From positions 434,001 through 498,000 of the forward strand of contig NZ_CP025116.1 in the NCBI RefSeq assembly GCF_002831625.1: DNA of 64,000 nucleotides. The letters are read 5' to 3'. This document shows positions 1 through 64,000 of the stretch, in pieces. Within the stretch, counting starts at the first letter, position 1; each line of letters starts with the position of its first letter. Position numbers and translations under genes: made by a program. Under the pieces are notes generated by a model. It made no database searches, was not told the origin of the DNA, and saw nothing but the letters and a program-made list of their open reading frames with translations. The DNA comes from Nonlabens sp. MB-3u-79. Its GTDB lineage: Bacteria > Bacteroidota > Bacteroidia > Flavobacteriales > Flavobacteriaceae.

Positions 1-1045
1 TTCCTATCAACCCTAAACCGATGACATTTCCTATCAACAGTCCTTTGAACACCAGATTCATGGCGTTATAAAGAAAGATCTTGCGCACCGTCCAGTTAGA
101 GGCCCCTAAAGATTTGAGAACCCCAATCATGTTAGTACGGTCCAGAATAAGAACCAGTAATGCGGTAATCATATTTATAATTCCTACGATAAGAATGATC
201 CCTATTATTCCAAAAATATTCCCATCTAATAATGCCAACCATTGAAAAATTGCTGGTAGTTCTTGTTCAATGGTTCTTGCGTTTAATTCTGAAGGCGTAT
301 TCAATTGGATCGCTCTTCCCACTTCATTAAGTCGATCAAAATCATTGATGAATATTTCAAACTTTCCTATCTGGTCGGCGTCCCATTTATTGATGCGCTG
401 TATATTTCTAATATCTCCTATAATAAATTTAGAATCGTATTCTTCTAGTCCACTATCATAAATTCCTGAAACACTAAAAGCTCTTCCTATAGGTTCCTGA
501 CCGTTAGCTTTCATAAAGTAAGTTGGTGCCTTGTCCCCTACTTTTAGTTGTAAACGAGCAGCGATATCATCAGAAATAAGAATATCAAACGAAGTTTGCT
601 CCTGGGCCACATCTGGCAATTTACCTTCTACTAAGAAGTCTTGTAAATAGTTCCAATCGTAATCACTTCCTACCCCTTTGAGAATGATCCCTTCAAAATC
701 GGTTGCGGTACGTATCATTCCGCCTTTTGTAGCTACTGCTTGAATATGGGTAACTTCTGGTACAGCGGTAAAATCTGGATAGAAATCCTGATGACTAGAG
801 ATGGGTTTTATGGTCGTTATAGAGTTATTACGGTCATAAAACGACACACTTACATGACCATTAAAGGCACTTACCTTCTCTTTTATCTTTTTTTGAAGGC
901 CCACGCCAGTGGCAATAGCTATTAGCATCACAATAATACCTATTGCAATTGCTGCTACTGCAATTTTTATAATCGGCGCACTTACGCTATTTTTATAACT
1001 TGTACTACTCTGTACCCTTTTAGCAATGAAATACTCTAGATTCAC
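1..1045 (-). CDS. ABC transporter permease, LolC/LolE (FtsX-like) family, partial
   Basis: The frame is open on the minus strand from a GTG at 1045 and runs off the window edge, so the C-terminus is missing. An N-terminal membrane segment (IKIAVAAIAIGIIVMLIAIA) is followed by a large extracytoplasmic domain, then membrane segments of the FtsX type with the conserved stretch MIGVLKSLGASNWTVRKIF. This is the architecture of the lipoprotein-releasing permeases LolC/LolE, which with LolD extract lipoproteins from the inner membrane. No ATG lies near the start; GTG gives an N-terminus VNLEYFIAKRV, typical of the flavobacterial family. The start overlaps the divergent namZ start by 20 nt. Family call is secure; LolC versus LolE is not resolved. 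Confidence 0.85.
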   Translation of the reverse strand, partial: MNLEYFIAKRVQSSTSYKNSVSAPIIKIAVAAIAIGIIVMLIAIATGVGLQKKIKEKVSAFNGHVSVSFYDRNNSITTIKPISSHQDFYPDFTAVPEVTHIQAVATKGGMIRTATDFEGIILKGVGSDYDWNYLQDFLVEGKLPDVAQEQTSFDILISDDIAARLQLKVGDKAPTYFMKANGQEPIGRAFSVSGIYDSGLEEYDSKFIIGDIRNIQRINKWDADQIGKFEIFINDFDRLNEVGRAIQLNTPSELNARTIEQELPAIFQWLALLDGNIFGIIGIILIVGIINMITALLVLILDRTNMIGVLKSLGASNWTVRKIFLYNAMNLVFKGLLIGNVIGLGLIG

Positions 1046-2348
1046 ATTTTTTGATTCAATATTCAAATATACCATAATAGCTATGGTTGTAGGAATGACT
1101 TCCTGTAATTCTAAAACCAATGGTAACAATACCGCTACTTCTCCTCAAGAGGAAAAATTTGTTCTTGAAAAATACCAAGGCCAAAGGCTTCTCGTAGAAA
1201 CCAATGATAACGAACCTATTCCGGCGGCTTATCTATTGGGAGAGTGGATTGAAAAACTCAAAGGAAAAAGAATTGCCTTAGTGGGAAATCAAACCAGTGT
1301 CGTAAAAACTGAAGATACCGTTATTTCTAAAGAATGGGATACTAGAGATAAATTGCGTTACGCACATCTCGTCGACACCTTACTAGCTCATGGAATAGAC
1401 ATCAAACGTGTTTTTGCTCCAGAGCACGGTTTTAGAGGCACTGAAGATGCTGGTGCCAGCATCAAAGATGGACTAGATGAACAAACCGGCATTCCTATCA
1501 TTTCTCTTTATGGCAAAAACAAAAAGCCGTTTAAAGAACAACTGGAAGATGTAGATATCGTTTTATTTGACATTCAAGATGTGGGCGCTAGGTTCTACAC
1601 CTATATATCTACCCTTCATTATGTAATGCAAGCTTGTGCAGAGTACGACAGCAAGCTCATTATCTTGGACCGTCCTAACCCTAACGGGCATTACATCGAC
1701 GGCCCTATTCTAGAAAAAAAACATCAAAGCTTTGTGGGCATGCACCCAGTTCCTGTGGTACACGGTATGACTATAGGGGAATATGCGATGATGATTAATG
1801 GCGAAAACTGGCTGGGTAACAACCTACAAACTGACCTAGAAATTATCAAATGCAAGAATTATACGCATGCTACTCCCTACAGCATCCCTATCAAGCCATC
1901 TCCCAATTTACCTAACGATCAAGCTATAAATCTGTATCCTAGCCTTTGCTTTTTTGAAGGAACTGAAGTAAGTGTAGGACGTGGAACAGAAATGCAATTT
2001 CAAGTGTACGGGTCTCCTTCCTTAGGAAAATATACGGGCTTTTCCTTTACTCCAACGCCTAATGAAGGTTCTAAAAGACCTCCATTTAACGGGAAGAAAT
2101 GCTTTGGAGTAGATCTTAGAGATTATAAAAAACTAGATCATTTAGAGTTGGACTTTTTAGTAGACGCTTTCGCGAAAGCGCCATCAAAACAAAACTTCTT
2201 TAACCCATTTTTTACCAAACTCGCTGGAACGACCCTCTTACAAGCTCAGATCGAAAAAGGTATGAGCGCACAAGAAATTGCAGCTACATGGGAGAAAGGA
2301 CTTGAAAACTACCGAAAAATTAGATCAAAATACTTGCTGTACGAGTAA
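1026..2348 (+). CDS. namZ: DUF1343/NamZ-type exo-beta-N-acetylmuramidase lipoprotein
   Basis: The 440-residue product begins with a lipoprotein signal peptide whose lipobox ends at Cys27 (VVGMTSC), so it should be anchored in the cell envelope. The rest matches DUF1343: LKGKRIALVGNQTS, FAPEHGFRG, DIQDVGARFYTYISTLHY, and LDRPNPNGHYIDGP. The family was shown in Bacillus (NamZ) to remove terminal MurNAc from peptidoglycan fragments, which suggests cell-wall recycling here. The ATG at 1026 is the only start that gives a positively charged N-region, but it overlaps the divergent permease start. Residues about 381-386 (DAFAKA) are encoded across a copy of the repeated palindrome at 2165. A hairpin terminator follows. 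Confidence 0.85.
   Translation: MKYSRFTFFDSIFKYTIIAMVVGMTSCNSKTNGNNTATSPQEEKFVLEKYQGQRLLVETNDNEPIPAAYLLGEWIEKLKGKRIALVGNQTSVVKTEDTVISKEWDTRDKLRYAHLVDTLLAHGIDIKRVFAPEHGFRGTEDAGASIKDGLDEQTGIPIISLYGKNKKPFKEQLEDVDIVLFDIQDVGARFYTYISTLHYVMQACAEYDSKLIILDRPNPNGHYIDGPILEKKHQSFVGMHPVPVVHGMTIGEYAMMINGENWLGNNLQTDLEIIKCKNYTHATPYSIPIKPSPNLPNDQAINLYPSLCFFEGTEVSVGRGTEMQFQVYGSPSLGKYTGFSFTPTPNEGSKRPPFNGKKCFGVDLRDYKKLDHLELDFLVDAFAKAPSKQNFFNPFFTKLAGTTLLQAQIEKGMSAQEIAATWEKGLENYRKIRSKYLLYE
2165..2180. repeat. Palindrome CGCTTTCGCGAAAGCG (copy 1)
   Basis: Perfect 16-nt palindrome inside namZ, read in frame as part of DAFAKA. It is one of nine copies in the window, counting one variant. Confidence 0.9.
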
Positions 2349-2388
2349 TTCAAAGCTCTGGCTTAAAGCCTCTTTGTGATCAAAAGTA

Positions 2389-2423
2389 AAAAAGCCTGAA
2401 TGTAGATACATTCAGGCTTTTTT
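2389..2423. terminator. Bidirectional rho-independent terminator between namZ and obgE
   Basis: An A-run precedes the stem AAGCCTGAATGTA / TACATTCAGGCTT, which is followed by a T-run. It lies between two convergent genes and can serve both strands. Confidence 0.85.
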
Positions 2424-2444
2424 AATAGTTCCTACGACAAATGC

Positions 2445-3452
2445 CTACTCATTCAGCATCTCCCACAAACGATCTTTCAATTCCATCAAGTTGATCTGAG
2501 ATACAGAAGAAATAAACATATAAGGTGCCCCATTAAAAGCGCCTTCTTCATCGAGTCCTTCCCGCATTTGCTCGATCAATTCTTCATCCAGCATATCGCA
2601 TTTAGAAATCACAACAAATCGCTCTTTATCCAGCATTTCTGGATTGTATTTTCTCAATTCGTTGACCAAAATATCATATTCAGCACTGATGTCATCAGAA
2701 TCTGCTGGTACGAGAAATAACAAGGTAGAGTTACGTTCTATGTGTCTTAAAAAGCGGTGTCCTATTCCTTTACCTTCGGCAGCTCCTTCTATAATTCCAG
2801 GAATATCTGCAATAACAAAACTTTTAAAGTCTCGGTATTCTACAATTCCTAGATTGGGTTTTAGAGTGGTGAACTCATAGTTGGCAATCTTGGGCTTTGC
2901 TGAGGTAAGTACCGACAGCAAAGTTGATTTTCCAGCATTAGGAAATCCTACCAGACCTACATCAGCTAAGATCTTGAGCTCAAAAGTCACATCTAAGGCA
3001 TTTCCATCCATCCCAGTTTGTGCATAACGAGGTGTTTGTCTAGTGGACGATTTGAAGTGCCAGTTACCACGACCACCTTTACCACCTTCACAGATGATGA
3101 ATTCTTCTCCGTCTTCTAAGATTTCATGAACTATTTGACCAGTCTCTGTATCCTTGATGACCGTTCCTAAAGGAAGTTCGATAAAGATATCATCTCCATC
3201 TAATCCAGACCTGCGTTGCTTTGCTCCGTTTCCTCCTTGACCCCCTTTAAAGTGTCGTTTGTATTTAAAATGGTAAAGAGTCCAAAGATTCTTATTTCCT
3301 TTCAGGATAATATGCGCCCCGCGACCGCCATCACCGCCGTCAGGACCACCTTTCTCTACATATTTTTCTCTATGCAAGTGGGTACTTCCTTTACCGCCAC
3401 GGCCAGATTCTACAGTTACTTTTGTATAATCTACAAAATTTCCTTCAGTCAT
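2445..3452 (-). CDS. obgE: GTPase Obg/CgtA
   Basis: The product has 335 residues, the usual length for the short flavobacterial Obg. The N-terminal glycine-rich Obg fold (about 1-160) carries repeated GG motifs such as [13 protein letters not shown] and [11 protein letters not shown]. The G domain follows with P-loop GFPNAGKST, switch [18 protein letters not shown] and SKCD for guanine specificity. The long C-terminal OCT domain of Bacillus Obg is absent. Obg is an essential ribosome-associated GTPase involved in large-subunit assembly and stress control. It is followed by the shared terminator at 2389; the upstream neighbour hpt-adk is on the same strand 156 nt away. Confidence 0.97.
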
Positions 3453-3608
3453 AATTCCATTTTCAGTTGTCTGTTAGCGTTTCTTTGTTAACCGTTAACA
3501 GTCATTTTTACTATTTAAAATAATCTTTTGCCCTAATCCTTGTCGACAAAGCTTGTGCTCCAATCTGTTCAGTGCTAGAACTCCTATTTAAATTTCAAGT
3601 TCGAGTTC

Positions 3609-4712
3609 TTAAAGCTTATCAAACTCAACGCTCAAACGCTCTGTGATGGCGTCCATATCTCCTACTCCATCAACACCATAATATTTATTTTGTGCTGCGT
3701 AATAGTCTTTTAAAGGTGCGGTTTGTTGGTAATATACCGAGATACGGTCTTTGATCACCCCTTCATTAGCATCATCTGGGCGGCCGCTTTCTTTACCTCT
3801 TTCTAACAAACGTTCTACAAGAACCTCATCAGCCACTTCTAGAGCTACCATACCGTCAATTTTCTCGTTTTTTGAAGCTAATAATTGGTCCAATGCTTTT
3901 GCTTGTGCCTCTGTTCTTGGAAAACCGTCAAAAATAAAACCAGCAGCATCTGGTGTTTTTTCCACCTCAGCATTGAGCATTTTAATGGTCACCTCATCTG
4001 GAACTAGATTCCCTTTGTCCATAAAGGACTTTGCTAGTGTCCCTAATTCGGTGCCGTTTTTTATATTGTAACGGAACACGTCTCCTGTAGAGATGTGAAC
4101 CAGTCCGTATTTATCTTTTAATCGAGTGGCCTGAGTTCCTTTTCCTGCTCCCGGAGGACCGAATAAAACGATGTTCTTCATGCGTTGTGTTTGTACGTAA
4201 AGTTCGGGCAAATTGCGCCCTAAATTATTATAATCCATGCCGTATCCCACGACAAATTTGTTTTCAATATTCTTTCCTACATAATCGATTTTTAACTCTC
4301 GATCATATACCTCAGGCTTAAAAAACAGCGTGGCTATTTTTAGGTCTTGAGGCTGGTATTGTTGTAGCTTTCGCGAAAGCGTCTCTATAGTCAACCCACT
4401 GTCCACTATGTCCTCCACGATGACAACGGTCCTCCCGACTAGATCAATATCCAGCTGGTCACCCAGTTCTACGACACCAGAGGAACTGGTTCCTTCATAG
4501 CTTTTGGCCCTTAAGAAGCTCACCTCACAATCGTGATGAAACTTACGAGTAAGATCTGCCAATACCATATAACTTCCGTTCAGAATCCCTAAAAAAATAG
4601 GGTTTTTACCCGCGAGATCTCTGTTGATCTGGTAGGCGAGGTTATCAATGGCAGCAGCTATTTCCAGCGCACTCAAAAAGGGTTTAAAATAAAGATCGTG
4701 GATCTTAATCAC
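3609..4712 (-). CDS. Fused hypoxanthine phosphoribosyltransferase / adenylate kinase
   Basis: This is one 367-residue frame. Residues 1-177 form a hypoxanthine phosphoribosyltransferase with the PRPP loop VVIVEDIVDSGLT (96-108). Residues 178-367 form an adenylate kinase beginning MKNIVLFGPPGAGKGTQ, with its P-loop at 185-193 and later FDGFPRT. The adk part has its own Met (codon at 4181), so separate translation is possible. The first domain salvages hypoxanthine/guanine to IMP/GMP; the second interconverts AMP, ADP and ATP, so the fusion couples purine salvage to nucleotide charging. The same fusion occurs in other Flavobacteriia. A palindrome copy at 4367 encodes TLSRKL of the first domain. 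Confidence 0.95.
   Translation of the reverse strand: MIKIHDLYFKPFLSALEIAAAIDNLAYQINRDLAGKNPIFLGILNGSYMVLADLTRKFHHDCEVSFLRAKSYEGTSSSGVVELGDQLDIDLVGRTVVIVEDIVDSGLTIETLSRKLQQYQPQDLKIATLFFKPEVYDRELKIDYVGKNIENKFVVGYGMDYNNLGRNLPELYVQTQRMKNIVLFGPPGAGKGTQATRLKDKYGLVHISTGDVFRYNIKNGTELGTLAKSFMDKGNLVPDEVTIKMLNAEVEKTPDAAGFIFDGFPRTEAQAKALDQLLASKNEKIDGMVALEVADEVLVERLLERGKESGRPDDANEGVIKDRISVYYQQTAPLKDYYAAQNKYYGVDGVGDMDAITERLSVEFDKL
4367..4380. repeat. Palindrome GCTTTCGCGAAAGC (copy 2)
   Basis: Exact palindrome inside the phosphoribosyltransferase half of hpt-adk, translated as LSRK on the minus strand. Confidence 0.9.
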
Positions 4713-4969
4713 TACAAATACATTTTTTGCAAAGATAATGATTAGTAAACAGTATGCAGCAGGTGTTTACCTTAGATATCGGCACCTTTACATGGATGAC
4801 ATCAGTATAAAAACGAGTTGATTAGAGAACTCCATAGCTGTTCTTATTTAAGAACAACAAACCGCTTATATAGGAGTAATAGACCTGTTGCTCCTGCCAA
4901 TTGATGTGCGAATTCAAATTCGAGTTCCAATTCAAGTTTCATTTGACTTTAACCGCTTATTTTTGAAAG

Positions 4970-6118
4970 ATGAAACAGACACAATTCTCTTCAGATTTTA
5001 CATTAGGAATTTTAGGCGGCGGTCAATTGGGCAAAATGATGCTTTACACCACCAGAAAGTGGGACATCACTACTTATGTCATGGATAAAGACGACAGCGC
5101 ACCAGCTTTTCAGGGCTGCGATGTGTTCTTTGAAGGAGATATTATGGAGTATGAAGCGGTTATGGAATTTGGCGAGCAAGTAGATGTACTGACTATAGAA
5201 ATAGAGAATGTAAATGTACAAGCCCTACAGGATCTAGAAGATAAAGGAATTGCTGTTTCTCCTAGTGCAAAAGTCCTCAACCTGATACGGAATAAAGCAC
5301 GCCAAAAATCTTTTTACCAAGATCAAAACATCCCTACTGCAGCTTTTGAAGTCTATCCAAAACCACGCTTAGATCACGATAGAACCTATCCATTTATCTG
5401 GAAAAGTGCCGAAGGTGGTTACGACGGTAAAGGAGTAAAAGTGATTAGAAAAGCAAGCGATTTAAAGGATGTACCTCAAGTAGAATGTATCTATGAAGAC
5501 ATGGTAGATTTTGATCTGGAACTTGCGGTTATCGTTGCCCGCAATGCCCGTGGTGAAATGAAAACCTACCCAGTAGTAGAGATGGAATTCCACCCCGAAG
5601 CCAATCAGGTAGAATATGTCATCTGTCCGGCACGTATTGATAGCGGTATTTCTGATCGAGCAAGAGAACTGGCATTACAAGTTTCTGAAGCCTATGAGCA
5701 TGTAGGCTTACTGGCTGTGGAACTGTTCCTTACTAAATCTGGCGAACTTCTAGTAAATGAAGTCGCTCCACGACCACATAACTCTGGTCATTACAGTATA
5801 GAAGGTGCGATCACTGACCAGTTTGAGCAACACATCAGGTGTGTCTGTAATTTGCCATTAGGCGCAACCGACAATACGGTGGCCAGTGTGATGGTGAATC
5901 TGGTAGGAGAAGAAGGTCATACAGGTGATGTGATTTACGACGGTATAGAAGATATTCTCGCTTTACCAGGGGTAACCCCTCATATTTACGGTAAAAAAGA
6001 AACCCGCCCTTATAGAAAAATGGGACATGTAACTGTTGTTGCAGATGACGTGATCAAAGCGCGCGAACTTGCTGAGATTGTCAAGAGCCGTATAAAAGTA
6101 GTAGCCGCGTCTGTTTAA
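4970..6118 (+). CDS. purK: 5-(carboxyamino)imidazole ribonucleotide synthase
   Basis: The 382-residue product belongs to the ATP-grasp family. The N-terminal nucleotide-binding fold is FTLGILGGGQLGKMML, the central ATP-grasp has FIWKSAEGGYDGKGVKV, and the metal-binding end is ELLVNEVAPRPHNSGHYSIE. PurK uses ATP and bicarbonate to convert aminoimidazole ribonucleotide to its N5-carboxy form in de novo purine synthesis. A longer upstream frame exists, but this ATG gives the family's usual N-terminus. Divergent from hpt-adk, so purine salvage and synthesis share an intergenic region. No purE was seen in the window. Confidence 0.96.
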   Translation: MKQTQFSSDFTLGILGGGQLGKMMLYTTRKWDITTYVMDKDDSAPAFQGCDVFFEGDIMEYEAVMEFGEQVDVLTIEIENVNVQALQDLEDKGIAVSPSAKVLNLIRNKARQKSFYQDQNIPTAAFEVYPKPRLDHDRTYPFIWKSAEGGYDGKGVKVIRKASDLKDVPQVECIYEDMVDFDLELAVIVARNARGEMKTYPVVEMEFHPEANQVEYVICPARIDSGISDRARELALQVSEAYEHVGLLAVELFLTKSGELLVNEVAPRPHNSGHYSIEGAITDQFEQHIRCVCNLPLGATDNTVASVMVNLVGEEGHTGDVIYDGIEDILALPGVTPHIYGKKETRPYRKMGHVTVVADDVIKARELAEIVKSRIKVVAASV

Positions 6119-6360
6119 GATAACCTAAACAGCTTTTCTAATCCAGTAGGAGATTTGCTCCAAGAGTAACTATTCACTTGTTACACCTGTTTATACATTA
6201 AAAGAAGGGCACGCGCACCTTTGCCCCGGTAAGTACACGCGCTCTGTTACCGTTCTGCTTATACCAGTACACACCTAAGAGACTCTGGTCAGCTATCTAG
6301 ACCTTAAGGTTTGATAACAGACCGACACTTAACATAGATGCGGTGCGTTATAGACACTGG
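6119..6360. other. Intergenic, no gene seen; small stem-forming segments
   Basis: No reading frame with coding character was found. The stretch is richer in G+C than neighbouring spacers and holds short inverted repeats, such as GGGCA/TGCCC near 6207-6226 and GGTAA/TTACC near 6228-6251. A small RNA is possible but nothing recognisable was seen. Confidence 0.3.
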
Positions 6361-6561
6361 TTATTTTGATTTTATATATTTAATCAACTGTGACAAATAG
6401 CTTCCAATAAATGCGGAAGGGAGCGTGATAAACAGCGTTATTATTAATTCAAAAGGAAAAAGCTTATGTGTGCTCGAATCCTGAATAATACCAAACCCTA
6501 TTCGACCAATAATACCCAATAGTACTCCGGCGGCAATTAATAAGGCTATTTCTTTAAGAAT
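6361..6561 (-). pseudogene. C-terminal remnant of a small membrane protein
   Basis: The frame reads as a plausible two-helix membrane protein (IALLIAAGVLLGIIGRIGFG, then FELIITLFITLPSAFIGSYL, ending YIKSK), but it has no ATG/GTG start and is stopped upstream at 6562-6564. It overlaps the 3' end of the T9SS cargo gene on the same strand. The best reading is a truncated gene tail left after rearrangement. A start at an internal TTG, giving about 55 residues, cannot be excluded. Confidence 0.35.
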
Positions 6562-7244
6562 CTAAGTGTGTTCCCATTTTTAATTTTTAAAAAATACAAA
6601 CCATTATTAAGCTCTGTGATATCTATCAGTTCCTCATTAGAAATGGTTCCTTTGCTCATTAGAGCGCCTGTGATAGAATAGATGGTATAATTTTCTAAAT
6701 TAGTTAATCCCGTTATTTTAACATGCTTGTTTGCGGGGTTTGGAAACAATTTTATTTTTTCTTTAAACTCAAATTCACTGCTACTCAAACTTTGGTCTGT
6801 TGATCGTTCATAACTAAAACCTCCTCCTGCACCTCCAGATTGCCAAGAAGTAAATTTTAGATCTATATAAATATCATCTGTAATTAAATGCAAAACCATA
6901 TCTTGATTTACTAAACTAGGCGGGTTACTTCCACTTGAATCTTCCCAGTTTTGAAAGGTCAACATGGCACTGTTGGAAGCTATCCCAATAGCCCATTCGG
7001 TATCTGCTGGACTAAAAAAGTCAGTGTAATTGGTTTCAGAAGCAATATTGAAGACTCCTTGATTGTTAGCCCTAGTAATCCAAACATTATTGTTGATCCT
7101 ATCTTGATTGGTTGCTAAAAGCCAGTCTGCATTGTTTGCTTTTGTAAAAGTTATCCTAGCGCCAGTCCAAGTCGTTTGAGCCTTTAATTGAGTAATGCTC
7201 ATTACTAACATCACTGCGGTGATCAAAATGTAATTTTTCTTCAT
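6546..7244 (-). CDS. Secreted protein with C-terminal T9SS type A sorting domain
   Basis: The 232-residue product starts with a Sec signal peptide (MKKNYILITAVMLVMSITQLKAQ). It ends with a type A sorting domain: LFPNPANKHVKI, then YSITGALMSKG, ELNNGLYFLKI and a basic end FLKK. Such tails send proteins across the outer membrane by the T9SS and are removed by PorU, which is encoded at 55347. The middle part (about 25-155), with WTGARITFTKANNADW and ITRANNQGVFN, is not recognised; it may be a binding or adhesion module. The sorting tail is a confident call; the function is unknown. Confidence 0.85.
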   Translation of the reverse strand: MKKNYILITAVMLVMSITQLKAQTTWTGARITFTKANNADWLLATNQDRINNNVWITRANNQGVFNIASETNYTDFFSPADTEWAIGIASNSAMLTFQNWEDSSGSNPPSLVNQDMVLHLITDDIYIDLKFTSWQSGGAGGGFSYERSTDQSLSSSEFEFKEKIKLFPNPANKHVKITGLTNLENYTIYSITGALMSKGTISNEELIDITELNNGLYFLKIKNGNTLRFLKK

Positions 7245-7387
7245 GATACTATGTATTTAAAGGTTATTGTTCATTTTTTTTAGAGGTATTGTCCAGTAAT
7301 AGCAGCCCAACTTGAAACCGCCTATTCATCCACCTACCCTAATTTTATTTTGTTTTTATTATTTTATAATTACAGCTTTAGTCTAAA

Positions 7388-7759
7388 TCAATCACAACCA
7401 ATCTCGTATGTTGGCCTTTTATTCATTCGGTACGACATGTTAAAAAACCTTCCCCAAATTCGGTACACACCTAAGTAAAATAGTCTTATAAATGGTGTGC
7501 TATATCTTGCTCCTGCTTTACAGAAGTTCATCCCTCTACTATTGCCCTTATATCCATATGGCATTTCATTCCTGCTTTTCAGATAAAATATTACTCTGTC
7601 CCAACTAGTCCTTTGACTTTTATCGGCAGGACGTTTTGCATTTTTCAAACCAAATAAAACATGCAGAGAAGAGAAAACTTCGGTTGATGATTCTATTGCG
7701 TCTGCAATGAGCGCATATGCATTGCCAAAGCATGCTGCTAACCCTTTCCTGAAGATAAA
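7388..7759 (-). pseudogene. Cation diffusion facilitator (CDF) transporter remnant
   Basis: The frame is open from 7759 without a clear start. Codons at about 7750-7619 translate to LAACFGNAYALIADAIESS and then VFSSLHVLFGLKNAKRPADK. This is the second-helix region of CDF metal exporters, where the AYALIADAIES pattern with conserved Asp residues is diagnostic. Homology stops abruptly after PADK; the next 77 codons down to 7388 are unrelated and unrecognised. No other part of a transporter is present. I read it as a decayed fragment. An ATG at 7648 opens an 86-codon frame but lies inside the remnant. Confidence 0.55.
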
Positions 7760-7818
7760 CTAGTATTCCAAAATATGTGACCCGTATTGTAATTTACTCG
7801 TTGTTCAAAATCAGGTAT

Positions 7819-8280
7819 TTAATTTTGCTCCAAGGTTAGGTAATCGGCACCCCCATTTCCACCACTAATGTCTATAAGTTCTATTTTTGTGGATGATTGT
7901 GATATAAAATCCCAATCATCATTTAAATCCTCAAAATCAATTATTAAGTTGAAATTGATGTTAAAGTCTAAATCCTCTTGACTATCGTCAGCACTATTAC
8001 TATCTGTTATACTCCAGCTACCCACATAGTTATTAGTTCCATTGTTTGCATTTACCACCCCTGAACTGTTAAATGTAAATAGGTAGCCTGTAAAATGATT
8101 GGTTTCATCTGTGCCTGAATCTATAAATCTTGTTACACGCCAAGTGCCGCTTTGAAGATTACTTTGGACTTCAGCTTGAATTATATTATTTGGACTGTCA
8201 TCGTCCGTATTGCAAGAAACGATTGTAAATAGGATGAATAGACAAGCCAAAATGGAAGTTTTAATGTGTTTCGTCTTCAT
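7819..8280 (-). CDS. Putative lipoprotein, possible lipocalin-like fold
   Basis: The 153-residue product has a short basic N-terminus, a hydrophobic helix and a lipobox ending FTIVSC, followed by acidic residues (NTDDDS), typical of Bacteroidota surface or outer-membrane lipoproteins. The mature part has SGTWRVTRFIDSGTDET, FTFNSSGVV and GSWSIT, a pattern like small lipocalin-like domains of this phylum (strand, fill-in, GSWS). No catalytic motif is visible. It stands alone with about 200 nt of empty sequence on its 5' side. Function unknown. Confidence 0.7.
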   Translation of the reverse strand: MKTKHIKTSILACLFILFTIVSCNTDDDSPNNIIQAEVQSNLQSGTWRVTRFIDSGTDETNHFTGYLFTFNSSGVVNANNGTNNYVGSWSITDSNSADDSQEDLDFNINFNLIIDFEDLNDDWDFISQSSTKIELIDISGGNGGADYLTLEQN

Positions 8281-8492
8281 AGTAAATTATTTTTACGGTA
8301 AAGGTTTTGACTCAATTTTTTTACTGGTTGCAGGCCTAAATTTGTATTTTAATTATTACGTGCTGGTACAACTAATTTAATAAATAAAAACCAAATAAAA
8401 AAACTGTATCTCGATAGCTATCAGTACTCGTAAGTAAGTTAAAGCCCGCCATTAATTTTACCAGTCTCCAGTTGGGTTTCTTTGTAGCGATG

Positions 8493-9023
8493 CTAAGAAC
8501 CTTTGATTATTTCGTAATCATTTTTGAACATGCTCAACACTTCTAAGGAAGGGGTCATTTCGGTGGTTGGCACACCACTATCAGCAATGATGTTTCTCAT
8601 ATTTTGCGCCTTCTTATTTTTCCAAAAAGCGAGTTTTGTAAATCCAATAGCATAGACTTCTCCATTTTGTTGGAATGTTTGACGGTGGTAGACCCATTTA
8701 TCATCCCAGCCTTCGACCGCAAGAGTTAAGGTATAGGTAGACCAGATCTTCAGGGGCTTCTTATAAATCAATTTTTGCGAACCAATGACTGGAAACATTC
8801 CTTTTTTAAAGGTGTTGTCATATAGTTTTGACCTGAATAAGATTTCTAATCTTATAAAATCCATAAAGTAAAAATATTTTGAGTTGGCCATATACTTTAA
8901 GGATTCGCAATCCAAGATACCGACTCTTTTAGTCCGTGTAAAATCGGACTCTAAATCCACTTTTTTCCAAAAAAACGTGGAACCAATAAAAATATAAAGA
9001 ACATGTATCCAATAGTAAATCAT
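8493..9023 (-). CDS. THEM6-like hot-dog fold thioesterase family protein
   Basis: The 176-residue product opens with a hydrophobic segment (YYWIHVLYIFIGSTFF) and then a hot-dog-like domain. That domain contains LDCESLKYMANSKYFYFMDFIRLE, then GMFPVIGSQKLIYKKPLKIWSTYTL, and RQTFQQNGEVYAIGFTKLAFWKNKK. The order matches the THEM6/4-hydroxybenzoyl-CoA thioesterase-like group, in which an N-terminal anchor precedes the acyl-CoA binding fold. The substrate is unknown. It is a single gene with no operon partner. Confidence 0.7.
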   Translation of the reverse strand: MIYYWIHVLYIFIGSTFFWKKVDLESDFTRTKRVGILDCESLKYMANSKYFYFMDFIRLEILFRSKLYDNTFKKGMFPVIGSQKLIYKKPLKIWSTYTLTLAVEGWDDKWVYHRQTFQQNGEVYAIGFTKLAFWKNKKAQNMRNIIADSGVPTTEMTPSLEVLSMFKNDYEIIKGS

Positions 9024-9071
9024 AGCGCAGGGGTAAATTGAGTATTAAAGGAATCGAGGGGCACATAGCAC

Positions 9072-9138
9072 AGAGCTTGTAAAAAGATCCTCACTATTCC
9101 TATCAACAGGAAGCTTTACAATATCCTTTACAAGCTCT
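9072..9138. repeat. Long-loop inverted repeat AGAGCTTGTAAA / TTTACAAGCTCT
   Basis: A perfect 12-nt inverted repeat is separated by 43 nt, between the thioesterase gene and the S9 peptidase gene. It could be a weak terminator or processing structure for the minus-strand transcript, but it lacks a T-run. Confidence 0.5.
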
Positions 9139-9225
9139 ATTCTATACACGTCTCAAGTTCCATTCCTATAGTTAGTAAAGGAACTAGTTAAAGGTATTCA
9201 ATTTTATTCCAACCGGCGACTGTTT

Positions 9226-11169
9226 TTACAAACCTTCCATTTCAGTGCTTTTTGGCGGACCATCAATTGGCTCATTTTCCTTTTTCAGATAGGTATCTAA
9301 AAACTTTAGAATGCTGCTATAGGCTTCTATTTGATTTTCCTTTTTAACAAAACCATGACCTTCATCTTCAAACAAGACATATTCTACTGGAACACCATTT
9401 TTTCTAACCCCAGCAACAATCTCATCACTCTCTACTTGTAAGACTCTTGGATCTTGAGAACCTTGTAAAACAATTAATGGTTTGGTTACTTTATCGGTAT
9501 GAAATAAAGGCGAGATGCGTTTTAATCTAACAGAATCTACCGAAAAAGGATCCCCCAATTCGAGGTATAAAGATTTTCTTTGGGACTCCCAATAAGGAGG
9601 AATGCTCTTTAATGTTCTTATCCAGTTCGTGACACCAAAAAGGTTGACACCTACATCAAATTCTTCTGGAGTGTAAGTTAATGCCGCCATAGTCATGTAT
9701 CCACCATAAGAACCTCCTATAATACCTATTTTATCGGCGTCAATTGCTGTTTGTGAAGCCAACCAGTTTTTACCTTCTACACAGTCTTGCAAATCTTTTT
9801 CACCGTGATTAAGATCATCCATTTGATAAAATGTTTTTCCGTAACCACTACTACCTCGATTATTAACCGCTAAAACCGCATAACCATGATTGACCATATA
9901 TTGAATAAGTGAATTAAAGCCTTGACGGGTTTGTCCACCAGGACCTCCATGAACCATAACCATTGCGGGCACTTTTTTTTCTGAAGACGCTTGAAGTGGC
10001 AAGTAATAAATCGCAGGGATTTCAACACCATCAAAGGATTTAAAACGAATCACTTTTGCGGTCACTAAATCTTCCACATCTATAGCGTCATTAAGAACAT
10101 CAGTTAGTTGGTACTGTTCTTTAGTTTCTATATTATAGGTATATAAGTCTGATGGCACATTAGAACCGCCAACATACATACGCATCCATTTTTCGTCATT
10201 GCTAAAACCTACACTAGTGATGCTCTTATCTTTAAAATCTGGCAAATCTATAGGCTTCATCGTTTGAGCATCTACAACTTCAATGGCATTTTTACCATCC
10301 TCATTGACATAAACAACCCTATAACTTCCTTCAGAAGTAAAACCACTACCCATGATATCCCATGATTTTTCCAGCACTTTTTGCTTTTCTTGAGAAGCTA
10401 AATCATAAGACATTAAATAGGAGAATTCACTGCCATCATCTGTGGTATAATAGAATTTAGAATTGTCATTGGAAAAATCTTGAAATGAATTTTTACTTTG
10501 GTAGGAATTAATTTTAATCATTTCTTCTGTCTTAACATCATAAAGAAACAAGTCGCTATCATTGGTATTTAAGGATTTTCTCAGTGCAAAATAATTCTCA
10601 TCAGTAGACATTCCTGAAAAGTTGAGCCCACTATCATCTTGATAAATCATTTCAGAAGAAAAGTCATCAATGGACATTTTATACACGTCAAAATATCTTG
10701 GATTCCTTTTGTTAGAGCCAAAATACAAATACTGTTCGTCTTTTGACCAGCCATAAAAACTGGCTTTAGCACCTTTTGCTGGGGTAATATCTGTTACAAC
10801 ACCATCTAAATCTCTAACGAACAGATGGTCTATTTCATCACCATTACCGTCGGCACTCCATAGCATTCTATTGTCATTTGGAAAATAAGATTCTGCTATT
10901 ATGGAGGTGCTGTCTGAAGCTGTAATCGCTGTCATTTCTCCGCCTTTAGCAGGAATAGTATACACATTATTAATTCCAGAACGGTTGCTGGTAATAAGTA
11001 AACTGCTGTTATCTGCTGAAAAACTTCCTCCACCTACAGCTTCATTATCCATGAATTGTTCAATGGTATACTGCTTAATATCTCGATCCACCGTCGCTTT
11101 GTCTGTGGAGTCTTCTTTACAAGAAAAAAGCAGTACCAATAAGCAACATCCTAAAAGCTTTGTTTTCAT
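9226..11169 (-). CDS. S9 family peptidase (prolyl oligopeptidase type), lipoprotein
   Basis: The 647-residue product has a lipoprotein signal (LLGCCLLVLLFSC), an N-terminal WD40/TolB-like beta-propeller (about 30-370) and a C-terminal alpha/beta-hydrolase domain. The catalytic residues are readable: Ser487 in GGSYGGY, Asp573 in GSQDPR and His605 in EDEGHGF. HGGPGG forms the oxyanion region. Such enzymes cut short peptides, often after proline or as acylaminoacyl/dipeptidyl peptidases, and here would act in the periplasm or on the cell surface. It sits next to the RiPP locus on the same strand as the exporter, but 290 nt separate them, so a link to peptide maturation is only possible. Confidence 0.9.
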   Translation of the reverse strand: MKTKLLGCCLLVLLFSCKEDSTDKATVDRDIKQYTIEQFMDNEAVGGGSFSADNSSLLITSNRSGINNVYTIPAKGGEMTAITASDSTSIIAESYFPNDNRMLWSADGNGDEIDHLFVRDLDGVVTDITPAKGAKASFYGWSKDEQYLYFGSNKRNPRYFDVYKMSIDDFSSEMIYQDDSGLNFSGMSTDENYFALRKSLNTNDSDLFLYDVKTEEMIKINSYQSKNSFQDFSNDNSKFYYTTDDGSEFSYLMSYDLASQEKQKVLEKSWDIMGSGFTSEGSYRVVYVNEDGKNAIEVVDAQTMKPIDLPDFKDKSITSVGFSNDEKWMRMYVGGSNVPSDLYTYNIETKEQYQLTDVLNDAIDVEDLVTAKVIRFKSFDGVEIPAIYYLPLQASSEKKVPAMVMVHGGPGGQTRQGFNSLIQYMVNHGYAVLAVNNRGSSGYGKTFYQMDDLNHGEKDLQDCVEGKNWLASQTAIDADKIGIIGGSYGGYMTMAALTYTPEEFDVGVNLFGVTNWIRTLKSIPPYWESQRKSLYLELGDPFSVDSVRLKRISPLFHTDKVTKPLIVLQGSQDPRVLQVESDEIVAGVRKNGVPVEYVLFEDEGHGFVKKENQIEAYSSILKFLDTYLKKENEPIDGPPKSTEMEGL

Positions 11170-11461
11170 AATAATAGTATTTAATTAGTTCATTAAAAAT
11201 ACACTATTTCAATGAATAACTGATTTTCAAGCTTTTAAAAGGCAGCGCCTATAAGATGAGGCACCTCATTATGAGTTGATGAGCAACTGATGGAACAAGA
11301 AAAGACCAATAGAAACTCCATAGGAGCATCTGTGCTTGTCTGAATTTTTAAGTAAGCCCAACTCCTTGCCGAAAAGCTCCACTTGTCCTTCCCACTTCAA
11401 CTGACATGCTTTTCCAAACCCAGTAAAATTCTACATTTACTAATCCCTCATCTTTCATTTT

Positions 11462-12775
11462 TCATCCAGTTTCTTCCATTCCAGATCTGGAAAACAATTC
11501 TTTAAACTGGTAAAAGAAGCGTTCCAGAAGTCGCGAGTCTTCGGTAACCGTTTCAGCTACGACCTTGGTTTCTTGATACAGCTTGATTTCATTTTGATAC
11601 GAAGTGATTAAGCTGTCGGACAAGGCTACTTGCACATAGTAAAAACCATTTTTATCAGGCACTTGAGAGATGCTGCTTACTTTTCCTTCTACCACTCCAA
11701 ACTCTGCTTCAGGAAAGTTTTGCAGCTTGAGGTAGGTTTTTTGACCCACTTTCAATTTTCCAGAATTCCATACCGGTGTTTTTAATACTGCGATATAGGA
11801 TTGATACTCTTTTGGAAACACGGTGAATAAAAGGTCGCCTTGTACCACTTGCTGGTTTTCGCTCCAGTTTTGAGTAAAGCCCAACCTGCCCTTTAAAGTC
11901 GCTCTTAAAATGTACAGTTGTTCGTAATTACGCACAGCCTTTTTGAGTTGAGTAAAGGATTGGATCACTGATTTATACAATTGCAACTCTTCTTTGGTAC
12001 GGTTGATTTTAATACCTTCTAGCGAGCTGGAGGTATTGCTCAACTGGTTCCTGAGCTGGGAGATACTCGCATCAACACTTTGATAAGCCCTTCTATTTTG
12101 CGCATATTCCAATTGTTTTAACTCGTACTCTTGGGCCGACACCACTCCTTTTTCAAAAAGTGCTTTGCTGCGATCCAGTTCTTTCTTTTTAAAGTCTAAT
12201 TCTGTTTTTTGTATCCGCTTTCGCGAAAGCGTATTTCTCAACTGCACCTGTAACTGCATTCTAGTAGATCGATTTGCTATAGCATCGTTGTCAAAGGGTT
12301 GCAACTCCTTATTGAGCTGGTACTGCATATAGGCATTTTCAAAAGCAGCAAAAGGCGCTTCAAGGTCACCCAAAAACAGAATGGGCAAACTATCTAAAGG
12401 AAATTGGAAGTACTTTTTATCATAAGACACTGTATCCAGCACCTGTTCTAACCAGAGTACATCTTTATAATTTGCAGCATTTTGAAGCACCGCTAGCAGC
12501 TCGCCAGTTTCAACTTCTTGGTCATTGACCACTAACAAATGTTGAATCATGGAGTTGATCTTGCTGTATTCTTTTTGTGGTGGCACTTGGGTGGTGATGA
12601 TACCTTGTGACACGATAATATCTGGATACTTGACCCACCAAGAAATAAATAAAAGCAGTACGATCAGAATTAAAAACAAGGCGTTCCCATACCTGAGCAT
12701 ACTGCTAGGCACCTTAGTGAGTATTTCCTGTACTTCCTCACTTCGCAATTCTATGTCTTTTAATTGGTCTGGCAT
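11462..12775 (-). CDS. HlyD-family periplasmic adaptor of a peptide exporter
   Basis: About 437 residues from the ATG at 12775, which gives the family N-terminus MPDQLKDIELRSEEVQEIL. A longer frame to 12805 runs into a repeated segment and is unlikely. One membrane helix (YGNALFLILIVLLLFISWWV) is followed by a lipoyl-like half, a long coiled coil (about 180-290, with KRIQKTELDFKKKELDRSK) and a beta-barrel end (LKVGQKTYLKLQNFP). HlyD proteins bridge an inner-membrane ABC exporter to the outer membrane. It lies 3' of the C39 exporter gene on the same strand, so the two form the export unit of the RiPP locus. The palindrome copy at 12218 encodes TLSRKR within the coiled coil. Confidence 0.9.
   Translation of the reverse strand: MPDQLKDIELRSEEVQEILTKVPSSMLRYGNALFLILIVLLLFISWWVKYPDIIVSQGIITTQVPPQKEYSKINSMIQHLLVVNDQEVETGELLAVLQNAANYKDVLWLEQVLDTVSYDKKYFQFPLDSLPILFLGDLEAPFAAFENAYMQYQLNKELQPFDNDAIANRSTRMQLQVQLRNTLSRKRIQKTELDFKKKELDRSKALFEKGVVSAQEYELKQLEYAQNRRAYQSVDASISQLRNQLSNTSSSLEGIKINRTKEELQLYKSVIQSFTQLKKAVRNYEQLYILRATLKGRLGFTQNWSENQQVVQGDLLFTVFPKEYQSYIAVLKTPVWNSGKLKVGQKTYLKLQNFPEAEFGVVEGKVSSISQVPDKNGFYYVQVALSDSLITSYQNEIKLYQETKVVAETVTEDSRLLERFFYQFKELFSRSGMEETG
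12218..12233. repeat. Palindrome CGCTTTCGCGAAAGCG (copy 3)
   Basis: Exact copy inside the HlyD-family gene, read as LSRKR on the minus strand. Confidence 0.9.
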
Positions 12776-12797
12776 ATTAATTTTCCGCGCAAGCGGA

Positions 12798-13065
12798 AAT
12801 CTCATTTAATTTGTCAAGCCGTTTCATAACGGCTTTGCTATATTTTATCTTTATTTTTATTAAAACCGAAACCTTTTCCCCTGCCCTGAAGGGTGAGGTT
12901 TCTACATTGTTATAAATCCATATTCCATATTCTCTAATCGGTATTTAGTATTTAAAAAACCCATCTGTCCTGCGGACATCTTCCCTTTGGGAAGGTTTAG
13001 GGATGGGCTTTAACTTCCTAACTCCAACTGATTCTTAACCAGGTGATAGTAGTCGCCTTTTAAAG
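12798..13065. repeat. Left copy of a ~270-bp direct repeat flanking the exporter gene
   Basis: It is nearly identical to 15501-15775 and covers the spacer 3' of the exporter gene plus its last ~18 codons. Within it, 12957-13013 could fold as a three-armed structure: outer arms CCCATC/GATGGG, with inner hairpins TGTCC/GGACA and CTTCCC/GGGAAG. Read on the minus strand this lies just after the exporter stop and could act as its 3' end structure. Confidence 0.9.
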
Positions 13066-15244
13066 CAATCAAACTTTCATGAGTACCTTGTTCTGCTATT
13101 TTTCCTTGATCTAAAACTACGATTTGATCTGCATTTTTTACGGTACTCAGTCGGTGAGCAATGACCAATACGGTTTTGTTTTTGAAAAAAATGTTGAGTT
13201 TGTCCATGATCACTTTTTCGTTATTGGCGTCTAGTGCGCTGGTAGCCTCGTCAAAAAACAGGAAATCCGGATTTTTATATACTGCTCTAGCTATTAGTAA
13301 ACGTTGTTTCTGTCCTGTACTGAGTCCGATACCTTCCATACCTATTTGGGTGTTGTAGGAAAGCGGTAAGGACTCTATATATTCTTTAATGTTTGCTACG
13401 TCTATGGCGTGTGCTAATTTTTTCTTATCGATATAATCATCCCCCACGGCAATGTTATGAGCAATACTGTCATTAAAAATATAACCTTCTTGCAGGACGA
13501 CACCGCAACTTTCTCGCCAGGCACTTTGCGAGATATTCTTCAAGTTGTGCTGTCCTACTTTAATCTTTCCTTCCAAAGGATCGTAGAATTTGAGCAGCAT
13601 TTTCATTAAAGTGGTTTTACCGCTACCGCTAACCCCAACAATTGCAGTTACTTTATTAGCTGGAATAGTTAGATTCAATTCTTGCAATACCAGCTGTTCA
13701 CTTCCAATATAGCGGTAGGACAAGTTTTCTAAGCTGATGTCTTCATCTGTGGAGTAGTCACTTATTTTTTGAGCCGGATCTGACTCTTCATCTTCTTTAT
13801 TATGGATCTCCCCTAATCGTTCTAAAGAGATTTTGGCATCTTGCCATTCTTTAATAAAACCGATCAATTGCCCTATGGGTGCATTGAGTTGGCCGACTAT
13901 ATAACTGATGGCAAGCATCATCCCTAAAGTAATGTCCCCCGAAATTACCAAAGTAGCCGATAATACTGTAATGATAATATTCTTCAACTCATTAATGAAT
14001 CCAGATCCTACCGACTGGTATTGCTCTAGTGCCAGCCCTTCCACGGCAACTTTATACAATCGAGCTTGTGTAAATTCCCAGTTCCAGCGCTTGCGTTTCT
14101 CTGCATTGTGCAGTTTGATATCTTGCATGCCATTGATGATTTCGATGACCTTGCTTTGCTCCTGACTGACTTGTGCAAAGCGCTTATAATCGAGGTCTTT
14201 GCGTTTCTTTAAAAAAATGACAATCCATAAAAAATACAGCAGGCTACCCAATGCAAATACCCCAAAAATACTAAGGTTGTAATACAGCAACACGATAGAA
14301 AAAACCACCAAATTTACCATAGAAAATAACACGTCTAGTGATGATGTGGTGAGAATACGCTCCACACGCCTATGATCATTGATGCGCTGTAATATATCTC
14401 CTGTTACTCTCGAATCAAAAAAAGCAATAGGCAATTTCATTAACTTGATAAAAAAGTCAGATACGAGTGAAATATTAATTCGCGTGCTGATATGCAACAA
14501 AATCCAACTGCGCACCACCTGAATAGCGGTGCGACCAATAAATAACGCCAATTGAGCAAAAAGCACTAAATAAATAAATGGAACATCTTGGTTTTTAATT
14601 CCTATGTCAACAATGCTTTGGGTTAAGAAAGGAAAGATCAATTGCAATATACTGGCAGCTATCAAGCCTAAAACCAGTTGCCATAAATACTTTTTGTATT
14701 TAAAAACATATCGGGACAGTATGGAGAAACCAAATTCCTTTTTCTCATCCCCAGCATTTTCTTGTTCATATAAAGCAGGCGTAGGCTCTAGTAATAAGGC
14801 GATTCCTTCTTCTGTTTCCCTACTTGCATCTTTACCTATCCAATGGTCTAGGAATTCTCTTTGGGTGTATTTTAAAAGACCGTGTGCTGGGTCTGAGATG
14901 TGGTAAATATTCCCATCTTCCGTCTTCCCAAAGGGAAGAAACTTTTTAGATGCAGACACTTTATAAAGCACCACGTAATGATTCTTATTCCAGTGAAGTA
15001 TACAAGGTAGTGGTGCTTCTTCTAATTTTTGAGCATCGATTTTTACGCCTAAGGATCTAAAGCCTATCGCTTCAGCCGCATTGCTTACACCTTGTAAATT
15101 ACTTCCTGTTCTTATGGTCTCAGAAAGTATTCTTAAGCGTTGTATGTTTATGGATTGTTGATAATGTCTGGCTATGATTTTAAGGCAGGTGGGACCACAG
15201 TCTTTTTGGTCTAATTGTTTATAGTGTGTAAAATTTTTAATCAT
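13010..15244 (-). CDS. Peptidase-containing ABC exporter (PCAT, C39 peptidase + ABC)
   Basis: The 744-residue product has three parts. The N-terminal C39 peptidase has Cys16 in QKDCGPTC, His89 in WNKNHYVV and Asp118 in ISDPAHG, the complete triad. A membrane domain (about 170-480) follows. The ATPase has Walker A GVSGSGKTT (from 537), signature LSTGQKQR and Walker B FLFFDEATSALD. C39 exporters cut leader peptides after a double glycine and export the rest, which fits the Gly-Gly precursor at 21721. Residues about 102-112 (FLPFGKTEDG) are encoded by a segment resembling the intergenic repeat in the flanks. Its 3' end is duplicated upstream at 15719. Confidence 0.95.
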   Translation of the reverse strand: MIKNFTHYKQLDQKDCGPTCLKIIARHYQQSINIQRLRILSETIRTGSNLQGVSNAAEAIGFRSLGVKIDAQKLEEAPLPCILHWNKNHYVVLYKVSASKKFLPFGKTEDGNIYHISDPAHGLLKYTQREFLDHWIGKDASRETEEGIALLLEPTPALYEQENAGDEKKEFGFSILSRYVFKYKKYLWQLVLGLIAASILQLIFPFLTQSIVDIGIKNQDVPFIYLVLFAQLALFIGRTAIQVVRSWILLHISTRINISLVSDFFIKLMKLPIAFFDSRVTGDILQRINDHRRVERILTTSSLDVLFSMVNLVVFSIVLLYYNLSIFGVFALGSLLYFLWIVIFLKKRKDLDYKRFAQVSQEQSKVIEIINGMQDIKLHNAEKRKRWNWEFTQARLYKVAVEGLALEQYQSVGSGFINELKNIIITVLSATLVISGDITLGMMLAISYIVGQLNAPIGQLIGFIKEWQDAKISLERLGEIHNKEDEESDPAQKISDYSTDEDISLENLSYRYIGSEQLVLQELNLTIPANKVTAIVGVSGSGKTTLMKMLLKFYDPLEGKIKVGQHNLKNISQSAWRESCGVVLQEGYIFNDSIAHNIAVGDDYIDKKKLAHAIDVANIKEYIESLPLSYNTQIGMEGIGLSTGQKQRLLIARAVYKNPDFLFFDEATSALDANNEKVIMDKLNIFFKNKTVLVIAHRLSTVKNADQIVVLDQGKIAEQGTHESLIALKGDYYHLVKNQLELGS
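14924..14938. repeat. CTTCCCAAAGGGAAG inverted repeat inside the exporter gene
   Basis: It shares the CTTCCC/GGGAAG arm and the nearby GATGGG with the intergenic repeats at 12980, 15474 and 15690. Here it is read in frame between the C39 catalytic His and Asp. Confidence 0.6.
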
Positions 15245-15280
15245 TTTCTTTAACTAAGTCCTTTAAACCTAAATATTTTA

Positions 15281-15500
15281 TCTCTTTTAATTTGTCAAGC
15301 CGTTGCATAAAGGCGTTGCTATTTTCTATTCCAATTTCAATATTTCTTTACCAATCACCAATCTTGTAACAATGCTTTAGAACCGGCAGTTTCCGCATCA
15401 AGTGCGGAAATTCATGATTTTTACTTACATACTTCTATATTATTTATACAAAACCCATCTGTCCTGCGGACATCTTCCCTAAGGGAAGAGTTTTATTTTT
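15281..15500. repeat. Third, partial copy of the exporter-flanking repeat
   Basis: Two blocks of the direct repeat recur here. One is the TTTAATTTGTCAAGCCGTT block (about 15281-15330). The other is the AAACCCATCTGTCC block with its CTTCCC/GGGAAG hairpin (15449-15490). Between them a TTTCCGC/GCGGAAA inverted repeat (about 15388-15412) matches one at 12781-12799. No gene is present. Confidence 0.7.
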
Positions 15501-15775
15501 AAATCTCTTTTAATTTGTCAAGCCGTTGCATAAAGGCTTTGCTATATTTTATCTTTATTTTTATTTTTATTAAAACCGAAACCTTTTCCCCTGCCCTGAA
15601 GGGTGAGGTTTCTACATTGTTATAAATCCATATTCCATATTCTCTAATCGGTATTTAGTATTTAAAAAACCCATCTGTCCTGCGAACATCTTCCCTAAGG
15701 GAAGGTTTAGGGATGAGCTTTAACTTCCCAACTCCAACTGATTATTAACCAGGTGATAGTAGTCGCCTTTTAAAG
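15501..15775. repeat. Right copy of the ~270-bp direct repeat flanking the exporter gene
   Basis: It aligns with 12798-13065 almost end to end, including the spacer and the start of the exporter's 3' coding end. A TTTTTA step in the T-rich stretch is repeated once more here. Confidence 0.9.
15719..15775 (-). pseudogene. 3' end remnant of a second PCAT exporter gene
   Basis: On the minus strand about 18 codons read LKGDYYHLVNNQLELGS followed by a stop, the same as the last residues of the intact exporter apart from one Lys/Asn change. Nothing else of the gene remains upstream. It shows that the exporter gene, or at least its end, was once duplicated in tandem. Confidence 0.8.
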
Positions 15776-16029
15776 AGCGTAAGCATGCCTCTTCATAACA
15801 GCCAACTTATTATTGTATATCAAGTATTTTAGTTACTTTTATATTGGAATAACATTTATGTTGTTTTGGTTTTAGCGAACCTGTGAGGGCCTTTACTTAG
15901 TAGAGGCTCTTACTTTTTAAAGTTTTTAAGTCGGTGTCAATTAATTTTAATTATTCATAGACATTCTGATAAATCGAAGAACTTATAAGTCCTGGAAAAG
16001 AAAGAGCTCCCCATCTCATCTGCTTTTTT
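15776..16029. other. Spacer, no gene seen
   Basis: A/T-rich sequence between the exporter remnant and the outer-membrane protein gene. An imperfect inverted repeat (GAGGGCCTTTACT with AGTAGAGGCTC) near 15886-15910 could end the minus-strand transcript. No coding potential was seen. Confidence 0.35.
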
Positions 16030-16527
16030 TTATAAATGATACCTTACAAGTACTCCTGCATTCACAATACCTCCCAACGGAATAGCACTATAAGTAGAGA
16101 CTAATCTCAATCCATAGTTCAGTTTGTATGCAGTTCTAAATACTGTCTGAACTCCTAAATCCAATCCAAAACCTTTATTTTTCTCTAGAATTATATCTTC
16201 ACTAAAATGCAAATAAGAGAAGCCCGTGATAGCTTCAAACTTGAAGTTGTCAAAATTCCCAAAAGCGTAGTTTATCTGAAGCCCAAACTTGCCCAAATCA
16301 TAGCTCCTTGAATCTTTGTTATCCATAGCAGCTTGAGATGCTGATACCCCTATTGAAATATCCTGATGAATACGATAGCTAAATTGCCCTCCATAATTCA
16401 ATCCACCATCTTCTCTAACCAATTGCTGATTTAAATGTATATCAACAAAAAATACCGATTGAGAATACGTAGTCACTGCTAACATAAAAGCAACAAGTAA
16501 GGTGGTATAAAATCTGACAGAATTCAT
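16030..16527 (-). CDS. Outer-membrane beta-barrel protein of the RiPP locus
   Basis: 165 residues from the ATG at 16527, which starts directly with a signal peptide (MNSVRFYTTLLVAFMLAVTT ending TYSQ). The longer frame to 16623 has no sensible N-terminus and would run through the palindromic site at 16616. The mature part alternates polar and aromatic residues (YGGQFSYRIHQDISIGVSAS, FGLQINYAFGN, AGVLVRYHL), like a small eight-strand porin-type barrel with a terminal Leu. It is divergent from lanB and shares the intergenic region that contains the candidate operator. It could aid export or protect the producer, but this is inference. Confidence 0.65.
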   Translation of the reverse strand: MNSVRFYTTLLVAFMLAVTTYSQSVFFVDIHLNQQLVREDGGLNYGGQFSYRIHQDISIGVSASQAAMDNKDSRSYDLGKFGLQINYAFGNFDNFKFEAITGFSYLHFSEDIILEKNKGFGLDLGVQTVFRTAYKLNYGLRLVSTYSAIPLGGIVNAGVLVRYHL

Positions 16528-16615
16528 TGATGGTCTGGTTGAGTGTTGGACATTATTACTTTTGTTTATGATTGTAAATGTAAGGGCATGATGCGCTAAT
16601 ATGCAAATTCTTATT

Positions 16616-16637
16616 GTCGACATTCATGAATAACGAG
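16616..16637. promoter_or_regulatory. Candidate operator between the barrel-protein gene and lanB
   Basis: The site GTCGACATTCATGAATAACGAG is nearly the same as the perfect palindrome at 21623-21646 (shared core ATTCATGAATA with flanking CGA). It lies 114 nt before lanB and 89 nt before the divergent barrel-protein gene. The regulator encoded at 19912 is the natural candidate to bind it. Confidence 0.55.
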
Positions 16638-16750
16638 TCTTTTTTAATGATTTTAAAGTACTAAAATCATAAAAAAGGATTAGATGACGTATTAATTAAG
16701 CCAATTTGTTATACATAATGTAATTCTATATATTTGTTAAAATATTCTTA

Positions 16751-18991
16751 ATGAAATTGAGGGAGCCGTATAAAAATAGTTACCAAATCCTAACTCAGTA
16801 TGTTCTGAGAACCCCATTAGCGCCATTTAATTTCTATCAAAACACCCTAAGTAAAGACTTATCATCAGACTCGATTTTTCATCAAGTTCTTAAAAACCCT
16901 GTTCTAAGAGAAGGGATTTACTTGGCTTCACCAGAGTTATATGCTCAGATTATAAAATGGGAAAAAGGCTTTTTAAAAGATGCCAAGAAAATAGAACGAT
17001 TAAAGGTTGCAATTTTAAAATACACTACAAGAATCACGACACGATGCACGCCTTTTGGGCTTTTTGCTTCTTGTTCTTCAGGCAGCTTTGGAGAAGCTAC
17101 TAAAGTTATCTTACAGGATCAAAGTACCTACAAGCGCTGTACAAGATTTGACACCACTTTTCTAGCACAACTCTCTCAGATTTTACTAGAAGATAAAGCA
17201 CTTCAATCAGAATTACTGTTTTACCCTAATACGAGTTTATATAAGATCAACGACCATTACAGGTATGTAGAATACCGTATCCATCATAAGAGAAGATCCT
17301 ATTCTCTTGAAGGCATCATAAAGACCGATGTATTAGAATTGATTATAGCACAAGCACAATCAGGTAAAACCATAAAAGAGCTGGCAATTTTATTAGTAGA
17401 TGAAGATATTAACTTACAAGAAGCTATAGATTTTATAGAACAACTGATCCATCATCAAATACTAGTTTCAGAATTAGAAATCACTCTAACTGGAGAAGAT
17501 TATTTGACCCGTTTAATGGATCGATTAAAGAAATTACCCGCCTCTAAAGGCACTTATAAAAAACTATTAGAACTTCAAAAAAGCTTAAACAGACTGGATC
17601 ATACAATAGGTAATACCATAGAACATTATAAAAAACCTATAAAAATCGCTCAAGAATTAGTGCCAGACCTGGATACCAAATATTTATTCCAGACCGATTG
17701 TTTTTCTATATCACATCACAATAGTTTGAGCAAGGACATAAAAAAACAACTTCACAAAGCCTTCTTATTATTCAATAAATTAACAGTGGCATCTACTGGG
17801 AGGAATTTAGTTGACTTTAAAACTAACTTTACCAAACGTTTTGAAGAGTCAGAAGTCCCCTTGCATCTAGTACTTGATGCAGAAACTGGAATAGGTTATG
17901 GTTCCAAAAAAGAAGACAGCAACTCCATACTAGATGATCTTCAAGTAGGCCATACAAAACCAAAACGCTACCAGCACATAATATGGACCGATATAGATCA
18001 TATAATCCATAAAAAATTGATAACTGCAACCCAGCAAAACAACTATGTTCTTTCATTAAAAGAGGAAGATTTTAAAGACATAACAGTTAATTTCTCCGAT
18101 TTACCAGACACCCTATCTTCTATTATAGAGGTCTATAAGGAAGACCAACTGTTTATAAAAGGAGCTGGAGGTAGTAGTGCTGTGAATTTGTTAGGCAGGT
18201 TTAGTCATGGAACACAAGAATTATTAGATCAGGTACATCATATAGTAGGTATAGAAAAGCAAATCAACAAAGATGCGATACTGGCAGAGATTGTTCATTT
18301 GCCAGAAGCGAGAACAGGTAACATATTACAACGCCCTCGTTTTAGAAATTATGAAATCCCATACTTAGGAAAATCCAGTGTGCCAGAAGAATTTCAAATT
18401 CCCATAGAAGATTTATTCATATCGGTAAAGAATAAAAAGATTGTTTTAAGATCCAAAAGACTCAACAAACAGATCATCCCTAGGTTGGGGAACGCCCATA
18501 ATTACAGTGGTAGTTCTTTACCTATTTATCAGTTTCTCTGTGAGTTGCAAAGTGAAAACAAGCGCTCTTGGATAGGTTTTGAATGGAACGAGATTCATAA
18601 AAATCTGAGCTTTTTACCTAGAGTCACTTGTGAAAATATGATTTTTTCAAAAGCGAGATGGAATATAGAAACAGCCACTTTTAAAGCTATTTTAAAAGAA
18701 CAGGACATCATGAAAGCCATAAGCAAATGGCAATCTTCCTTACAGCTACCAGATCAAGTAGAGCTTATAGAAGGAGATAATAAATTGTTGATCTATTTAA
18801 AGAGCAAAGCTTCTGTAAACATGCTGTTGCATACTGTTAAAAGTAAATCGAATTTTAGACTAGAGGAATTTCTGTTTGAAGAAAAAGCTGTGGTAAATGA
18901 TCAAAAAGGAAACTCCTATTGCAATCAATTTGTAGTATCCTTTTATAATAAGGACCAACTAAAACGAATGGATTATGATGGAGAACATTAA
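16751..18991 (+). CDS. lanB: Lantibiotic dehydratase, N-terminal (glutamylation) half of a split LanB
   Basis: The 746-residue product belongs to the LanB N-terminal family. The best motif is TRCTPFGLFASC (about 97-108), followed by FDTTFLAQLSQILLE. Other family features are GAGGSSAVNLLGRF and LHLVLDAETGIGYG. In class I lanthipeptide synthesis this part transfers glutamate from Glu-tRNA to Ser/Thr of the precursor, before elimination to dehydroamino acids. The C-terminal elimination domain is a separate gene (19083), a split arrangement common in Bacteroidota and thiopeptide systems. The start follows an A/T-rich leader 114 nt after the candidate operator. Symbol used in the generic sense. 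Confidence 0.9.
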   Translation: MKLREPYKNSYQILTQYVLRTPLAPFNFYQNTLSKDLSSDSIFHQVLKNPVLREGIYLASPELYAQIIKWEKGFLKDAKKIERLKVAILKYTTRITTRCTPFGLFASCSSGSFGEATKVILQDQSTYKRCTRFDTTFLAQLSQILLEDKALQSELLFYPNTSLYKINDHYRYVEYRIHHKRRSYSLEGIIKTDVLELIIAQAQSGKTIKELAILLVDEDINLQEAIDFIEQLIHHQILVSELEITLTGEDYLTRLMDRLKKLPASKGTYKKLLELQKSLNRLDHTIGNTIEHYKKPIKIAQELVPDLDTKYLFQTDCFSISHHNSLSKDIKKQLHKAFLLFNKLTVASTGRNLVDFKTNFTKRFEESEVPLHLVLDAETGIGYGSKKEDSNSILDDLQVGHTKPKRYQHIIWTDIDHIIHKKLITATQQNNYVLSLKEEDFKDITVNFSDLPDTLSSIIEVYKEDQLFIKGAGGSSAVNLLGRFSHGTQELLDQVHHIVGIEKQINKDAILAEIVHLPEARTGNILQRPRFRNYEIPYLGKSSVPEEFQIPIEDLFISVKNKKIVLRSKRLNKQIIPRLGNAHNYSGSSLPIYQFLCELQSENKRSWIGFEWNEIHKNLSFLPRVTCENMIFSKARWNIETATFKAILKEQDIMKAISKWQSSLQLPDQVELIEGDNKLLIYLKSKASVNMLLHTVKSKSNFRLEEFLFEEKAVVNDQKGNSYCNQFVVSFYNKDQLKRMDYDGEH

Positions 18992-19003
18992 TTATAACTG
19001 TTC

Positions 19004-19019
19004 CGCTTTCGCGAAAGCG
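19004..19019. repeat. Palindrome CGCTTTCGCGAAAGCG (copy 4)
   Basis: Exact copy in the 91-nt gap between the two LanB genes. It could form a short hairpin in the message but has no T-run. Confidence 0.9.
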
Positions 19020-19082
19020 AAACATCATAAACAATAGAGCATCAAAACTAAAAAAGCAACCCATTTCTTGCACCAGCCTATA

Positions 19083-19925
19083 ATGACAGAAAAAACCGTA
19101 GATAAAACATTTTCAATAGGTACAGAATGGATCTATTACAAAATATACTGCGGTGTAAAAACAGCCGATGAGGTATTGCTACAAGTCATAAAACCAATTT
19201 GCACCAACCTGTTAAAAGATAAATGTATAGATAAATGGTTTTTTATAAGGTATGCTGATCCAGACCCCCATTTAAGACTGAGGTTCCACATCACTTGTGA
19301 AGAAAGCATCTCTAAAATCATACTTATGATGCGTGACTCTTTAGATCTGTATTTAGAGAATAGACAAATATGGGACGTACAACTGGCAACCTATCAAAGA
19401 GAATTAGAGCGGTATGGAACACATACTATGACAAGTGCTGAATCTGTGTTTTTTTATGATAGTGAGCAAGTCCTATGTATGATAGAACAATCTACAAATG
19501 ATGAAGAACGATTGGTGCACGCATTTCATTGGGTAGAAGAACTCATAGGTTTATTCCAATTAGCGGACATAGCGCAAATCGCTTTTTTAGACCGTATGCA
19601 GCTACAGTTTAAAGAGGAGTTTGAAGTAAAAAAACAGACGACTAAACAGTTGAACTTAAAATATAAGAATCTAGAGAAACGCTTGTTCCAGAGCTCTTCC
19701 ATAAGGGCTAAACAGGAGGTATTATTAAGTGCCGTCATAAAAAGCATTCGAGATGCAGAGAAAAATAATCTTTTAGATGTATCTTTAGAAGACTTGATTT
19801 CCAGCTATATACATATGAGCATCAATAGGATTTTTAGATCACAACAACGATTACACGAGATGCTTATCTACAGTTTTCTATACAAAAAACACAAATCTAA
19901 AATGGCAAGGTATGGGAAATTATAA
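19083..19925 (+). CDS. Thiopeptide-type bacteriocin biosynthesis protein (LanB elimination domain)
   Basis: About 280 residues from the ATG at 19083; an in-frame TTG at 19068 is an alternative. The N-terminus GTEWIYYKIYCG and the block FFIRYADPDPHLRLRF are hallmarks of the SpaB C-terminal family, the domain that eliminates glutamate from glutamylated Ser/Thr to form dehydroalanine or dehydrobutyrine. The C-terminus (HMSINRIFRSQQRLHEMLIY) is also typical. It must act with the protein from 16751. The 3' end overlaps the start of the regulator gene by 14 nt, so translation of the two is probably coupled. Confidence 0.9.
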   Translation: MTEKTVDKTFSIGTEWIYYKIYCGVKTADEVLLQVIKPICTNLLKDKCIDKWFFIRYADPDPHLRLRFHITCEESISKIILMMRDSLDLYLENRQIWDVQLATYQRELERYGTHTMTSAESVFFYDSEQVLCMIEQSTNDEERLVHAFHWVEELIGLFQLADIAQIAFLDRMQLQFKEEFEVKKQTTKQLNLKYKNLEKRLFQSSSIRAKQEVLLSAVIKSIRDAEKNNLLDVSLEDLISSYIHMSINRIFRSQQRLHEMLIYSFLYKKHKSKMARYGKL

Positions 19926-21624
19926 TATAACAATTCTAGCGATTTTATGTTTTTGTTGTTCTTTTATAGCCATGGGGCAAAAAGTTGTAGATACTTTGAG
20001 GGATAAAACATATAATGAATTATTTACCCTGATAAACCATGCGAAGAAATTTGAGGAATTTAATTTGCTTTCAGATGCTTTAATTAAAAAAGCAAAAAAT
20101 GAAGATAATACTGAATATTTAATTGGCGGCTATAATGTGAAGGCTTATATATATAATGACTATACAATGATTAAGTACTGTGATAGCATTATTGAGCTCT
20201 CAAAACCTGATATGAAAGACTCATATTTAATGCAAGCATATAAATTAAAAGGAGGTTACTATTTTAACTTAAAGAACTACCCTAAGGCGCTTGATAACTA
20301 CCTGAAAGTTTCTTTTTATGCACAAAAGTTAAACAATTCAAAGTACATTTTTAAATCAAAATATGATTTAGGAATATTAAAAAGAAAAATCAATGAAAAA
20401 GAAGAAGCGTTGAAGCTTTATAAAGAGGTTTATCATTATCACCTTCTAAATAAAAAGACGAATCTGGACACAATAAATTACTTAAGTACGATTACCGCCA
20501 TTGCTAATATTTATAATGATATGCAGCAAGGCGATTCATCATCCTTTTATAATAAGTTAGGAATGAAAGTAGCTGCAAAATACGGTAAGGAATCTTATGT
20601 AAAACACTTCTCTTTAAACGAAGGAGTTTCGCTTTATTATAAAGGACAATTTCCCGCGGCTATAGATAGTCTTGAGAAGCATACACCCTATTATGAAAAT
20701 AAAGAAGACACAAACAATTTACCTTATGCTTATTATTACTCTGGTAAATCACATCAAGAATTGGGTAATGAAAAAGCAGCTATAAGATACCATAAAAAGG
20801 TAGATAGCCTTTTTAAAAAAAATGAAGCGGTATATAATATATCTAGAAAATCCTATGAAGAACTTATTAAGCATTATAGGAAAGAGAAAGACCTAAAAAA
20901 CCAATTATACTATATCAATCAATTGATAAAAGTAGATAGTTTGTTACACGAGGAAGAACTGTATTTAAGTAAAGGAATCTTTAAAGAATATGATATTCCG
21001 CAATTAGAGTCAGAAAAAGAAATGATTCTGCAACAAATGGGCGAAAAGGACTTATTGTTTAAAAAAATAATTCTCGCTTTTACCATCCTACTAGCAATCA
21101 GCTTGATAGTTCTTATCTTTCAGTATTATAAAAAAACGGTCTATAAAAAGAAGTTTGACCAAATAATGACTGGAGTAGAAGATCAAAAACTCACAGAAGT
21201 TAGTGATGACAAAGACAAAGAACTAAACACCGCCAACACTATAGCAGAACTAGAGATCTCTCAAGAGATCATAAATGGCATTCTATTGGGGCTTCAACAA
21301 TTTGAAAATCAACAAAAGTATCTATTACTAAATCTCACCCTTAATTCACTAGCAAAAGAGTTAGAAACGAACAGCAACTACCTATCTAAGGTCATCAACC
21401 ATTATAAAAAACGCTCCTTTTCTAATTATTTAAACTTATTACGCGTCAACTATTTTATTGACTTAGCAAAAAGAGATCCTAACATTAGGAAGTTTACGAT
21501 AAAAGCTATCGCTAACGAAGTAGGCTTTAGCAACTCCGAATCTTTTTCTAAAGCGTTTTATAAGCATAAAGGAATTAAGCCTTCCTATTTCCTTAAAGAG
21601 TTAGAAAACAGCCAACAAACTTAG
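19912..21624 (+). CDS. Membrane-bound TPR / AraC-family transcriptional regulator
   Basis: The 570-residue product has a Sec signal (ITILAILCFCCSFIAMGQ), then about 350 residues of helical TPR-like repeats (YPKALDNYLKVSFYAQKL, EEALKLYKEVYHY, YYYSGKSHQELGNEKAAIRY). One membrane helix follows (KIILAFTILLAISLIVLIF, about 383-401), then a C-terminal AraC DNA-binding domain (about 460-560, KAIANEVGFSNSESFSKAFYKHKG). The layout places a sensor in the periplasm and the DNA-binding domain in the cytoplasm, as in other Bacteroidota one-protein regulators. Its own 3' end carries the palindrome at 21623. It probably controls the precursor and the lanB operon, perhaps by sensing the product; this is inferred from position. 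Confidence 0.85.
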   Translation: MGNYNITILAILCFCCSFIAMGQKVVDTLRDKTYNELFTLINHAKKFEEFNLLSDALIKKAKNEDNTEYLIGGYNVKAYIYNDYTMIKYCDSIIELSKPDMKDSYLMQAYKLKGGYYFNLKNYPKALDNYLKVSFYAQKLNNSKYIFKSKYDLGILKRKINEKEEALKLYKEVYHYHLLNKKTNLDTINYLSTITAIANIYNDMQQGDSSSFYNKLGMKVAAKYGKESYVKHFSLNEGVSLYYKGQFPAAIDSLEKHTPYYENKEDTNNLPYAYYYSGKSHQELGNEKAAIRYHKKVDSLFKKNEAVYNISRKSYEELIKHYRKEKDLKNQLYYINQLIKVDSLLHEEELYLSKGIFKEYDIPQLESEKEMILQQMGEKDLLFKKIILAFTILLAISLIVLIFQYYKKTVYKKKFDQIMTGVEDQKLTEVSDDKDKELNTANTIAELEISQEIINGILLGLQQFENQQKYLLLNLTLNSLAKELETNSNYLSKVINHYKKRSFSNYLNLLRVNYFIDLAKRDPNIRKFTIKAIANEVGFSNSESFSKAFYKHKGIKPSYFLKELENSQQT

Positions 21625-21646
21625 TCGATATTCATGAATATCGACT
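21623..21646. promoter_or_regulatory. Perfect 24-bp palindrome upstream of the precursor gene
   Basis: The half-sites are AGTCGATATTCA and TGAATATCGACT, with no spacer. It begins in the stop codon of the AraC-type gene and ends 74 nt before the precursor start. Its match with 16616-16637 supports an operator role over a terminator, since no T-run follows. A further half-site TAATATCGAG lies at about 21646-21655. Confidence 0.6.
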
Positions 21647-21720
21647 AATATCGAGGTTTTAGTTTATAAATACCATCTTTTATTATGTTCATTTGTATGA
21701 ATCATTTAAATACCTACATC

Positions 21721-21912
21721 ATGAAAAAAAGTAAATTAAGTATCCGAAAGTTTAAAATTGCTACCTTGAACGATCCTTCAAAAATAATGGGAGGAACAGG
21801 AACAGGTGCTGACGATGGAGGCACAAATACAGGTAATACCAATGATGGAAAAGAAAGGTGTTTGTTAACATCACTCATAAAAATGCCTGACAATTCAATT
21901 GTAAAAAGTTGA
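21721..21912 (+). CDS. Class I lanthipeptide-like precursor peptide with Gly-Gly leader
   Basis: 63 residues from the ATG at 21721; a longer frame from 21685 lacks leader character. The leader (1-25), KKSKLSIRKFKIATLNDPSK then IMGG, matches the Bacteroidota GG-leader type (basic start, L-I-K-F-x-I-A-x-L). The predicted core (26-63) begins TGTGADDGGTNTGNTNDG and has eight Thr/Ser but only one Cys (Cys47, in KERCLLTS). At most one lanthionine ring could form; other dehydrated residues would remain open or react otherwise. It stands directly after the regulator and palindrome and before a hairpin, so it may be made in excess over the downstream protease. The call is firm from context; the product structure is unknown. 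Confidence 0.85.
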   Translation: MKKSKLSIRKFKIATLNDPSKIMGGTGTGADDGGTNTGNTNDGKERCLLTSLIKMPDNSIVKS

Positions 21913-21935
21913 ATTTTTAAATTGAAATATTAAAA

Positions 21936-21959
21936 AACACGCCTTGTTAAAGGCGTGTT
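21936..21959 (+). terminator. Hairpin between precursor and protease (terminator or attenuator)
   Basis: The stem AACACGCCTT / AAGGCGTGTT with loop GTTA lies 24 nt after the precursor stop. It is followed by ATTACC, not a T-run, so partial read-through into the S8 gene is likely. Confidence 0.65.
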
Positions 21960-21993
21960 ATTACCAATAATTATATTAGCAAATACCTGTATT

Positions 21994-23637
21994 ATGAAAG
22001 ATAATTTAGTTTTCGTTTTAATCTTAATAATTAGTGTCTCTTGTAAAACAAAACAAACGTTTGAACCAGTGCATAGTCCTGTAATTAACATACAGGAAAT
22101 AAAATTAGATGATTTCAAAAACTGGCACTTTAAAGACCTACAATTAGATACGGTTCCAGGTATAAGTTTAAATAGAGCTTATGACAGTCTTTTAACCAAA
22201 GACAGAAAGGATCATAAAACAATAGTAGCTGTAATTGACAATGAAACAGATATCAATCATAAGGATCTAGCTCACCAAATATGGGTCAACAAAAAGGAAA
22301 TTGCAGATAATCAAATTGACGATGATAATAATGGTTATGTTGATGATATCCATGGATGGAATTTCCTAGGGAATGCTCAAGGTGAAAACAATAAATATGT
22401 CAATTTTGAATCTACTAGAATTCTAAGAAAATTAACTCCTTACTTTAAGGATAAAGACACAACAAATCTTAATCCCAATGACGCTAAACTTTTTTCATAT
22501 TATCAAAAGGTTAAAAAAAGACATGAGGTGAGATTAAAATATTTTTTAGCAGAGAAAGACAATTACGATCGCTTATATGATTTTTATTTTGCTGCTGTAA
22601 AAGAAATAGCTCCCTATTTTAAGAATAGACCTTATACTTTAGAGGCTATAGATAGTTTAAAGCAATCTAAATCAACCAATATTGATGACTTCCATTTTCT
22701 TGTCATGACAGATTGTTTAAAAAATAATATTGACGATTCGTTGGTTCTAAAAGAAAAAAAACATGCCACCAATATGGTTGAAAAATTATTGGTCATAGAA
22801 TACAATGACCGTGAAATTCAAGGTGATAATCCTGATGACATTACGGATACTATTTATGGCAACAACTTGATGAGCAACAATGTTGAGTTTTTAAATCACG
22901 GCACCAAAATGTCTGGTATCATCACTGGAATTTCTAGAAACAATGAAGTTGAAATTATGCCTTTAGCTATTTCGGCCTATGGCGACGAACATGACAAGGA
23001 TATTGCTCTGTCGATCAGATATGCTGTAGATAACGGGGCTAAGGTTATAAACATGAGCTTTTGGAAAGAATTCTCTCTGTATGAAAATTGGGTTCTAGAT
23101 GCTATAAAATATGCCGATCAAAATGATGTTCTTATAATCTCCATTGCCGGTAATGACGGCCTTAATTTAAATCAAAATGTAAAATATCCTAACGATAAAT
23201 TAACTGATGGCACCGAGGTTTCTGATAATTTTATTCTGGTAGGAGCAAGTAACCATAACCTCAATAAAGGATTTGTACCTGGCTATTCCAATTACGGGAC
23301 CATAGATGTAGACCTATTTGCTCCTGGAAATGAAATTTACACAACTTCTCCTAATAATACATATGTAAATAATTCGGGAGGCACATCGTCATCAGCAGCA
23401 GTCACGTCTGGAGTAGCCGCATTGATACGTTCTTATTACCCTGACCTTACCGCATCAGAGGTCAAGCACATTCTTATGGATTCTGGTGTAGAATATACCC
23501 TTGAGGTTGCCACACCTACTGAAGAAGATCCAGAAAAAACCACCCCTTTTAATCAGCTGTCTAAATCTGGTAAAGTACTTAATGCTTATAACGCATTGCT
23601 TATGGCAGAGCGTATTTCTAAAGGGAAGAGGAAATAA
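21994..23637 (+). CDS. Subtilisin-like (S8) serine peptidase lipoprotein, likely RiPP maturation
   Basis: 547 residues from the ATG at 21994, which gives a lipoprotein signal ending IISVSC; the upstream GTG at 21955 overlaps the hairpin and is rejected. The triad is readable: Asp82 (VAVIDNETD), His302 (LNHGTKMSG) and Ser465 (SGGTSSSAAV), with Asn387 (AGND) for the oxyanion hole. About 220 residues between Asp and His include a helical insertion common in Bacteroidota S8 enzymes. Placed next to the precursor it may remove remaining leader residues or trim the product outside the inner membrane. Its 3' end, about 130 bp, is repeated at 26352 and 32068. Confidence 0.88.
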   Translation: MKDNLVFVLILIISVSCKTKQTFEPVHSPVINIQEIKLDDFKNWHFKDLQLDTVPGISLNRAYDSLLTKDRKDHKTIVAVIDNETDINHKDLAHQIWVNKKEIADNQIDDDNNGYVDDIHGWNFLGNAQGENNKYVNFESTRILRKLTPYFKDKDTTNLNPNDAKLFSYYQKVKKRHEVRLKYFLAEKDNYDRLYDFYFAAVKEIAPYFKNRPYTLEAIDSLKQSKSTNIDDFHFLVMTDCLKNNIDDSLVLKEKKHATNMVEKLLVIEYNDREIQGDNPDDITDTIYGNNLMSNNVEFLNHGTKMSGIITGISRNNEVEIMPLAISAYGDEHDKDIALSIRYAVDNGAKVINMSFWKEFSLYENWVLDAIKYADQNDVLIISIAGNDGLNLNQNVKYPNDKLTDGTEVSDNFILVGASNHNLNKGFVPGYSNYGTIDVDLFAPGNEIYTTSPNNTYVNNSGGTSSSAAVTSGVAALIRSYYPDLTASEVKHILMDSGVEYTLEVATPTEEDPEKTTPFNQLSKSGKVLNAYNALLMAERISKGKRK

Positions 23638-23654
23638 AAATACGCTCAATAACG

Positions 23655-23790
23655 GTCCCTTTCAGAAGATTGCTGCGTTGCACTCGCAATGACGGTCCTT
23701 TCAGGAGATTGCCGCGTTGCACTGGCCTCGCAATGGCAGTTGATTGGGTCATTGCGAGGTACTTTCGCCGAAGCAATCTCTTGCTTGTGC
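23655..23790. repeat. GCGTTGCACT..GCAATGAC and CATTGCGAG repeats after the S8 gene
   Basis: Two tandem units of a TTTCAGAAGATTGCTGCGTT-type repeat are followed by CATTGCGAGG..GAAGCAATCT. The last part overlaps the 3' end of the GIY-YIG gene. Similar units follow the two S8 fragments at 26505 and 32206. Confidence 0.75.
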
Positions 23791-24066
23791 AGTTAAATCG
23801 CTCCATGCGCTATTCTCCTTCTCTATTAATGCTATTTTCTTGGCTCTACTGCCTGCTTTTAATTGTTTCTCTCTTCCAATGGCATCTCCTATCATTTGAA
23901 AGGCTTCATAGTACACCAACTTGTCTAAATTATACCTCGCTGTAAATGATTTTTTATGGTGTTTCTCTTTATGTTGTTGAATGCGCTGCGTTAAATTACT
24001 AGTGATACCTACATACAATGTGGTATTATTTTTATTAGTGAGTATGTAGATATAGCCAGGTTTCAT
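23749..24066 (-). CDS. GIY-YIG nuclease family protein
   Basis: The 105-residue product contains a complete small GIY-YIG domain: GYIYILTNKNNTTLYVGITS, then the Arg helix NLTQRIQQHKEKHH, LVYYEAF, and GREKQLKAGSRAKK with the catalytic Glu. Single-domain proteins of this type are common in Bacteroidota; their role in repair or mobility is not settled. The last ~20 codons (TAQARDCFGESTSQ) are encoded by the dispersed CATTGCGAG repeat, and another copy of the repeat lies just upstream (24077). That placement resembles repeat-associated nucleases. Confidence 0.85.
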   Translation of the reverse strand: MKPGYIYILTNKNNTTLYVGITSNLTQRIQQHKEKHHKKSFTARYNLDKLVYYEAFQMIGDAIGREKQLKAGSRAKKIALIEKENSAWSDLTAQARDCFGESTSQ

Positions 24067-24076
24067 TTTTTATTTC

Positions 24077-24125
24077 TGTCATTGCGAGCCTCCATTTCGT
24101 CATTGCGAGCGAAGCGAAGCAATCT
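24077..24125. repeat. CATTGCGAG / GAAGCAATCT repeat upstream of the GIY-YIG gene
   Basis: Two CATTGCGAG units and a GCGAAGCGAAGCAATCT end lie within 50 nt, matching the unit that overlaps the gene's 3' end. Confidence 0.75.
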
Positions 24126-24269
24126 GTTTAATGTGCGTCCCGCACTTCAGGAGCATGGTGTGTATTTAAGAACCACATCTATCCCCTAACCAACCCAATC
24201 AGCATCTGTGAGAATTTTAATAAGTAAACGAGAACAAGCATTTTTTAAACACATTGTTAGCAACTGGCT

Positions 24270-26114
24270 TTATTTACTTAGAGCCTTTAAAATTCTTTCT
24301 TCGTTAATTACGATATCTCTAAATAATACGTGTGGAAATTCCTCATATTTTGAAGATTTAAATGCTTCGTGTATTTTGGAAAGAGTAGAAGCTGTCAATA
24401 AAGATAGATTCATTTCCGTATCCATTTCGCAGTCATAGACAAAATCGTCACTAAATTCAGGTGCTACAAGTAAAATTTTAACTATTCGCAAGTTGTTTCT
24501 TAATGCTAAATTTTGATATGATTTGAGTTGTCTTGAAACAGAACTAAATTTGTTGTAACCCTTTTCCTTACTTGTTTTACATTCAACTATTATAATTTCA
24601 TTTTTACCTAAATTCAAAAGAATATCCATCATATCCTTTTGTGTGTTCAGTTGATTTTTAAACTTTTCATCTACGTTAAAAGCTAAACCTTTAAAGATAA
24701 TTTTAGTCAATTCTTCAAACTTAAGTCCAAGCTCACTTTCCTTGATTAAGATTCCGTTTTCTTTTAGCAGATTCAAATTTCTGTAAGCAACATTTTCATA
24801 ATTTTCTAAGTAAAGATTTTCAACATCTTTGTAGTGGTCAAGAATATTTAGAGTATCGTCTCCACGCAGTTTTATTCCGTTGCCTTTTATGAATTTTGTC
24901 AAGTCAGGCTTTTCAAGTAAATCCAAAATATCACGAGGTTTTATATTGAAATCTAATAAGTAACTTGCTGTTAGAACATATTCGTCTTGAAGTTCAAATT
25001 GCTCCTTTAAGTCCTTATTTAGATTTGGTGACGATATGTTTAACTCTGTTAACATTTTGTCGAAACCATCAAGCGAGATTCCAACCTTTTCGTCTTTCTC
25101 TACATTTTCAAAATATTCAATTAAGCTGCTTATTTTATCTTCTAAGGTACTCCCTTTTAAATTTTGAATATTTAAGCTCTTTTCACAAAGTTCGTTGAGT
25201 GTTTTTTTCTTTTCAGTTAGGGTAATTCCATCTTTATATATGTCGTTGAAAAGTAACTCTGTGAAGGAAATTCCTTCTTTAATTATTTTCTCAATTTTTT
25301 GAGAGGCAGATAATTTTCTGTCAATATTGTGATTTTTGGCTATTTGGTTAATTATTGGCTCCCTAAGAAGTTTTAAAGTTCTTCGGTAAAATTTGTCGGC
25401 TACTTCTTTTTGCCTCACTTTCCTTAAAAGTCTTACCATTTCGTCTGCGACATAAATTGTATTTTCTTTTTTTGAATAAAACACAATCCCAAGATTTTTG
25501 AGATTATTAATTACATCTTGTATTTCAACTTTTTTAACAGGTAATATAGAATAATTTATTAGCTTAATTTCTTCTTGAGACAACCCTATTTGTTTCGCTA
25601 AAGTTAAAATGATAGATAATTCGTCAGATGTTATTTTGGCTTCTCGGTTATTTGCAATGTCGTTTGTATAAGCTACAGATAAACAAGCCTTATAAATTTT
25701 ATAATCTCTTTTTCTTAAATCACTCAGTTCAGACTTTTCATTTTCTAATTCCGTGTTAAGTGTTTTAATCTTGGTTTTTAGGTTCTTGATTTCATTTTCA
25801 TACAATCTTGAAAACCAATCTTGTCGCATTATACAATTTCCGTCACGAATAATAATGTCAATCAGTATGTCTAATTGTGAATTAGCTTCTTGAAATTCGC
25901 ATTTGATGTGGTCGATGAATTCTGTAGATATTAATTCAAATATGTTAGAAATATTTTGATTGTCGACTGTTTTTAAACTCTTGTCAGACGAACTCAATAT
26001 TTTCTCAATTCCCTTTGCGTTTTTAGGATGTTTTGAGATTATATTATCTATTATTTTAATAAATGAGTTCTTTTCTAGAGAACCAAGCTTGTCTAATATT
26101 TTTTCTAACTTCAT
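24270..26114 (-). CDS. Large hypothetical protein with C-terminal PD-(D/E)XK nuclease-like domain
   Basis: The 614-residue product is A/T-rich and helical, with a coiled coil near 110-140 (KIKTLNTELENEKSELSDLR). Near the C-terminus (about 460-560) the order LKFEELTKIIF, then KDMMDILLNLG, then IIIVECKTSKEKG fits a PD-(D/E)XK nuclease fold (Glu, Asp, Glu-x-Lys) like Mrr-type restriction proteins. The central part contains what may be winged-helix-like segments (DVINNLKNLGIVFYSKKEN). No full match is recognised. The gene stands alone as a cassette bounded by GTTAGCAAC (24256) and GTTGCTAAC (26159). A DNA-targeting defence role is possible but unproven. Confidence 0.6.
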   Translation of the reverse strand: MKLEKILDKLGSLEKNSFIKIIDNIISKHPKNAKGIEKILSSSDKSLKTVDNQNISNIFELISTEFIDHIKCEFQEANSQLDILIDIIIRDGNCIMRQDWFSRLYENEIKNLKTKIKTLNTELENEKSELSDLRKRDYKIYKACLSVAYTNDIANNREAKITSDELSIILTLAKQIGLSQEEIKLINYSILPVKKVEIQDVINNLKNLGIVFYSKKENTIYVADEMVRLLRKVRQKEVADKFYRRTLKLLREPIINQIAKNHNIDRKLSASQKIEKIIKEGISFTELLFNDIYKDGITLTEKKKTLNELCEKSLNIQNLKGSTLEDKISSLIEYFENVEKDEKVGISLDGFDKMLTELNISSPNLNKDLKEQFELQDEYVLTASYLLDFNIKPRDILDLLEKPDLTKFIKGNGIKLRGDDTLNILDHYKDVENLYLENYENVAYRNLNLLKENGILIKESELGLKFEELTKIIFKGLAFNVDEKFKNQLNTQKDMMDILLNLGKNEIIIVECKTSKEKGYNKFSSVSRQLKSYQNLALRNNLRIVKILLVAPEFSDDFVYDCEMDTEMNLSLLTASTLSKIHEAFKSSKYEEFPHVLFRDIVINEERILKALSK

Positions 26115-26161
26115 ATTCCTTTGTTTTGTTCTTTTTGTTCATGATATTGTTTTAGATGGTT

Positions 26162-26310
26162 GCTAACTAGTTCTACCAACTCAAATATCATCTATAGCCC
26201 ATAAAGATATGGGATAAAAGCATACTTCTAGTCGTGCAGGTGGTGTGGTTTTTAAAAGCCTCCTGTTTTCCTTTTGTTGCTGGTTGGTAAGGGGTATAAA
26301 TCTATTTCAA
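26162..26310. repeat. Type A cassette repeat, copy 1 (long form)
   Basis: Core ACTAGTTCTACCAACTCAAA, then GGGATAAAAGCATACTTCT, and an extension shared with the copies at 31795 and 38131 (GTTGCTGGTTGGTA..TCTATTTCAAAAT). It lies 5' of the minus-strand gene ending at 26114. Confidence 0.8.
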
Positions 26311-26351
26311 AATGTGGTAGGAATCTTACGGTTTACCGTAATCTGTGTAAA

Positions 26352-26492
26352 GATTGTTGGGTAACAACACCCACTAAAGAAGATCCTGAAAAAACCACCC
26401 CTTTTAATCAGCTGTCCAAATCTGGTAAAGTGCTCAATGCTTATAACGCATTGCTTATGGCAGAGCGTATTTCTAAAGGGAAGAGGAAATAA
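26352..26492 (+). pseudogene. Duplicated 3' end of the S8 peptidase gene (copy 1)
   Basis: The last ~40 codons of the S8 gene recur (KEDPEKTTPFNQLSKSGKVL through AERISKGKRK, stop), nearly identical to 23508-23637. Upstream homology ends at once and is replaced by a TTACGGT/ACCGTAA palindrome segment (26320-26345). It is a fragment and not expressed as a peptidase. Confidence 0.85.
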
Positions 26493-26504
26493 AAATACGC
26501 GCAA

Positions 26505-26600
26505 TAACGATCCCTTTCAGGAGATTGCTGCGTTGCACTGGCAATGACGGTTGCTTTCAGGAGATTGCTGCGTTGCACTCGCAATGACTATACAAACAGT
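26505..26600. repeat. Two GATTGCTGCGTTGCACT..GCAATGAC units after S8 fragment 1
   Basis: The same tandem units as after the intact S8 gene; the duplicated block therefore covers the gene end plus its downstream repeats. Confidence 0.8.
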
Positions 26601-26703
26601 TGCTGCTATAGCCTTTTTTTATAGGTGTGGTGTGGGTGTATTGAAGTAGTTGAGGACTGGCAATGCCTTTTATAGGGTGTTGGGAAATAGCTTCTTATAA
26701 TGC

Positions 26704-27540
26704 CTAATTTTCTAAATAAATAAACCTATTAACACTTAAAGAAACAGGTGTAATATCTAAAGTTTGTTGACTTCCTGTATTGTTTAAATTGTCTGTAGTA
26801 ATAACATGATCATGGTCTCCTATAGTTCCTACAGATCTAATTACTGCCCAATCATTTACATTAATATTCGTGTCAGTATTACCACCAGCACTATAACTTC
26901 CTATTATATCCAGATCAGCATGATCTCCTTCTGTATTTGTAGAACCTCCTAAAGTAAATAAAGGCAACTGGCTTCTAGCTATTGATCTGTTATTACTTCC
27001 GCTTACACTCCCTAATGCTGCACCATTTTGAGATAGATAAGCGTTGTCTGCATTAGGTAAAAGTGATCCTATACCTAAGGCAGTGGCTTGGACTTGTTGG
27101 GTGACAGTTAAGGTAGCTTTTGCTCTGCCATCTAACCTGATCCATCCATCGTGGTCCGTTAGTTGAATCCCGGATTTTATATCTCCCGAAGAATTATTGC
27201 TACCCATTTTTCCCCACATATTACCATTAAAATAATAAAAACCTACTTCTGTAACATTTCTTGTTTGGGTATTAGTAGCTCCGCTTAAATCTGAAACATA
27301 GATTATTATCCCCATTTGGTGCGCACCATAGCCAGTTTTAGCAATAAGCTCCGAACGTAATAATCTTGGAGGTAAAAGCCCATCTACTTCGCTCGCTATA
27401 CTTGGACTTCCATTTATATCTAGTGTAGATTGTGGGTCTGTTGTTCCAATACCAACTTGTGCAAATAGATTTGCAGAGGCTAAAATCACAAAAATTAGGA
27501 CACTTAATCTTTTTATTTTTTTATTTTTATTAAAAAACAT
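26704..27540 (-). CDS. Secreted tail-fibre/collar-like protein
   Basis: The 278-residue product has a signal peptide (LSVLIFVILASANLFAQ) and then the start VGIGTTDPQSTLDINGS, typical of Bacteroidota surface proteins related to phage tail fibres. Later, DGWIRLDGR and QLPLFTLGGSTNTEGDHADL are like phage tail-collar domains, and FIYLEN is a common end. It is probably a structural or adhesive surface protein. It is the cargo of a composite unit whose flanks (S8 fragment on the left, type B repeat and IS110 remnant on the right) are repeated around the DUF5996 gene at 32299. Confidence 0.65.
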   Translation of the reverse strand: MFFNKNKKIKRLSVLIFVILASANLFAQVGIGTTDPQSTLDINGSPSIASEVDGLLPPRLLRSELIAKTGYGAHQMGIIIYVSDLSGATNTQTRNVTEVGFYYFNGNMWGKMGSNNSSGDIKSGIQLTDHDGWIRLDGRAKATLTVTQQVQATALGIGSLLPNADNAYLSQNGAALGSVSGSNNRSIARSQLPLFTLGGSTNTEGDHADLDIIGSYSAGGNTDTNINVNDWAVIRSVGTIGDHDHVITTDNLNNTGSQQTLDITPVSLSVNRFIYLEN

Positions 27541-27555
27541 CTGTAAGGCTGTTAC

Positions 27556-27740
27556 AGATAGCTAGTAGCGTGCAAAATAGCGATTACTATTCGGCTGAAC
27601 ACGACCTAAATTTTTTAATTTTCTTATTGCTTTTTTATCAATAAACCAAATTTGAAAATTTGCCAGTCTTGTAAACACACCTTAAGCTCTGTAATACAAA
27701 TGATTAGCTGTGGGCTCTATACGGTGAAGTTGTGACTTCG
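27556..27740. repeat. Type B cassette repeat, copy 1
   Basis: TAGCGTGCAAAATAGCGATT, an A/T-rich middle (CAATAAACCAAATTTGAAAA), then TTAGCTGTGGGCTCTATACG. Together with the next 250 nt it matches 33244-33684 closely. Confidence 0.8.
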
Positions 27741-27861
27741 ACAACATGGATAATCCGCTCTCTTTTACTACTCTTTTTTCGTTCCATTCTATGAGACCTT
27801 AAGATCTCGTTTTTAAGTTGTTGAGACGCCTGTAGCTAGTTCTTTTTTAAATCAATGTTTA

Positions 27862-28000
27862 TGAATAAGTATAAAAAACTTTAGGAGTGAGCATCAATAA
27901 AAATGTCTTTGATGTTCCTGGTAGTGCAACAGGTCAACATCAGTACAAAAATGATGCGTTTGGTTTTCTCGCTTTCGCAAAAGCGATATCAAAAAAAATC
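27862..28000 (+). pseudogene. IS110-family transposase 5' remnant (copy 1)
   Basis: From the ATG at 27862 the sequence is MNKYKKL then stop, because one base is lost. In the shifted frame it continues VSINKNVFDVPGSATGQHQY and NDAFGFLAFAK, the start of the IS110 DEDD domain. It ends at a palindrome variant at 27970. The longer frame to 28105 is not a real gene. Confidence 0.7.
27970..27985. repeat. Palindrome variant CGCTTTCGCAAAAGCG (copy 5)
   Basis: One mismatch from the palindrome; it marks the point where the IS110 similarity ends. Confidence 0.75.
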
Positions 28001-28343
28001 TTTTTTCGCTTCTTTTGTAAATTGCCAGATGCCCATCTTTTTTGCTTTTGCGGCAATGAAAAATACATCATAGGAATTTATGAGTATAGTGCAGTTGTTG
28101 ACTAAAATAAAACAAGAATGACAATAACAAAACTTCCTTTAAGGCCAAAAAATGACATTTACAGGAGATATTATTATATATAAAACGATAATAAATGAAA
28201 TGCACCACCGTCAACGTGCAGAATGTTTTATTGTAAACGCAGTTTTAACAGAGATAATTATTGAACGAGTATTTTGATGACATACATTGAGGTCAATATA
28301 TAAATACGTATTTTAGAATCAATAAACAGGGCGTATAAAGGAG

Positions 28344-28517
28344 GTGTTTAAAGGACATAATCTGCTAGAGTTTGCTGATCAGTTTAAAATAGATAAAAAC
28401 AGTAAAGAGTCTCTAGCACAAATTATGAGGCAAGAGGATTATAGAACCGTAAATGTTCCAACAAGACTCATCAAATTCATAAATATTTTTCCAAAACTTA
28501 TAACTCTAATTTTTTGA
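28344..28517 (+). pseudogene. IS1595-family transposase N-terminal remnant
   Basis: A GTG with a strong AAAGGAG upstream opens 57 codons beginning VFKGHNLLEFADQFKIDKNS then KESLAQIMRQEDY, like the start of IS1595 transposases (hallmark F..FKxDxxCxxYLAxIKW). The following zinc-ribbon and catalytic parts are missing, and the last ~25 codons are unrelated. It lies just before lplA. Confidence 0.5.
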
Positions 28518-28538
28518 CCCCTCTTAAATTTTATTTTT

Positions 28539-29534
28539 ATGCAGATGTTTTGTATTGATAATCAGAGTCTTGATCCTTATTTTAACCAAGCGGTAGAGGA
28601 GTACTTCCTCAAAAATTTTGATGATAACATTTTCATGCTGTGGCGCAATGACAACGCTATTATTGTAGGTAAACATCAAAATACGATTGCCGAGATAAAC
28701 GTAAACCATGTAAAACAGCGTGGGATAAAGGTCGTAAGACGCCTTACAGGTGGTGGAGCTGTTTTTCACGACTTGGGAAACATTAACTATACCTTTATAA
28801 TGGGTTATGGCGAAGAAGGTGCAAAAGTTGATTTTAAAAAATACAATCAGCCTATTATTGATGTTTTAGCTGGATTGGGAGTAAAGGCTCATTTTTCTGG
28901 AAGAAATGATATCCTGATTGATGACCAGAAGTTTTCTGGTAATGCTGAACACATCTATCATAAAAAACAAAGAGTATTGCACCATGGTACGTTGCTTTAT
29001 GCTTCTGAAATTCAGGACATATCGGATGCCTTGAATGTAAATCCTTTAAAGTTTGAAGGGAAAGCTCGAAAGTCGGTAAGTAGTAGAGTGACAAATATTT
29101 CTCGCCATCTAAAAGACGATATTGGCGTAGACCAGTTTCGCCAAAAGGTGATGCGCCACATTACTGAAATGTACCCTGATGCTATTCCTTACCAATTAAC
29201 TGTAAAGGATAAAGCAGCTATTCAAAAACTAGCGGATGAAAAGTACAGCACCTGGGCATGGAACTATGGCTACTCTCCCAAGTATGGTTTAAAGAAAGGA
29301 ATAAAAACCAATGGAGGGCATGTGGAGGTGCACCTTAATGTGTATAAAGGGGTGATTATTGAACTCGATATTTTTGGTGATTTCTTCGTGAACCGAGACA
29401 TAGATGAAGTAAAACAGGCCTTGATAGGAGTGGAGCACCGAGAGGAGGCCGTATTAGAGAAATTAAAGGAAATTAAGAGCAGCGAGTACTTTGATAATAT
29501 ATCAGAAGAGGAGTTGGTCGTATTGTTTTTTTAA
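28539..29534 (+). CDS. lplA: Lipoate-protein ligase A
   Basis: The 331-residue product has the lipoate/biotin ligase fold: DPYFNQAVEEYFLKNF, MLWRNDNAIIVGKHQN, then the lipoyl-AMP loop RRLTGGGAVFHDLGNINYTF, FSGRNDILIDDQKFSGNAEH and the accessory domain (KYSTWAWNYGYSPKY). It attaches lipoate to E2 subunits and GcvH. The lipoyl domains of the pyruvate dehydrogenase E2 encoded at 50849 are obvious targets. It is a core gene surrounded on both sides by transposase remnants, so it seems to be an island of old chromosome in the accessory region. Confidence 0.95.
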   Translation: MQMFCIDNQSLDPYFNQAVEEYFLKNFDDNIFMLWRNDNAIIVGKHQNTIAEINVNHVKQRGIKVVRRLTGGGAVFHDLGNINYTFIMGYGEEGAKVDFKKYNQPIIDVLAGLGVKAHFSGRNDILIDDQKFSGNAEHIYHKKQRVLHHGTLLYASEIQDISDALNVNPLKFEGKARKSVSSRVTNISRHLKDDIGVDQFRQKVMRHITEMYPDAIPYQLTVKDKAAIQKLADEKYSTWAWNYGYSPKYGLKKGIKTNGGHVEVHLNVYKGVIIELDIFGDFFVNRDIDEVKQALIGVEHREEAVLEKLKEIKSSEYFDNISEEELVVLFF

Positions 29535-29685
29535 CTGGGAGTGTTTCTTAAAAATGTAAGGTTGCTGAGCGACCTTTTTTGTATTTATAAAATGCATCAC
29601 GAGTCAAGTCATATCCCTTGCAAATAGTGAAGATGCTAAAAGGTATTTCTTTTGGGTTATTGTCTATAGATTCCGTTAGTGCTAG
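29531..29685 (-). pseudogene. IS3-family orfB N-terminal remnant
   Basis: About 50 codons (ESIDNNPKEIPFSIFTICKG then YDLTRDAFYKYKKRS) resemble the start of IS3 OrfB, where a CKxYGLxRDAYYKYKxR pattern is common. The DDE core is absent. It directly follows the orfA remnant and overlaps the stop of lplA. Confidence 0.55.
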
Positions 29686-30070
29686 ATGTTTAGTTTTTTT
29701 TTAAGTTCTAAAACATCTTTATAGCCTAATTTATTAGCTGCTACTTTGAGATAACAAGCATCAATAAGCTTATCTAGGTCTTTCCTTATGAGAAGTTCCT
29801 TTAGCTGTTTGAACTCCTTTTGCAGGGCTTTATTCGGGTAAGTTCATCGTCTGTTTGCACGAGTACGCGGGTGTTCATTAAATCTTTGCGATTGTACTTT
29901 TTTATCCATTCGTTAATGGTACTGGGTTGGATGCCGTAGAGCAGTCCTACCTGTCTTTTAGAGTGGTTTGCATTGGAAAGCTCGTCAAGGACTTGGAGTT
30001 TAAAGCTTTCACTATAGCGTCTTACATATCCATCCTTTTTATACACATACATTTGGTTTAGTGTATACAT
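29682..30070 (-). pseudogene. IS3-family orfA transposase, frameshifted
   Basis: The HTH part is intact (RRYSESFKLQVLDELSN, HSKRQVGLLYGIQPSTINEW), then a single A is missing near 29835. Restoring it extends the frame to QKEFKQLKELLIRKDLDKLI and VAANKLGYKDVLELKKKLNI, the normal leucine-rich end. With the truncated orfB it is a dead element. Confidence 0.75.
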
Positions 30071-30120
30071 ATTTCAGGACGGGTCACAATGCACCACAAC
30101 GGTTTGAATAAGCGCTTGTT

Positions 30121-30876
30121 TTAATAGCGTTTATTTTTGTTAGCGGTTTTCATTATTATTTTTAAACTATTATAAATAAGTTTCAATCTAACTTTAAAAA
30201 AGATTTTAATTAGAGACCAATCCTTTAATATTTGTTTTATAACAGAAAGTAAAATATCCTTTTTAATGTAAAAATCATCTGCACCTATTATTAACAACAA
30301 ATAGTAACCTTTCGTTGACATCATATTTCGAATTTTCGAACTTTGATAATTATTTTCAACTGTCAAAATCGAAATATTATATTTTCCAAAGTTAATAGAT
30401 TGCAATACCTCAAATTCTCCACCCTCAATATCTAAACTCAGGTAATCAATCTTTTTTATATTGAACTTTTGGAAAACCTCATCGAAGGAGTAAGTCCTAA
30501 TTTCTATTTCTTCCATTTGTCCACCATATTGTGAAATTTCTGATAAGGTTCTTTCCTGATGTCTTGAATCCCTGAACTTACTAATTCCACTTAACATTTC
30601 TGAATAACCACTAACCTTTATGAAGGTTGTGTTTTCTGATGTTTCACTAATAGCTCCATTTATTAGATTGCAATTTCTGTTTTTTTTCAACTTTTCAAAA
30701 ACATCTGGTATAGGTTCAACACAAATCCCATTCCAACCTCTTTCCTTTTCGAAGAAATATGAATTTGAGAATGTAATTCCGTCATGAGCACCTATATCAA
30801 AAAAGAAGCCCTTTTTCTTTCGTTTAAGTAATTTATCTATAATAAAGTCTTGACTTGTTTGAGAATAGTATGTCAT
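30121..30876 (-). CDS. FkbM-family methyltransferase
   Basis: The 251-residue product contains the FkbM fold: SQDFIIDKLLKRKKKGFFFD, IGAHDGITFSNSYFFEKER, GWNGICVEPIPDVFEKLKKN, then IDYLSLDIEGGEFEVLQSI. These enzymes usually methylate sugars of polysaccharides or lipids using S-adenosylmethionine. The acceptor is unknown and no other sugar genes are nearby. The gene is A/T-rich, stands alone, and has a type B repeat upstream; it looks like an acquired cassette. Confidence 0.88.
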   Translation of the reverse strand: MTYYSQTSQDFIIDKLLKRKKKGFFFDIGAHDGITFSNSYFFEKERGWNGICVEPIPDVFEKLKKNRNCNLINGAISETSENTTFIKVSGYSEMLSGISKFRDSRHQERTLSEISQYGGQMEEIEIRTYSFDEVFQKFNIKKIDYLSLDIEGGEFEVLQSINFGKYNISILTVENNYQSSKIRNMMSTKGYYLLLIIGADDFYIKKDILLSVIKQILKDWSLIKIFFKVRLKLIYNSLKIIMKTANKNKRY

Positions 30877-30902
30877 TATTATTATTATTATTATTTATAA
30901 GA

Positions 30903-31098
30903 TTACCGCCAACGGTTATGTATATGGCTCGTAGCGTGCAAAATAGCGATTACTTTTCGGGTAAGCACGAGCCAATTTTTTAATTTTATTATTATCTTTT
31001 TTCTCAATAAGCCAAATTAAAAAATTTGGCGAACTTGCAAATATACCTGGACTTCGATTCATCAATTAATTAGCTATGAGCTATATACGTTGTTGTGC
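30903..31098. repeat. Type B cassette repeat, copy 2 (most complete)
   Basis: It begins CCGCCAACGGTTATGTATAT and ends AGCTATATACGTTGTTGTGC, ends that are roughly inverse to each other. Inside, GGCTCGTAGCGTGC pairs with GCACGAGCC, and AATTTTTTAATTT is near AAAAAATTT, so the whole could fold. Confidence 0.8.
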
Positions 31099-31782
31099 CT
31101 AGTTATTTATTGGATAATTTACTTTTATTTCTTTACTCATAAGTTTTCCTTTCGAATTGAATGTCTTTTGAATCCAATACTTTTTTCTGTAAATATTTTT
31201 TAAGTATTTAGTTAGATTTCCATTTTGGTCATAGTATTCCCATTTGTACCACCTGTCTAATTTATCATAATGGTATTTGATATATGAACCGTCTCTTTGA
31301 TATTCCGAATTCCAAATTGGTTTTCCGTTTTTAAATTCGCCTTCGAATCTAGTCTTTCCATTTTTGAAATAATCTAATTCGTAATTCTCACAGATGTTTT
31401 GGCAATTGTAATATTTTGGTTCAATTTCATTGTCGTACTCAAAGTTATCATTTAACTTTTCAGTTACGTATAGAATTCTCGGTATAGCGATAGTATCGTT
31501 TACTCTTAAAACGTTTTTGAATTCAATAATTTCTTCAAAACTTCTTTCAATGTTTTTATCATTAATGGTTACAAATAATTCATACTTACCAGGACTTGGT
31601 ATTTTTACTTTTAGATTATCGGAAAAATAGGATTCATTTGTTTTTAAATTCTGTAATTCGAATGAAATGCTGTCTTTACTTGTGAGTGATCCACATTGAT
31701 TTTCAAAATAGTATTCAACTTCTATTTCATTCTGTGAAATCAGAAAATTAGAACAAAGTAATATGATTAATAGGTGTTTCAT
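31099..31782 (-). CDS. Secreted protein with MORN/YwqK-like repeats
   Basis: The 227-residue product has a signal peptide (KHLLIILLCSNFLISQ), an Ig-like middle (VKIPSPGKYELFVTINDKN) and a C-terminal series of toxin-antitoxin YwqK/MORN-type repeats: YELDYFKNGKTRFEGEFKNG, then GSYIKYHYDKLDRWYKWEYY and DQNGNLTKYLKN. Such repeats are common in Bacteroidota secreted proteins of unknown function. The gene is bounded exactly by TTGTGCCTA (31093) and TAGGCACAA (31788). One candidate promoter element, TATATTTG on the minus strand, lies 30 nt before the start. Confidence 0.7.
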   Translation of the reverse strand: MKHLLIILLCSNFLISQNEIEVEYYFENQCGSLTSKDSISFELQNLKTNESYFSDNLKVKIPSPGKYELFVTINDKNIERSFEEIIEFKNVLRVNDTIAIPRILYVTEKLNDNFEYDNEIEPKYYNCQNICENYELDYFKNGKTRFEGEFKNGKPIWNSEYQRDGSYIKYHYDKLDRWYKWEYYDQNGNLTKYLKNIYRKKYWIQKTFNSKGKLMSKEIKVNYPINN

Positions 31783-31794
31783 TTAATTAGGCAC

Positions 31795-32010
31795 AACTAG
31801 TTATATCAACTCAAATATAATCCATATACATTTAACATATGAGATAAAAGCATACTTCTAATCATGAAGGTATTGTGGATGTCCTCTTCTTTTTTGTTCT
31901 ATAGTTCTGTCCATACGTCCGTACAACTCCATACTACTAGTATTCTCAAAGCAGGTGCGCATCATTGTACTTTACCTCTGTTGTTCGTTGGTATAGGGTA
32001 CAAATCTATT
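31795..32010. repeat. Type A cassette repeat, copy 2 (long form)
   Basis: ACTAGTTATATCAACTCAAA, GAGATAAAAGCATACTTCTA and the extension GTTCGTTGGTATAGGG..TCTATTTCAAAATATGG. The reverse complement of CAAATATA at 31812 gives TATATTTG, a Bacteroidota -7 like element reading towards the 31782 gene. Confidence 0.8.
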
Positions 32011-32067
32011 TCAAAATATGGTAGGAATCTTACGGTTTACCGTAATCTGTGTAAAGATGGTTAAGTA

Positions 32068-32196
32068 GCGAAACCTACTGAAGAGGATCCAGAAAAAACC
32101 ACGACTTTTAACCAACTGTTCCAATCTGGTAAAGTACTTAATGCCTATAATGCATTGCTTATGGCAGAGCATATTTCTAAAGGGAAGAGGAAATAA
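32068..32196 (+). pseudogene. Duplicated 3' end of the S8 peptidase gene (copy 2)
   Basis: 43 codons (AKPTEEDPEKTTTFNQLFQS through AEHISKGKRK, stop) match the end of the S8 gene with several changes. It is preceded by the same TTACGGT/ACCGTAA segment (32019-32045) as copy 1 and a TAG just upstream. Confidence 0.85.
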
Positions 32197-32205
32197 AAAT
32201 ACGTG

Positions 32206-32255
32206 CAATGTCTTTCCTTTCAGGAGATTGCTGCGTTGCACTGGCAATAGTTATA
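32206..32255. repeat. GATTGCTGCGTTGCACT repeat unit after S8 fragment 2
   Basis: One unit of the repeat found after the other two S8 ends, followed by TTATACCAACAGTGGCTACT, similar to 26588-26610. Confidence 0.75.
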
Positions 32256-32298
32256 CCAACAGTGGCTACTAAAGCCCTTTTTTATTGGCGTGTCGTTT

Positions 32299-33210
32299 TT
32301 ATTTTTTCTCCAGTTTAGGTCTGTCCCATTCAGAAATATTAGTTGCAGCTTCGTAGGTTGTACGCAAAAAATCGTGTAATGTTTTTTCTGGATTTTCTGA
32401 ATTTTGTACATCTTCATATTTTAAGAAAAACTCTCCCATTTCCGGACTATAGAAAGCCTCTTTTGGTAAGACTTTTTGCTCTCCAAAACTTGCGCCACTA
32501 GGGTATGCATAAGCATAAAAAACCGGCATGGGAGCATCTTTAGATCCAGGCCAAAAACCGGCACTGCTTACTTCTTGTGAATAGGCTTCCTGCATCACTT
32601 CCAATGACATATTGGGCATTCCTCCTTGATGAAGCGGGGCAGCATTTCCTGAGAATCGGGTAACAGCCAAATCAAATGCGCCCCAGAACAGATGGACCGG
32701 ACTTGCTTTACCAATAAAATCACTTCTGAATTCATTAAAAACTCCATTGGCTTTTAACATAGCCTGCCATAGCGCATTCGCTGCAATTGGATCGTATGAT
32801 TTGTTAACAGTGTTCTCAGAGAATGGAATTGCAGGATCTATTTCATTTGGCTTGGAGTGAATTTTTATCTCAATCCCAAGACCGGACAACTTTTCAAAAA
32901 GCTCCTTATAAAAGTTAGCTACAGTTTTTGGTTTTAAGTCTATCGTTATTGTTTCTGCATTGGAACATTGTATAAGCAGCTTGTGTTTTTTGAAGTCAAA
33001 ATCTATTTGGAAGATTTGTCCTTGGTATGGAATTCCATGGGTTGAATAGCCGCTCGGTGTTACGTAGAGTGCGGTGTGCCAAGAATGATTTTGCCATGGC
33101 ATTGTCCTTAGGCGTATTTTACCAACGATTTGAATCCACTGGTGAAGTGTTTCAATGGTGTCTTGCATTTCTGCAAAATTTAAAACCGGCCAATTTTGTT
33201 TGTTTTTCAT
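32299..33210 (-). CDS. DUF5996 family protein
   Basis: The 303-residue product matches DUF5996: WPVLNFAEMQDTIETLHQWI, QIVGKIRLRTMPWQNHSWHT, LYVTPSGYSTHGIPY, HLFWGAFDLAVTRFSGNAAP, and FYAYAYPSGASFGEQKV. The family is widespread and uncharacterised; no catalytic residues can be named. The gene is bounded by TTGGCGTG (32285) and CACGCCAA (33230) and is the cargo of the second composite unit (S8 fragment on the left, type B repeat plus IS110 remnant on the right). Confidence 0.88.
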   Translation of the reverse strand: MKNKQNWPVLNFAEMQDTIETLHQWIQIVGKIRLRTMPWQNHSWHTALYVTPSGYSTHGIPYQGQIFQIDFDFKKHKLLIQCSNAETITIDLKPKTVANFYKELFEKLSGLGIEIKIHSKPNEIDPAIPFSENTVNKSYDPIAANALWQAMLKANGVFNEFRSDFIGKASPVHLFWGAFDLAVTRFSGNAAPLHQGGMPNMSLEVMQEAYSQEVSSAGFWPGSKDAPMPVFYAYAYPSGASFGEQKVLPKEAFYSPEMGEFFLKYEDVQNSENPEKTLHDFLRTTYEAATNISEWDRPKLEKK

Positions 33211-33243
33211 TTCTTTTTTTTAATTAATGCACGCCAACGTGTT

Positions 33244-33440
33244 GGTATATGTCTCGTAACCTGTCAATTATAAATAGGCTTTCGGTTGAGAACGAGCCGA
33301 ATCTTTACATCTTACTATTTCAATTTTTTTTATCAATAAACCAAATTTAAAAATTTTCTGGACTTGTAAACACACCTTAACCTCTGTAATACAAATAATT
33401 AGCTATGGGCTGTATACGGTGAAGTTGTGACTTGGACAAC
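33244..33440. repeat. Type B cassette repeat, copy 3
   Basis: GTCTCGTAACCTGTC..GAGAACGAGCC, then TCAATAAACCAAATTTAAAA and TTAGCTATGGGCTGTATACG. Its right half and the next 250 nt match 27660-27990. Confidence 0.8.
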
Positions 33441-33555
33441 ATTGATAATCCGCTCTCTTTTACTACTCTTTTTTCGTTCCACTCTGTGAGACCTTAAGAT
33501 CTCGTTTTTAAGTTGTTGAAATGCCAATAGTTAGTTCTTTTTTAAATCAATATTT

Positions 33556-33926
33556 ATGAATAAATATAAAGAAACTTTAGGAGTTGACATCAATAAAGAT
33601 GTCTTTGACGTTCCTAGTAATGTAACAGGTCAGCATCAGTACAAAAATGATGCGTTTGGTGTTCTCGCTTTCGCGAAAGCGAGATCAATAAAAGGCTTTG
33701 CTTCTTACTTGTGATAACCGATGTTTTTCAAAATTTGAGAATATTTCCCTGTACAGCAGTTGTGTCGCTCATGTTCCAACTATAGGAGCGTCAGGCAGCA
33801 GCGCTAGAGGACGTTCCAGAATAAGCATTGATAGTTGTAACAAACAAGCTGCTGAAACAATGTGTTGCTTTCGCAAAAACAGGTAGGCCGTATGATAAAA
33901 CGCCGGTTTCTGTATTGCCTAAATAA
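33556..33926 (+). pseudogene. IS110-family transposase, internally deleted and frameshifted
   Basis: The start MNKYKETLGVDINKDVFDV then HQYKNDAFGVLAFAKARS is the IS110 N-terminus. After a large deletion the C-terminal Transposase_20 domain follows in another frame (33698 on): FSKFENISLYSSCVAHVPTI and GSSARGRSRIS. A last shift gives VTNKLLKQCVAFAKTGRPYD before the stop at 33924. Both ends of one element are present but the middle is gone. Confidence 0.8.
33664..33683. repeat. Palindrome CTCGCTTTCGCGAAAGCGAG (copy 6, 20 nt)
   Basis: The longest perfect copy, at the junction where the N-terminal part of the IS110 remnant breaks off. Confidence 0.9.
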
Positions 33927-33947
33927 TATGCTTCAAGTGAATTAAAA

Positions 33948-33985
33948 AAGGCTCACAGCATCAAATGAATGAATCAGTGAGCCTT
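33948..33985 (-). terminator. Terminator of the crp-snoaL-yceI unit
   Basis: Stem AAGGCTCAC / GTGAGCCTT; on the minus strand it ends in a T-run. It lies 114 nt after the yceI stop. Confidence 0.75.
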
Positions 33986-34098
33986 GAATAATAAGACCTT
34001 AAATTAATAAAGAAAAGAGTTGTTTTTTCACCTCAGCTCTTTGTGAGGCATGGGCTTTTCTAACACCAATAGTATGGAACTCTCCTTTAATTAATTTA

Positions 34099-34677
34099 TT
34101 AAAACTCTAAATCAGCAATTAAATCAAATTCGTCATAAATTGCTTTGTCTTTCAATCCATCAAAGAAACTTGTAGAGCCATATCTTACATCAAATTTTGT
34201 TCTATCTAATTTTAATGATACATTAGCTTTGTTTCCATAAACTGAAAGATTAAAAGAGACAGTTTCTGTTGTTCCTTTTATCGTGATATCTCCAGTGACT
34301 TTATATGAGTTTTTACCTGTTGATTTTACATTGGTAAAGCTTAGTGATGCTGAAGGGAATTTTGCGACTCCAAAAAAATCATCAGATTTTAGATGACCTT
34401 CTAATTTTCCTTTGCTCTCCCCTTCTAAATCGGTAACCGTAATAGTAGGCATATCTATTTCAAAACTTCCTCCAGTCAATTTATCTTTGTCAAAATTTAA
34501 GTGTCCAGATTTAATTGAGATGGTACCTTCATGAGAACCAGTTACTTTATAACCTTTCCATACAACTTTACTATTACCTTCATTAATTTCTTTTCTATTC
34601 TCTTGTGCTGTCGTAAAGGAGAATGTCATAATTGATAGGATTACTAGCGTAGCTAGTTTTTTCATTGAGTTTTTCAT
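34099..34677 (-). CDS. YceI family protein
   Basis: The 192-residue product has a signal peptide (KKLATLVILSIMTFSFTTAQ) and the YceI lipocalin-like barrel: SKVVWKGYKVTGSHEGTISI, GSFEIDMPTITVTDL, LKSDDFFGVAKFPSASLSFT and a C-terminal YDEFDLIADLEF. YceI proteins bind isoprenoid-like lipids in the periplasm. It is the last gene of a three-gene minus-strand unit with a SnoaL-like protein (31 nt upstream) and a Crp-type regulator. A second Met at codon 5 is an alternative start. Confidence 0.92.
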   Translation of the reverse strand: MKNSMKKLATLVILSIMTFSFTTAQENRKEINEGNSKVVWKGYKVTGSHEGTISIKSGHLNFDKDKLTGGSFEIDMPTITVTDLEGESKGKLEGHLKSDDFFGVAKFPSASLSFTNVKSTGKNSYKVTGDITIKGTTETVSFNLSVYGNKANVSLKLDRTKFDVRYGSTSFFDGLKDKAIYDEFDLIADLEF

Positions 34678-34708
34678 TTTATTATTTTTAAATTGTTAAT
34701 ATTATTAA

Positions 34709-35062
34709 TTATGCGCCGTAGTAAAATTTCTCTTTTATTATTTTTCCGTCTTTCCAGTCTTGTACGGCAACCTGGGTGTAATTTTTAATCCCCCAATCTT
34801 TATGAGTATAATCAAAATGCCACTCTACCATAGTTGTATTTTCTCCGACGGTTACTTTTAAAGGCTGAGCACCTCTAAATTCTGTAATAGCAGCAAAGAA
34901 GTCTTCTTCTCTTTGTCTATTGGCAACTTTTCCTTCAACAATTGGATTGTCGTTTTCTTGCATTACAATATCATCATGGTAAAACTGATCAAAAGCCTCT
35001 AGAGCTTTTCCTTCTAGTATCATGTCATTAACTGTGCTGATTTTCTCTAATAATGTATTCAT
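34709..35062 (-). CDS. SnoaL-like / NTF2-fold protein
   Basis: The 117-residue product has the NTF2-like fold of SnoaL-type proteins: EGKALEAFDQFYHDDIVMQE, VANRQREEDFFAAITEFRG, NTTMVEWHFDYTH and DGKIIKEKFYYG. Such proteins bind or transform small molecules; the ligand is unknown. It lies between the Crp-type regulator and yceI on the same strand, an association seen in other flavobacteria, so the three may respond to one signal. Confidence 0.85.
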   Translation of the reverse strand: MNTLLEKISTVNDMILEGKALEAFDQFYHDDIVMQENDNPIVEGKVANRQREEDFFAAITEFRGAQPLKVTVGENTTMVEWHFDYTHKDWGIKNYTQVAVQDWKDGKIIKEKFYYGA

Positions 35063-35157
35063 CTTTTTTGTTTTAAATAATATAATACAAATGTCTAAAA
35101 CAATGAGCCGTTAGAAAATGATGTAGATTATGAAATGATGTTAATCTAGATTAACAT

Positions 35158-35742
35158 CTATTGGTTTTGTATGATTTGGCTCTTTATTTTACTTAAAAAC
35201 TCTTTAGTAACACCTAGATATGAAGCAATCATATATTGAGGAACACGTTGATCAATTTTAGGATTGGTCTTTTTAAAAATTTGGTAACGCTCTTTAACAC
35301 TAAGACTGAAATTTCTAATAATGCGTTTTTGCGAAGCCACAAAAGCACGTTCTACGATCTTTCTAAAAAGACGTTCAAGTTTAGGGATCTCTTTATAGAG
35401 CTCCTCAAGATTCTTATAAGTAAATTGAATAAGCTCTGTATGCTCTATACATTGCACGTTAAAGTCAGCAGGAGTTTGTGTTATAAAACTTCCTAAGTCA
35501 GAGGTCCACCAATCTTCAATAGCAAACAACACAATATGTTCTTGCCCTTCTCCATCCATGTAAAATGTTTTTGTGCATCCAGAGATAATGAAATTTACAG
35601 TTTTACAGACATCTCCTTGTTGAGTTATGTATTGATCTTTGAGATAATTTCTATGAACTATTTTGGAAAGTAAAATGGTTTCCTCTTCAACAGTTAAGTT
35701 GACAATCTTATTTATGTATTCTAAAAATGGTTTATTATTCAT
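35158..35742 (-). CDS. Crp/Fnr-family transcriptional regulator
   Basis: 194 residues from the ATG at 35742 (MNNKPFLEYINKIV); an upstream ATG at 35763 overlaps the repeat junction. The N-terminal cNMP-binding fold (KDQYITQQGDVCKTVNFIIS, then FYMDGEGQEHIVLFAIEDWW) lacks the classical RxS cAMP motif. The C-terminal HTH is VPQYMIASYLGVTKEFLSKI. Regulators of this Bacteroidota subfamily often control adjacent small operons. It heads the snoaL-yceI genes. TATATTTG on the minus strand, inside the type A repeat at 35781, lies 39 nt before the start. Confidence 0.88.
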   Translation of the reverse strand: MNNKPFLEYINKIVNLTVEEETILLSKIVHRNYLKDQYITQQGDVCKTVNFIISGCTKTFYMDGEGQEHIVLFAIEDWWTSDLGSFITQTPADFNVQCIEHTELIQFTYKNLEELYKEIPKLERLFRKIVERAFVASQKRIIRNFSLSVKERYQIFKKTNPKIDQRVPQYMIASYLGVTKEFLSKIKSQIIQNQ

Positions 35743-35760
35743 AGGCTTTTTCAGTTTATG

Positions 35761-35830
35761 CACAACTGCTTGTACCGACTCAAATATAATCTATAGACCT
35801 TTCCTATTTTGGATAAAGGCAGTCTTTACT
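35761..35830. repeat. Type A cassette repeat, copy 3
   Basis: GCACAACTGCTTGTACCGAC, TCAAATATAATCTATAG and GGATAAAGGC match the consensus core; the later part is diverged. The rest of the spacer to 36052 shows no gene. Confidence 0.75.
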
Positions 35831-36052
35831 AAAGGCGTTAAAAGTGTGGAGGTATGTAACAGCCGCTCCAAAGGTGGAAGGAACTTAAAAATTGATTTTT
35901 TTCTCCGTTGGCTGTTGTGTCTTCCTTTTTTGTGATATAAGATTTAATTAACACAGAGCTTTTAAAAAGTTTTAAAGGACAAATACAGTTAAGTGTTTAT
36001 TGTGTCGCAAACTGCAAGTTTACAAGATCGGTTTTTTAGCTAGCGAGCGAGC

Positions 36053-36448
36053 CTAAAAATCACCAAGTATAGCAACAAGTTTTGTTTTAAGCGTTACATC
36101 ATTAAAAGGCATAACAAGAGATTGATAAAGGTCAACTTTTTCAGATGTAATTACATCATTTGTATTCGTTTGACCTAAAAGCATAAGAAAAGGAGTGTCT
36201 TTTAATTTGTTGTCTGCTCGAATTGATTGTAATAATTCAGCGCCTGACACTGGTTCTATGCTCCAGTTAGAAATAACCAAGCTATAAGGTTCATTGTAGC
36301 CTTCTCGGAGTTTAGACAATGCACCCGTGGCATCAGTTTCTACAGTAACATTAGTAAATCCCAATCGCTGCAAAAGGTCTCTTACAATTTTACGCGTTGA
36401 GCTGTATCTTTCAACTAATAGAATTTTCATTCTTAGATCTACTGCCAT
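36053..36448 (-). CDS. Degenerate (pseudo-)receiver domain protein
   Basis: The 131-residue product has only a CheY-like receiver fold (MKILLVERYSSTRKIVRDLL, then YSLVISNWSIEPVSGAELLQ, SIRADNKLKDTPFLMLLG, SLVMPF). The phospho-acceptor Asp is Asn61, the acidic pair is Glu13-Arg14, and the conserved Lys is Met113. It therefore probably cannot be phosphorylated by the usual mechanism and may work as an adaptor or be decaying. Met7 (36430) is an equally good start. No kinase is nearby. Confidence 0.75.
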   Translation of the reverse strand: MAVDLRMKILLVERYSSTRKIVRDLLQRLGFTNVTVETDATGALSKLREGYNEPYSLVISNWSIEPVSGAELLQSIRADNKLKDTPFLMLLGQTNTNDVITSEKVDLYQSLVMPFNDVTLKTKLVAILGDF

Positions 36449-36641
36449 AATGCTCTGTTTTATTAAATTTAAAGATGTTTGATCACTTCAAAGTTAAGGC
36501 TTTATTTGTAGTGACAGCCGAGCAGGGTTTGTAATATTGTAGGAGTATACCATAGCTGCACATTCTGTTTTATTGTGAGAGATCATGGCAGTTTTGCAGG
36601 TGGTACACTCTTAGATATCCCGATCTTTATACCCACTTCCC

Positions 36642-38093
36642 TTAATCATTTGCAGTTTTATAATCAATAGGGAATGCTTTCAATATTTCCCTTGTCAGAT
36701 CCCATTCATTGAACCCTTGCTTGCCATAATCAAGACCTCTTCTAACGATTACCAGATCATGTGAAGGAACTACAATAACATATTGTCCCCGATTTCCAGC
36801 GGTAGTATAGGCATCTTTGGGTACGTCATTACGATCATCTGGAACTAGCCACCATTGTCCTCCATAAAAATTGCCGCGTTCTGCGGTGGAAGGTGCAGGT
36901 GTTCTTACAAAGTCTATCCATTTTTGAGTGAGGAGCCTTTCTCCATTCCAAAGCCCATTTTGCTCATAAAGCAAACCAAATCGGGCGAGATCCCTAGCGT
37001 TAGTATATGCCTGACTGCTAAAAATAAAATCGCCAAACCTGTCGGTGCTAACGAAAGTATTTCTCATTCCAATTTTGTCAAACAAAGCTTTCCTAGGGAA
37101 TTCAATATAGGTTTTATCATCACCGAGGGCATTCTTCATCGCCAACACAGCTAGAATTGTATCATAGTTCTCATAGTCCCAGTAAGTGCCTGGTTGTCTG
37201 ATGAGCCCTCTATTTCTTGCTCCGTTAACGGAGCTTGCTCCTGCCCAATAGGAAAGCCCAGACCCAGTGGCATATTCCATACCGCGACTATCTACCGTAT
37301 AGAGACCACTAGACATGTTTAATAGATTCCTTAATGTGATATTTGCACGTGGATCATTTTCAGAAGTTGCTTCCTTAGGGAGCCATTCAATTCCCAGTGG
37401 TGCATCTAGTTCCATTTTTCCTTGATCTACCAACATACCTATCAAGGTCGCCGCAATACTCTTGGCTGTCGACCATGTTCTTGTTTTGGTGTACAGGTCA
37501 ATACCATCTGCATACCTTTCATGAATGATCTGACCTTTGTGAACAACAATCAAACTGAGCGTGACTTGCTCAGGAGATTCCCTTTCAAATGACCATTTTG
37601 AAGCTCCGGTCAATAAATCTGCATTGATATACTTTGGGAGCTTTTGCTTTTTCACGAAATCACCTTCAGGCCAAGGTATAGCAGTAGGATCGCCGGTAAG
37701 TGCAGGAAGGCTTTGTATAGGAAGATCGTCAATTATATCAAATGATTGGTCTGGTGCTAGAATGATACTGCCAATTCCTTCTCTGAATACTGCGCGCATC
37801 ACCGGAGTATCTTCGGTAGAACCGATGGTGACCGTTTTTCTATCCCAATCTATCATATAGTCTCCACCCTGTGCCGTTCCAATAGGTTGTTTTAGATATT
37901 TAAGCTCCTGATCGTAGATTTGCTCAAGAGTTCTGTTAGAAGTGAAAAGCCCATTACAAGTGAGAATTGCTTGAACCCCGTATTGAATCATTTCCCTATT
38001 AGACTTTGAATAATCATAAGATTCTAACTGCTGCGTATACCCTAGATAGTTAGAACATATTAGGAAAGCGACGAGTAGATGGATTTTTTTCAT
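36642..38093 (-). CDS. Serine hydrolase, beta-lactamase class C fold
   Basis: The 483-residue product has a signal peptide (KKIHLLVAFLICSNYLGYTQ) and a class C beta-lactamase/6-aminohexanoate hydrolase-like domain. Its SxxK motif is in TWSTAKSIAATLIGMLV, a YxN is in WDYENYDTILAVLA, and other blocks are ITLRNLLNMSSGLY and FGLLYEQNGLWNGERLLTQK. These enzymes hydrolyse amides or esters; true beta-lactamase activity is not implied. It is a single gene with a type A repeat 5' of it; TATATTTG on the minus strand lies 53 nt before the start. Confidence 0.85.
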   Translation of the reverse strand: MKKIHLLVAFLICSNYLGYTQQLESYDYSKSNREMIQYGVQAILTCNGLFTSNRTLEQIYDQELKYLKQPIGTAQGGDYMIDWDRKTVTIGSTEDTPVMRAVFREGIGSIILAPDQSFDIIDDLPIQSLPALTGDPTAIPWPEGDFVKKQKLPKYINADLLTGASKWSFERESPEQVTLSLIVVHKGQIIHERYADGIDLYTKTRTWSTAKSIAATLIGMLVDQGKMELDAPLGIEWLPKEATSENDPRANITLRNLLNMSSGLYTVDSRGMEYATGSGLSYWAGASSVNGARNRGLIRQPGTYWDYENYDTILAVLAMKNALGDDKTYIEFPRKALFDKIGMRNTFVSTDRFGDFIFSSQAYTNARDLARFGLLYEQNGLWNGERLLTQKWIDFVRTPAPSTAERGNFYGGQWWLVPDDRNDVPKDAYTTAGNRGQYVIVVPSHDLVIVRRGLDYGKQGFNEWDLTREILKAFPIDYKTAND

Positions 38094-38130
38094 TGTTTCT
38101 AAATTTTTTGGATGAACTATAGATAGCTAA

Positions 38131-38396
38131 GGGTTTATACAGTCTCAAATATAATCTATAGAACTTTCCTGTTCTAGATAAAAGCGTACTTCTAGTCATG
38201 CAGGTGGTGTGGTAATTGTCTTTTGCTACAGCAGCTGGGCGTTGTTGTAAGCCCACATTTTTACTATTCTTTTTGTTCTATAGTTCTGTACCTGTGGCCG
38301 CACAACTGAATGCTGCAGCTATTCTAAATTAGGTGCACGCAATTATACTATCCTTTTGTTGCTGGTTGGTATGGGGTATACATCTATTTCAAAATT
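38131..38396. repeat. Type A cassette repeat, copy 4 (long form)
   Basis: CAGTCTCAAATATAATCTAT, GATAAAAGCGTACTTCTAGT, CATGCAGGTGGTGTGGT and the extension TTGTTGCTGGTTGGTATGGG..TCTATTTCAAAAT. It is the copy closest to 26162-26310 outside the core. Confidence 0.85.
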
Positions 38397-38700
38397 TTCC
38401 TCTTATAGCTTTCCCTTATTCCTAAAATTCAAGCTCTCCTTTTTATCTGCTCTTACTACTGGTATACTATCGTTTCTCTTTTTTTCATTGATCCCCTAAA
38501 AACAGCTAAAAACCCTTTGATCCTGCAAGATTTATCTATGATTAATAACCACTAAACATTTTAAAAGTGCAATAATAAAAGATTTCATGTAAGGATGTTA
38601 TTTATTGATTTTATTATAAACGCATTAAAAAAATTGAGCTTGTCAATCCTCATAGATGAGGCTATTTGTCCGTACTTTGTTTTTGGTATGCACATAAAAA
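38397..38700. other. A/T-rich spacer, no gene seen
   Basis: No frame with coding character on either strand and no repeat of the A or B type was seen between the long type A repeat and the terminator at 38703. Confidence 0.4.
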
Positions 38701-38702
38701 AA

Positions 38703-38725
38703 GCCCATCTTTTATCAAGATGGGC
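38703..38725 (-). terminator. Terminator of the tandem NTF2-like lipoprotein gene
   Basis: Stem GCCCATCTT / AAGATGGGC with a T-run on the minus strand, 22 nt after the stop codon. Confidence 0.85.
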
Positions 38726-38746
38726 ATCAATATAATATTTAGTTTC

Positions 38747-39646
38747 TTATTTGGCAATGCGTCCTGCAGACTCCATAACAAGATAAGCAGTTTCTGCCTC
38801 AATTTTAAATACATTACCCCATTGACCTCTAACCATTGTGTTGTTAGTTGTGTCTAAAGAAGTCCAGTTACCATAAGCAATTGATATTGAATCTCCAAGA
38901 TATGTATATCCTAGAATATTAGCGTCCAAAACCATTCCATCTGTTAAATCTAGAGAGGCTTTAATGTTGTCACGCCCTACCACAATACCTTGCTTATAAC
39001 TTATATTTTGAATTGCATTTTCTGTAAAAAGCATGGATAAACCATCCGCGTCTTTTTTGTTAACGCCCATAATATAACCAGCTATAGAAGCTTGTATTTT
39101 GTCAAAATGAAGCTCTTTAGAAACAAAAGATTTATCTAGTGAAACCACTTCGTTGCTAAGTGTGTCTGTTACCTGAAAATCTCTATGTGCAGATTCTAGC
39201 AAAAATTTAACCTTACCATCTTTATACTGGTATACATTACCCCACTTACCACTTTCTAAAGTTACATTGTTTGCATCAGAAATTTTAAAAGTTCCAGCTC
39301 CTATCAATATATGATCAGATACCAAACGAGTTTCTAAAATAACCACACTAACTTGGCTGTTTTTAAGCTCACTATCTTCTGAAAAGGTTTTTGCAAATGA
39401 GTTTTTTATAGCCTCACCGCCCACTATTGGTCCTAAAGAATTAGAGATCACTCGTACGGCATCATTTGTAAACTCTCCAGAAAGAGCAGGTGCATCTCCC
39501 GAATTCCAAAGCTCTATAAATGAATCTGTAGACTGAGACATTAGCGCTTTAGCGTCTAAATTTTCAACAACCTTTTGCTCTTTGTTTTTACAACTAACTA
39601 GGATAAGTAGCCCTGATAAAAGGCCTATGCTTACTATTTTTTTCAT
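38747..39646 (-). CDS. Lipoprotein with two SnoaL/NTF2-like domains
   Basis: The 299-residue product has a lipobox (IVSIGLLSGLLILVSC) and two similar halves. Each has a helix with an acidic pair (FIELWNSGDAPALSGEFTND / GYIMGVNKKDADGLSMLFTE), a GEAIKNSF / GRDNIKASL block and a WGNVYQYKDGKVKFLLESA / WGNVFKIEAETAYLVMESAG end. This is a tandem NTF2-like (DUF4440/SnoaL) protein. The ligand is unknown. Confidence 0.8.
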   Translation of the reverse strand: MKKIVSIGLLSGLLILVSCKNKEQKVVENLDAKALMSQSTDSFIELWNSGDAPALSGEFTNDAVRVISNSLGPIVGGEAIKNSFAKTFSEDSELKNSQVSVVILETRLVSDHILIGAGTFKISDANNVTLESGKWGNVYQYKDGKVKFLLESAHRDFQVTDTLSNEVVSLDKSFVSKELHFDKIQASIAGYIMGVNKKDADGLSMLFTENAIQNISYKQGIVVGRDNIKASLDLTDGMVLDANILGYTYLGDSISIAYGNWTSLDTTNNTMVRGQWGNVFKIEAETAYLVMESAGRIAK

Positions 39647-39904
39647 TATAAATAATTTAATTAATACAAAGTAAATTTAATGAAAAAAGCACAATTGTTA
39701 ATTAATTGATATTGATCTTATTAGACTCTTCCCCATTATAAATTGGTGTTGAAGAAGGTTGGAATTAGCTTTGTGCTTCAATAAAATTTATAAGGTGGCG
39801 GGAAATCGTTCTTCTTCTTCTTCAATTCGGGTACCGATTCCTCAAAAGCGGTAAAGAATAGGATGTGATTTTGATTGGAATGTAATGATCGTTTGCAACA
39901 ACAA

Positions 39905-40081
39905 TTAATTCTTAGCTTCCTTTTTATTTGCTCTAATTATCAAAAGCATGGATGCTATAACTAAGACGCTTGATACTATCGACATCCAAAATCCACGGTC
40001 AAAAGCTTCCGAAAACATAAAATCCCCAATTATTAAAATGGCACTTGCGATAATTAATAGTAGAGTTAAGTTTTTTTTCAT
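39905..40081 (-). CDS. Small two-helix membrane protein
   Basis: 58 residues: MKKNLTLLLIIASAILIIGD, a loop with FDRGFW, then a second helix SIVSSVLVIASMLLIIRANK and a basic tail. A proper ATG and stop are present. With the gene at 40115 it forms a two-gene cassette bounded by CAACAATTAA (39899, overlapping the stop) and TTAATTGTTG (40409). Function unknown. Confidence 0.65.
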   Translation of the reverse strand: MKKNLTLLLIIASAILIIGDFMFSEAFDRGFWMSIVSSVLVIASMLLIIRANKKEAKN

Positions 40082-40114
40082 AATCCAGTTTTTAAATCCA
40101 CTTCAAGACTTCCT

Positions 40115-40348
40115 TTATTGTTTTTTTAGCCATACCCTAATTTCTTTTCGTAAAGAAACTTCAGGTTTTGGCAACGGAATTGTTTTTCCAAATTGTTTAC
40201 TTCTCGTAAATTTTGAAAATGTAATTTTATGTTTTTTCCAGACGTCTGGATACAATTCTAAGAACCTATTAAAAAAACTTTGTTCCGTAATTTTTCCTTC
40301 TATTTTAGATAGTACTTCTTTAAATTTTTGCTCTTGCTCTAAAATCAT
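40115..40348 (-). CDS. Hypothetical protein, basic, 77 residues
   Basis: Sequence blocks ILEQEQKFKEVLSKIEGKIT and YPDVWKKHKITFSKFTRSKQ, with a basic C-terminus RKEIRVWLKKQ. No family is recognised. The codon pattern and the 33-nt spacing to the small membrane protein gene on the same strand support a real gene. It has no signal peptide or membrane segment, so it is probably cytoplasmic. Confidence 0.55.
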   Translation of the reverse strand: MILEQEQKFKEVLSKIEGKITEQSFFNRFLELYPDVWKKHKITFSKFTRSKQFGKTIPLPKPEVSLRKEIRVWLKKQ

Positions 40349-40416
40349 TTGCTTCTTTTTCAGTAATAAATAAAACTGGTGGTAGTTTCTAATTTTATGG
40401 ACCTCTTTTTAATTGT

Positions 40417-40490
40417 TGACAAAGGCCTTGTGTATAAAACCTAGCGTGCAAATTATAAATATATTTTCGATTAAGCACGAGGCGAGTTTT
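40417..40490. repeat. Type B cassette repeat, copy 4 (partial)
   Basis: TTGTGTATAAAACCTAGCGTGCAAAT-like start (in parts) and TTTTCGATTAAGCACGAGGC match the left half of type B. The right half is missing. Confidence 0.65.
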
Positions 40491-40594
40491 AAAATCATTC
40501 CACCCTAACAGTTGCGCACTGCCTTGGACAGTCAGCTGTTTGTTTCTATTTTTTAAATTGGTTATGAGTTTGAGTACATTTATTCATCCTAAAT

Positions 40595-40825
40595 TTACTT
40601 TTCCAATTCAACTTTTATTTTTTGTTTTCGGCCAATTGTAAAATACATTATGGCTCCAATTAGGTTAAAAAACAGCACTACTACTATCCATACGAGTTTA
40701 TCATTCTGATTAAATCTACTTTTTAAAATATCAATCAAAGCTATTAGAGTCGGTATAAAAGCTAACAGCATTGATATTAAAATTACTTTCATTAAAAAGG
40801 GATTCATCATTACGAAATATATCAT
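40595..40825 (-). CDS. PLDc N-terminal-like (PLDc_N) small membrane protein
   Basis: The 76-residue product has two membrane helices; the second part (LIALIDILKSRFNQNDKLVW then IVVVLFFNLIGAIMYFTIGR) is the PLDc_N signature (D..W.....NL.G...Y...GR). In this phylum the domain often occurs alone; its role is unknown. It follows the gene at 40856 with 30 nt between, so the two are probably cotranscribed. Confidence 0.8.
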   Translation of the reverse strand: MIYFVMMNPFLMKVILISMLLAFIPTLIALIDILKSRFNQNDKLVWIVVVLFFNLIGAIMYFTIGRKQKIKVELEK

Positions 40826-40855
40826 GTTTTCTATTTTAATTTATTTGTGATAATC

Positions 40856-41164
40856 CTATGTCGGTTTTAAATCCAATTTTTTTATTTCAATCGATTGAAC
40901 CTCATTATAAACGGCGTGATTAATGAGAAAAAAAACAGAAACCAGTATAAATCCACTAATAACATTTAAAATAGTTTTTTGTTCTAAAATCAGATTAATT
41001 GTCAATGGAGAACCTAAAATAATTAGTCCTTCTAAAAGTCTGTTAAATATTTTATGTTCAAATATTGTATCACATTGTTGACATTTTATATTCAAATATC
41101 CAAACCAAAGTGACTTTAATAGTACGAAGTATTTGAAATCCGTGTTACAATTATCAAATTTCAT
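40856..41164 (-). CDS. Hypothetical membrane protein with CxxC motif
   Basis: The 102-residue product has a short N-terminal soluble part with CNTDF and NIKCQQCDTIF, which may be a single zinc-ribbon half. Two hydrophobic helices follow (LLEGLIILGSPLTINLIL, LNVISGFILVSVFFLINHAV) and then a charged tail. It resembles small Bacteroidota proteins with a Cys pair and two helices, but no named family can be assigned. It is first in a two-gene unit with the PLDc_N protein. Confidence 0.6.
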   Translation of the reverse strand: MKFDNCNTDFKYFVLLKSLWFGYLNIKCQQCDTIFEHKIFNRLLEGLIILGSPLTINLILEQKTILNVISGFILVSVFFLINHAVYNEVQSIEIKKLDLKPT

Positions 41165-41179
41165 TTTTTTAATTTTTTA

Positions 41180-41303
41180 TAAAGGTATTGTGTATGATTA
41201 GTGGCGTATATAAGTACCTAATTTAGCAAATACAAACCTAATAGAAAGTCCCCGAGGACTTTCATAAATAGGCGAGGGCTAGTCATTAATTATAAACGGT
41301 GTT
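41180..41303. repeat. Type B-like cassette repeat, copy 5 (diverged)
   Basis: ATTGTGTATGATTAGTGGCG at the left and TTAATTATAAACGGTGTTGT at the right are like the type B ends. The middle differs and contains a hairpin AAAGTCC ccga GGACTTT (41245-41262). Confidence 0.6.
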
Positions 41304-41307
41304 GTAA

Positions 41308-41829
41308 TTAGTGTTTTATCAGCTTAAAACTATTCATTATCCTCAATGATTCGATATGATTATTTTCATAAGTTTCGTAAAGAGTAACAAAAGTCAAAGT
41401 GTAAATTTGTTTATCTATTAAATAAGTGTGAATAATAGTTTTAAACTTATAACCGCTTGCTTCTCCTTCTGCGACAAATTGGTGACACTTTAATCCGTTT
41501 TTATTTTTAAGTTCACTAAGTGTGATTTTAGGCTCAGTCAGCATTCCGCTAATTTGTTTTTCCACTAAACCTTTGTACTTTTCAATATTTATAGTTAAAT
41601 CATTCAGATTCTGCACGATTAAATTTATGTTCTCTGTAAAAACGTCTGAACTCTCAGAGTATGTTGGATAAAGAAAAATATTAGTTCCATTTTCGCCTGA
41701 GTCGTTTAAAATCCAATTTGAAGGATGTTCTATTGAATAATTATCCTTCTCATATTTAATGATTTCTTTTAGTTCCTGCGCAACGATTATTAAAGGAAAT
41801 AATATTAAAGTAAGCAGGAAGTTTTTCAT
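41308..41829 (-). CDS. Secreted PsbP-like/DUF1795-like protein
   Basis: The 173-residue product has a signal peptide (KNFLLTLILFPLIIVAQ), then YSIEHPSNWILNDSGENGTN, NINLIVQNLNDLTINIEKY and a late HTYLIDKQIYTLTFVTLYET, the usual order of PsbP-like domains (YP..W......G.....F.P....F..N...... then T....... Y.L.F). Function unknown. It is bounded by GTAATTA (41304) and TAATTAC (41839). TATATTTG on the minus strand lies 34 nt before the start, inside the type A repeat. Confidence 0.65.
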   Translation of the reverse strand: MKNFLLTLILFPLIIVAQELKEIIKYEKDNYSIEHPSNWILNDSGENGTNIFLYPTYSESSDVFTENINLIVQNLNDLTINIEKYKGLVEKQISGMLTEPKITLSELKNKNGLKCHQFVAEGEASGYKFKTIIHTYLIDKQIYTLTFVTLYETYENNHIESLRIMNSFKLIKH

Positions 41830-41847
41830 TTTTCAAATTAATTACCA

Positions 41848-41932
41848 GTAGTTATACCAACTCAAATATAACCTATAGCCATTTAACATATATGTTAAAA
41901 GCATACTTCTAGCCATGGATGCGGTGTGGTTG
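41848..41932. repeat. Type A cassette repeat, copy 5
   Basis: TAGTTATACCAACTCAAATA, TAACCTATAGCC, TTAAAAGCATACTTCTAGCC and GCGGTGTGGTTG follow the consensus. Confidence 0.85.
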
Positions 41933-41950
41933 TTAAATGTATAGCATTAA

Positions 41951-41980
41951 AAAAGGCTGTCTAATTAAAGACAGCCTTTT
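41951..41980. terminator. Terminator of the small lipoprotein gene
   Basis: Stem AAAAGGCTGTCT / AGACAGCCTTTT with loop AATTAA; A- and T-runs on both sides allow use from either strand. It lies 25 nt after the stop at 42005. Confidence 0.85.
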
Positions 41981-42004
41981 CAATAATTCAGGAGTCTGCT
42001 TTTA

Positions 42005-42433
42005 TTAGTTGCCTGCACTTAATGAATAGCTTCCATTTCCATTAAAGGATTCCAAGGTAATAGTAACCGTCCAATTACCAGGTGTACCAGTGTTAGTAAC
42101 ACCACCAATAGTATCTGGCGCAGTCGCTCCGTTAATGCTCCTGTCAAGCACTACAGCCCCATTGGCATCGGCAACTACTATTTGAAATGTCCCTGAAGAC
42201 GTACTCGTTATATCAGCATTATAATCAGCTGTGGTTAAGCTGTTCATCCAATTAATAGTTCTTGAGCCACTACCTCCATCTCCAGTAAAATCTCCCCCTA
42301 TATCGCCATCAGGCCCTTCATTGACCGTTATATTCACGGTTGGATCATTGTCATCAGAACAAGATGTAAATGCACCAATGAATAGTGTGATTGCTGTTAC
42401 AATTGTAAGTAGTTTAAAATTTGAGATTTTCAT
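42005..42433 (-). CDS. Putative small lipoprotein
   Basis: The 142-residue product has a lipobox (TAITLFIGAFTSC) followed by SDDNDPTVNITVNEGPDGDI and a Gly/Asp-rich linker. A beta-rich domain follows (SGTFQIVVADANGAVVLDRS, GNWTVTITLESFNGNGSYSL) that looks like an Ig- or C2-like sandwich. No family is assigned. Possibly surface-exposed, because Asp-rich stretches after the Cys act as lipoprotein export signals in this phylum. Confidence 0.65.
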   Translation of the reverse strand: MKISNFKLLTIVTAITLFIGAFTSCSDDNDPTVNITVNEGPDGDIGGDFTGDGGSGSRTINWMNSLTTADYNADITSTSSGTFQIVVADANGAVVLDRSINGATAPDTIGGVTNTGTPGNWTVTITLESFNGNGSYSLSAGN

Positions 42434-42676
42434 TTGTTTTAAAATTTTAATTATTAAATCAATTATATAACAACTAAGTCCCTCAAATTCCCGGGCTATT
42501 ATAAGATATTTTTATTGAATTAATTTTAAAGCTCAGAAAATCAGTTGATTATGTTTTTTTTATTTTAAAATACAACAGTGTTGTATTTGGCTCGTGTTGT
42601 TCTCACCACAGCTCTTTGTCCCCCTTAGTTTTTTGTTTGATTTTACTTGACGGTAGTTAAAGGTTTAGCTATTATA

Positions 42677-43603
42677 TCAATTACAAGATTGAGAATAATT
42701 TATTAAAGTTGAAGTTTGCAATTGATCATTAAAAAGGTTCAGGGAGTTTTGATTGTCGTATAAAGTATAGTCTAACCACAGTTTTAAAAAATCAGTAGTT
42801 ATTTGTTGTTGTTGCTCTCTAGCAATAGAAGGATTTGAACTACAAAAGGACTCCCCTAAATCGCAACTCAAATTTGAATTTGCAAAATTGCAATGATTTC
42901 CATCGATGATTTTTATTTGTGTTTTACATGGAGAAGCTAAGTTGTTATACATAACATCTTGATTTACATCAGCAGGAGCTACACAATCATTCTCCCCAGA
43001 GAAAATAAGGGATGGAATGGCAACATTAAAAGCCGAAGATATTGCAGATGGCATTGTTTCAGCTGCGGCAAAATTAACCATTGTATTAATTGTGGAATTA
43101 TTTTCTGAAGCTAGAAAAGAAGCACCCCCACCCATTGAATGGCCCATTATAGCAGTTTTCGGCAATATGGAATTATGAAATATGGAATTCTCATCTTCAC
43201 TTTGATCTTGCATTTGAACAGCTAAAGTTTTTAAATCTTTACCAAAATCTTCATGACTAGGAGAAAGGCTCATTTCAGTTGTAGGAAAACAGATGATATA
43301 ACCTTCAGGGACTAATTCCTCCCAATAATTTTGATAAGATTCCCAGTCCATTAAAAAACCATGACCAAATATGATTACCGGATAGTTTCCTGGTGAAATA
43401 TTTGTATCATCACCTGGAGTAGCAGAAGGGTAATATATTTGTGTTTCAATATTTCTATCTCTAACATCATCATAAAATACAATCGTTGTATGGCCAATAG
43501 TTAAATTCTCCTCTACCATATTTGTATTGGTGTCATCATTACTGCTGCAAGATTGAATTACTATAATTAAAATTATAATTTTGATAATATTAAATATTCT
43601 CAT
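42677..43603 (-). CDS. Alpha/beta-hydrolase lipoprotein (PAF-acetylhydrolase/chlorophyllase-like)
   Basis: The 308-residue product has a lipobox (IIKIIILIIVIQSC) and an alpha/beta-hydrolase domain. YPVIIFGHGFLMDWESYQNY gives the oxyanion strand and MGHSMGGGASF the nucleophile Ser. FSGENDCVAPADV holds the Asp and DGNHCNF the His. The order fits the dienelactone hydrolase / PAF-acetylhydrolase-like group. The substrate is unknown. It is a single gene with a type A-like repeat upstream. Confidence 0.85.
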   Translation of the reverse strand: MRIFNIIKIIILIIVIQSCSSNDDTNTNMVEENLTIGHTTIVFYDDVRDRNIETQIYYPSATPGDDTNISPGNYPVIIFGHGFLMDWESYQNYWEELVPEGYIICFPTTEMSLSPSHEDFGKDLKTLAVQMQDQSEDENSIFHNSILPKTAIMGHSMGGGASFLASENNSTINTMVNFAAAETMPSAISSAFNVAIPSLIFSGENDCVAPADVNQDVMYNNLASPCKTQIKIIDGNHCNFANSNLSCDLGESFCSSNPSIAREQQQQITTDFLKLWLDYTLYDNQNSLNLFNDQLQTSTLINYSQSCN

Positions 43604-43623
43604 AAATAGGGATTTGAATTAAT

Positions 43624-43688
43624 GCTAACTGGTTTTACCCGCTCAATATAACCGAATGCCCATCAACATACAAGATAAAAGCAGGTGG
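43624..43688. repeat. Type A cassette repeat, copy 6 (diverged)
   Basis: CTAACTGGTTTTACCCGCTC, AATATAACCGAATGCCCATC and AAGATAAAAGCAGG match the core. The rest of the spacer to 43980 has an open frame on each strand but no recognisable gene. Confidence 0.65.
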
Positions 43689-43980
43689 GTATCGCACTTC
43701 CAGCACTGTCGCCGGCTGTTGATGCTATTGATAAGGATTTCAAGTATCCGTGGCGCCTTTATATCGCTATAAAATGGAGATTATGGAAGCTCATAGGTTG
43801 AATCAAAAACAATTTGACACTCAGGCTGCATTTATAGGCTTCGATACCAATAGGAGCTTTACTAATTTGGATATTCTTAGGTGACCTACAAAATCTCACC
43901 ATAAAAAGCAGCAAGGCTAATGAGTTCGACAACTCCCCTTCTCTGGAATCCACCAAAGACTTAATTATAAACCGTGTGGC

Positions 43981-44565
43981 TTATGTCGTTGTTGCTCTTT
44001 TCCCCTTTCTCATTCGTTTAGGTCCATACCAAAGCCAAAATCCTGTAATGGTAAACATCAATAAAGAAATACCCATTATAGAAGTATAGAGCAATTTAAT
44101 CTGATCGCCTGTGGTTCCCAAGTAATAGTCGAGTATGGAACCGTCATGTACTTTTTCAATAAAGTCAGAACGCCTTTCTTCTATATGCAACAGTTTTCCT
44201 GTGGTGCCGTCGAGCTGAATGCCCCAAAAATCTTCTGCGAAGATAAACTTGATCATTCCCTTATTCTTTTTGATATCAATTCTATCGAGCTCCTGGGATA
44301 AGTCTGTTGACACCGAGTCTCTGAGGACATTACAAGCAATAGTATGTAAACTATCTACCGGAAGCCAATGTTTAAAATCTGTAGAAATACCCGCATATGA
44401 TTTGGCCTGAATGATACCACCGGTATTTTTTTTCCATCCCAATAATATGCCTGTTACAGAAATAAAGAAGAAGAAAATAAATAAAACCGCTCCTAAAGTC
44501 CTGTGAATTTTCCGAATGAATCGTAAGAATTTAGCTTGCTTCTTTACTTTAGTATTCTTCTTCAT
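43981..44565 (-). CDS. PepSY-associated membrane protein
   Basis: The 194-residue product has a basic N-terminus (KKQAKFLRFIRKIHRTLGAV), a first helix (LFIFFFFISVTGILLGW), a periplasmic PepSY-like part (IKFIFAEDFWGIQLDGTTGK then LLHIEERRSDFIEKVHDG) and a last helix (LLYTSIMGISLLMFTITGFW, then LWYGPKRMRKGKR). This is the PepSY_TM architecture, often linked to ferric or metal uptake in Bacteroidota. No TonB receptor is adjacent. Confidence 0.88.
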   Translation of the reverse strand: MKKNTKVKKQAKFLRFIRKIHRTLGAVLFIFFFFISVTGILLGWKKNTGGIIQAKSYAGISTDFKHWLPVDSLHTIACNVLRDSVSTDLSQELDRIDIKKNKGMIKFIFAEDFWGIQLDGTTGKLLHIEERRSDFIEKVHDGSILDYYLGTTGDQIKLLYTSIMGISLLMFTITGFWLWYGPKRMRKGKRATTT

Positions 44566-44639
44566 ATAATTTTTTATCGTGTTTTATTTAAATTTTCTTA
44601 GACCAAATGTATAAGGATCATTCTGCTTGAATCATCCAT

Positions 44640-44861
44640 TTATCTGAGGTAGTGTGCTGCGACTGGCTTCTCAGTACACTTCTTTTTCCAACAGCATTTT
44701 TCATCAAACGCATCAGAAGAATGTAATGTACGAGCTACTAGTTGCGCATTAATTTCAAACTTGCGGTGAAATTAATCAGGTAAGACGGGAAACCCCATGA
44801 CTTCTGAGTTTTTAGCCTTATCACACCTATGAAACACCTTATAATGATGAAGATCTTCCAT
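44640..44861 (-). pseudogene. Possible small ORF interrupted by an in-frame TAA
   Basis: From the ATG at 44861 the frame reads MEDLHHYKVFHRCDKAKNSE and MGFPVLPD, then TAA (44772-44774), then FHRKFEINAQLVARTLHSSD and AFDEKCCWKKKCTEKPVAAH. Both halves have protein-like composition in one frame, so this may be a small gene with one nonsense change. No family is recognised. Low confidence. Confidence 0.25.
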
Positions 44862-44970
44862 AACTGTATGTATAACTAAACAGGTACAAAACTTTATTTT
44901 ATCTGACAAATCGCACATCACTAATTCCTATTAAAAGAGACCTGTCTTTGACAAGTTTCTGTAAGTTGAT

Positions 44971-47900
44971 CTAATTTAATTTAAGAGCTCCAATACCATG
45001 ATCCCAAAGTAATTTATTATAGGCAGGAATACTGGTGTTTATCAACTCTTCTGATCTGCTCTTCAGTAATTCCCATTGCTTGTCAAGCTCGTTGAGTCTG
45101 TCTTTTGAAGCTTGGCTCACTTTGGGTAAGTCGCTACTGTTTTGATCGATTAGAAAGATGTATTCAGCAGTGAATTTATTTGGGAAATTCTCTACATCAT
45201 CGTAAGCCTTGGATTTGCGTTGTACCATATCTTCATCCCAAATTTTCAAGTTTTCAAATACAGCTTCACCTTCAGATTTCACATGGCTGTATTTCTTTTC
45301 TTCAGGCAATTCCTTTAAAATTTGTGCGATTTGATCTTGCACTTCTTTTAATTTACGAACCCTCCTATGCATATCTGTGAGCCTTGCCTCCGTTGTTGTT
45401 TTGAAGTCATGAGTTTCTTGATAATCCTCCTCAGTCACCTCATATAATGGGTTAGGCAATATGTGGAAGATCACCTTAGCTATTTGATCTTCTTGCTTGA
45501 TGCTAGCAGTATACTCATTAGGCATCGCTTTATGACCTTTATAAGACCCTTCTATATATGCAGTAGGTATTCCTGGCAAACTGGTGTAGTGCATATCCCA
45601 TACAAAACGGTTCAGCCCAATATTAGTTGTCAGTAAAGGTTCTGGTGAAGGGCCTCCAGGATATTCTAAATAATTAGGATCCTCTTTAGAACTGATCCTC
45701 CGTACCAAATTTCCTTCTTTATCTTTAATCTCTAGAGTCAATGCTGTATCCCCGGTGGCAGTAGGTAAATAATAGTAAAAGACAACACCATTAGCAGGGT
45801 TAACACCTTGGGAATCGTCTGTGCCTGAGAAGCTGTCTGAATTAGTATTTAATGGACTACTCCAATTTCCTATAATTGCATCTTCTGGTTGAAGTAATGC
45901 AAAAGAGGTATCCTCCCCTTTAAACTGTCTTATCAAAGCCAAATCATCTAATATCCAAAAAGATCTTCCCATGGTGGCAATAACTAAGTCGTCATGGCTC
46001 ACTTTTAAATCGGTGATAGGTGTTATAGGTAAATTCAATTGAAATGCTTGCCATTTTTTCCCTCCATTCCAGGAGATATACATCCCTAGCTCTGTTCCTG
46101 CAAAAAGCAAATCTTTTTGCTTGGTATCTTCTCTTACGACCCTAGTGTATGCGCCTGTTGGAATACCCGAGCTGATATTGATCCATGATTTACCGTAATT
46201 GGTAGTTTTATAAATAGCAGGGGTATAATCATTGAATTTGAATCTAGTAGTAGCGATATAAGCTGTTGCTTTATCATGTGGAGAGACTTCAATAGAATTG
46301 ATCAAAGTCTCCGGAAGATTTTTAGGAGTGACATTAACCCAAGTAGCACCACCGTCCTTAGTCAATTGTACCACTCCGTCGTCGGTAGCGGTCCAGATCA
46401 CTCCTTTTTCATAAGGTGACTCCACCACATAAGCTAGTGTGCCATAATTCTCTGCTCCTACCGCCTCATTTGTGTAAGGCCCTCCGCCTTTACCTTGTTT
46501 GTCTTTTTCATTCTTGGATAAATCAGGAGAAACTTCTTCCCAATTGACCCCCTTGTCTCTAGTACGCAATAACATTTGTGCCCCGTGGTAATAGGTATCT
46601 TCTTCATGTTGTGACCAAATTATGGGAGCATTCCAGTTGTACCTGTATTTCATGTCTTTGGAATCTCTTCCTAAATACTGGATAGGAGCAGCCATAACCT
46701 GTGTACTGGCGTTTGCTTCGGTATCTAATATTTCAATAGTACCTAAATAACTACCTCCCATAACATATCTCGGATCATCAGGATCGAAAGCTAAAAAAGC
46801 GCTTTCTCCACCCGCTGAAGCCGACCAATTCTGTTGATCTATACCTCCACTACCAAGTGCAAGACTGCTAATTTTAACAGAAGAATTATCTTGTTGTCCA
46901 CCGTAAATATGATAAGGAAACTGATTATCTGTATTCACTCTATAAAACTGCGCCGTAGGCATTCTGTTTTGAGAAGACCAGGATCCTCCAGAATTATAAG
47001 ACACCGCTGCACCACCGTCGTTTGCGATGATCATGTTTTTACTGTTGTCTGGGTTGATCCAAAGATCGTGATGATCTCCGTGGGTCCCTGTTATGGTTGC
47101 CCAAGTGTTTCCACCATCTATAGAATGTTGTGCACTGGCATTAAGTACATATATTTTTTCTTCATCATTAGGGTCAATAAACAACTCTATATAGTACCAA
47201 GCTCTTTGAATAAGACTGTGGTCTGAAGATACTTTAGACCACTTTTCTCCTGCATTATTAGAAACAAATAAACCCCCTAACTCTTTATTAGAATCACTCT
47301 CCACTAAAGCATACACTTTGTCGGAGTTGGAACGACTCACTGCTATGGCCATTTTACCTTTCTCTTCAGGTAAGCCATCGTGAATTTTATTCCAAGACAC
47401 TCCTCCATCGGTAGTTTTGTAAAGCCCACTTCCAGCACCTCCACTGATCACTTTCCAAGGCATACGCTGGTGCTCCCACATCGCCACATACAGGACCAAA
47501 GGATTGTTATAATCCATTGACAACTCAGCAGCTCCGGTTAAATTATTCACATATAACACTTTACTCCAGCTGGCGCCACCATCCACCGATTTAAAAACAC
47601 CTCGGTCTTTATTAGGACCATATAAAGCTCCTTGAGCCGCTACAAAAAGAATATCTGGATTTTTAGGATGTATGACTATTCTCGATATGTGTTGAGTCGC
47701 TTGTAGCCCCACGTAATTCCATGTCTTACCTGCATCAGTAGACTTGTACACACCATCTCCATATGATGTCATTACAGCTCTAGGTGCATGCTCTCCCATT
47801 CCTACATAGACGATGTTGGGGTCACTTTCTGAAACTGCTACTGCTCCCACAGAACTGGTTTTAAAAAACCCGTCTGAAATATTTTCCCAGAGTTGACCAC

Positions 47901-48108
47901 CATCTTCTGTTTTCCACAGCCCTCCGCCGGTATTGCCCATATAGTAAGTCATAGGGTCTCCGACTACACCAGATGCAGCAACAGATCTTCCTCCTCTAAA
48001 AGGGCCTATATTTCTGTATTTGACAGCTTTAAAAACAGAATCCATAGACTGTGCAAAGGATGCTGAAACTATAAAAAGTGCAAGTAAAAAAAGGTTTGTT
48101 TTTTTCAT
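44971..48108 (-). CDS. Sortilin-like (VPS10/BNR repeat) secreted glycosyl-hydrolase-type protein
   Basis: 1045 residues from the ATG at 48108, which gives a clean signal peptide ([19 protein letters not shown]); the longer frame to 48159 is rejected. The body is a large beta-propeller with repeated [48 protein letters not shown] and [15 protein letters not shown]sp-box motifs. The C-terminal ~200 residues are helical with an Ig-like part. Such proteins are often annotated as glycosyl hydrolases, but no catalytic residues can be named and a binding or scaffold role is equally possible. It is probably periplasmic or surface-located. Confidence 0.85.
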
Positions 48109-48565
48109 GGTTGGAACTTTAGGTCTCGTGTATTTTGATGTAATCAAAAACAAATTCAAACTTAAGGAAAACTATCTAGCCATTATTCAACACAAATCAT
48201 AATGTTTACCCGCGATTTTAGAAATAAAAGGTAGTACATAAAAAGGGCACAACGCCTGCTGTCAAGTATACGCCTGGTCGGAAAGAGCCTTTTAAAAACC
48301 AGGCTCCCATTACCTACCTTGAAGATTACCTGCAATGGCTAACTTGTTTTTATAAACCCAAACAGACAGGGTGTTTATCTAACAGTTGCGCTTCTGTGGA
48401 ACCTGGATAAACCTTCATCTTCTTTATAACTTTATAGAAGTATCCTTTTTACCGCTTTAAATTTTGGGCTTGAATAGATATCAGGTTGAAGAATAGAACT
48501 AAAATGAGTAAGGGTGTTATACCTCAGTTCTTCTTAGAAGAATAGCTCTTGTAATAGCAGTATCT
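48109..48565. other. Spacer, no gene seen
   Basis: No convincing frame was found. A CCTGGT / ACCAGG inverted repeat lies at about 48267-48303. Confidence 0.35.
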
Positions 48566-48724
48566 CTAGTTACCTTTAGACTGGAGGTATTTAACCCCTA
48601 AAAAGAAAAAGAAAAGTATAGGAATCGCAAAAACAAAGTACATTCCAAAATTTTTCAACCCAAAATAAGCAAGTAAAAATGCTGATGGAACTCCGATAAT
48701 GGGCAACAATTTGTTCTTGTTCAT
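48566..48724 (-). CDS. Small membrane protein, 52 residues
   Basis: MNKNKLLPIIGVPSAFLLAY, then FGLKNFGMYFVFAIPILFFF and a basic end YLQSKGN. Two hydrophobic helices, a proper start and stop, and codon use like its neighbours support a real gene. No family is known. It stands alone between the propeller protein and the SDR gene. Confidence 0.55.
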   Translation of the reverse strand: MNKNKLLPIIGVPSAFLLAYFGLKNFGMYFVFAIPILFFFFLGVKYLQSKGN

Positions 48725-48897
48725 ATATCTAGTAGGTGGCTCATTCTATTGATCATTTCATTTCAAATTCTCTGGCAATAGGACATAGATCGATGACTTA
48801 GAATTGTTCTTCCCTTGCAGATACACCGTATGAATGCCTTACTAAGTCAATGACCTTCCACCAAAATAAACGAATAAAAATCTACAATCGGTACTCC

Positions 48898-49581
48898 TTA
48901 TGGAGTGCTCGCACTCACCTGAAGCGTTTTTCCATTATAGAATTTATGGCCAGTCAATGCAAAATCCATAATATAACTCGCCATTTCTGTTGCCGTTAAG
49001 GGTGCTTTATAACCTGGAAAGGCTTCTTCCAACATTTCGGTTTGTACCGCTCCTAAAGCAAGTGTATTGAAGTACGGTCCGTTTTCTTTGTACTCTTCAG
49101 CTAGGAGTTCAAACAAGGTGATGACCGCTGCTTTGGCACTGGAATAAGCAGCAAGCCCTGGGAATTTTGCACTTCCTTGAATACCTCCCATAGAACTGAT
49201 AGCAACTACATGAGTTTGTTTATTCATAGCCGGCATTAAAGCTTGTGTCAAAGCTGCTACTCCAAAAACATTTACCGCATAGCATTGCTGAAAATCTGCT
49301 GGGGTGAGTTGTTCAAAGGGCTTGTTCACTAACATTCCTGCGTTGTGAATCAAAATATCAATGCGGTCCCATTTATCCAGTAGGTTCTTAGCCGCAGCGT
49401 CTATACTGGACTGCGCACTCAAGTCGGTGGAAATCGCGTGTATCGAATTGTTCTCTAAGGCTTGGATAGTATCTATCTTTCGCGAAAGCGCTACCACCTC
49501 ATGTCCAGCATTTGCTAATAACTGAGCCAGTTCAAATCCGATCCCGCGACTGGTTCCTGTAATAACTATTCTTTTACTCAT
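48898..49581 (-). CDS. Short-chain dehydrogenase/reductase (SDR)
   Basis: The 227-residue product has a classical SDR fold: cofactor motif TGTSRGIGFEL (TGxxxGxG), NAG in LIHNAGMLVNKPF, catalytic Ser in VVAISSMGG, and YxxxK in YSSAKA, where Lys is present as YSSAK. Substrate unknown. Its start overlaps the stop of the M28 peptidase gene by 8 nt, so the two are cotranscribed and probably coupled. The palindrome copy at 49477 encodes LSRK after the first helix. Confidence 0.92.
   Translation of the reverse strand: MSKRIVITGTSRGIGFELAQLLANAGHEVVALSRKIDTIQALENNSIHAISTDLSAQSSIDAAAKNLLDKWDRIDILIHNAGMLVNKPFEQLTPADFQQCYAVNVFGVAALTQALMPAMNKQTHVVAISSMGGIQGSAKFPGLAAYSSAKAAVITLFELLAEEYKENGPYFNTLALGAVQTEMLEEAFPGYKAPLTATEMASYIMDFALTGHKFYNGKTLQVSASTP
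49477..49488. repeat. Palindrome CTTTCGCGAAAG (copy 7)
   Basis: The 12-nt core inside the SDR gene, read as LSRK in ALSRKIDT. The outer bases are not fully paired. Confidence 0.85.
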
Positions 49582-50575
49582 TGGTAGTAGGGGTTAATTT
49601 CAATTGTTCTGCGTTCACTACTTTAAAGATTCCTGGCATCACCGCATCAACTAATTGTGCCATATGAATCGTATTAACTTGAGAAATATCATCTCCTACT
49701 TGATGGTAGTGGTCAAAATTGGTAAAGTCAAAAGTGCTAAAGGTTTGTGATGGCACATTAAATTCTTGAAAGAACGCATAGTTATCTGATCTCTTAAACA
49801 AATTTAATTGTGCTGCCTGGTCTAACTTTCCAGTCACTACACGGTCTTTATTTGCTTCATTAAAAACAGTCGCCATATCAGAACTATCATGTCCTGACAG
49901 ATATGCGATATACGGGCGGTTTACCATAGGCGTACCCGTCATTTCAAAATTGAGCATCGCAACGACATTCACTCCTTCTTTTTTCATGCGCTGCGCTAAG
50001 TGCTTAGAGCCTAATAAGCCTTTTTCTTCAGCAGAGAAAAGTGCAAAAACAACCGTTCTTCTATTAAAGTCTAACTTTCTAAAATTTGCTGCTATAGCAA
50101 GTACAGTTGCTGTCCCTGTGGCATTATCATTAGCACCGTTTGCAATACTGTCTCCAGCAACGGCTTGTATCATTCCTATATGATCATAATGAGCTCCTAT
50201 AACTACTACCTCATCCATTAAACTCTTATCGGACCCAGGAATCATAGCGATAACGTTAAAGGCTTCTTGTTCGTTAACTTCAAAATGATCCATATAAGAT
50301 CCTTTATAAGGCAAAATACCTATCTGAGAAAAACGCTCCGAAAGGTAAACCGCTGCTTGTTCTATTCCTTCAGATCCCGTATCGCGACCTTTTAATTCAT
50401 CACTTGCTAAATATTCTACATCCAGCGCGATTTGAACGGCACTGGCTTTAGGCATTTTGATTTCTGTGAGTTGGCTCATATTATCAAGAGCCTGCCCCAT
50501 CTTGTCAATTCCCTTGGAAGAACTACAAGCACATGTAATCGCTGCGATGAATAGAAGTAATAGTGTTTTTTTCAT
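49574..50575 (-). CDS. M28 family zinc peptidase lipoprotein
   Basis: The 333-residue product has a lipobox (LLLLFIAAITCAC) and an M28 domain. Zinc-ligand blocks are VVVIGAHYDHIGM (His), GANDNATGTATVLAIA (Asp), FALFSAEEKGLLGSKH (Glu-Glu), LNFEMTG and a late DFTNFDHYHQVGDDI (His). M28 enzymes remove N-terminal amino acids or act as glutaminyl cyclase-like enzymes. It is expected in the periplasm or at the outer membrane. It is first in a two-gene unit with the SDR. Confidence 0.92.
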   Translation of the reverse strand: MKKTLLLLFIAAITCACSSSKGIDKMGQALDNMSQLTEIKMPKASAVQIALDVEYLASDELKGRDTGSEGIEQAAVYLSERFSQIGILPYKGSYMDHFEVNEQEAFNVIAMIPGSDKSLMDEVVVIGAHYDHIGMIQAVAGDSIANGANDNATGTATVLAIAANFRKLDFNRRTVVFALFSAEEKGLLGSKHLAQRMKKEGVNVVAMLNFEMTGTPMVNRPYIAYLSGHDSSDMATVFNEANKDRVVTGKLDQAAQLNLFKRSDNYAFFQEFNVPSQTFSTFDFTNFDHYHQVGDDISQVNTIHMAQLVDAVMPGIFKVVNAEQLKLTPTTNE

Positions 50576-50795
50576 GATGATTTTTTAAGTGGAGTAAAGA
50601 TAGTATATAGACTTTATTTTAGGAAAGTAATTAGATATGGTTTTGAACAGCCCGATTCTTTTACCCCAACGGTAAAAAGCAGGCCTTAGCTCTTTCCAAG
50701 AATAGGATTTTTACCAACTAAATCTAGAACTCCCTAATTTTCCTGAACTCTGTATAGTTTGAGTTGAATTCCTATTATGGTTGAAAAACGGAAAC

Positions 50796-50829
50796 AAAAA
50801 AAGCCAAATCTCTCGATTCGGCTTTTTTT
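50796..50829 (-). terminator. Terminator after pdhC
   Basis: AAAAGCC-AAATC / GATTCGGCTTTT hairpin with a TCTC loop, one mismatch and T-runs, 20 nt after the pdhC stop. Confidence 0.8.
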
Positions 50830-50848
50830 AAAACTATAAATTATGATG

Positions 50849-52486
50849 CTATACGTACATCACAATAGGGTTTTCAATATAAGACTTGAAGGTTTGTAAA
50901 AATGCAGCTCCTGTTGCTCCATCTACGGTTCTATGATCACAAGCAAGTGTGATTCTCATCACGTTACCTACAACAATCTGTCCTTCTTTTACTACTGGTT
51001 TTTGTACAATCGCTCCTACAGACATAATTGCGCTATTAGGCTGATTGATAATAGAAGTAAACTCCGTTATACCGAACATTCCTAAATTAGAAATGGTGAA
51101 CGTGCTTCCTTCCATTTCTTTAGGTTGCAATTTCTTGTTACGTGCTTTACCAGCAAGCTCTTTAACCTTAGCACCTATTTGTTGCATACTCATCTGGTCT
51201 GCAAATGGCAATACAGGTACTAAAAGTCCATCTTCTACCGCAACAGCAACTCCTATATGAATATGCTTTGCAATAATCGTGTTCTTTTCTGTCCATTGCG
51301 TATTCACTCTAGGGTGCAATCTCAAAGCCATTGCTGATGCTTTGATCACCATATCGTTAAAACTGATCTTTGTATCTGGCAATTCATTAATTGCTTTTCT
51401 ACTTGCGATGGCATTATCCATATCCAGATCAAGACCTAGATAATAATGAGGTGCTGTAAATTTAGATTCCCCAAGGCGTTTTGCAATCGTCTTGCGCATT
51501 TGCGAATTAGGAACTTCTTCAAAAGTTTCTGTTCCTACAGACACAAATGAACTTGCAGCAGCAGGAGCTGTAGCAGTGCTAGGAGTAAAACTTTCTATAT
51601 CGCTTTTTACAATACGACCATTCTCCCCAGAACCAGTTACTTGACCTAAGTCAATTCCCTTTTCTTCTGCCATTTTTTTAGCTAATGGGGATACAAATAT
51701 TCTTCCTCCAGCTGCATTTGAAGCAGGTTGTGACACAGCTGGCGCCGTCTCTTTAACAACTTCTTCTTTCTTTTCAGCTTTGGGAGTTTCTTTTTTAACT
51801 TCTGGCGTTGTTTCTTTATTTGGAGCAGCTATTTTTTCCATGCTTATTCCAGAAATATCAGTTCCTTTAGGACCTATAATTGCAAGAAGTGCATCCACCT
51901 TAGCAGTTTCTCCTTCTTGAATTCCTATCTTTAATAAAGTACCTGAATTGAAAGATTCAAATTCCATAGTAGCTTTATCGGTCTCGATCTCTGCAAGGAT
52001 ATCGCCTTCTTCTACTTGATCTCCTTCTTTCTTCAACCAGGAAGCGACTGTTCCTTCTTCCATAGTATCACTTAAGCGCGGCATATTTACAACAACCACA
52101 CCTTCAGGAAGTTCTGAATCAGAACTTTGTTCTTTCTTAGCTTCAGAAGATGCTTCCTCCTCTTGGTCTGTATGCGTACCTTCTGACTGGGTATCTTCTT
52201 TAGTGTCTGAGGATGCAGCTCCTTCTAGTAAACTAGAAATATCCTCTCCTTCTTCCCCTATGATACACAATAGTTGATCTACAGGAGCAGTTTCTCCTTC
52301 TTGAATACCTATGTATAAAAGCGTACCGTTTTGAAAAGATTCAAATTCCATGGTAGCTTTATCGGTCTCGATTTCAGCTAGGATATCTCCCTCTTCAACT
52401 TTATCTCCTACTTGTTTCAACCACGCTGCAACAACACCTTCTTCCATGGTGTCGCTCAATCGTGGCATGTTAATTACCTCTGCCAT
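50849..52486 (-). CDS. pdhC: Pyruvate dehydrogenase E2 (dihydrolipoamide acetyltransferase)
   Basis: The 545-residue product has two N-terminal lipoyl domains, each with the lipoylated Lys in EIETDKATMEFESF (near residues 43 and 176). Acidic linkers rich in Ala/Pro/Lys follow, then a peripheral-subunit binding domain (FVSPLAKKMAEEKGIDLGQV, GSGENGRIVKSDIE) and the catalytic core ending ACDHRTVDGATGAAFL with the active-site His and Asp. It transfers acetyl groups to CoA in the pyruvate dehydrogenase complex. pdhA lies 3 nt upstream; E1-beta and E3 are not in the window. LplA (28539) could lipoylate it. Confidence 0.96.
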   Translation of the reverse strand: MAEVINMPRLSDTMEEGVVAAWLKQVGDKVEEGDILAEIETDKATMEFESFQNGTLLYIGIQEGETAPVDQLLCIIGEEGEDISSLLEGAASSDTKEDTQSEGTHTDQEEEASSEAKKEQSSDSELPEGVVVVNMPRLSDTMEEGTVASWLKKEGDQVEEGDILAEIETDKATMEFESFNSGTLLKIGIQEGETAKVDALLAIIGPKGTDISGISMEKIAAPNKETTPEVKKETPKAEKKEEVVKETAPAVSQPASNAAGGRIFVSPLAKKMAEEKGIDLGQVTGSGENGRIVKSDIESFTPSTATAPAAASSFVSVGTETFEEVPNSQMRKTIAKRLGESKFTAPHYYLGLDLDMDNAIASRKAINELPDTKISFNDMVIKASAMALRLHPRVNTQWTEKNTIIAKHIHIGVAVAVEDGLLVPVLPFADQMSMQQIGAKVKELAGKARNKKLQPKEMEGSTFTISNLGMFGITEFTSIINQPNSAIMSVGAIVQKPVVKEGQIVVGNVMRITLACDHRTVDGATGAAFLQTFKSYIENPIVMYV

Positions 52487-52489
52487 GGA

Positions 52490-53488
52490 TTATAGTTTTG
52501 CTGGTAAAAATGGATAATCTTCTTGCTCATATACGGCGTCGTACATCACATTCTTTTCTGGGTATGGAGAGTCTTCTGCAAACTTCTCACATTCTGCTAC
52601 TCGTGCTTTAACGCGCTTAGCTGTTGCCTTAAAATCTTCTTCAGTCACGTTGTGGTCGTTCATCAAACGGTCTTTGATCTGAGCAATCGGATCAATTTTT
52701 TGATATTCGGCTACCTCGTCTTTAGTTCTGTATTTTTGAGCATCACTCATAGAGTGACCTCTATATCTATAGGTCTTTAATTCAAGAAATGTAGGCCCTC
52801 CACCAGAACGAGCTCTTTCAATGGCTTCATGCATTGCTTCAGCTACTTTTTCTGGATCCATTGCGTCCACAGGCCCACAAGGCATTTCATAACCTAATCC
52901 TAGCTTCCATATGTCGGTATGGTTTGCCGAACGAGCTACACTAGTACCCATGGCATACCCATTGTTCTCCACACAAAATACTACTGGAAGATTCCAGAGC
53001 ATGGCCAGGTTAAATGCTTCGTGCAACGAACCTTGACGTGCCGCTCCATCTCCAAAAAACGTAAGCGTTACTGCATCTACACCGTGGTATTTATCACCAA
53101 AAGCTATTCCAGCTCCTAAAGGAATCTGTCCCCCTACAATACCGTGACCACCATAAAAACGATGTTCTTTAGAAAAGATGTGCATGGATCCACCTAGGCC
53201 TTGAGAAGTACCGGTGGCTTTTCCATAAAGCTCGGCCATAACTCGTTTAGGGTCCACACCCATTCCTATAGGTTGTACGTGATTACGGTAAGCCGTGATC
53301 ATTTTGTCTTTAGTCAGGTCCATAGCATGCAGTGCACCTGCAAGTATGGCTTCTTGACCGTTGTACAGGTGCAAAAATCCGCGTACTTTTTGTTGAATAT
53401 AAACTTGCGCTAATTTATCCTCAAATTTTCTCCAGAAAAGCATTTCCTCGTACCAGTTGAGTAAGACGTCTTTAGTGACTTTTTTCAT
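52490..53488 (-). CDS. pdhA: Pyruvate dehydrogenase E1 component, alpha subunit
   Basis: The 332-residue product has the E1-alpha pattern: EEMLFWRKFEDKLAQVYIQQ, GFLHLYNGQEAILAGA, GGSMHIFSKEHRFYGGHGIV and the thiamine-diphosphate motif FFGDGAARQGSLHEAFNLAM ending VENN. The phosphorylation-loop region YRYRGHSMSDAQKYR is typical. It decarboxylates pyruvate together with E1-beta, encoded elsewhere. It forms an operon with pdhC. A palindrome copy lies 23 nt upstream (53511), near where its promoter should be. Confidence 0.96.
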   Translation of the reverse strand: MKKVTKDVLLNWYEEMLFWRKFEDKLAQVYIQQKVRGFLHLYNGQEAILAGALHAMDLTKDKMITAYRNHVQPIGMGVDPKRVMAELYGKATGTSQGLGGSMHIFSKEHRFYGGHGIVGGQIPLGAGIAFGDKYHGVDAVTLTFFGDGAARQGSLHEAFNLAMLWNLPVVFCVENNGYAMGTSVARSANHTDIWKLGLGYEMPCGPVDAMDPEKVAEAMHEAIERARSGGGPTFLELKTYRYRGHSMSDAQKYRTKDEVAEYQKIDPIAQIKDRLMNDHNVTEEDFKATAKRVKARVAECEKFAEDSPYPEKNVMYDAVYEQEDYPFLPAKL

Positions 53489-53510
53489 GTAATTGCTTGT
53501 TAAGTAGTCT

Positions 53511-53524
53511 GCTTTCGCGAAAGC
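53511..53524. repeat. Palindrome GCTTTCGCGAAAGC (copy 8)
   Basis: Intergenic copy 23 nt upstream of the pdhA start, in the pdhA leader. Confidence 0.9.
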
Positions 53525-53641
53525 GGAATATAAAGATCAAATATAAAGATCATATCCCAACTTTAGTCGAAGCGAAGGACAAAAATAGACGAAAAAACGC
53601 TAAGGAAAAACCTATTTTATGGTTAAAATATAACGCAAACG

Positions 53642-54124
53642 TTATAGATATTTCTTATCAAAAACAAGTGGTAGTAAATCGCGTAGAGAATGAGACTTCA
53701 AAACATTACCTGCAGCACCCATAAAATAGAGCTCGATATCCTTATCTTGATTGTTTTCATACTCGGCAATAGATTGCCTGCAGGCGCCACAAGGCGGTAC
53801 TGGTTTGTGAAAAGAATCATCTTTAGGGCTTGCTGTAATAGCCAGTTTTAAAACAGCAACACCAGGATATTGTGCTCCAGCTGCAAAAATTGCTACACGC
53901 TCTGCACAAAGTCCCGAAGGATAAGCAGCGTTTTCTTGATTGTTACCGGTAACGATCTCGCCATTCTCTAAAAGCAAGGCACAACCTACAGTAAAATTAG
54001 AATAAGGCGCATAAGCACGGTGACGGGCTTTTACAGCCAACTCCATTAAAGAGAGGTCATTTGCGGCCAGCTCTTCTTTGTTGTCGTAGACCTCTAAGGT
54101 CGTATGTATTTCTAGCTTTTTAAT
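53642..54124 (-). CDS. cdd: Cytidine deaminase, probable ATT start
   Basis: The conserved part has the zinc site SGLCAERVAIF and PPCGACRQS, plus YAPYSNFTVGCALLLENG. The first ATG (54046) would give 134 residues and lose the N-terminal helix. The same frame continues upstream as KKLEIHTTLEVYDNKEELAA then NDLSLMELAV, the family's normal N-terminus, back to ATT at 54124, 3 nt after the porV stop. That gives 160 residues, the usual length, with no ATG/GTG/TTG. The start is therefore likely ATT (or ATC), coupled to porV translation; or an error at that base. Cdd deaminates cytidine in pyrimidine salvage. Confidence 0.9.
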   Translation of the reverse strand: MKKLEIHTTLEVYDNKEELAANDLSLMELAVKARHRAYAPYSNFTVGCALLLENGEIVTGNNQENAAYPSGLCAERVAIFAAGAQYPGVAVLKLAITASPKDDSFHKPVPPCGACRQSIAEYENNQDKDIELYFMGAAGNVLKSHSLRDLLPLVFDKKYL

Positions 54125-54127
54125 GAT

Positions 54128-55303
54128 CTAGTATTCTGTGAATTCATCACCAAAATTAAAGGTAAGACCAAATCTTAAAGTTCCTTCTAGCGGACTGTTG
54201 ACGCGACTTGTAGAAAATAAATAAGAAAGATCAATATTGATTTGTGAGAATTCAAATCCCGTACCTAAGGCTAAGAATTTTCTTGCTCCTTTATCGTCTG
54301 CCTCATTAAAGTAACCCAAGCGCATTGCAAAAGCATCGTTATAGGTATACTCAAATCCTAATGCCCAAGTAAACTCTCTTATTTCTTCACTAAGACCTCC
54401 AGGGGCATCCCCGAATGATTGAAACATTCCAGAGATAAAAGTTACATCATCGTCCTGACCTTCTAAAATTTCACGTGGCGTCCCGTTCCCGTTTGCATCT
54501 CCGTCTTCTCTAATCGGTGGTGTAGGAACTAATAATTTATTGACCTCAGCAGTCACTCCTATTTTACTAAAACCATCGTTGAGGATAAAATCAAAACCTC
54601 CACCTAAAGCCATATTTGTAGGAATAAAGTTTTCTTGTCCTCCAGCGTCGTAGGATACTTTAGGACCTATATTACTAATATTAAAACCACCTCTCCAGCG
54701 ACCATTGAAGTTGTCGTAAGCTTCTTCTTCAGACTGGTAATAACCAGAAACATCCACTCCAAAACTATTTGCCGCAGTAGCATCACTATCCACTCCTTGA
54801 ATACGTAAATCAGATCTTAAAAAACGACCTGTTACCGCCATAGCAAACTGCTCGCTTAATTTGAGTGAGTAGGTACCGTCTAAGACAAATTCATTTGGAT
54901 TTTCTTCTCTACCTGGATCTGCTGCGTCTTGACGCAATGTGATAGAACCCAAAGAGAAATACCTTAAACTACCTGCAAAAGCACTTTGATCGTTAATTCT
55001 ATTAGAATAAACCAATTGTGCAATAGCAATATCGTCCACAAGATTTCCTAAATATGGCGTGTAAGCAACTCCAAATTTGTGTTCTCTTGTGCTAAAGGCA
55101 TACTTAGCAGGATTCCACTGTTGTGACCAGGCATCTGGACTAGTTGCAACACCCATATCCCCCATACCAGCAGCCCTAGGATCTCCTGCAATTCTTAAAA
55201 AGGGTAATGCTGTGGTTATGACTCTGGTATCGTTATCCTGGGCCTTACTCAAGCTAGGAAATGCAAATGTTACTACTACAAAAAGTAAGAATATTTTCTT
55301 CAT
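54128..55303 (-). CDS. porV: T9SS outer-membrane protein PorV (LptO)
   Basis: The 391-residue product has a signal peptide (KIFLLFVVVTFAFPSLSKAQ), then the PorV start VITTALPFLRIAGDPRAAGM, GDMGVATSPDAWSQQWNPAK and a FadL-like beta-barrel ending LRFGLTFNFGDEF. PorV shuttles T9SS cargo from the secretion pore to the sortase PorU at the outer membrane. It follows porU on the same strand with 43 nt between, the common flavobacterial arrangement, and is followed without a gap by cdd. Confidence 0.95.
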   Translation of the reverse strand: MKKIFLLFVVVTFAFPSLSKAQDNDTRVITTALPFLRIAGDPRAAGMGDMGVATSPDAWSQQWNPAKYAFSTREHKFGVAYTPYLGNLVDDIAIAQLVYSNRINDQSAFAGSLRYFSLGSITLRQDAADPGREENPNEFVLDGTYSLKLSEQFAMAVTGRFLRSDLRIQGVDSDATAANSFGVDVSGYYQSEEEAYDNFNGRWRGGFNISNIGPKVSYDAGGQENFIPTNMALGGGFDFILNDGFSKIGVTAEVNKLLVPTPPIREDGDANGNGTPREILEGQDDDVTFISGMFQSFGDAPGGLSEEIREFTWALGFEYTYNDAFAMRLGYFNEADDKGARKFLALGTGFEFSQINIDLSYLFSTSRVNSPLEGTLRFGLTFNFGDEFTEY

Positions 55304-55346
55304 TAATAAATTTTATGGGATCGCAAATATATACTAATCCATATTG

Positions 55347-58300
55347 TTATAAAATAACGAGCTTTTCGATCTTGCTCGCTGACTTGTTAGTTAACGTAGA
55401 TTTTACGGTAATCTTATACACATAAACACCTTTTCCCAATCGCTGACCAAAATCATCTCTTCCATCCCATGTAATTTCTCGAGAGGTAAAACCAGTCGTT
55501 GTAAGATTTTGATTCTTACTCCAGACTACTTTACCGCTTATGGTCATTACTTGTACTTGTACGTCAAGCGGCTCAAAAGGTCGGTTGTGATTGAACCAAA
55601 ACTCTGTGTAGGTGGTAAACGGATTGGGGTAATTCAAAACTCTAGTCAGCTCGACCCCATCAGATTCTGACACGACAAATTGAATCTCATTCATCGCACT
55701 ATTGTTATAAGTGTCCCAAGCTGTTACTTTTAATGTATGAAGTCCCGGCGCTATATCTCTTAACGGGAAAAATACTTTCCCTTTAGTAAAATCGTCTTCC
55801 TCAGCTTCGTAATAATCGTTTAATATAAACGGATTGGTTTCATCGCCATCTAAAATCCCAGTAATGTCATGACCTATACCACTTGAGGTATTGATACCGT
55901 TATCATCATTTAAAAAAGCTAATAAAAAAGGATCCCTATCGGTAATACCGCCAGAAACAAAGTTGGTGTCGTTCATAAACAAGCCTACTTCCGGCCCTAT
56001 ATCATCTGCAGGAGCATTGCGGTTGATACCTCCTATTTGTATGTCTTGAGAAAAGCCATTTTGATCTTCTGGAAGGTTGGTTCTTTTTGCATAAAAAGAA
56101 ACCCGCCCAGTACCTATAGGAATTTGTGTATCCCTAGGCATGATAAAATCAAATTCAAATTGGCCATTAGTAATCGTTGCCTGACCTCTGAACAATGCTT
56201 CTCCCAACTGGCTGAACTGCAATTTTATAACTTCCCCAGGCGGAGAACCTGATCCAGTTTGCTCTCTGGTATTATCATTTGCCAGAGTTTCTCGATTGAT
56301 ATCTTTATCAAAAACAGTTGCAAACAAAGTACCCTCATAATCATCGATACGCGTACCAGATAAGGTTTGCACCTCGCCACCTAAAGTCACCCGATCCAGC
56401 GCTTTAAGCACATCGGTATTGGTCGCAATCGGATTTCCGTTTACGGTGTTCAATACGACACGAGGTTTAGGGAAAGCTAGTTTTAAAGCAGGATCGCCTA
56501 CAAACGCAATTACGCGACGAGTAGAATTAGATTGAAAACGAGGATCTGTTTTAGAAAGCCTTAGGGCTTCGGCCATAGAAACCGGCTCTACATTATTATA
56601 ACTGAACAAATATTCATCTATAATATTATTAAATCCTGCACCTACATTTACAAAAATCAATCGGTTGGTTGCTACCGATGCTATCGCTCCACCTCGTGGA
56701 TTTAAGTAAGTCAACTCACCGCCACTTACTCGTAATGGATTATCATAGCGTGTGAATTCACAAGTGACGGTTATAAATAAAGGCAGTGTGTTTGGATTGC
56801 GCAGATTTTCTACCAAGGATTGCGTTATGACAAACTCTCGTGCCAGACCATCTTCATTTCCATGACCAAAATAATTGATCACCAAAGAACCTTGTTCAAA
56901 AGCATCTTTAATATCATTTACCGCATCGGGATATTTAGGCCCCCCTGCGGTACTGAATTGCTGGTAACTATCCAATAGGATTTTATTGATATTGTAGTCT
57001 GGTCGGTTGGCAAAAATTTCATCCCCGAGATCATTTACGTTTTCTTGTAAAATACCATCAGAAGCTATATCTACATCGTCTCCTATCAACGTAATATTAT
57101 TCCTCCATTTATTAAAAGCAGGCTCTGCGGTATAACTAATCACCTTGTCTACCATTTCCCTAGCTTCTTGTAGATCACTCACAATCATTCGACCTACCGC
57201 AATATCCATGAGATTACTTGCCGTAACAGCACCTTCTCCATCATCCATAAAAACATAAAAATCATCTGTACAATAGGAAGTGGTTAAAGAAGTACTCTCT
57301 ACCGAAAAATAGGACGGCACAATATTATCTCGTACTCTAATTCTGTCTTTATAATCATAACTCGCATCACCGAATAGATTCAAATATTGAATCCTATTTG
57401 CTGGCGAGGAAGCATTGTCATATATGTAACGTACAAAATTTCTAATCGCACTGATATCTTGTCTTCCTTCTGAGAACTCATCGTAGATTTCTTGCAACGT
57501 AACCACTTTAGTATTGAGGTTGTTTTCAGTGATGTGATAGTTAGCCAGTCGTTGTGCCTCAGATCGCAAAAATTGTGGGGTTACAATGAGGTAATCGATA
57601 TCGCTAAAGTTTCCAGAACGATCATCAAATATAGTTCCCTTCAGATTTTGATTTGCGACACGGCTGTTACTTATAGAAACTACATTGTAGTAATCAGTGT
57701 TATCTACCGCTACATAGTCTTTGGTCTCGCCACCAGTATCTACAAAAGAAAAAGCAGCACTTTGAGCCGTATTAGAAACCTTACGCACGTTATAAGGATC
57801 TGACACATCCCAAACCTCATTGATCTCTGAAGCATTAGAGAATTGGTAGGCTACCACCCCGGCTTGAGATGAAGCATTGGGAACCGTAAACCTAAACTGT
57901 TCCCCTACCCCAGTAAGACTTTGAGGCACTTCAAGACTTATATAATCCAGATAACCTGAAGCACCTGGATTTCCATTATTATTATAAGAAACAGTAACTG
58001 TAACAGCACTTGAACTGAGGTTCGTATTGTTATTTAAAAAGTTGGCACGACTTGCAGCACGTATATTTTGGCCAGCTATCCCAGAGAGATTGGAGCTTCC
58101 TATAGCCTGCCCGTTCACGTTAAATGACATAGAAGTAGCATTATCTGCTACAGCGCCCGTAGTGATTCTAATTCTTGCTGGTAACGTACTAACTACATTT
58201 TCAAACTCAAACTCAAAAGACTGCTCTGGCTCAAAGTCAAAACGCTCTCCATACCAGATGCGACCTATAGAGGCAATATTTCTTTCATCTACTTCATAGT

Positions 58301-59201
58301 GGTGCTTTGCATAATAATAGTCATAAGTAACCGCAGCGACGCCAGTAGGTTGAATAAGCGGTAAAATACGTTTCCCTACCGCACCATCTACCGTGATGTA
58401 GTAATAAGAATCATCTGTATAGGGATTGATAAAACTATCGTTTTCTGCTACATAATCAGAATCGGTAGCGGTACCATAAAACAGTACTTGATCATTATTA
58501 TCAAAACGACCGTCAGTAGATCCAGTTACCGTAATAGCAATCTCTGGCGCATCATAAAACTGCTCATCACTATTGATCAGAGGCAAAGATGTACCACCAT
58601 GACCATATATTTTAATTCGTGCAGGGTCAATCCGACTCACATCTATTCCTAAGTTAGAAAGAAAAGAACTGTTGATGCGATTCACTCCCGTTTTAGCTAC
58701 TTTAAATCGGTACCAGTCTCCAGAGGCTAAAATGGAGTTGCCAAAACTCGCATTCTTGGTCGGAGTAGAAAAAGGGGCATATTCATAAGAATAATTAAAC
58801 GAGAGTACCTTTTGGTACTGATTTCCTTCTTTATAGATCGGGGAGATGTTCAGTTGAGCATAATTACGCTTTCGCGAAAGCGCATTTCTCAAAGAATATT
58901 GTAATCCGTCAGGAATTTGTGAACGATCCAACTGCCCTAATTCCGAAATTCTGAGGTTTTGGGTCTTTAAATTGGTGATCTTGATAGAAAACTCGTCCAC
59001 CCGTTGATTGACCTGATAACTTTTTGACCAAAGTAAATCTTCACCATTAAAAACGTGATTTTGGTTAAAAAAGGGAACCTCTAGCTGCTGGTCTCCTATG
59101 TCAAAAGATGTAAATCCTTGCCATTGAACGGACTCACTACCGCTCTGAGCTAGCGCCACACCACTTAAAAAGAAGATTATAAAGTATAATAAATGCCTCA
59201 T
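55347..59201 (-). CDS. porU: T9SS sortase PorU (C25 gingipain family)
   Basis: The 1284-residue product has a signal peptide (LLYFIIFFLSGVALAQ) and a long N-terminal beta region. The gingipain-type C25 peptidase domain has its catalytic His in NYFGHGNEDGLAREF and Cys in ITVTCEFTRYD. The end is a type A T9SS tail (LNYPNPFTTYTEFWF to GKGVYVYKITVKS). PorU cuts sorting tails from cargo and attaches the proteins to A-LPS. It works with PorV next door; a likely cargo is the protein at 6546. A palindrome copy at 58867 encodes ALSRKR. Confidence 0.96.
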   Translation of the reverse strand: MRHLLYFIIFFLSGVALAQSGSESVQWQGFTSFDIGDQQLEVPFFNQNHVFNGEDLLWSKSYQVNQRVDEFSIKITNLKTQNLRISELGQLDRSQIPDGLQYSLRNALSRKRNYAQLNISPIYKEGNQYQKVLSFNYSYEYAPFSTPTKNASFGNSILASGDWYRFKVAKTGVNRINSSFLSNLGIDVSRIDPARIKIYGHGGTSLPLINSDEQFYDAPEIAITVTGSTDGRFDNNDQVLFYGTATDSDYVAENDSFINPYTDDSYYYITVDGAVGKRILPLIQPTGVAAVTYDYYYAKHHYEVDERNIASIGRIWYGERFDFEPEQSFEFEFENVVSTLPARIRITTGAVADNATSMSFNVNGQAIGSSNLSGIAGQNIRAASRANFLNNNTNLSSSAVTVTVSYNNNGNPGASGYLDYISLEVPQSLTGVGEQFRFTVPNASSQAGVVAYQFSNASEINEVWDVSDPYNVRKVSNTAQSAAFSFVDTGGETKDYVAVDNTDYYNVVSISNSRVANQNLKGTIFDDRSGNFSDIDYLIVTPQFLRSEAQRLANYHITENNLNTKVVTLQEIYDEFSEGRQDISAIRNFVRYIYDNASSPANRIQYLNLFGDASYDYKDRIRVRDNIVPSYFSVESTSLTTSYCTDDFYVFMDDGEGAVTASNLMDIAVGRMIVSDLQEAREMVDKVISYTAEPAFNKWRNNITLIGDDVDIASDGILQENVNDLGDEIFANRPDYNINKILLDSYQQFSTAGGPKYPDAVNDIKDAFEQGSLVINYFGHGNEDGLAREFVITQSLVENLRNPNTLPLFITVTCEFTRYDNPLRVSGGELTYLNPRGGAIASVATNRLIFVNVGAGFNNIIDEYLFSYNNVEPVSMAEALRLSKTDPRFQSNSTRRVIAFVGDPALKLAFPKPRVVLNTVNGNPIATNTDVLKALDRVTLGGEVQTLSGTRIDDYEGTLFATVFDKDINRETLANDNTREQTGSGSPPGEVIKLQFSQLGEALFRGQATITNGQFEFDFIMPRDTQIPIGTGRVSFYAKRTNLPEDQNGFSQDIQIGGINRNAPADDIGPEVGLFMNDTNFVSGGITDRDPFLLAFLNDDNGINTSSGIGHDITGILDGDETNPFILNDYYEAEEDDFTKGKVFFPLRDIAPGLHTLKVTAWDTYNNSAMNEIQFVVSESDGVELTRVLNYPNPFTTYTEFWFNHNRPFEPLDVQVQVMTISGKVVWSKNQNLTTTGFTSREITWDGRDDFGQRLGKGVYVYKITVKSTLTNKSASKIEKLVIL
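58867..58882. repeat. Palindrome CGCTTTCGCGAAAGCG (copy 9)
   Basis: Exact copy inside porU, translated as ALSRKR on the minus strand. Confidence 0.9.
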
Positions 59202-59398
59202 CGATAGTCTAACGGTCCTTACGAGTAATTAGTATGTAAATAAAATTCACAAAGTTTTACAAAGTCGAATAATAAATGCCTTTCATCGACGTTTAATATG
59301 CTTGAACGACAAATGTAATGCGAATAATGTTAATTAATGCTTTCGTATTTGAGGGAAATAATTATATTGCGAATCATTTTTCAAAACAAATTTCCAAA

Positions 59399-61096
59399 AT
59401 GAAGAAGTACTTTGCAGTAAAAGCAGTCTTTGCTCTCTTATCCGGTATGGCTATAGTGAGTTGTGGTGGTGGTGGAAGCGACTACACCAGCACATCTCGT
59501 GGAACCGGTTGGGACGTAACCGGTAAAAACGGATTTGAATTAAGCACTAAATATAAAGAACAGGATACGGGACCCGGTCTTGTATTCATAGAAGGTGGTA
59601 CATTTACCATGGGCCGTGTTAAAGATGACCCTATGCACGATTGGAACAATACTCCTAATCAACAGCACGTGCAATCTTTTTATATGGATGAAACAGAAGT
59701 GACTAACGGGATGTATCTAGAGATGCTAGAATACATCAAAGCCGTTTTCCCTGCTGATGACGAAGCATACAGTAAAATCTATAATGGAGCTGTACCAGAT
59801 ACTCTCGTTTGGAGAAACCGTTTAGGTTTTAATGAAGAAATGACAAAAAACTATTTGCGTCACCCTGCATACCAAAACTATCCTGTTGTTGGAGTAACTT
59901 GGATTCAAGCTGTTGAATTTGCTAACTGGAGGACTGATCGTGTGAATGAACTAATTCTTAACGAGCAAGGCTACACTTCTAAAAATGCTCTTACTGCAAA
60001 TCAAGGCTCGCAAGAAGTCTTCAATACAGAAACATACTTAGCTGCTCCTACTTTAGTTTATAAAGGAGATTCAACAATTACAATGGGAGGTAAAAGATCT
60101 GCTGCAGTTGTAAAAAAGAAAGAAGCAAGAGCCGCAAAAGATAGTACGCTACAAGTGAAAGGACTTTACGTGACAAGAAAAGATGGTATTCTTTTACCAG
60201 CTTATAGATTACCTACTGAAGCCGAGTGGGAATATGCTGCCTTAGGATTAGGAAGTTTACGTGAGTACAATTCTTACCGAGGTAGAAAAAAATACCCATG
60301 GGATGGACAGTACACCAGAAGTGGAAATCGCAAAACACGTGGTGATCATTTAGCTAACTTTAAGCAAGGTGATGGAGATTACGGAGGTATCGCTGGATGG
60401 AGTGATGACGGTGCAGACATTACTGCTCCTGTAAAATTCTACGAACCTAACGACTTTGGAGTTTATGAAATGGCCGGAAACGTTTCTGAGTGGGTTGCTG
60501 ATGTATATCGACCTATGATAGATGACGAGTTTAACGACTTCAACTACTACCGTGGTAATGTGTATACAAGAAATAAAATTGACAATACAGGTAAAGTCGC
60601 TATAGTTGATAAAGTAGATATAGATGAGATTCCTTATCAAACCTTAAGCAACGGTAAAGTGATTGCTCGTGCCTTACCAGGTGAAATAGAACAAGAAGCG
60701 ATCGATGAAGACGAGACTTACTTGAGAACTAATTTTGATAGAAGTGATAACCGTGACTTCCGTGATGGTGATGCACAGTCCACAAAATATTTTGCTTCAG
60801 ACAAAACAACGCAAAACAATCCTGAGAACAGAATGTACAACTCCCCCGTACACAGTGCGAGTGTTGATTCTACAGGTACTCTAGACCGTCAGTATGATAC
60901 AGATTCCAACAGAACTTCCCTTATCAACAACGAGGTAAGAGTTATCAAAGGTGGATCTTGGAGAGACAGAGCCTACTGGTTAGACCCTGCTTCCAGAAGA
61001 TCTTACCCTCAAGATATGGCAAAGGATGACTTGGGTTTCCGATGTGCGATGTCAAGAGTTGGTTCTAAAGCTAAAAAGACAAAAACTCCTCGATAA
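59399..61096 (+). CDS. gldJ: Gliding-motility/T9SS lipoprotein GldJ
   Basis: 565 residues from the ATG at 59399, which gives a lipoprotein signal ending MAIVSC followed by GGGGS; the longer frame from 59318 has no signal. The body is an FGE-sulfatase-like domain: FIEGGTFTMGRVKDDPMHDW, YMDETEVTNGMYLEML, YRLPTEAEWEYAALGLG, YEMAGNVSEWVADVY and GGSWRDRAYWLDPASRR. GldJ is an outer-membrane lipoprotein needed for gliding and for stability of the T9SS. It is divergent from porU, a conserved flavobacterial arrangement. A strong terminator follows. Confidence 0.96.
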   Translation: MKKYFAVKAVFALLSGMAIVSCGGGGSDYTSTSRGTGWDVTGKNGFELSTKYKEQDTGPGLVFIEGGTFTMGRVKDDPMHDWNNTPNQQHVQSFYMDETEVTNGMYLEMLEYIKAVFPADDEAYSKIYNGAVPDTLVWRNRLGFNEEMTKNYLRHPAYQNYPVVGVTWIQAVEFANWRTDRVNELILNEQGYTSKNALTANQGSQEVFNTETYLAAPTLVYKGDSTITMGGKRSAAVVKKKEARAAKDSTLQVKGLYVTRKDGILLPAYRLPTEAEWEYAALGLGSLREYNSYRGRKKYPWDGQYTRSGNRKTRGDHLANFKQGDGDYGGIAGWSDDGADITAPVKFYEPNDFGVYEMAGNVSEWVADVYRPMIDDEFNDFNYYRGNVYTRNKIDNTGKVAIVDKVDIDEIPYQTLSNGKVIARALPGEIEQEAIDEDETYLRTNFDRSDNRDFRDGDAQSTKYFASDKTTQNNPENRMYNSPVHSASVDSTGTLDRQYDTDSNRTSLINNEVRVIKGGSWRDRAYWLDPASRRSYPQDMAKDDLGFRCAMSRVGSKAKKTKTPR

Positions 61097-61124
61097 TTAA
61101 ATCGAGTACTTTTATAATTGTAAA

Positions 61125-61151
61125 GAAGCCCTTATTTTAAGGGCTTTTTTA
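61125..61151 (+). terminator. Terminator after gldJ
   Basis: Stem AAGCCCTTA / TAAGGGCTT with TTT loop and a T-run, 29 nt after the stop. Confidence 0.9.
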
Positions 61152-61172
61152 GTACCCAAAAAATGAACTTTT

Positions 61173-62438
61173 ATGACCGACCAGATTCATCAAATATTCC
61201 TTAAATCTACCGGAGTAAATACAGACACCCGTACCATAGAAAAAGGACAAGTATTCTTTGCCCTTTCTGGTGAAAATTTTGATGGCAATCTTTATGTAGA
61301 GGAAGCTCTTCAACAAGGAGCCGTTCATGCAGTAAGTACCGATTCCAAATGGAATGAAGATGATAGAGTAACCGTTGTAAAGGAGGTGCTGGAATGTTTA
61401 CAGCAACTCGCGACGTTGCACAGACACCATATCAATATACCCATCATAGCACTAACGGGTAGCAATGGTAAAACAACAACGAAAGAACTCATCATAGCCG
61501 TTTTATCCACTCAATTCAAGGTAAAAGGAACCGAAGGAAACCTTAACAATCACATAGGGGTGCCTCTTACCCTACTTTCATTGAACTCCAGTCATCAGAT
61601 AGGCGTTGTAGAAATGGGAGCCAACCATCCCAAAGAAATAGCCGCTTTGTGTGAGATTGCGCAACCTGATTTTGGTCTAATTACTAATTATGGCAAAGCC
61701 CACTTAGAGGGTTTTGGCGGTGTAGAAGGTGTTAAAACGAGTAAAAGTGAGCTGTATGATTACTTAAGAAAGTCAAAGGGTACAGCTATTATTGGAAGAT
61801 GGGATCCAGAACAGATCGTAAGATCAGCTGGGATTCACCAAGTATTCACCCCTGAAAACACCAGTTTGTATTCAGAAACACCCTTTGTTACATTTATCAC
61901 AGAAAACAACTTGATTAAAACACATCTTACAGGGGCATATAACTATCACAACGCACTCTTTGCGTTTGCCATAGGGCTTCTAATGGATATGAAGCCAAAA
62001 AACATTGTTGAAGGAATAGAAAGTTACATTCCTAAAAATAATCGCTCTCAGATTATTGAAGTGGGAAAGACAAAAATCATTCTCGATGCCTATAATGCAA
62101 ACCCAAGCAGCATGAAGGTGGCTATAGAAAATCTAGCAGCTCAAGAATACAAGCATAAAGTAGCTATTTTGGGAGACATGTTTGAACTAGGAGCATATGC
62201 CTTAGAAGAGCATCAAAACATGGTCAACCTTACAGAAGATTTAAAAATAAATGATGTTTTCTTATTAGGAAAGCACTTTAGTAAATCCACAACGGGTTAT
62301 GCGGTACCATTTAAAAGTTTAGATGATTTCTGTGAATCTTATAAAATAAACACTGACAAAGAGCAAGTTATATTAATAAAAGGATCCCGAGGAATGGGCT
62401 TAGAGCGCCTATTAAAAGACCAAGAATGGTATTCTTAA
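61173..62438 (+). CDS. murF: UDP-N-acetylmuramoyl-tripeptide--D-Ala-D-Ala ligase
   Basis: The 421-residue product belongs to the Mur ligase family: N-terminal FLKSTGVNTDTRTIEKGQVF, then ATP-binding ALTGSNGKTTTKE, GNLNNHIGVPLTLL, VEMGANHPKEIAAL, LDAYNANPSSM and GDMFELGAYALEEH. MurF adds D-Ala-D-Ala to the UDP-MurNAc-tripeptide, the last cytoplasmic step of the peptidoglycan precursor. Its place after gldJ is the usual flavobacterial gene order. Confidence 0.96.
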   Translation: MTDQIHQIFLKSTGVNTDTRTIEKGQVFFALSGENFDGNLYVEEALQQGAVHAVSTDSKWNEDDRVTVVKEVLECLQQLATLHRHHINIPIIALTGSNGKTTTKELIIAVLSTQFKVKGTEGNLNNHIGVPLTLLSLNSSHQIGVVEMGANHPKEIAALCEIAQPDFGLITNYGKAHLEGFGGVEGVKTSKSELYDYLRKSKGTAIIGRWDPEQIVRSAGIHQVFTPENTSLYSETPFVTFITENNLIKTHLTGAYNYHNALFAFAIGLLMDMKPKNIVEGIESYIPKNNRSQIIEVGKTKIILDAYNANPSSMKVAIENLAAQEYKHKVAILGDMFELGAYALEEHQNMVNLTEDLKINDVFLLGKHFSKSTTGYAVPFKSLDDFCESYKINTDKEQVILIKGSRGMGLERLLKDQEWYS

Positions 62439-62515
62439 AATCTTTTAAAAAAAAATAGAAAAAAGCTTTTATCAAATCAATAATTACGTAAATTTGCCAT
62501 CGCTTACGAGCAAAA

Positions 62516-62588
62516 GGTACCTTAGCTCAGTTGGTAGAGCAAAGGACTGAAAATCCTTGTGTCCCTGGTTCGATTCCTGGAGGTACCA
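62516..62588 (+). tRNA. tRNA-Phe (anticodon GAA)
   Basis: The 73-nt cloverleaf has acceptor GGTACCT / AGGTACC with discriminator A, D arm GCTC..GAGC, anticodon stem AAGGA / TCCTT with loop CTGAAAA, and T arm CCTGG / CCTGG-type with TTCGATT. CCA is not encoded. A terminator follows at once. Confidence 0.97.
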
Positions 62589-62591
62589 CAA

Positions 62592-62620
62592 AAGCCCGAT
62601 CTAAAGATCGGGCTTTTTGC
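62592..62620 (+). terminator. Terminator after tRNA-Phe
   Basis: Stem AAGCCCGATCT / AGATCGGGCTT with AA loop, followed by TTTGC. Confidence 0.9.
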
Positions 62621-62662
62621 TTTTTAAATCGATTTCATTTAATAACGTAAATTGATATTCTT

Positions 62663-63397
62663 ATGATTATAGCTATAGACATAGGTAACACCTCCATCAA
62701 GATTGCTGTAATGGATCATTTCAATATATATATAACCAAACGATCCAACCTCAGCAGTTTTACTACCGACTTACAAGGCCTGCTAGACATCTATCCAGAC
62801 GTTAATGAATTGGCACTATGTAATGTAGGAAAACTACCAAAAGAATTGGTACAATACCTCAAAGTGAAATTCCAAACCGTTTTTGAAGTGAACAGCGGTA
62901 TTCAATTACCATTTAACAATCATTATCAAAGCTTAACGTTGGGTAACGACCGCATGGCCTTAGTCGCTGGAGCGCTTTGTTTATCAGAGAAGAATAAGCC
63001 TTTACTAGTCATAGACGCTGGTACCTGCGTGACTTACGACTTTGTAGACCAAGACAAAAATTACTATGGTGGTGCCATTTCTCCAGGATTAAAATTGCGT
63101 TATGAATCCCTCCATAATTTTACAGCAAACCTACCGTTATTAGAACCACAGCATGTAAAAGAAATAGTTGGAAACACAACTGAAACATCGATTCACAGTG
63201 GCGTGATGAACGGATTGAGTTTAGAAATAAAAGGAGTTATCAAGAGCTATAAAAAGTCTCATAAAGATTTAGAAGTATTTATCACCGGTGGTGATAGCGA
63301 GCTCTTGATAAAACAACTAAAAAACCGTTTCTTTGCCACGCCTTTTTTGATGCTACAAGGCATCTATAATTTGTATCTATTTAATAAAAACCTATGA
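62663..63397 (+). CDS. coaX: Type III pantothenate kinase
   Basis: The 244-residue product has the ASKHA fold of CoaX: AIDIGNTSIKIAV phosphate loop, YQSLTLGNDRMALVAGALCL with the GxDR-type motif, LLVIDAGTCVTYDF, YYGGAISPGLKLRYESL and a C-terminal VFITGGDSELL. It phosphorylates pantothenate, the first step to CoA. The stop overlaps the next start (ATGA), so it is cotranscribed with the outer-membrane protein gene. Confidence 0.96.
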   Translation: MIIAIDIGNTSIKIAVMDHFNIYITKRSNLSSFTTDLQGLLDIYPDVNELALCNVGKLPKELVQYLKVKFQTVFEVNSGIQLPFNNHYQSLTLGNDRMALVAGALCLSEKNKPLLVIDAGTCVTYDFVDQDKNYYGGAISPGLKLRYESLHNFTANLPLLEPQHVKEIVGNTTETSIHSGVMNGLSLEIKGVIKSYKKSHKDLEVFITGGDSELLIKQLKNRFFATPFLMLQGIYNLYLFNKNL

Positions 63398-64000
63398 TCA
63401 GAAGTTTAGTAATCGCGGTAGTGATTTTAACCAGCATAAACGGCTTTGCTCAATCGCGCACTTCATCACCCTATTCCTTCTTTGGTTTAGGACAGCAAAC
63501 CTTTAAAGGCACGATAGAAAATCGCAGTATGGGGAGCATGCGTACCTACGTAGATAGTGTCCATATCAATTTAAGAAATCCAGCAGCCTATGGCAACCTT
63601 AGGCTTACTACCTATTCTCTAGGAGCGGTTCATTCTAAAACATGGGCCTCTACAGAAACACAAAGTGATTCCTACGATGCAACAACCATTGAATATGTTA
63701 GTATAGGTATTCCTGTAGGTAAAAACGCTGGATTTGGTTTCGGTCTTGTACCCTTCAATTCTGTAGGTTACGAAATAGGAAGTGTTACTGACGCGTTGTA
63801 TTCCCGATTTACAGGAGAAGGAAGTATCACAAGGGCTTATTTGGGCTTTGGATATAAATTAACTCCCGAATTAAGTTTGGGTGGAGAATTCAGGTACAAC
63901 TTCGGGGAAGAAACCAATTCTTCCAGTGTTGCAATTAATACCGCTCAATTCGGTACTAATGAAGTTAATGAAACAGACTTCAGTGGCGCATCCTTTAATT
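63394..64000 (+). CDS. Outer-membrane beta-barrel protein, partial
   Basis: The frame starts at ATG 63394 and runs out of the window after about 202 codons. It has a signal peptide (LVIAVVILTSINGFAQ), SSPYSFFGLGQQTFKG, INLRNPAAYGNLRLTTYSLG, then barrel strands ISIGIPVG-like (YVSIGIPVGKNAGFGFGLVP) and LGFGYKLTPELSLGGEFRYN. It resembles FadL/OmpP1-like proteins that follow coaX in flavobacteria. The C-terminus and hence the full family cannot be judged. Confidence 0.8.
   Translation, partial: MIRSLVIAVVILTSINGFAQSRTSSPYSFFGLGQQTFKGTIENRSMGSMRTYVDSVHINLRNPAAYGNLRLTTYSLGAVHSKTWASTETQSDSYDATTIEYVSIGIPVGKNAGFGFGLVPFNSVGYEIGSVTDALYSRFTGEGSITRAYLGFGYKLTPELSLGGEFRYNFGEETNSSSVAINTAQFGTNEVNETDFSGASFN

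Follow-up and report, generated by a model that had tools for sequence, protein, structure and literature searches.

Class I lanthipeptides normally owe the closure of their rings to LanC. Those described from Bacteroidota, such as the pinensins and the Chryseobacterium ChmABC and Runella RuiABC systems, resemble the locus analysed here in their LanB dehydratase (split in pinensin), an LxLxKx5L-type leader, a Gly-Gly site and, often, a C39 peptidase, as described in parts of two reports (PMC7268733, PMC9993889). ChmABC and RuiABC were expressed together with a LanC (PMC9993889, in part). The present locus differs from these systems in that it has no LanC, carries an exported peptidase gene after the precursor gene and encodes a TPR/AraC regulator; moreover, LanC-adjacent cores in our sample contained 2–7 Cys, whereas those of its own family contained 0–2. 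Pyritides use an additional pyridine synthase of the Lant_dehydr_C type. They share with our locus a truncated LanB, the absence of LanC and a Cys-free precursor (PMC11002830, in part), but the sole Lant_dehydr_C protein here retained its elimination residues, and the cores were rich in Thr. Pearlins (PEARLs) likewise combine a LanB homologue with the absence of LanC (PMC11002830, in part). PEARLs are short LanBs, limited to a glutamylation-like domain, that extend the C-terminus by an amino acid; our glutamylation-type LanB does not stand alone but is adjoined by an intact elimination protein with its key residues. Goadsporin/thiopeptide-type systems and dehydrazoles also contain dehydrated residues, with a split LanB in goadsporin and thiopeptides (PMC10676384, in part). 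However, all of them need azole formation by YcaO, which was matched in none of 23 searched genomes (the present genome among them), as against 5 of 14 controls, and dehydrazoles use a LanM-type dehydratase. A LanC-less split-LanB cassette of the present kind was not seen in the titles and opening parts of abstracts that literature searches of open-licence PMC articles listed.

The locus lies in a 64,000-nucleotide stretch (the window) of the single 3.18-Mb contig of the marine bacterium Nonlabens sp. MB-3u-79. Profile searches and reading of the sequence recovered all eight elements named by the initial annotation where it had placed them. LanB-N (16751..18991, + strand) matched PF04738 over positions 2–649 of 649 (463 bits, E 1.7e-138); it is the glutamyl-tRNA-dependent Ser/Thr glutamylation half, and its key residues were kept in the alignment to NisB. 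LanB-C (19083..19925, + strand; a TTG start further upstream, at 19068, is possible) matched PF14028 over positions 1–253 of 255 (220 bits, E 7e-65). It is the glutamate elimination half, with NisB R784, R786, E823, R826 and H961 kept at the aligned positions. Aligned to NisB, the catalytic positions of both half-reactions were kept across loci with few exceptions. Both LanB domains of a class I lanthipeptide system were present with their key residues, yet PF05147 detected LanC neither in the locus nor in the complete genome. The initial annotation had noted the absence of LanC from the window, which the profile search extended to the complete genome, within the reach of PF05147 (0 matches; 1 of 14 control genomes matched, Deinobacterium chartae), contrary to the suggestion that LanC is encoded elsewhere. 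From these sequence features, we consider it likely that the locus is a LanC-independent dehydropeptide RiPP cassette under its own regulator, operating as the full circuit set out below.

On the opposite strand, the C39 exporter (13010..15244) contained Peptidase_C39 (PF03412, 97.7 bits) together with membrane and ATPase domains (PF00664, PF00005). The Cys, His and Asp of its triad were read by eye, unaligned, in agreement with the full triad first noticed, and the protein is expected to cleave at Gly-Gly and to export the peptide. A HlyD-family periplasmic adaptor (11462..12805, − strand) matched HlyD_3 with 39.4 bits and TIGR01843 with 99.6 bits, under the cut-off of 208.65; a HlyD homologue adjoined the C39 exporter in loci L051–L055 and L120. 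The proposed outer-membrane barrel, a small protein with a signal peptide (16030..16527, − strand), is encoded divergently from lanB. The gene itself stood, but its OMP_b-brl match was under the Pfam cut-off (17.6 vs 28.7 bits); a homologue from another Nonlabens locus passed it (30.1 bits), and homologues were present in Nonlabens locus L080.

The precursor gene (21721..21912, + strand) most likely starts at 21721, which corrects the earlier start, and encodes 63 amino acids: a 25-residue leader ending in Gly-Gly (21721–21795) and a 38-residue core (21796–21909) with nine Ser/Thr and one Cys. The leader follows the pattern LxLxKFxIxxL...GG, both Gly were invariant among 21 aligned precursors, and the C39 exporter is encoded nearby. 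The curated leader model NF038153 scored the window precursor at 16.0 bits (cut-off 22) and four of five other LanC-less precursors at 10.5–19.4, the fifth being unlisted; two LanC-adjacent precursors passed it (26.5 and 31.9). Related precursors in the databases bore the NCBI name "hypothetical protein", where one was given, and a few UniRef entries were named "Natural product" or "Bacteriocin". The cores preferred Thr over Ser. Cys was absent from 14 of 39 distinct cores, from nine of 30 precursors after loci of genomes with LanC elsewhere were dropped, and from 35 of 78 non-redundant cores, all in the same cassette. Depending on the sample, the Cys-free share was 36–63%; the remainder mostly had one Cys, often at a ring-forming distance from Ser/Thr.

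These cores bear on the earlier suggestion of a dehydroamino-acid peptide without enzymatic rings. It fits the recurring LanC-less cassette, the kept dehydratase residues and the Cys-free cores, but because the window core has one Cys, kept in its closest relatives, it must be set against a single thioether formed without LanC. In that alternative, which we regard as a tentative one, LanB would dehydrate the core and the lone Cys would react, spontaneously or within the LanB complex, here with a Thr or Ser three or four residues after it. The spacing from Cys to Ser/Thr in one-Cys cores was non-random, although this test ranged over 18 offsets and over related cores, and Ser was found at +4 from Cys in the window core, in its close relatives P0122, P0123, P0135 and P0142, and in P0130 from Nonlabens xiamenensis. 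Nevertheless, the same cassette holds Cys-free cores, and the core of L051, from the same genus, has a Cys but no Ser/Thr at +4. Furthermore, in most known rings the acceptor lies before the Cys, opposite to the arrangement required in the window core.

In all 39 visible loci, the first large gene to follow the precursor encoded a peptidase, of family S8, S9 or S15. In the window it is an S8 subtilase lipoprotein (21994..23637 within the ORF 21955–23637, + strand; PF00082, 111.5 bits), whose start is most likely at 21994, with the lipobox Cys read by eye, rather than at the position first assigned. About 220 residues separate Asp from His of its triad. All 15 cassette S8 proteins had a lipobox-like N-terminus (by eye), and 14 of them the catalytic triad. 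Between the precursor and peptidase genes, a hairpin (21936..21959; z −3.35, none of 200 shuffles as stable) may possibly limit read-through from one to the other. A further S9 peptidase (9226–11169) was dropped as a cassette member, since the relative L051 has a cysteine desulfurase-like gene (named by eye) beyond HlyD instead. RiPP macrocyclases are known among both S8 (PatG) and S9 (POPB/PCY1) enzymes, which occupy the same slot here, so the peptidase might conceivably yield a head-to-tail cyclic dehydropeptide. We consider this improbable, given that the slot is also held by S15 enzymes, among which we know of no macrocyclases, that the cores, read by eye, showed no shared recognition sequence, and that a trimming or degrading enzyme is the simpler assumption. 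By eye, S8 and S9 loci did not seem to differ in the proline content of their cores.

The absence of LanC is not a lone loss. LanB-N was present in 58 of 395 Flavobacteriales genomes, 29 of which had no PF05147 match, and neither of the other same-genus members of a 299-genome sample (G010, G242) matched PF05147. The LanC-less cassette recurred at 40 loci with an assigned precursor and consists of TPR/AraC membrane regulator, Thr-rich Gly-Gly precursor (0–2 Cys), exported serine peptidase, LanB-N and LanB-C; the family and order samples rule out an accident confined to one locus. The Nonlabens genome has one split LanB, and in the tree it fell outside the single clade formed by the LanC-adjacent split LanBs. 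That the locus is a class I lanthipeptide system in decay, with LanC already gone and the rest to follow, is, in our view, very unlikely. Decay does occur, as seen in the Nonlabens genome G308, where a stop lies in what is left of LanB-N, in L058, where C39 is broken into pieces, and in L052, where the S8 protein is truncated, but dozens of LanC-less loci have intact genes and residues, their own precursor family, regulator and operator, and a position separate from the LanC clade. A pyritide- or thiopeptide-like macrocycle built from dehydrated residues is highly improbable, although pyritides, too, were discovered through a truncated LanB lacking both a LanC and a Cys in the precursor (PMC11002830, in part). 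PF14028 matched once for each LanB-N in all 23 genomes, that of our strain among them, leaving no second Lant_dehydr_C protein; together with the missing YcaO this argues against both pathways, and the cores favour Thr rather than Ser. The LanB-C residues, PF14028 counts and YcaO absence led us to reject the pyritide, thiopeptide and PEARL readings on sequence.

The membrane AraC regulator of the initial annotation (19912..21624, + strand) was borne out, with the correction that a TPR domain precedes the membrane helix. The protein has a hydrophobic N-terminal stretch, a TPR domain predicted to be periplasmic, one predicted membrane helix (residues 386–404) and an AraC DNA-binding domain, and it was the sole match of its kind in this genome at E ≤ 1e-3. 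A genome-wide motif scan located a perfect operator-like palindrome between the regulator and precursor genes (21624..21645) and an imperfect copy with three mismatches between the barrel and LanB-N genes (16616..16637), and no other site at ≤ 3 mismatches. A sigma-70 promoter scan was uninformative, with 38 matches against 38.7 expected. RRNPP receptors (Rap, NprR) are cytoplasmic, whereas the regulator here, with its membrane helix, is predicted to place the TPR domain outside and the AraC domain inside.

In the LanC-independent dehydropeptide pathway that we favour, the TPR/AraC protein would be a membrane receptor-regulator that binds the palindromes before the precursor and lanB and controls both transcripts. 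The leader would guide LanB-N, core Thr/Ser would be glutamylated from Glu-tRNA, and LanB-C would remove the glutamate to give mainly dehydrobutyrine, as the intact domains and residues suggest. With no cyclase, YcaO or pyridine-synthase candidate to follow dehydration, the product would be a linear dehydropeptide or, given the one Cys, a peptide with a single thioether closing without LanC. The C39/HlyD exporter would cleave at Gly-Gly and send the core out; on reaching the periplasm or outer membrane, the core would be trimmed or destroyed by the lipoprotein serine peptidase, whose place is taken in relatives by S9 or S15 enzymes. The final peptide would probably be the ligand of the TPR receptor, the weakest step of the scheme; if so, the cassette would by itself make up a complete circuit for peptide signalling or self-sensing.

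One mining study restricted the LanC–precursor distance to seven genes (PMC7268733, in part), and LanC-anchored lanthipeptide searches would overlook such loci. The Cys-free members offer a natural test of the purpose of class I dehydration when a thioether cannot form, and the one-Cys members a test of LanC-free ring closure. Regulator, operator and peptidase together make a genetically testable signalling hypothesis in a phylum whose peptide signals are, in our judgement, little known. We tentatively raise the possibility of an unnamed, widespread Flavobacteriales RiPP class. In it, a split LanB alone would make Thr-rich, often Cys-free dehydrobutyrine peptides, an exported serine peptidase, exchangeable among S8, S9 and S15, would mature them, and a TPR/AraC receptor spanning the membrane would sense them and respond via a dedicated palindromic operator. 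If true, Gram-negative bacteria would possess a pheromone circuit based on a modified peptide, the counterpart of RRNPP signalling.

All eight features named in the initial annotation (an HlyD adaptor, a C39 exporter, an outer-membrane barrel, the two LanB halves, a membrane AraC regulator, a Gly-Gly precursor and an S8 lipoprotein) were located in the window where it had placed them. As judged from the sequence, the precursor and S8 lipoprotein genes probably start at 21721 and 21994, respectively. The lack of LanC near LanB was borne out beyond the window: PF05147, the LanC profile, had no match in the whole genome (a single contig of 3,184,776 bases, with the window at bases 434001-498000), and the same search was positive in 1 of 14 control genomes. 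The suggestion that LanC is encoded elsewhere in the genome was therefore not upheld. PF04738, the profile of LanB-N (the glutamylation half of the split LanB), matched once, at the window locus.

Of 299 genomes sampled from the family, 25 carry LanB-N and 14 carry LanC. LanC was present in 12 of the 25 LanB-N genomes and absent in 13, one of which (G276) has just a LanB-N fragment close to a contig end. Among 395 genomes sampled from the order, the corresponding numbers were 58 and 35, with LanC counted at E <= 1e-3 and the match in genome G652 lying below the family cut-off. Comparison of the two lists gave 29 LanB-N genomes with a LanC match and 29 without. Among the latter, G551 has LanB-N in pieces only, whilst the single LanB-N match of G456, G467, G484, G635 and G680 lies in a frame of ~980-1050 aa, which suggests a fused LanB. 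Within Nonlabens, 4 of 23 genomes carry LanB-N, one of them (G308) as a remnant with a stop, at 9150-9386 of locus L081. The samples overlap in several genomes.

Stretches of ~12-20 kb were fetched around the LanB-N places and annotated using the window proteins. By a 3-kb rule for LanC adjacency, there were 48 loci with LanB-N and no adjacent LanC, 18 with LanC, and 3 without a large LanB-N match; among the 48, the genomes of L066 and L129-L141 carry a LanC match elsewhere, and those of L077 and L080 lay outside the LanC search. A tree restricted to 65 split LanB-N, and thus built without two full-length LanBs, L059 (which has no LanC) and L064 (which has one next to it), placed all 17 LanC-adjacent rows and L066 in a single clade (SH-aLRT 99). 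A smaller, more careful tree of 24 rows likewise clustered ten LanC-adjacent rows with L066 (100/99). Because the full-length L064 fell far outside this group on a long branch, the clade statement is limited to split LanBs: by these trees, those beside LanC form one clade that includes L066, and the other LanC-less split LanBs are separate. We then compared the positions aligned with catalytic residues of NisB (numbers counted off the PDB alignment). The R14-region, R83, R87, D121, R464, R784, R786, E823, R826 and H961 were conserved in 48/48 LanC-less and 17/17 LanC rows, T89 in 44/48 and 17/17, and D298/299 in 45/48 and 17/17. At the level of sequence, the LanC-less split dehydratases are intact.

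Other ring chemistries were sought in 23 genomes with LanC-less loci, 22 of them without a LanC match and one (G318) outside the LanC search. Each of the 23 has one Lant_dehydr_C (PF14028) partner per LanB-N and no second one beyond that, with two of each in G424, G507 and G578. YcaO was found in 0/23 genomes; the same search was positive in 5/14 control genomes. The single partner and the absence of YcaO are therefore evidence against pyritide, thiopeptide and azole pathways, which are disfavoured in these genomes.

The precursor is a short gene adjoining the regulator, with a K-(L/F)-x-(L/I)-x-K-x-x-(I/V)-x-x-(L/I) leader followed mostly by I-x-GG; both leader Gly residues were invariant in 21 aligned precursors. 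A profile from 26 seeds picked in the gaps next to the regulators was searched against the short ORFs of all loci. The LanC-less loci yielded 40 precursors with 39 distinct cores (0 Cys in 14, 1 in 22, 2 in 3), whereas the LanC-adjacent genes gave 17 distinct cores with 2 to 7 Cys (Mann-Whitney p about 1e-9, although the rows lack independence). Both counts omit the six precursors that adjoin a regulator in a LanC locus (2, 1, 4, 1, 1 and 1 Cys). Once ten precursors from genomes with LanC elsewhere were removed, 9/30 were Cys-free. Profile searching of 5.8 billion proteins returned 73, among them the window precursor itself and several of the query rows. All 73 have at least two Ser/Thr and 46 have a Cys-free core; NCBI names, where given, are 'hypothetical protein', and UniRef lists a few as 'Natural product' or 'Bacteriocin'. 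Pooling the database and all regulator-adjacent precursors, LanC loci included, gave 119 cores, 78 of them at <70% alike. Compared with ORFs of at least 300 aa, these 78 hold more Thr (14.1% vs 5.2%), less Ser (4.7% vs 7.0%) and more Cys (2.4% vs 0.7%), so Cys is not depleted overall. Cys is missing from 35 cores, single in 35 and present two to four times in 8. Around the Cys of the one-Cys cores, Ser/Thr were in excess at -4, -3, +4 and +7 (18 offsets examined), and this spacing suggests that a single thioether may arise in the Cys-bearing half of the precursors. In the window core, +3 is a Thr and +4 a Ser, the latter common to the precursors P0122, P0123, P0135, P0142 and P0130 and missing in the same-genus locus L051.

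The next gene of at least 200 aa on the precursor strand encodes a serine peptidase in 39/39 LanC-less loci where the contig continues; in L051, the fortieth, the contig ends before it. Classed by similarity to Pfam-named representatives, the peptidases are S9 in 16, S8 in 15 and S15 in 8. Inspected by eye, S8 N-termini are lipobox-like and those of S9 and S15 signal-like; in L132 and L137, which have no assigned precursor, an S9-like gene, recognised by its N-terminus, lies just before LanB-N. L052 has a truncated S8 with a C39 fragment in between. The peptidase family changes 8 times on the LanB-N tree by parsimony, and L124, within an S8 clade, is one well-supported swap. That three families fill this slot suggests that what the cassette requires is a step, in which the exported peptide is trimmed, activated or removed, and not one particular enzyme.

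The S8 3′ end is copied 2.86 kb downstream in the window, as a 192-nt direct repeat (23505-23696 and 26360-26551, 93% identical). The copies flank a GIY-YIG gene (23749-24066) and the gene of a 614-aa protein with no convincing family match (24270-26114); the region looks like an insertion or duplication at the end of the S8 gene. A stable hairpin between the precursor and S8 genes (21936-21959), followed by a T run on the opposite strand, may be a terminator on that strand or a stabiliser of the precursor transcript. The 16-nt palindrome CGCTTTCGCGAAAGCG has five copies in the window (2165, 12216, 19004, 33666 and 58867; 0 in 100 shuffles) and 427 genome-wide (reversed control 0), and is a dispersed genome-wide motif.

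L145-L147 have a regulator, a one-Cys precursor and an S9 peptidase near a LanC-type cluster, and the sequence fetched around them contains no LanB that belongs to this set; the regulator-precursor-S9 unit is therefore modular, and the neighbouring LanB possibly serves these precursors. In L053, L055 and L056, grasp-with-spasm-like genes (an ATP-grasp ligase and a SPASM-type maturase) separate the LanB cassette from the C39 exporter, and a single exporter may thus serve two RiPP systems; SPASM_w_grasp scored 140 bits in L053, below the cut-off of 175, and the other two were assigned by similarity to it. The C39 exporter of L058 is in pieces (11246-11951) beside an otherwise intact-looking cassette. 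In L070, a LanC locus, the TPR/AraC regulator is present twice, and a separate precursor follows each copy (13918-14160 and 16116-16355, with 1 and 4 Cys).

Published reports already describe split LanB, LxLxKx5L leaders, Gly-Gly and C39 for Bacteroidota class I lanthipeptides (PMC7268733), production of two LanC-containing ones in E. coli (PMC9993889), and LanB without LanC in pearlins and pyritides (PMC11002830). Titles and abstract starts in the open-licence PMC literature revealed no LanC-less split-LanB cassette with this gene combination. The cassette resembles class I lanthipeptide systems in its predicted dehydratase but differs from them in lacking LanC; sequence searches matched neither LanC nor YcaO nor a second Lant_dehydr_C. 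What its sequence does display is an intact split dehydratase, a Thr-rich Gly-Gly precursor family, an adjoining peptidase with an export signal, and a dedicated regulator with palindromes. In such a system, the regulator would control the cassette, the core would be dehydrated, the C39/HlyD pair would export the peptide, the peptidase would process it, and the peptide would be sensed.
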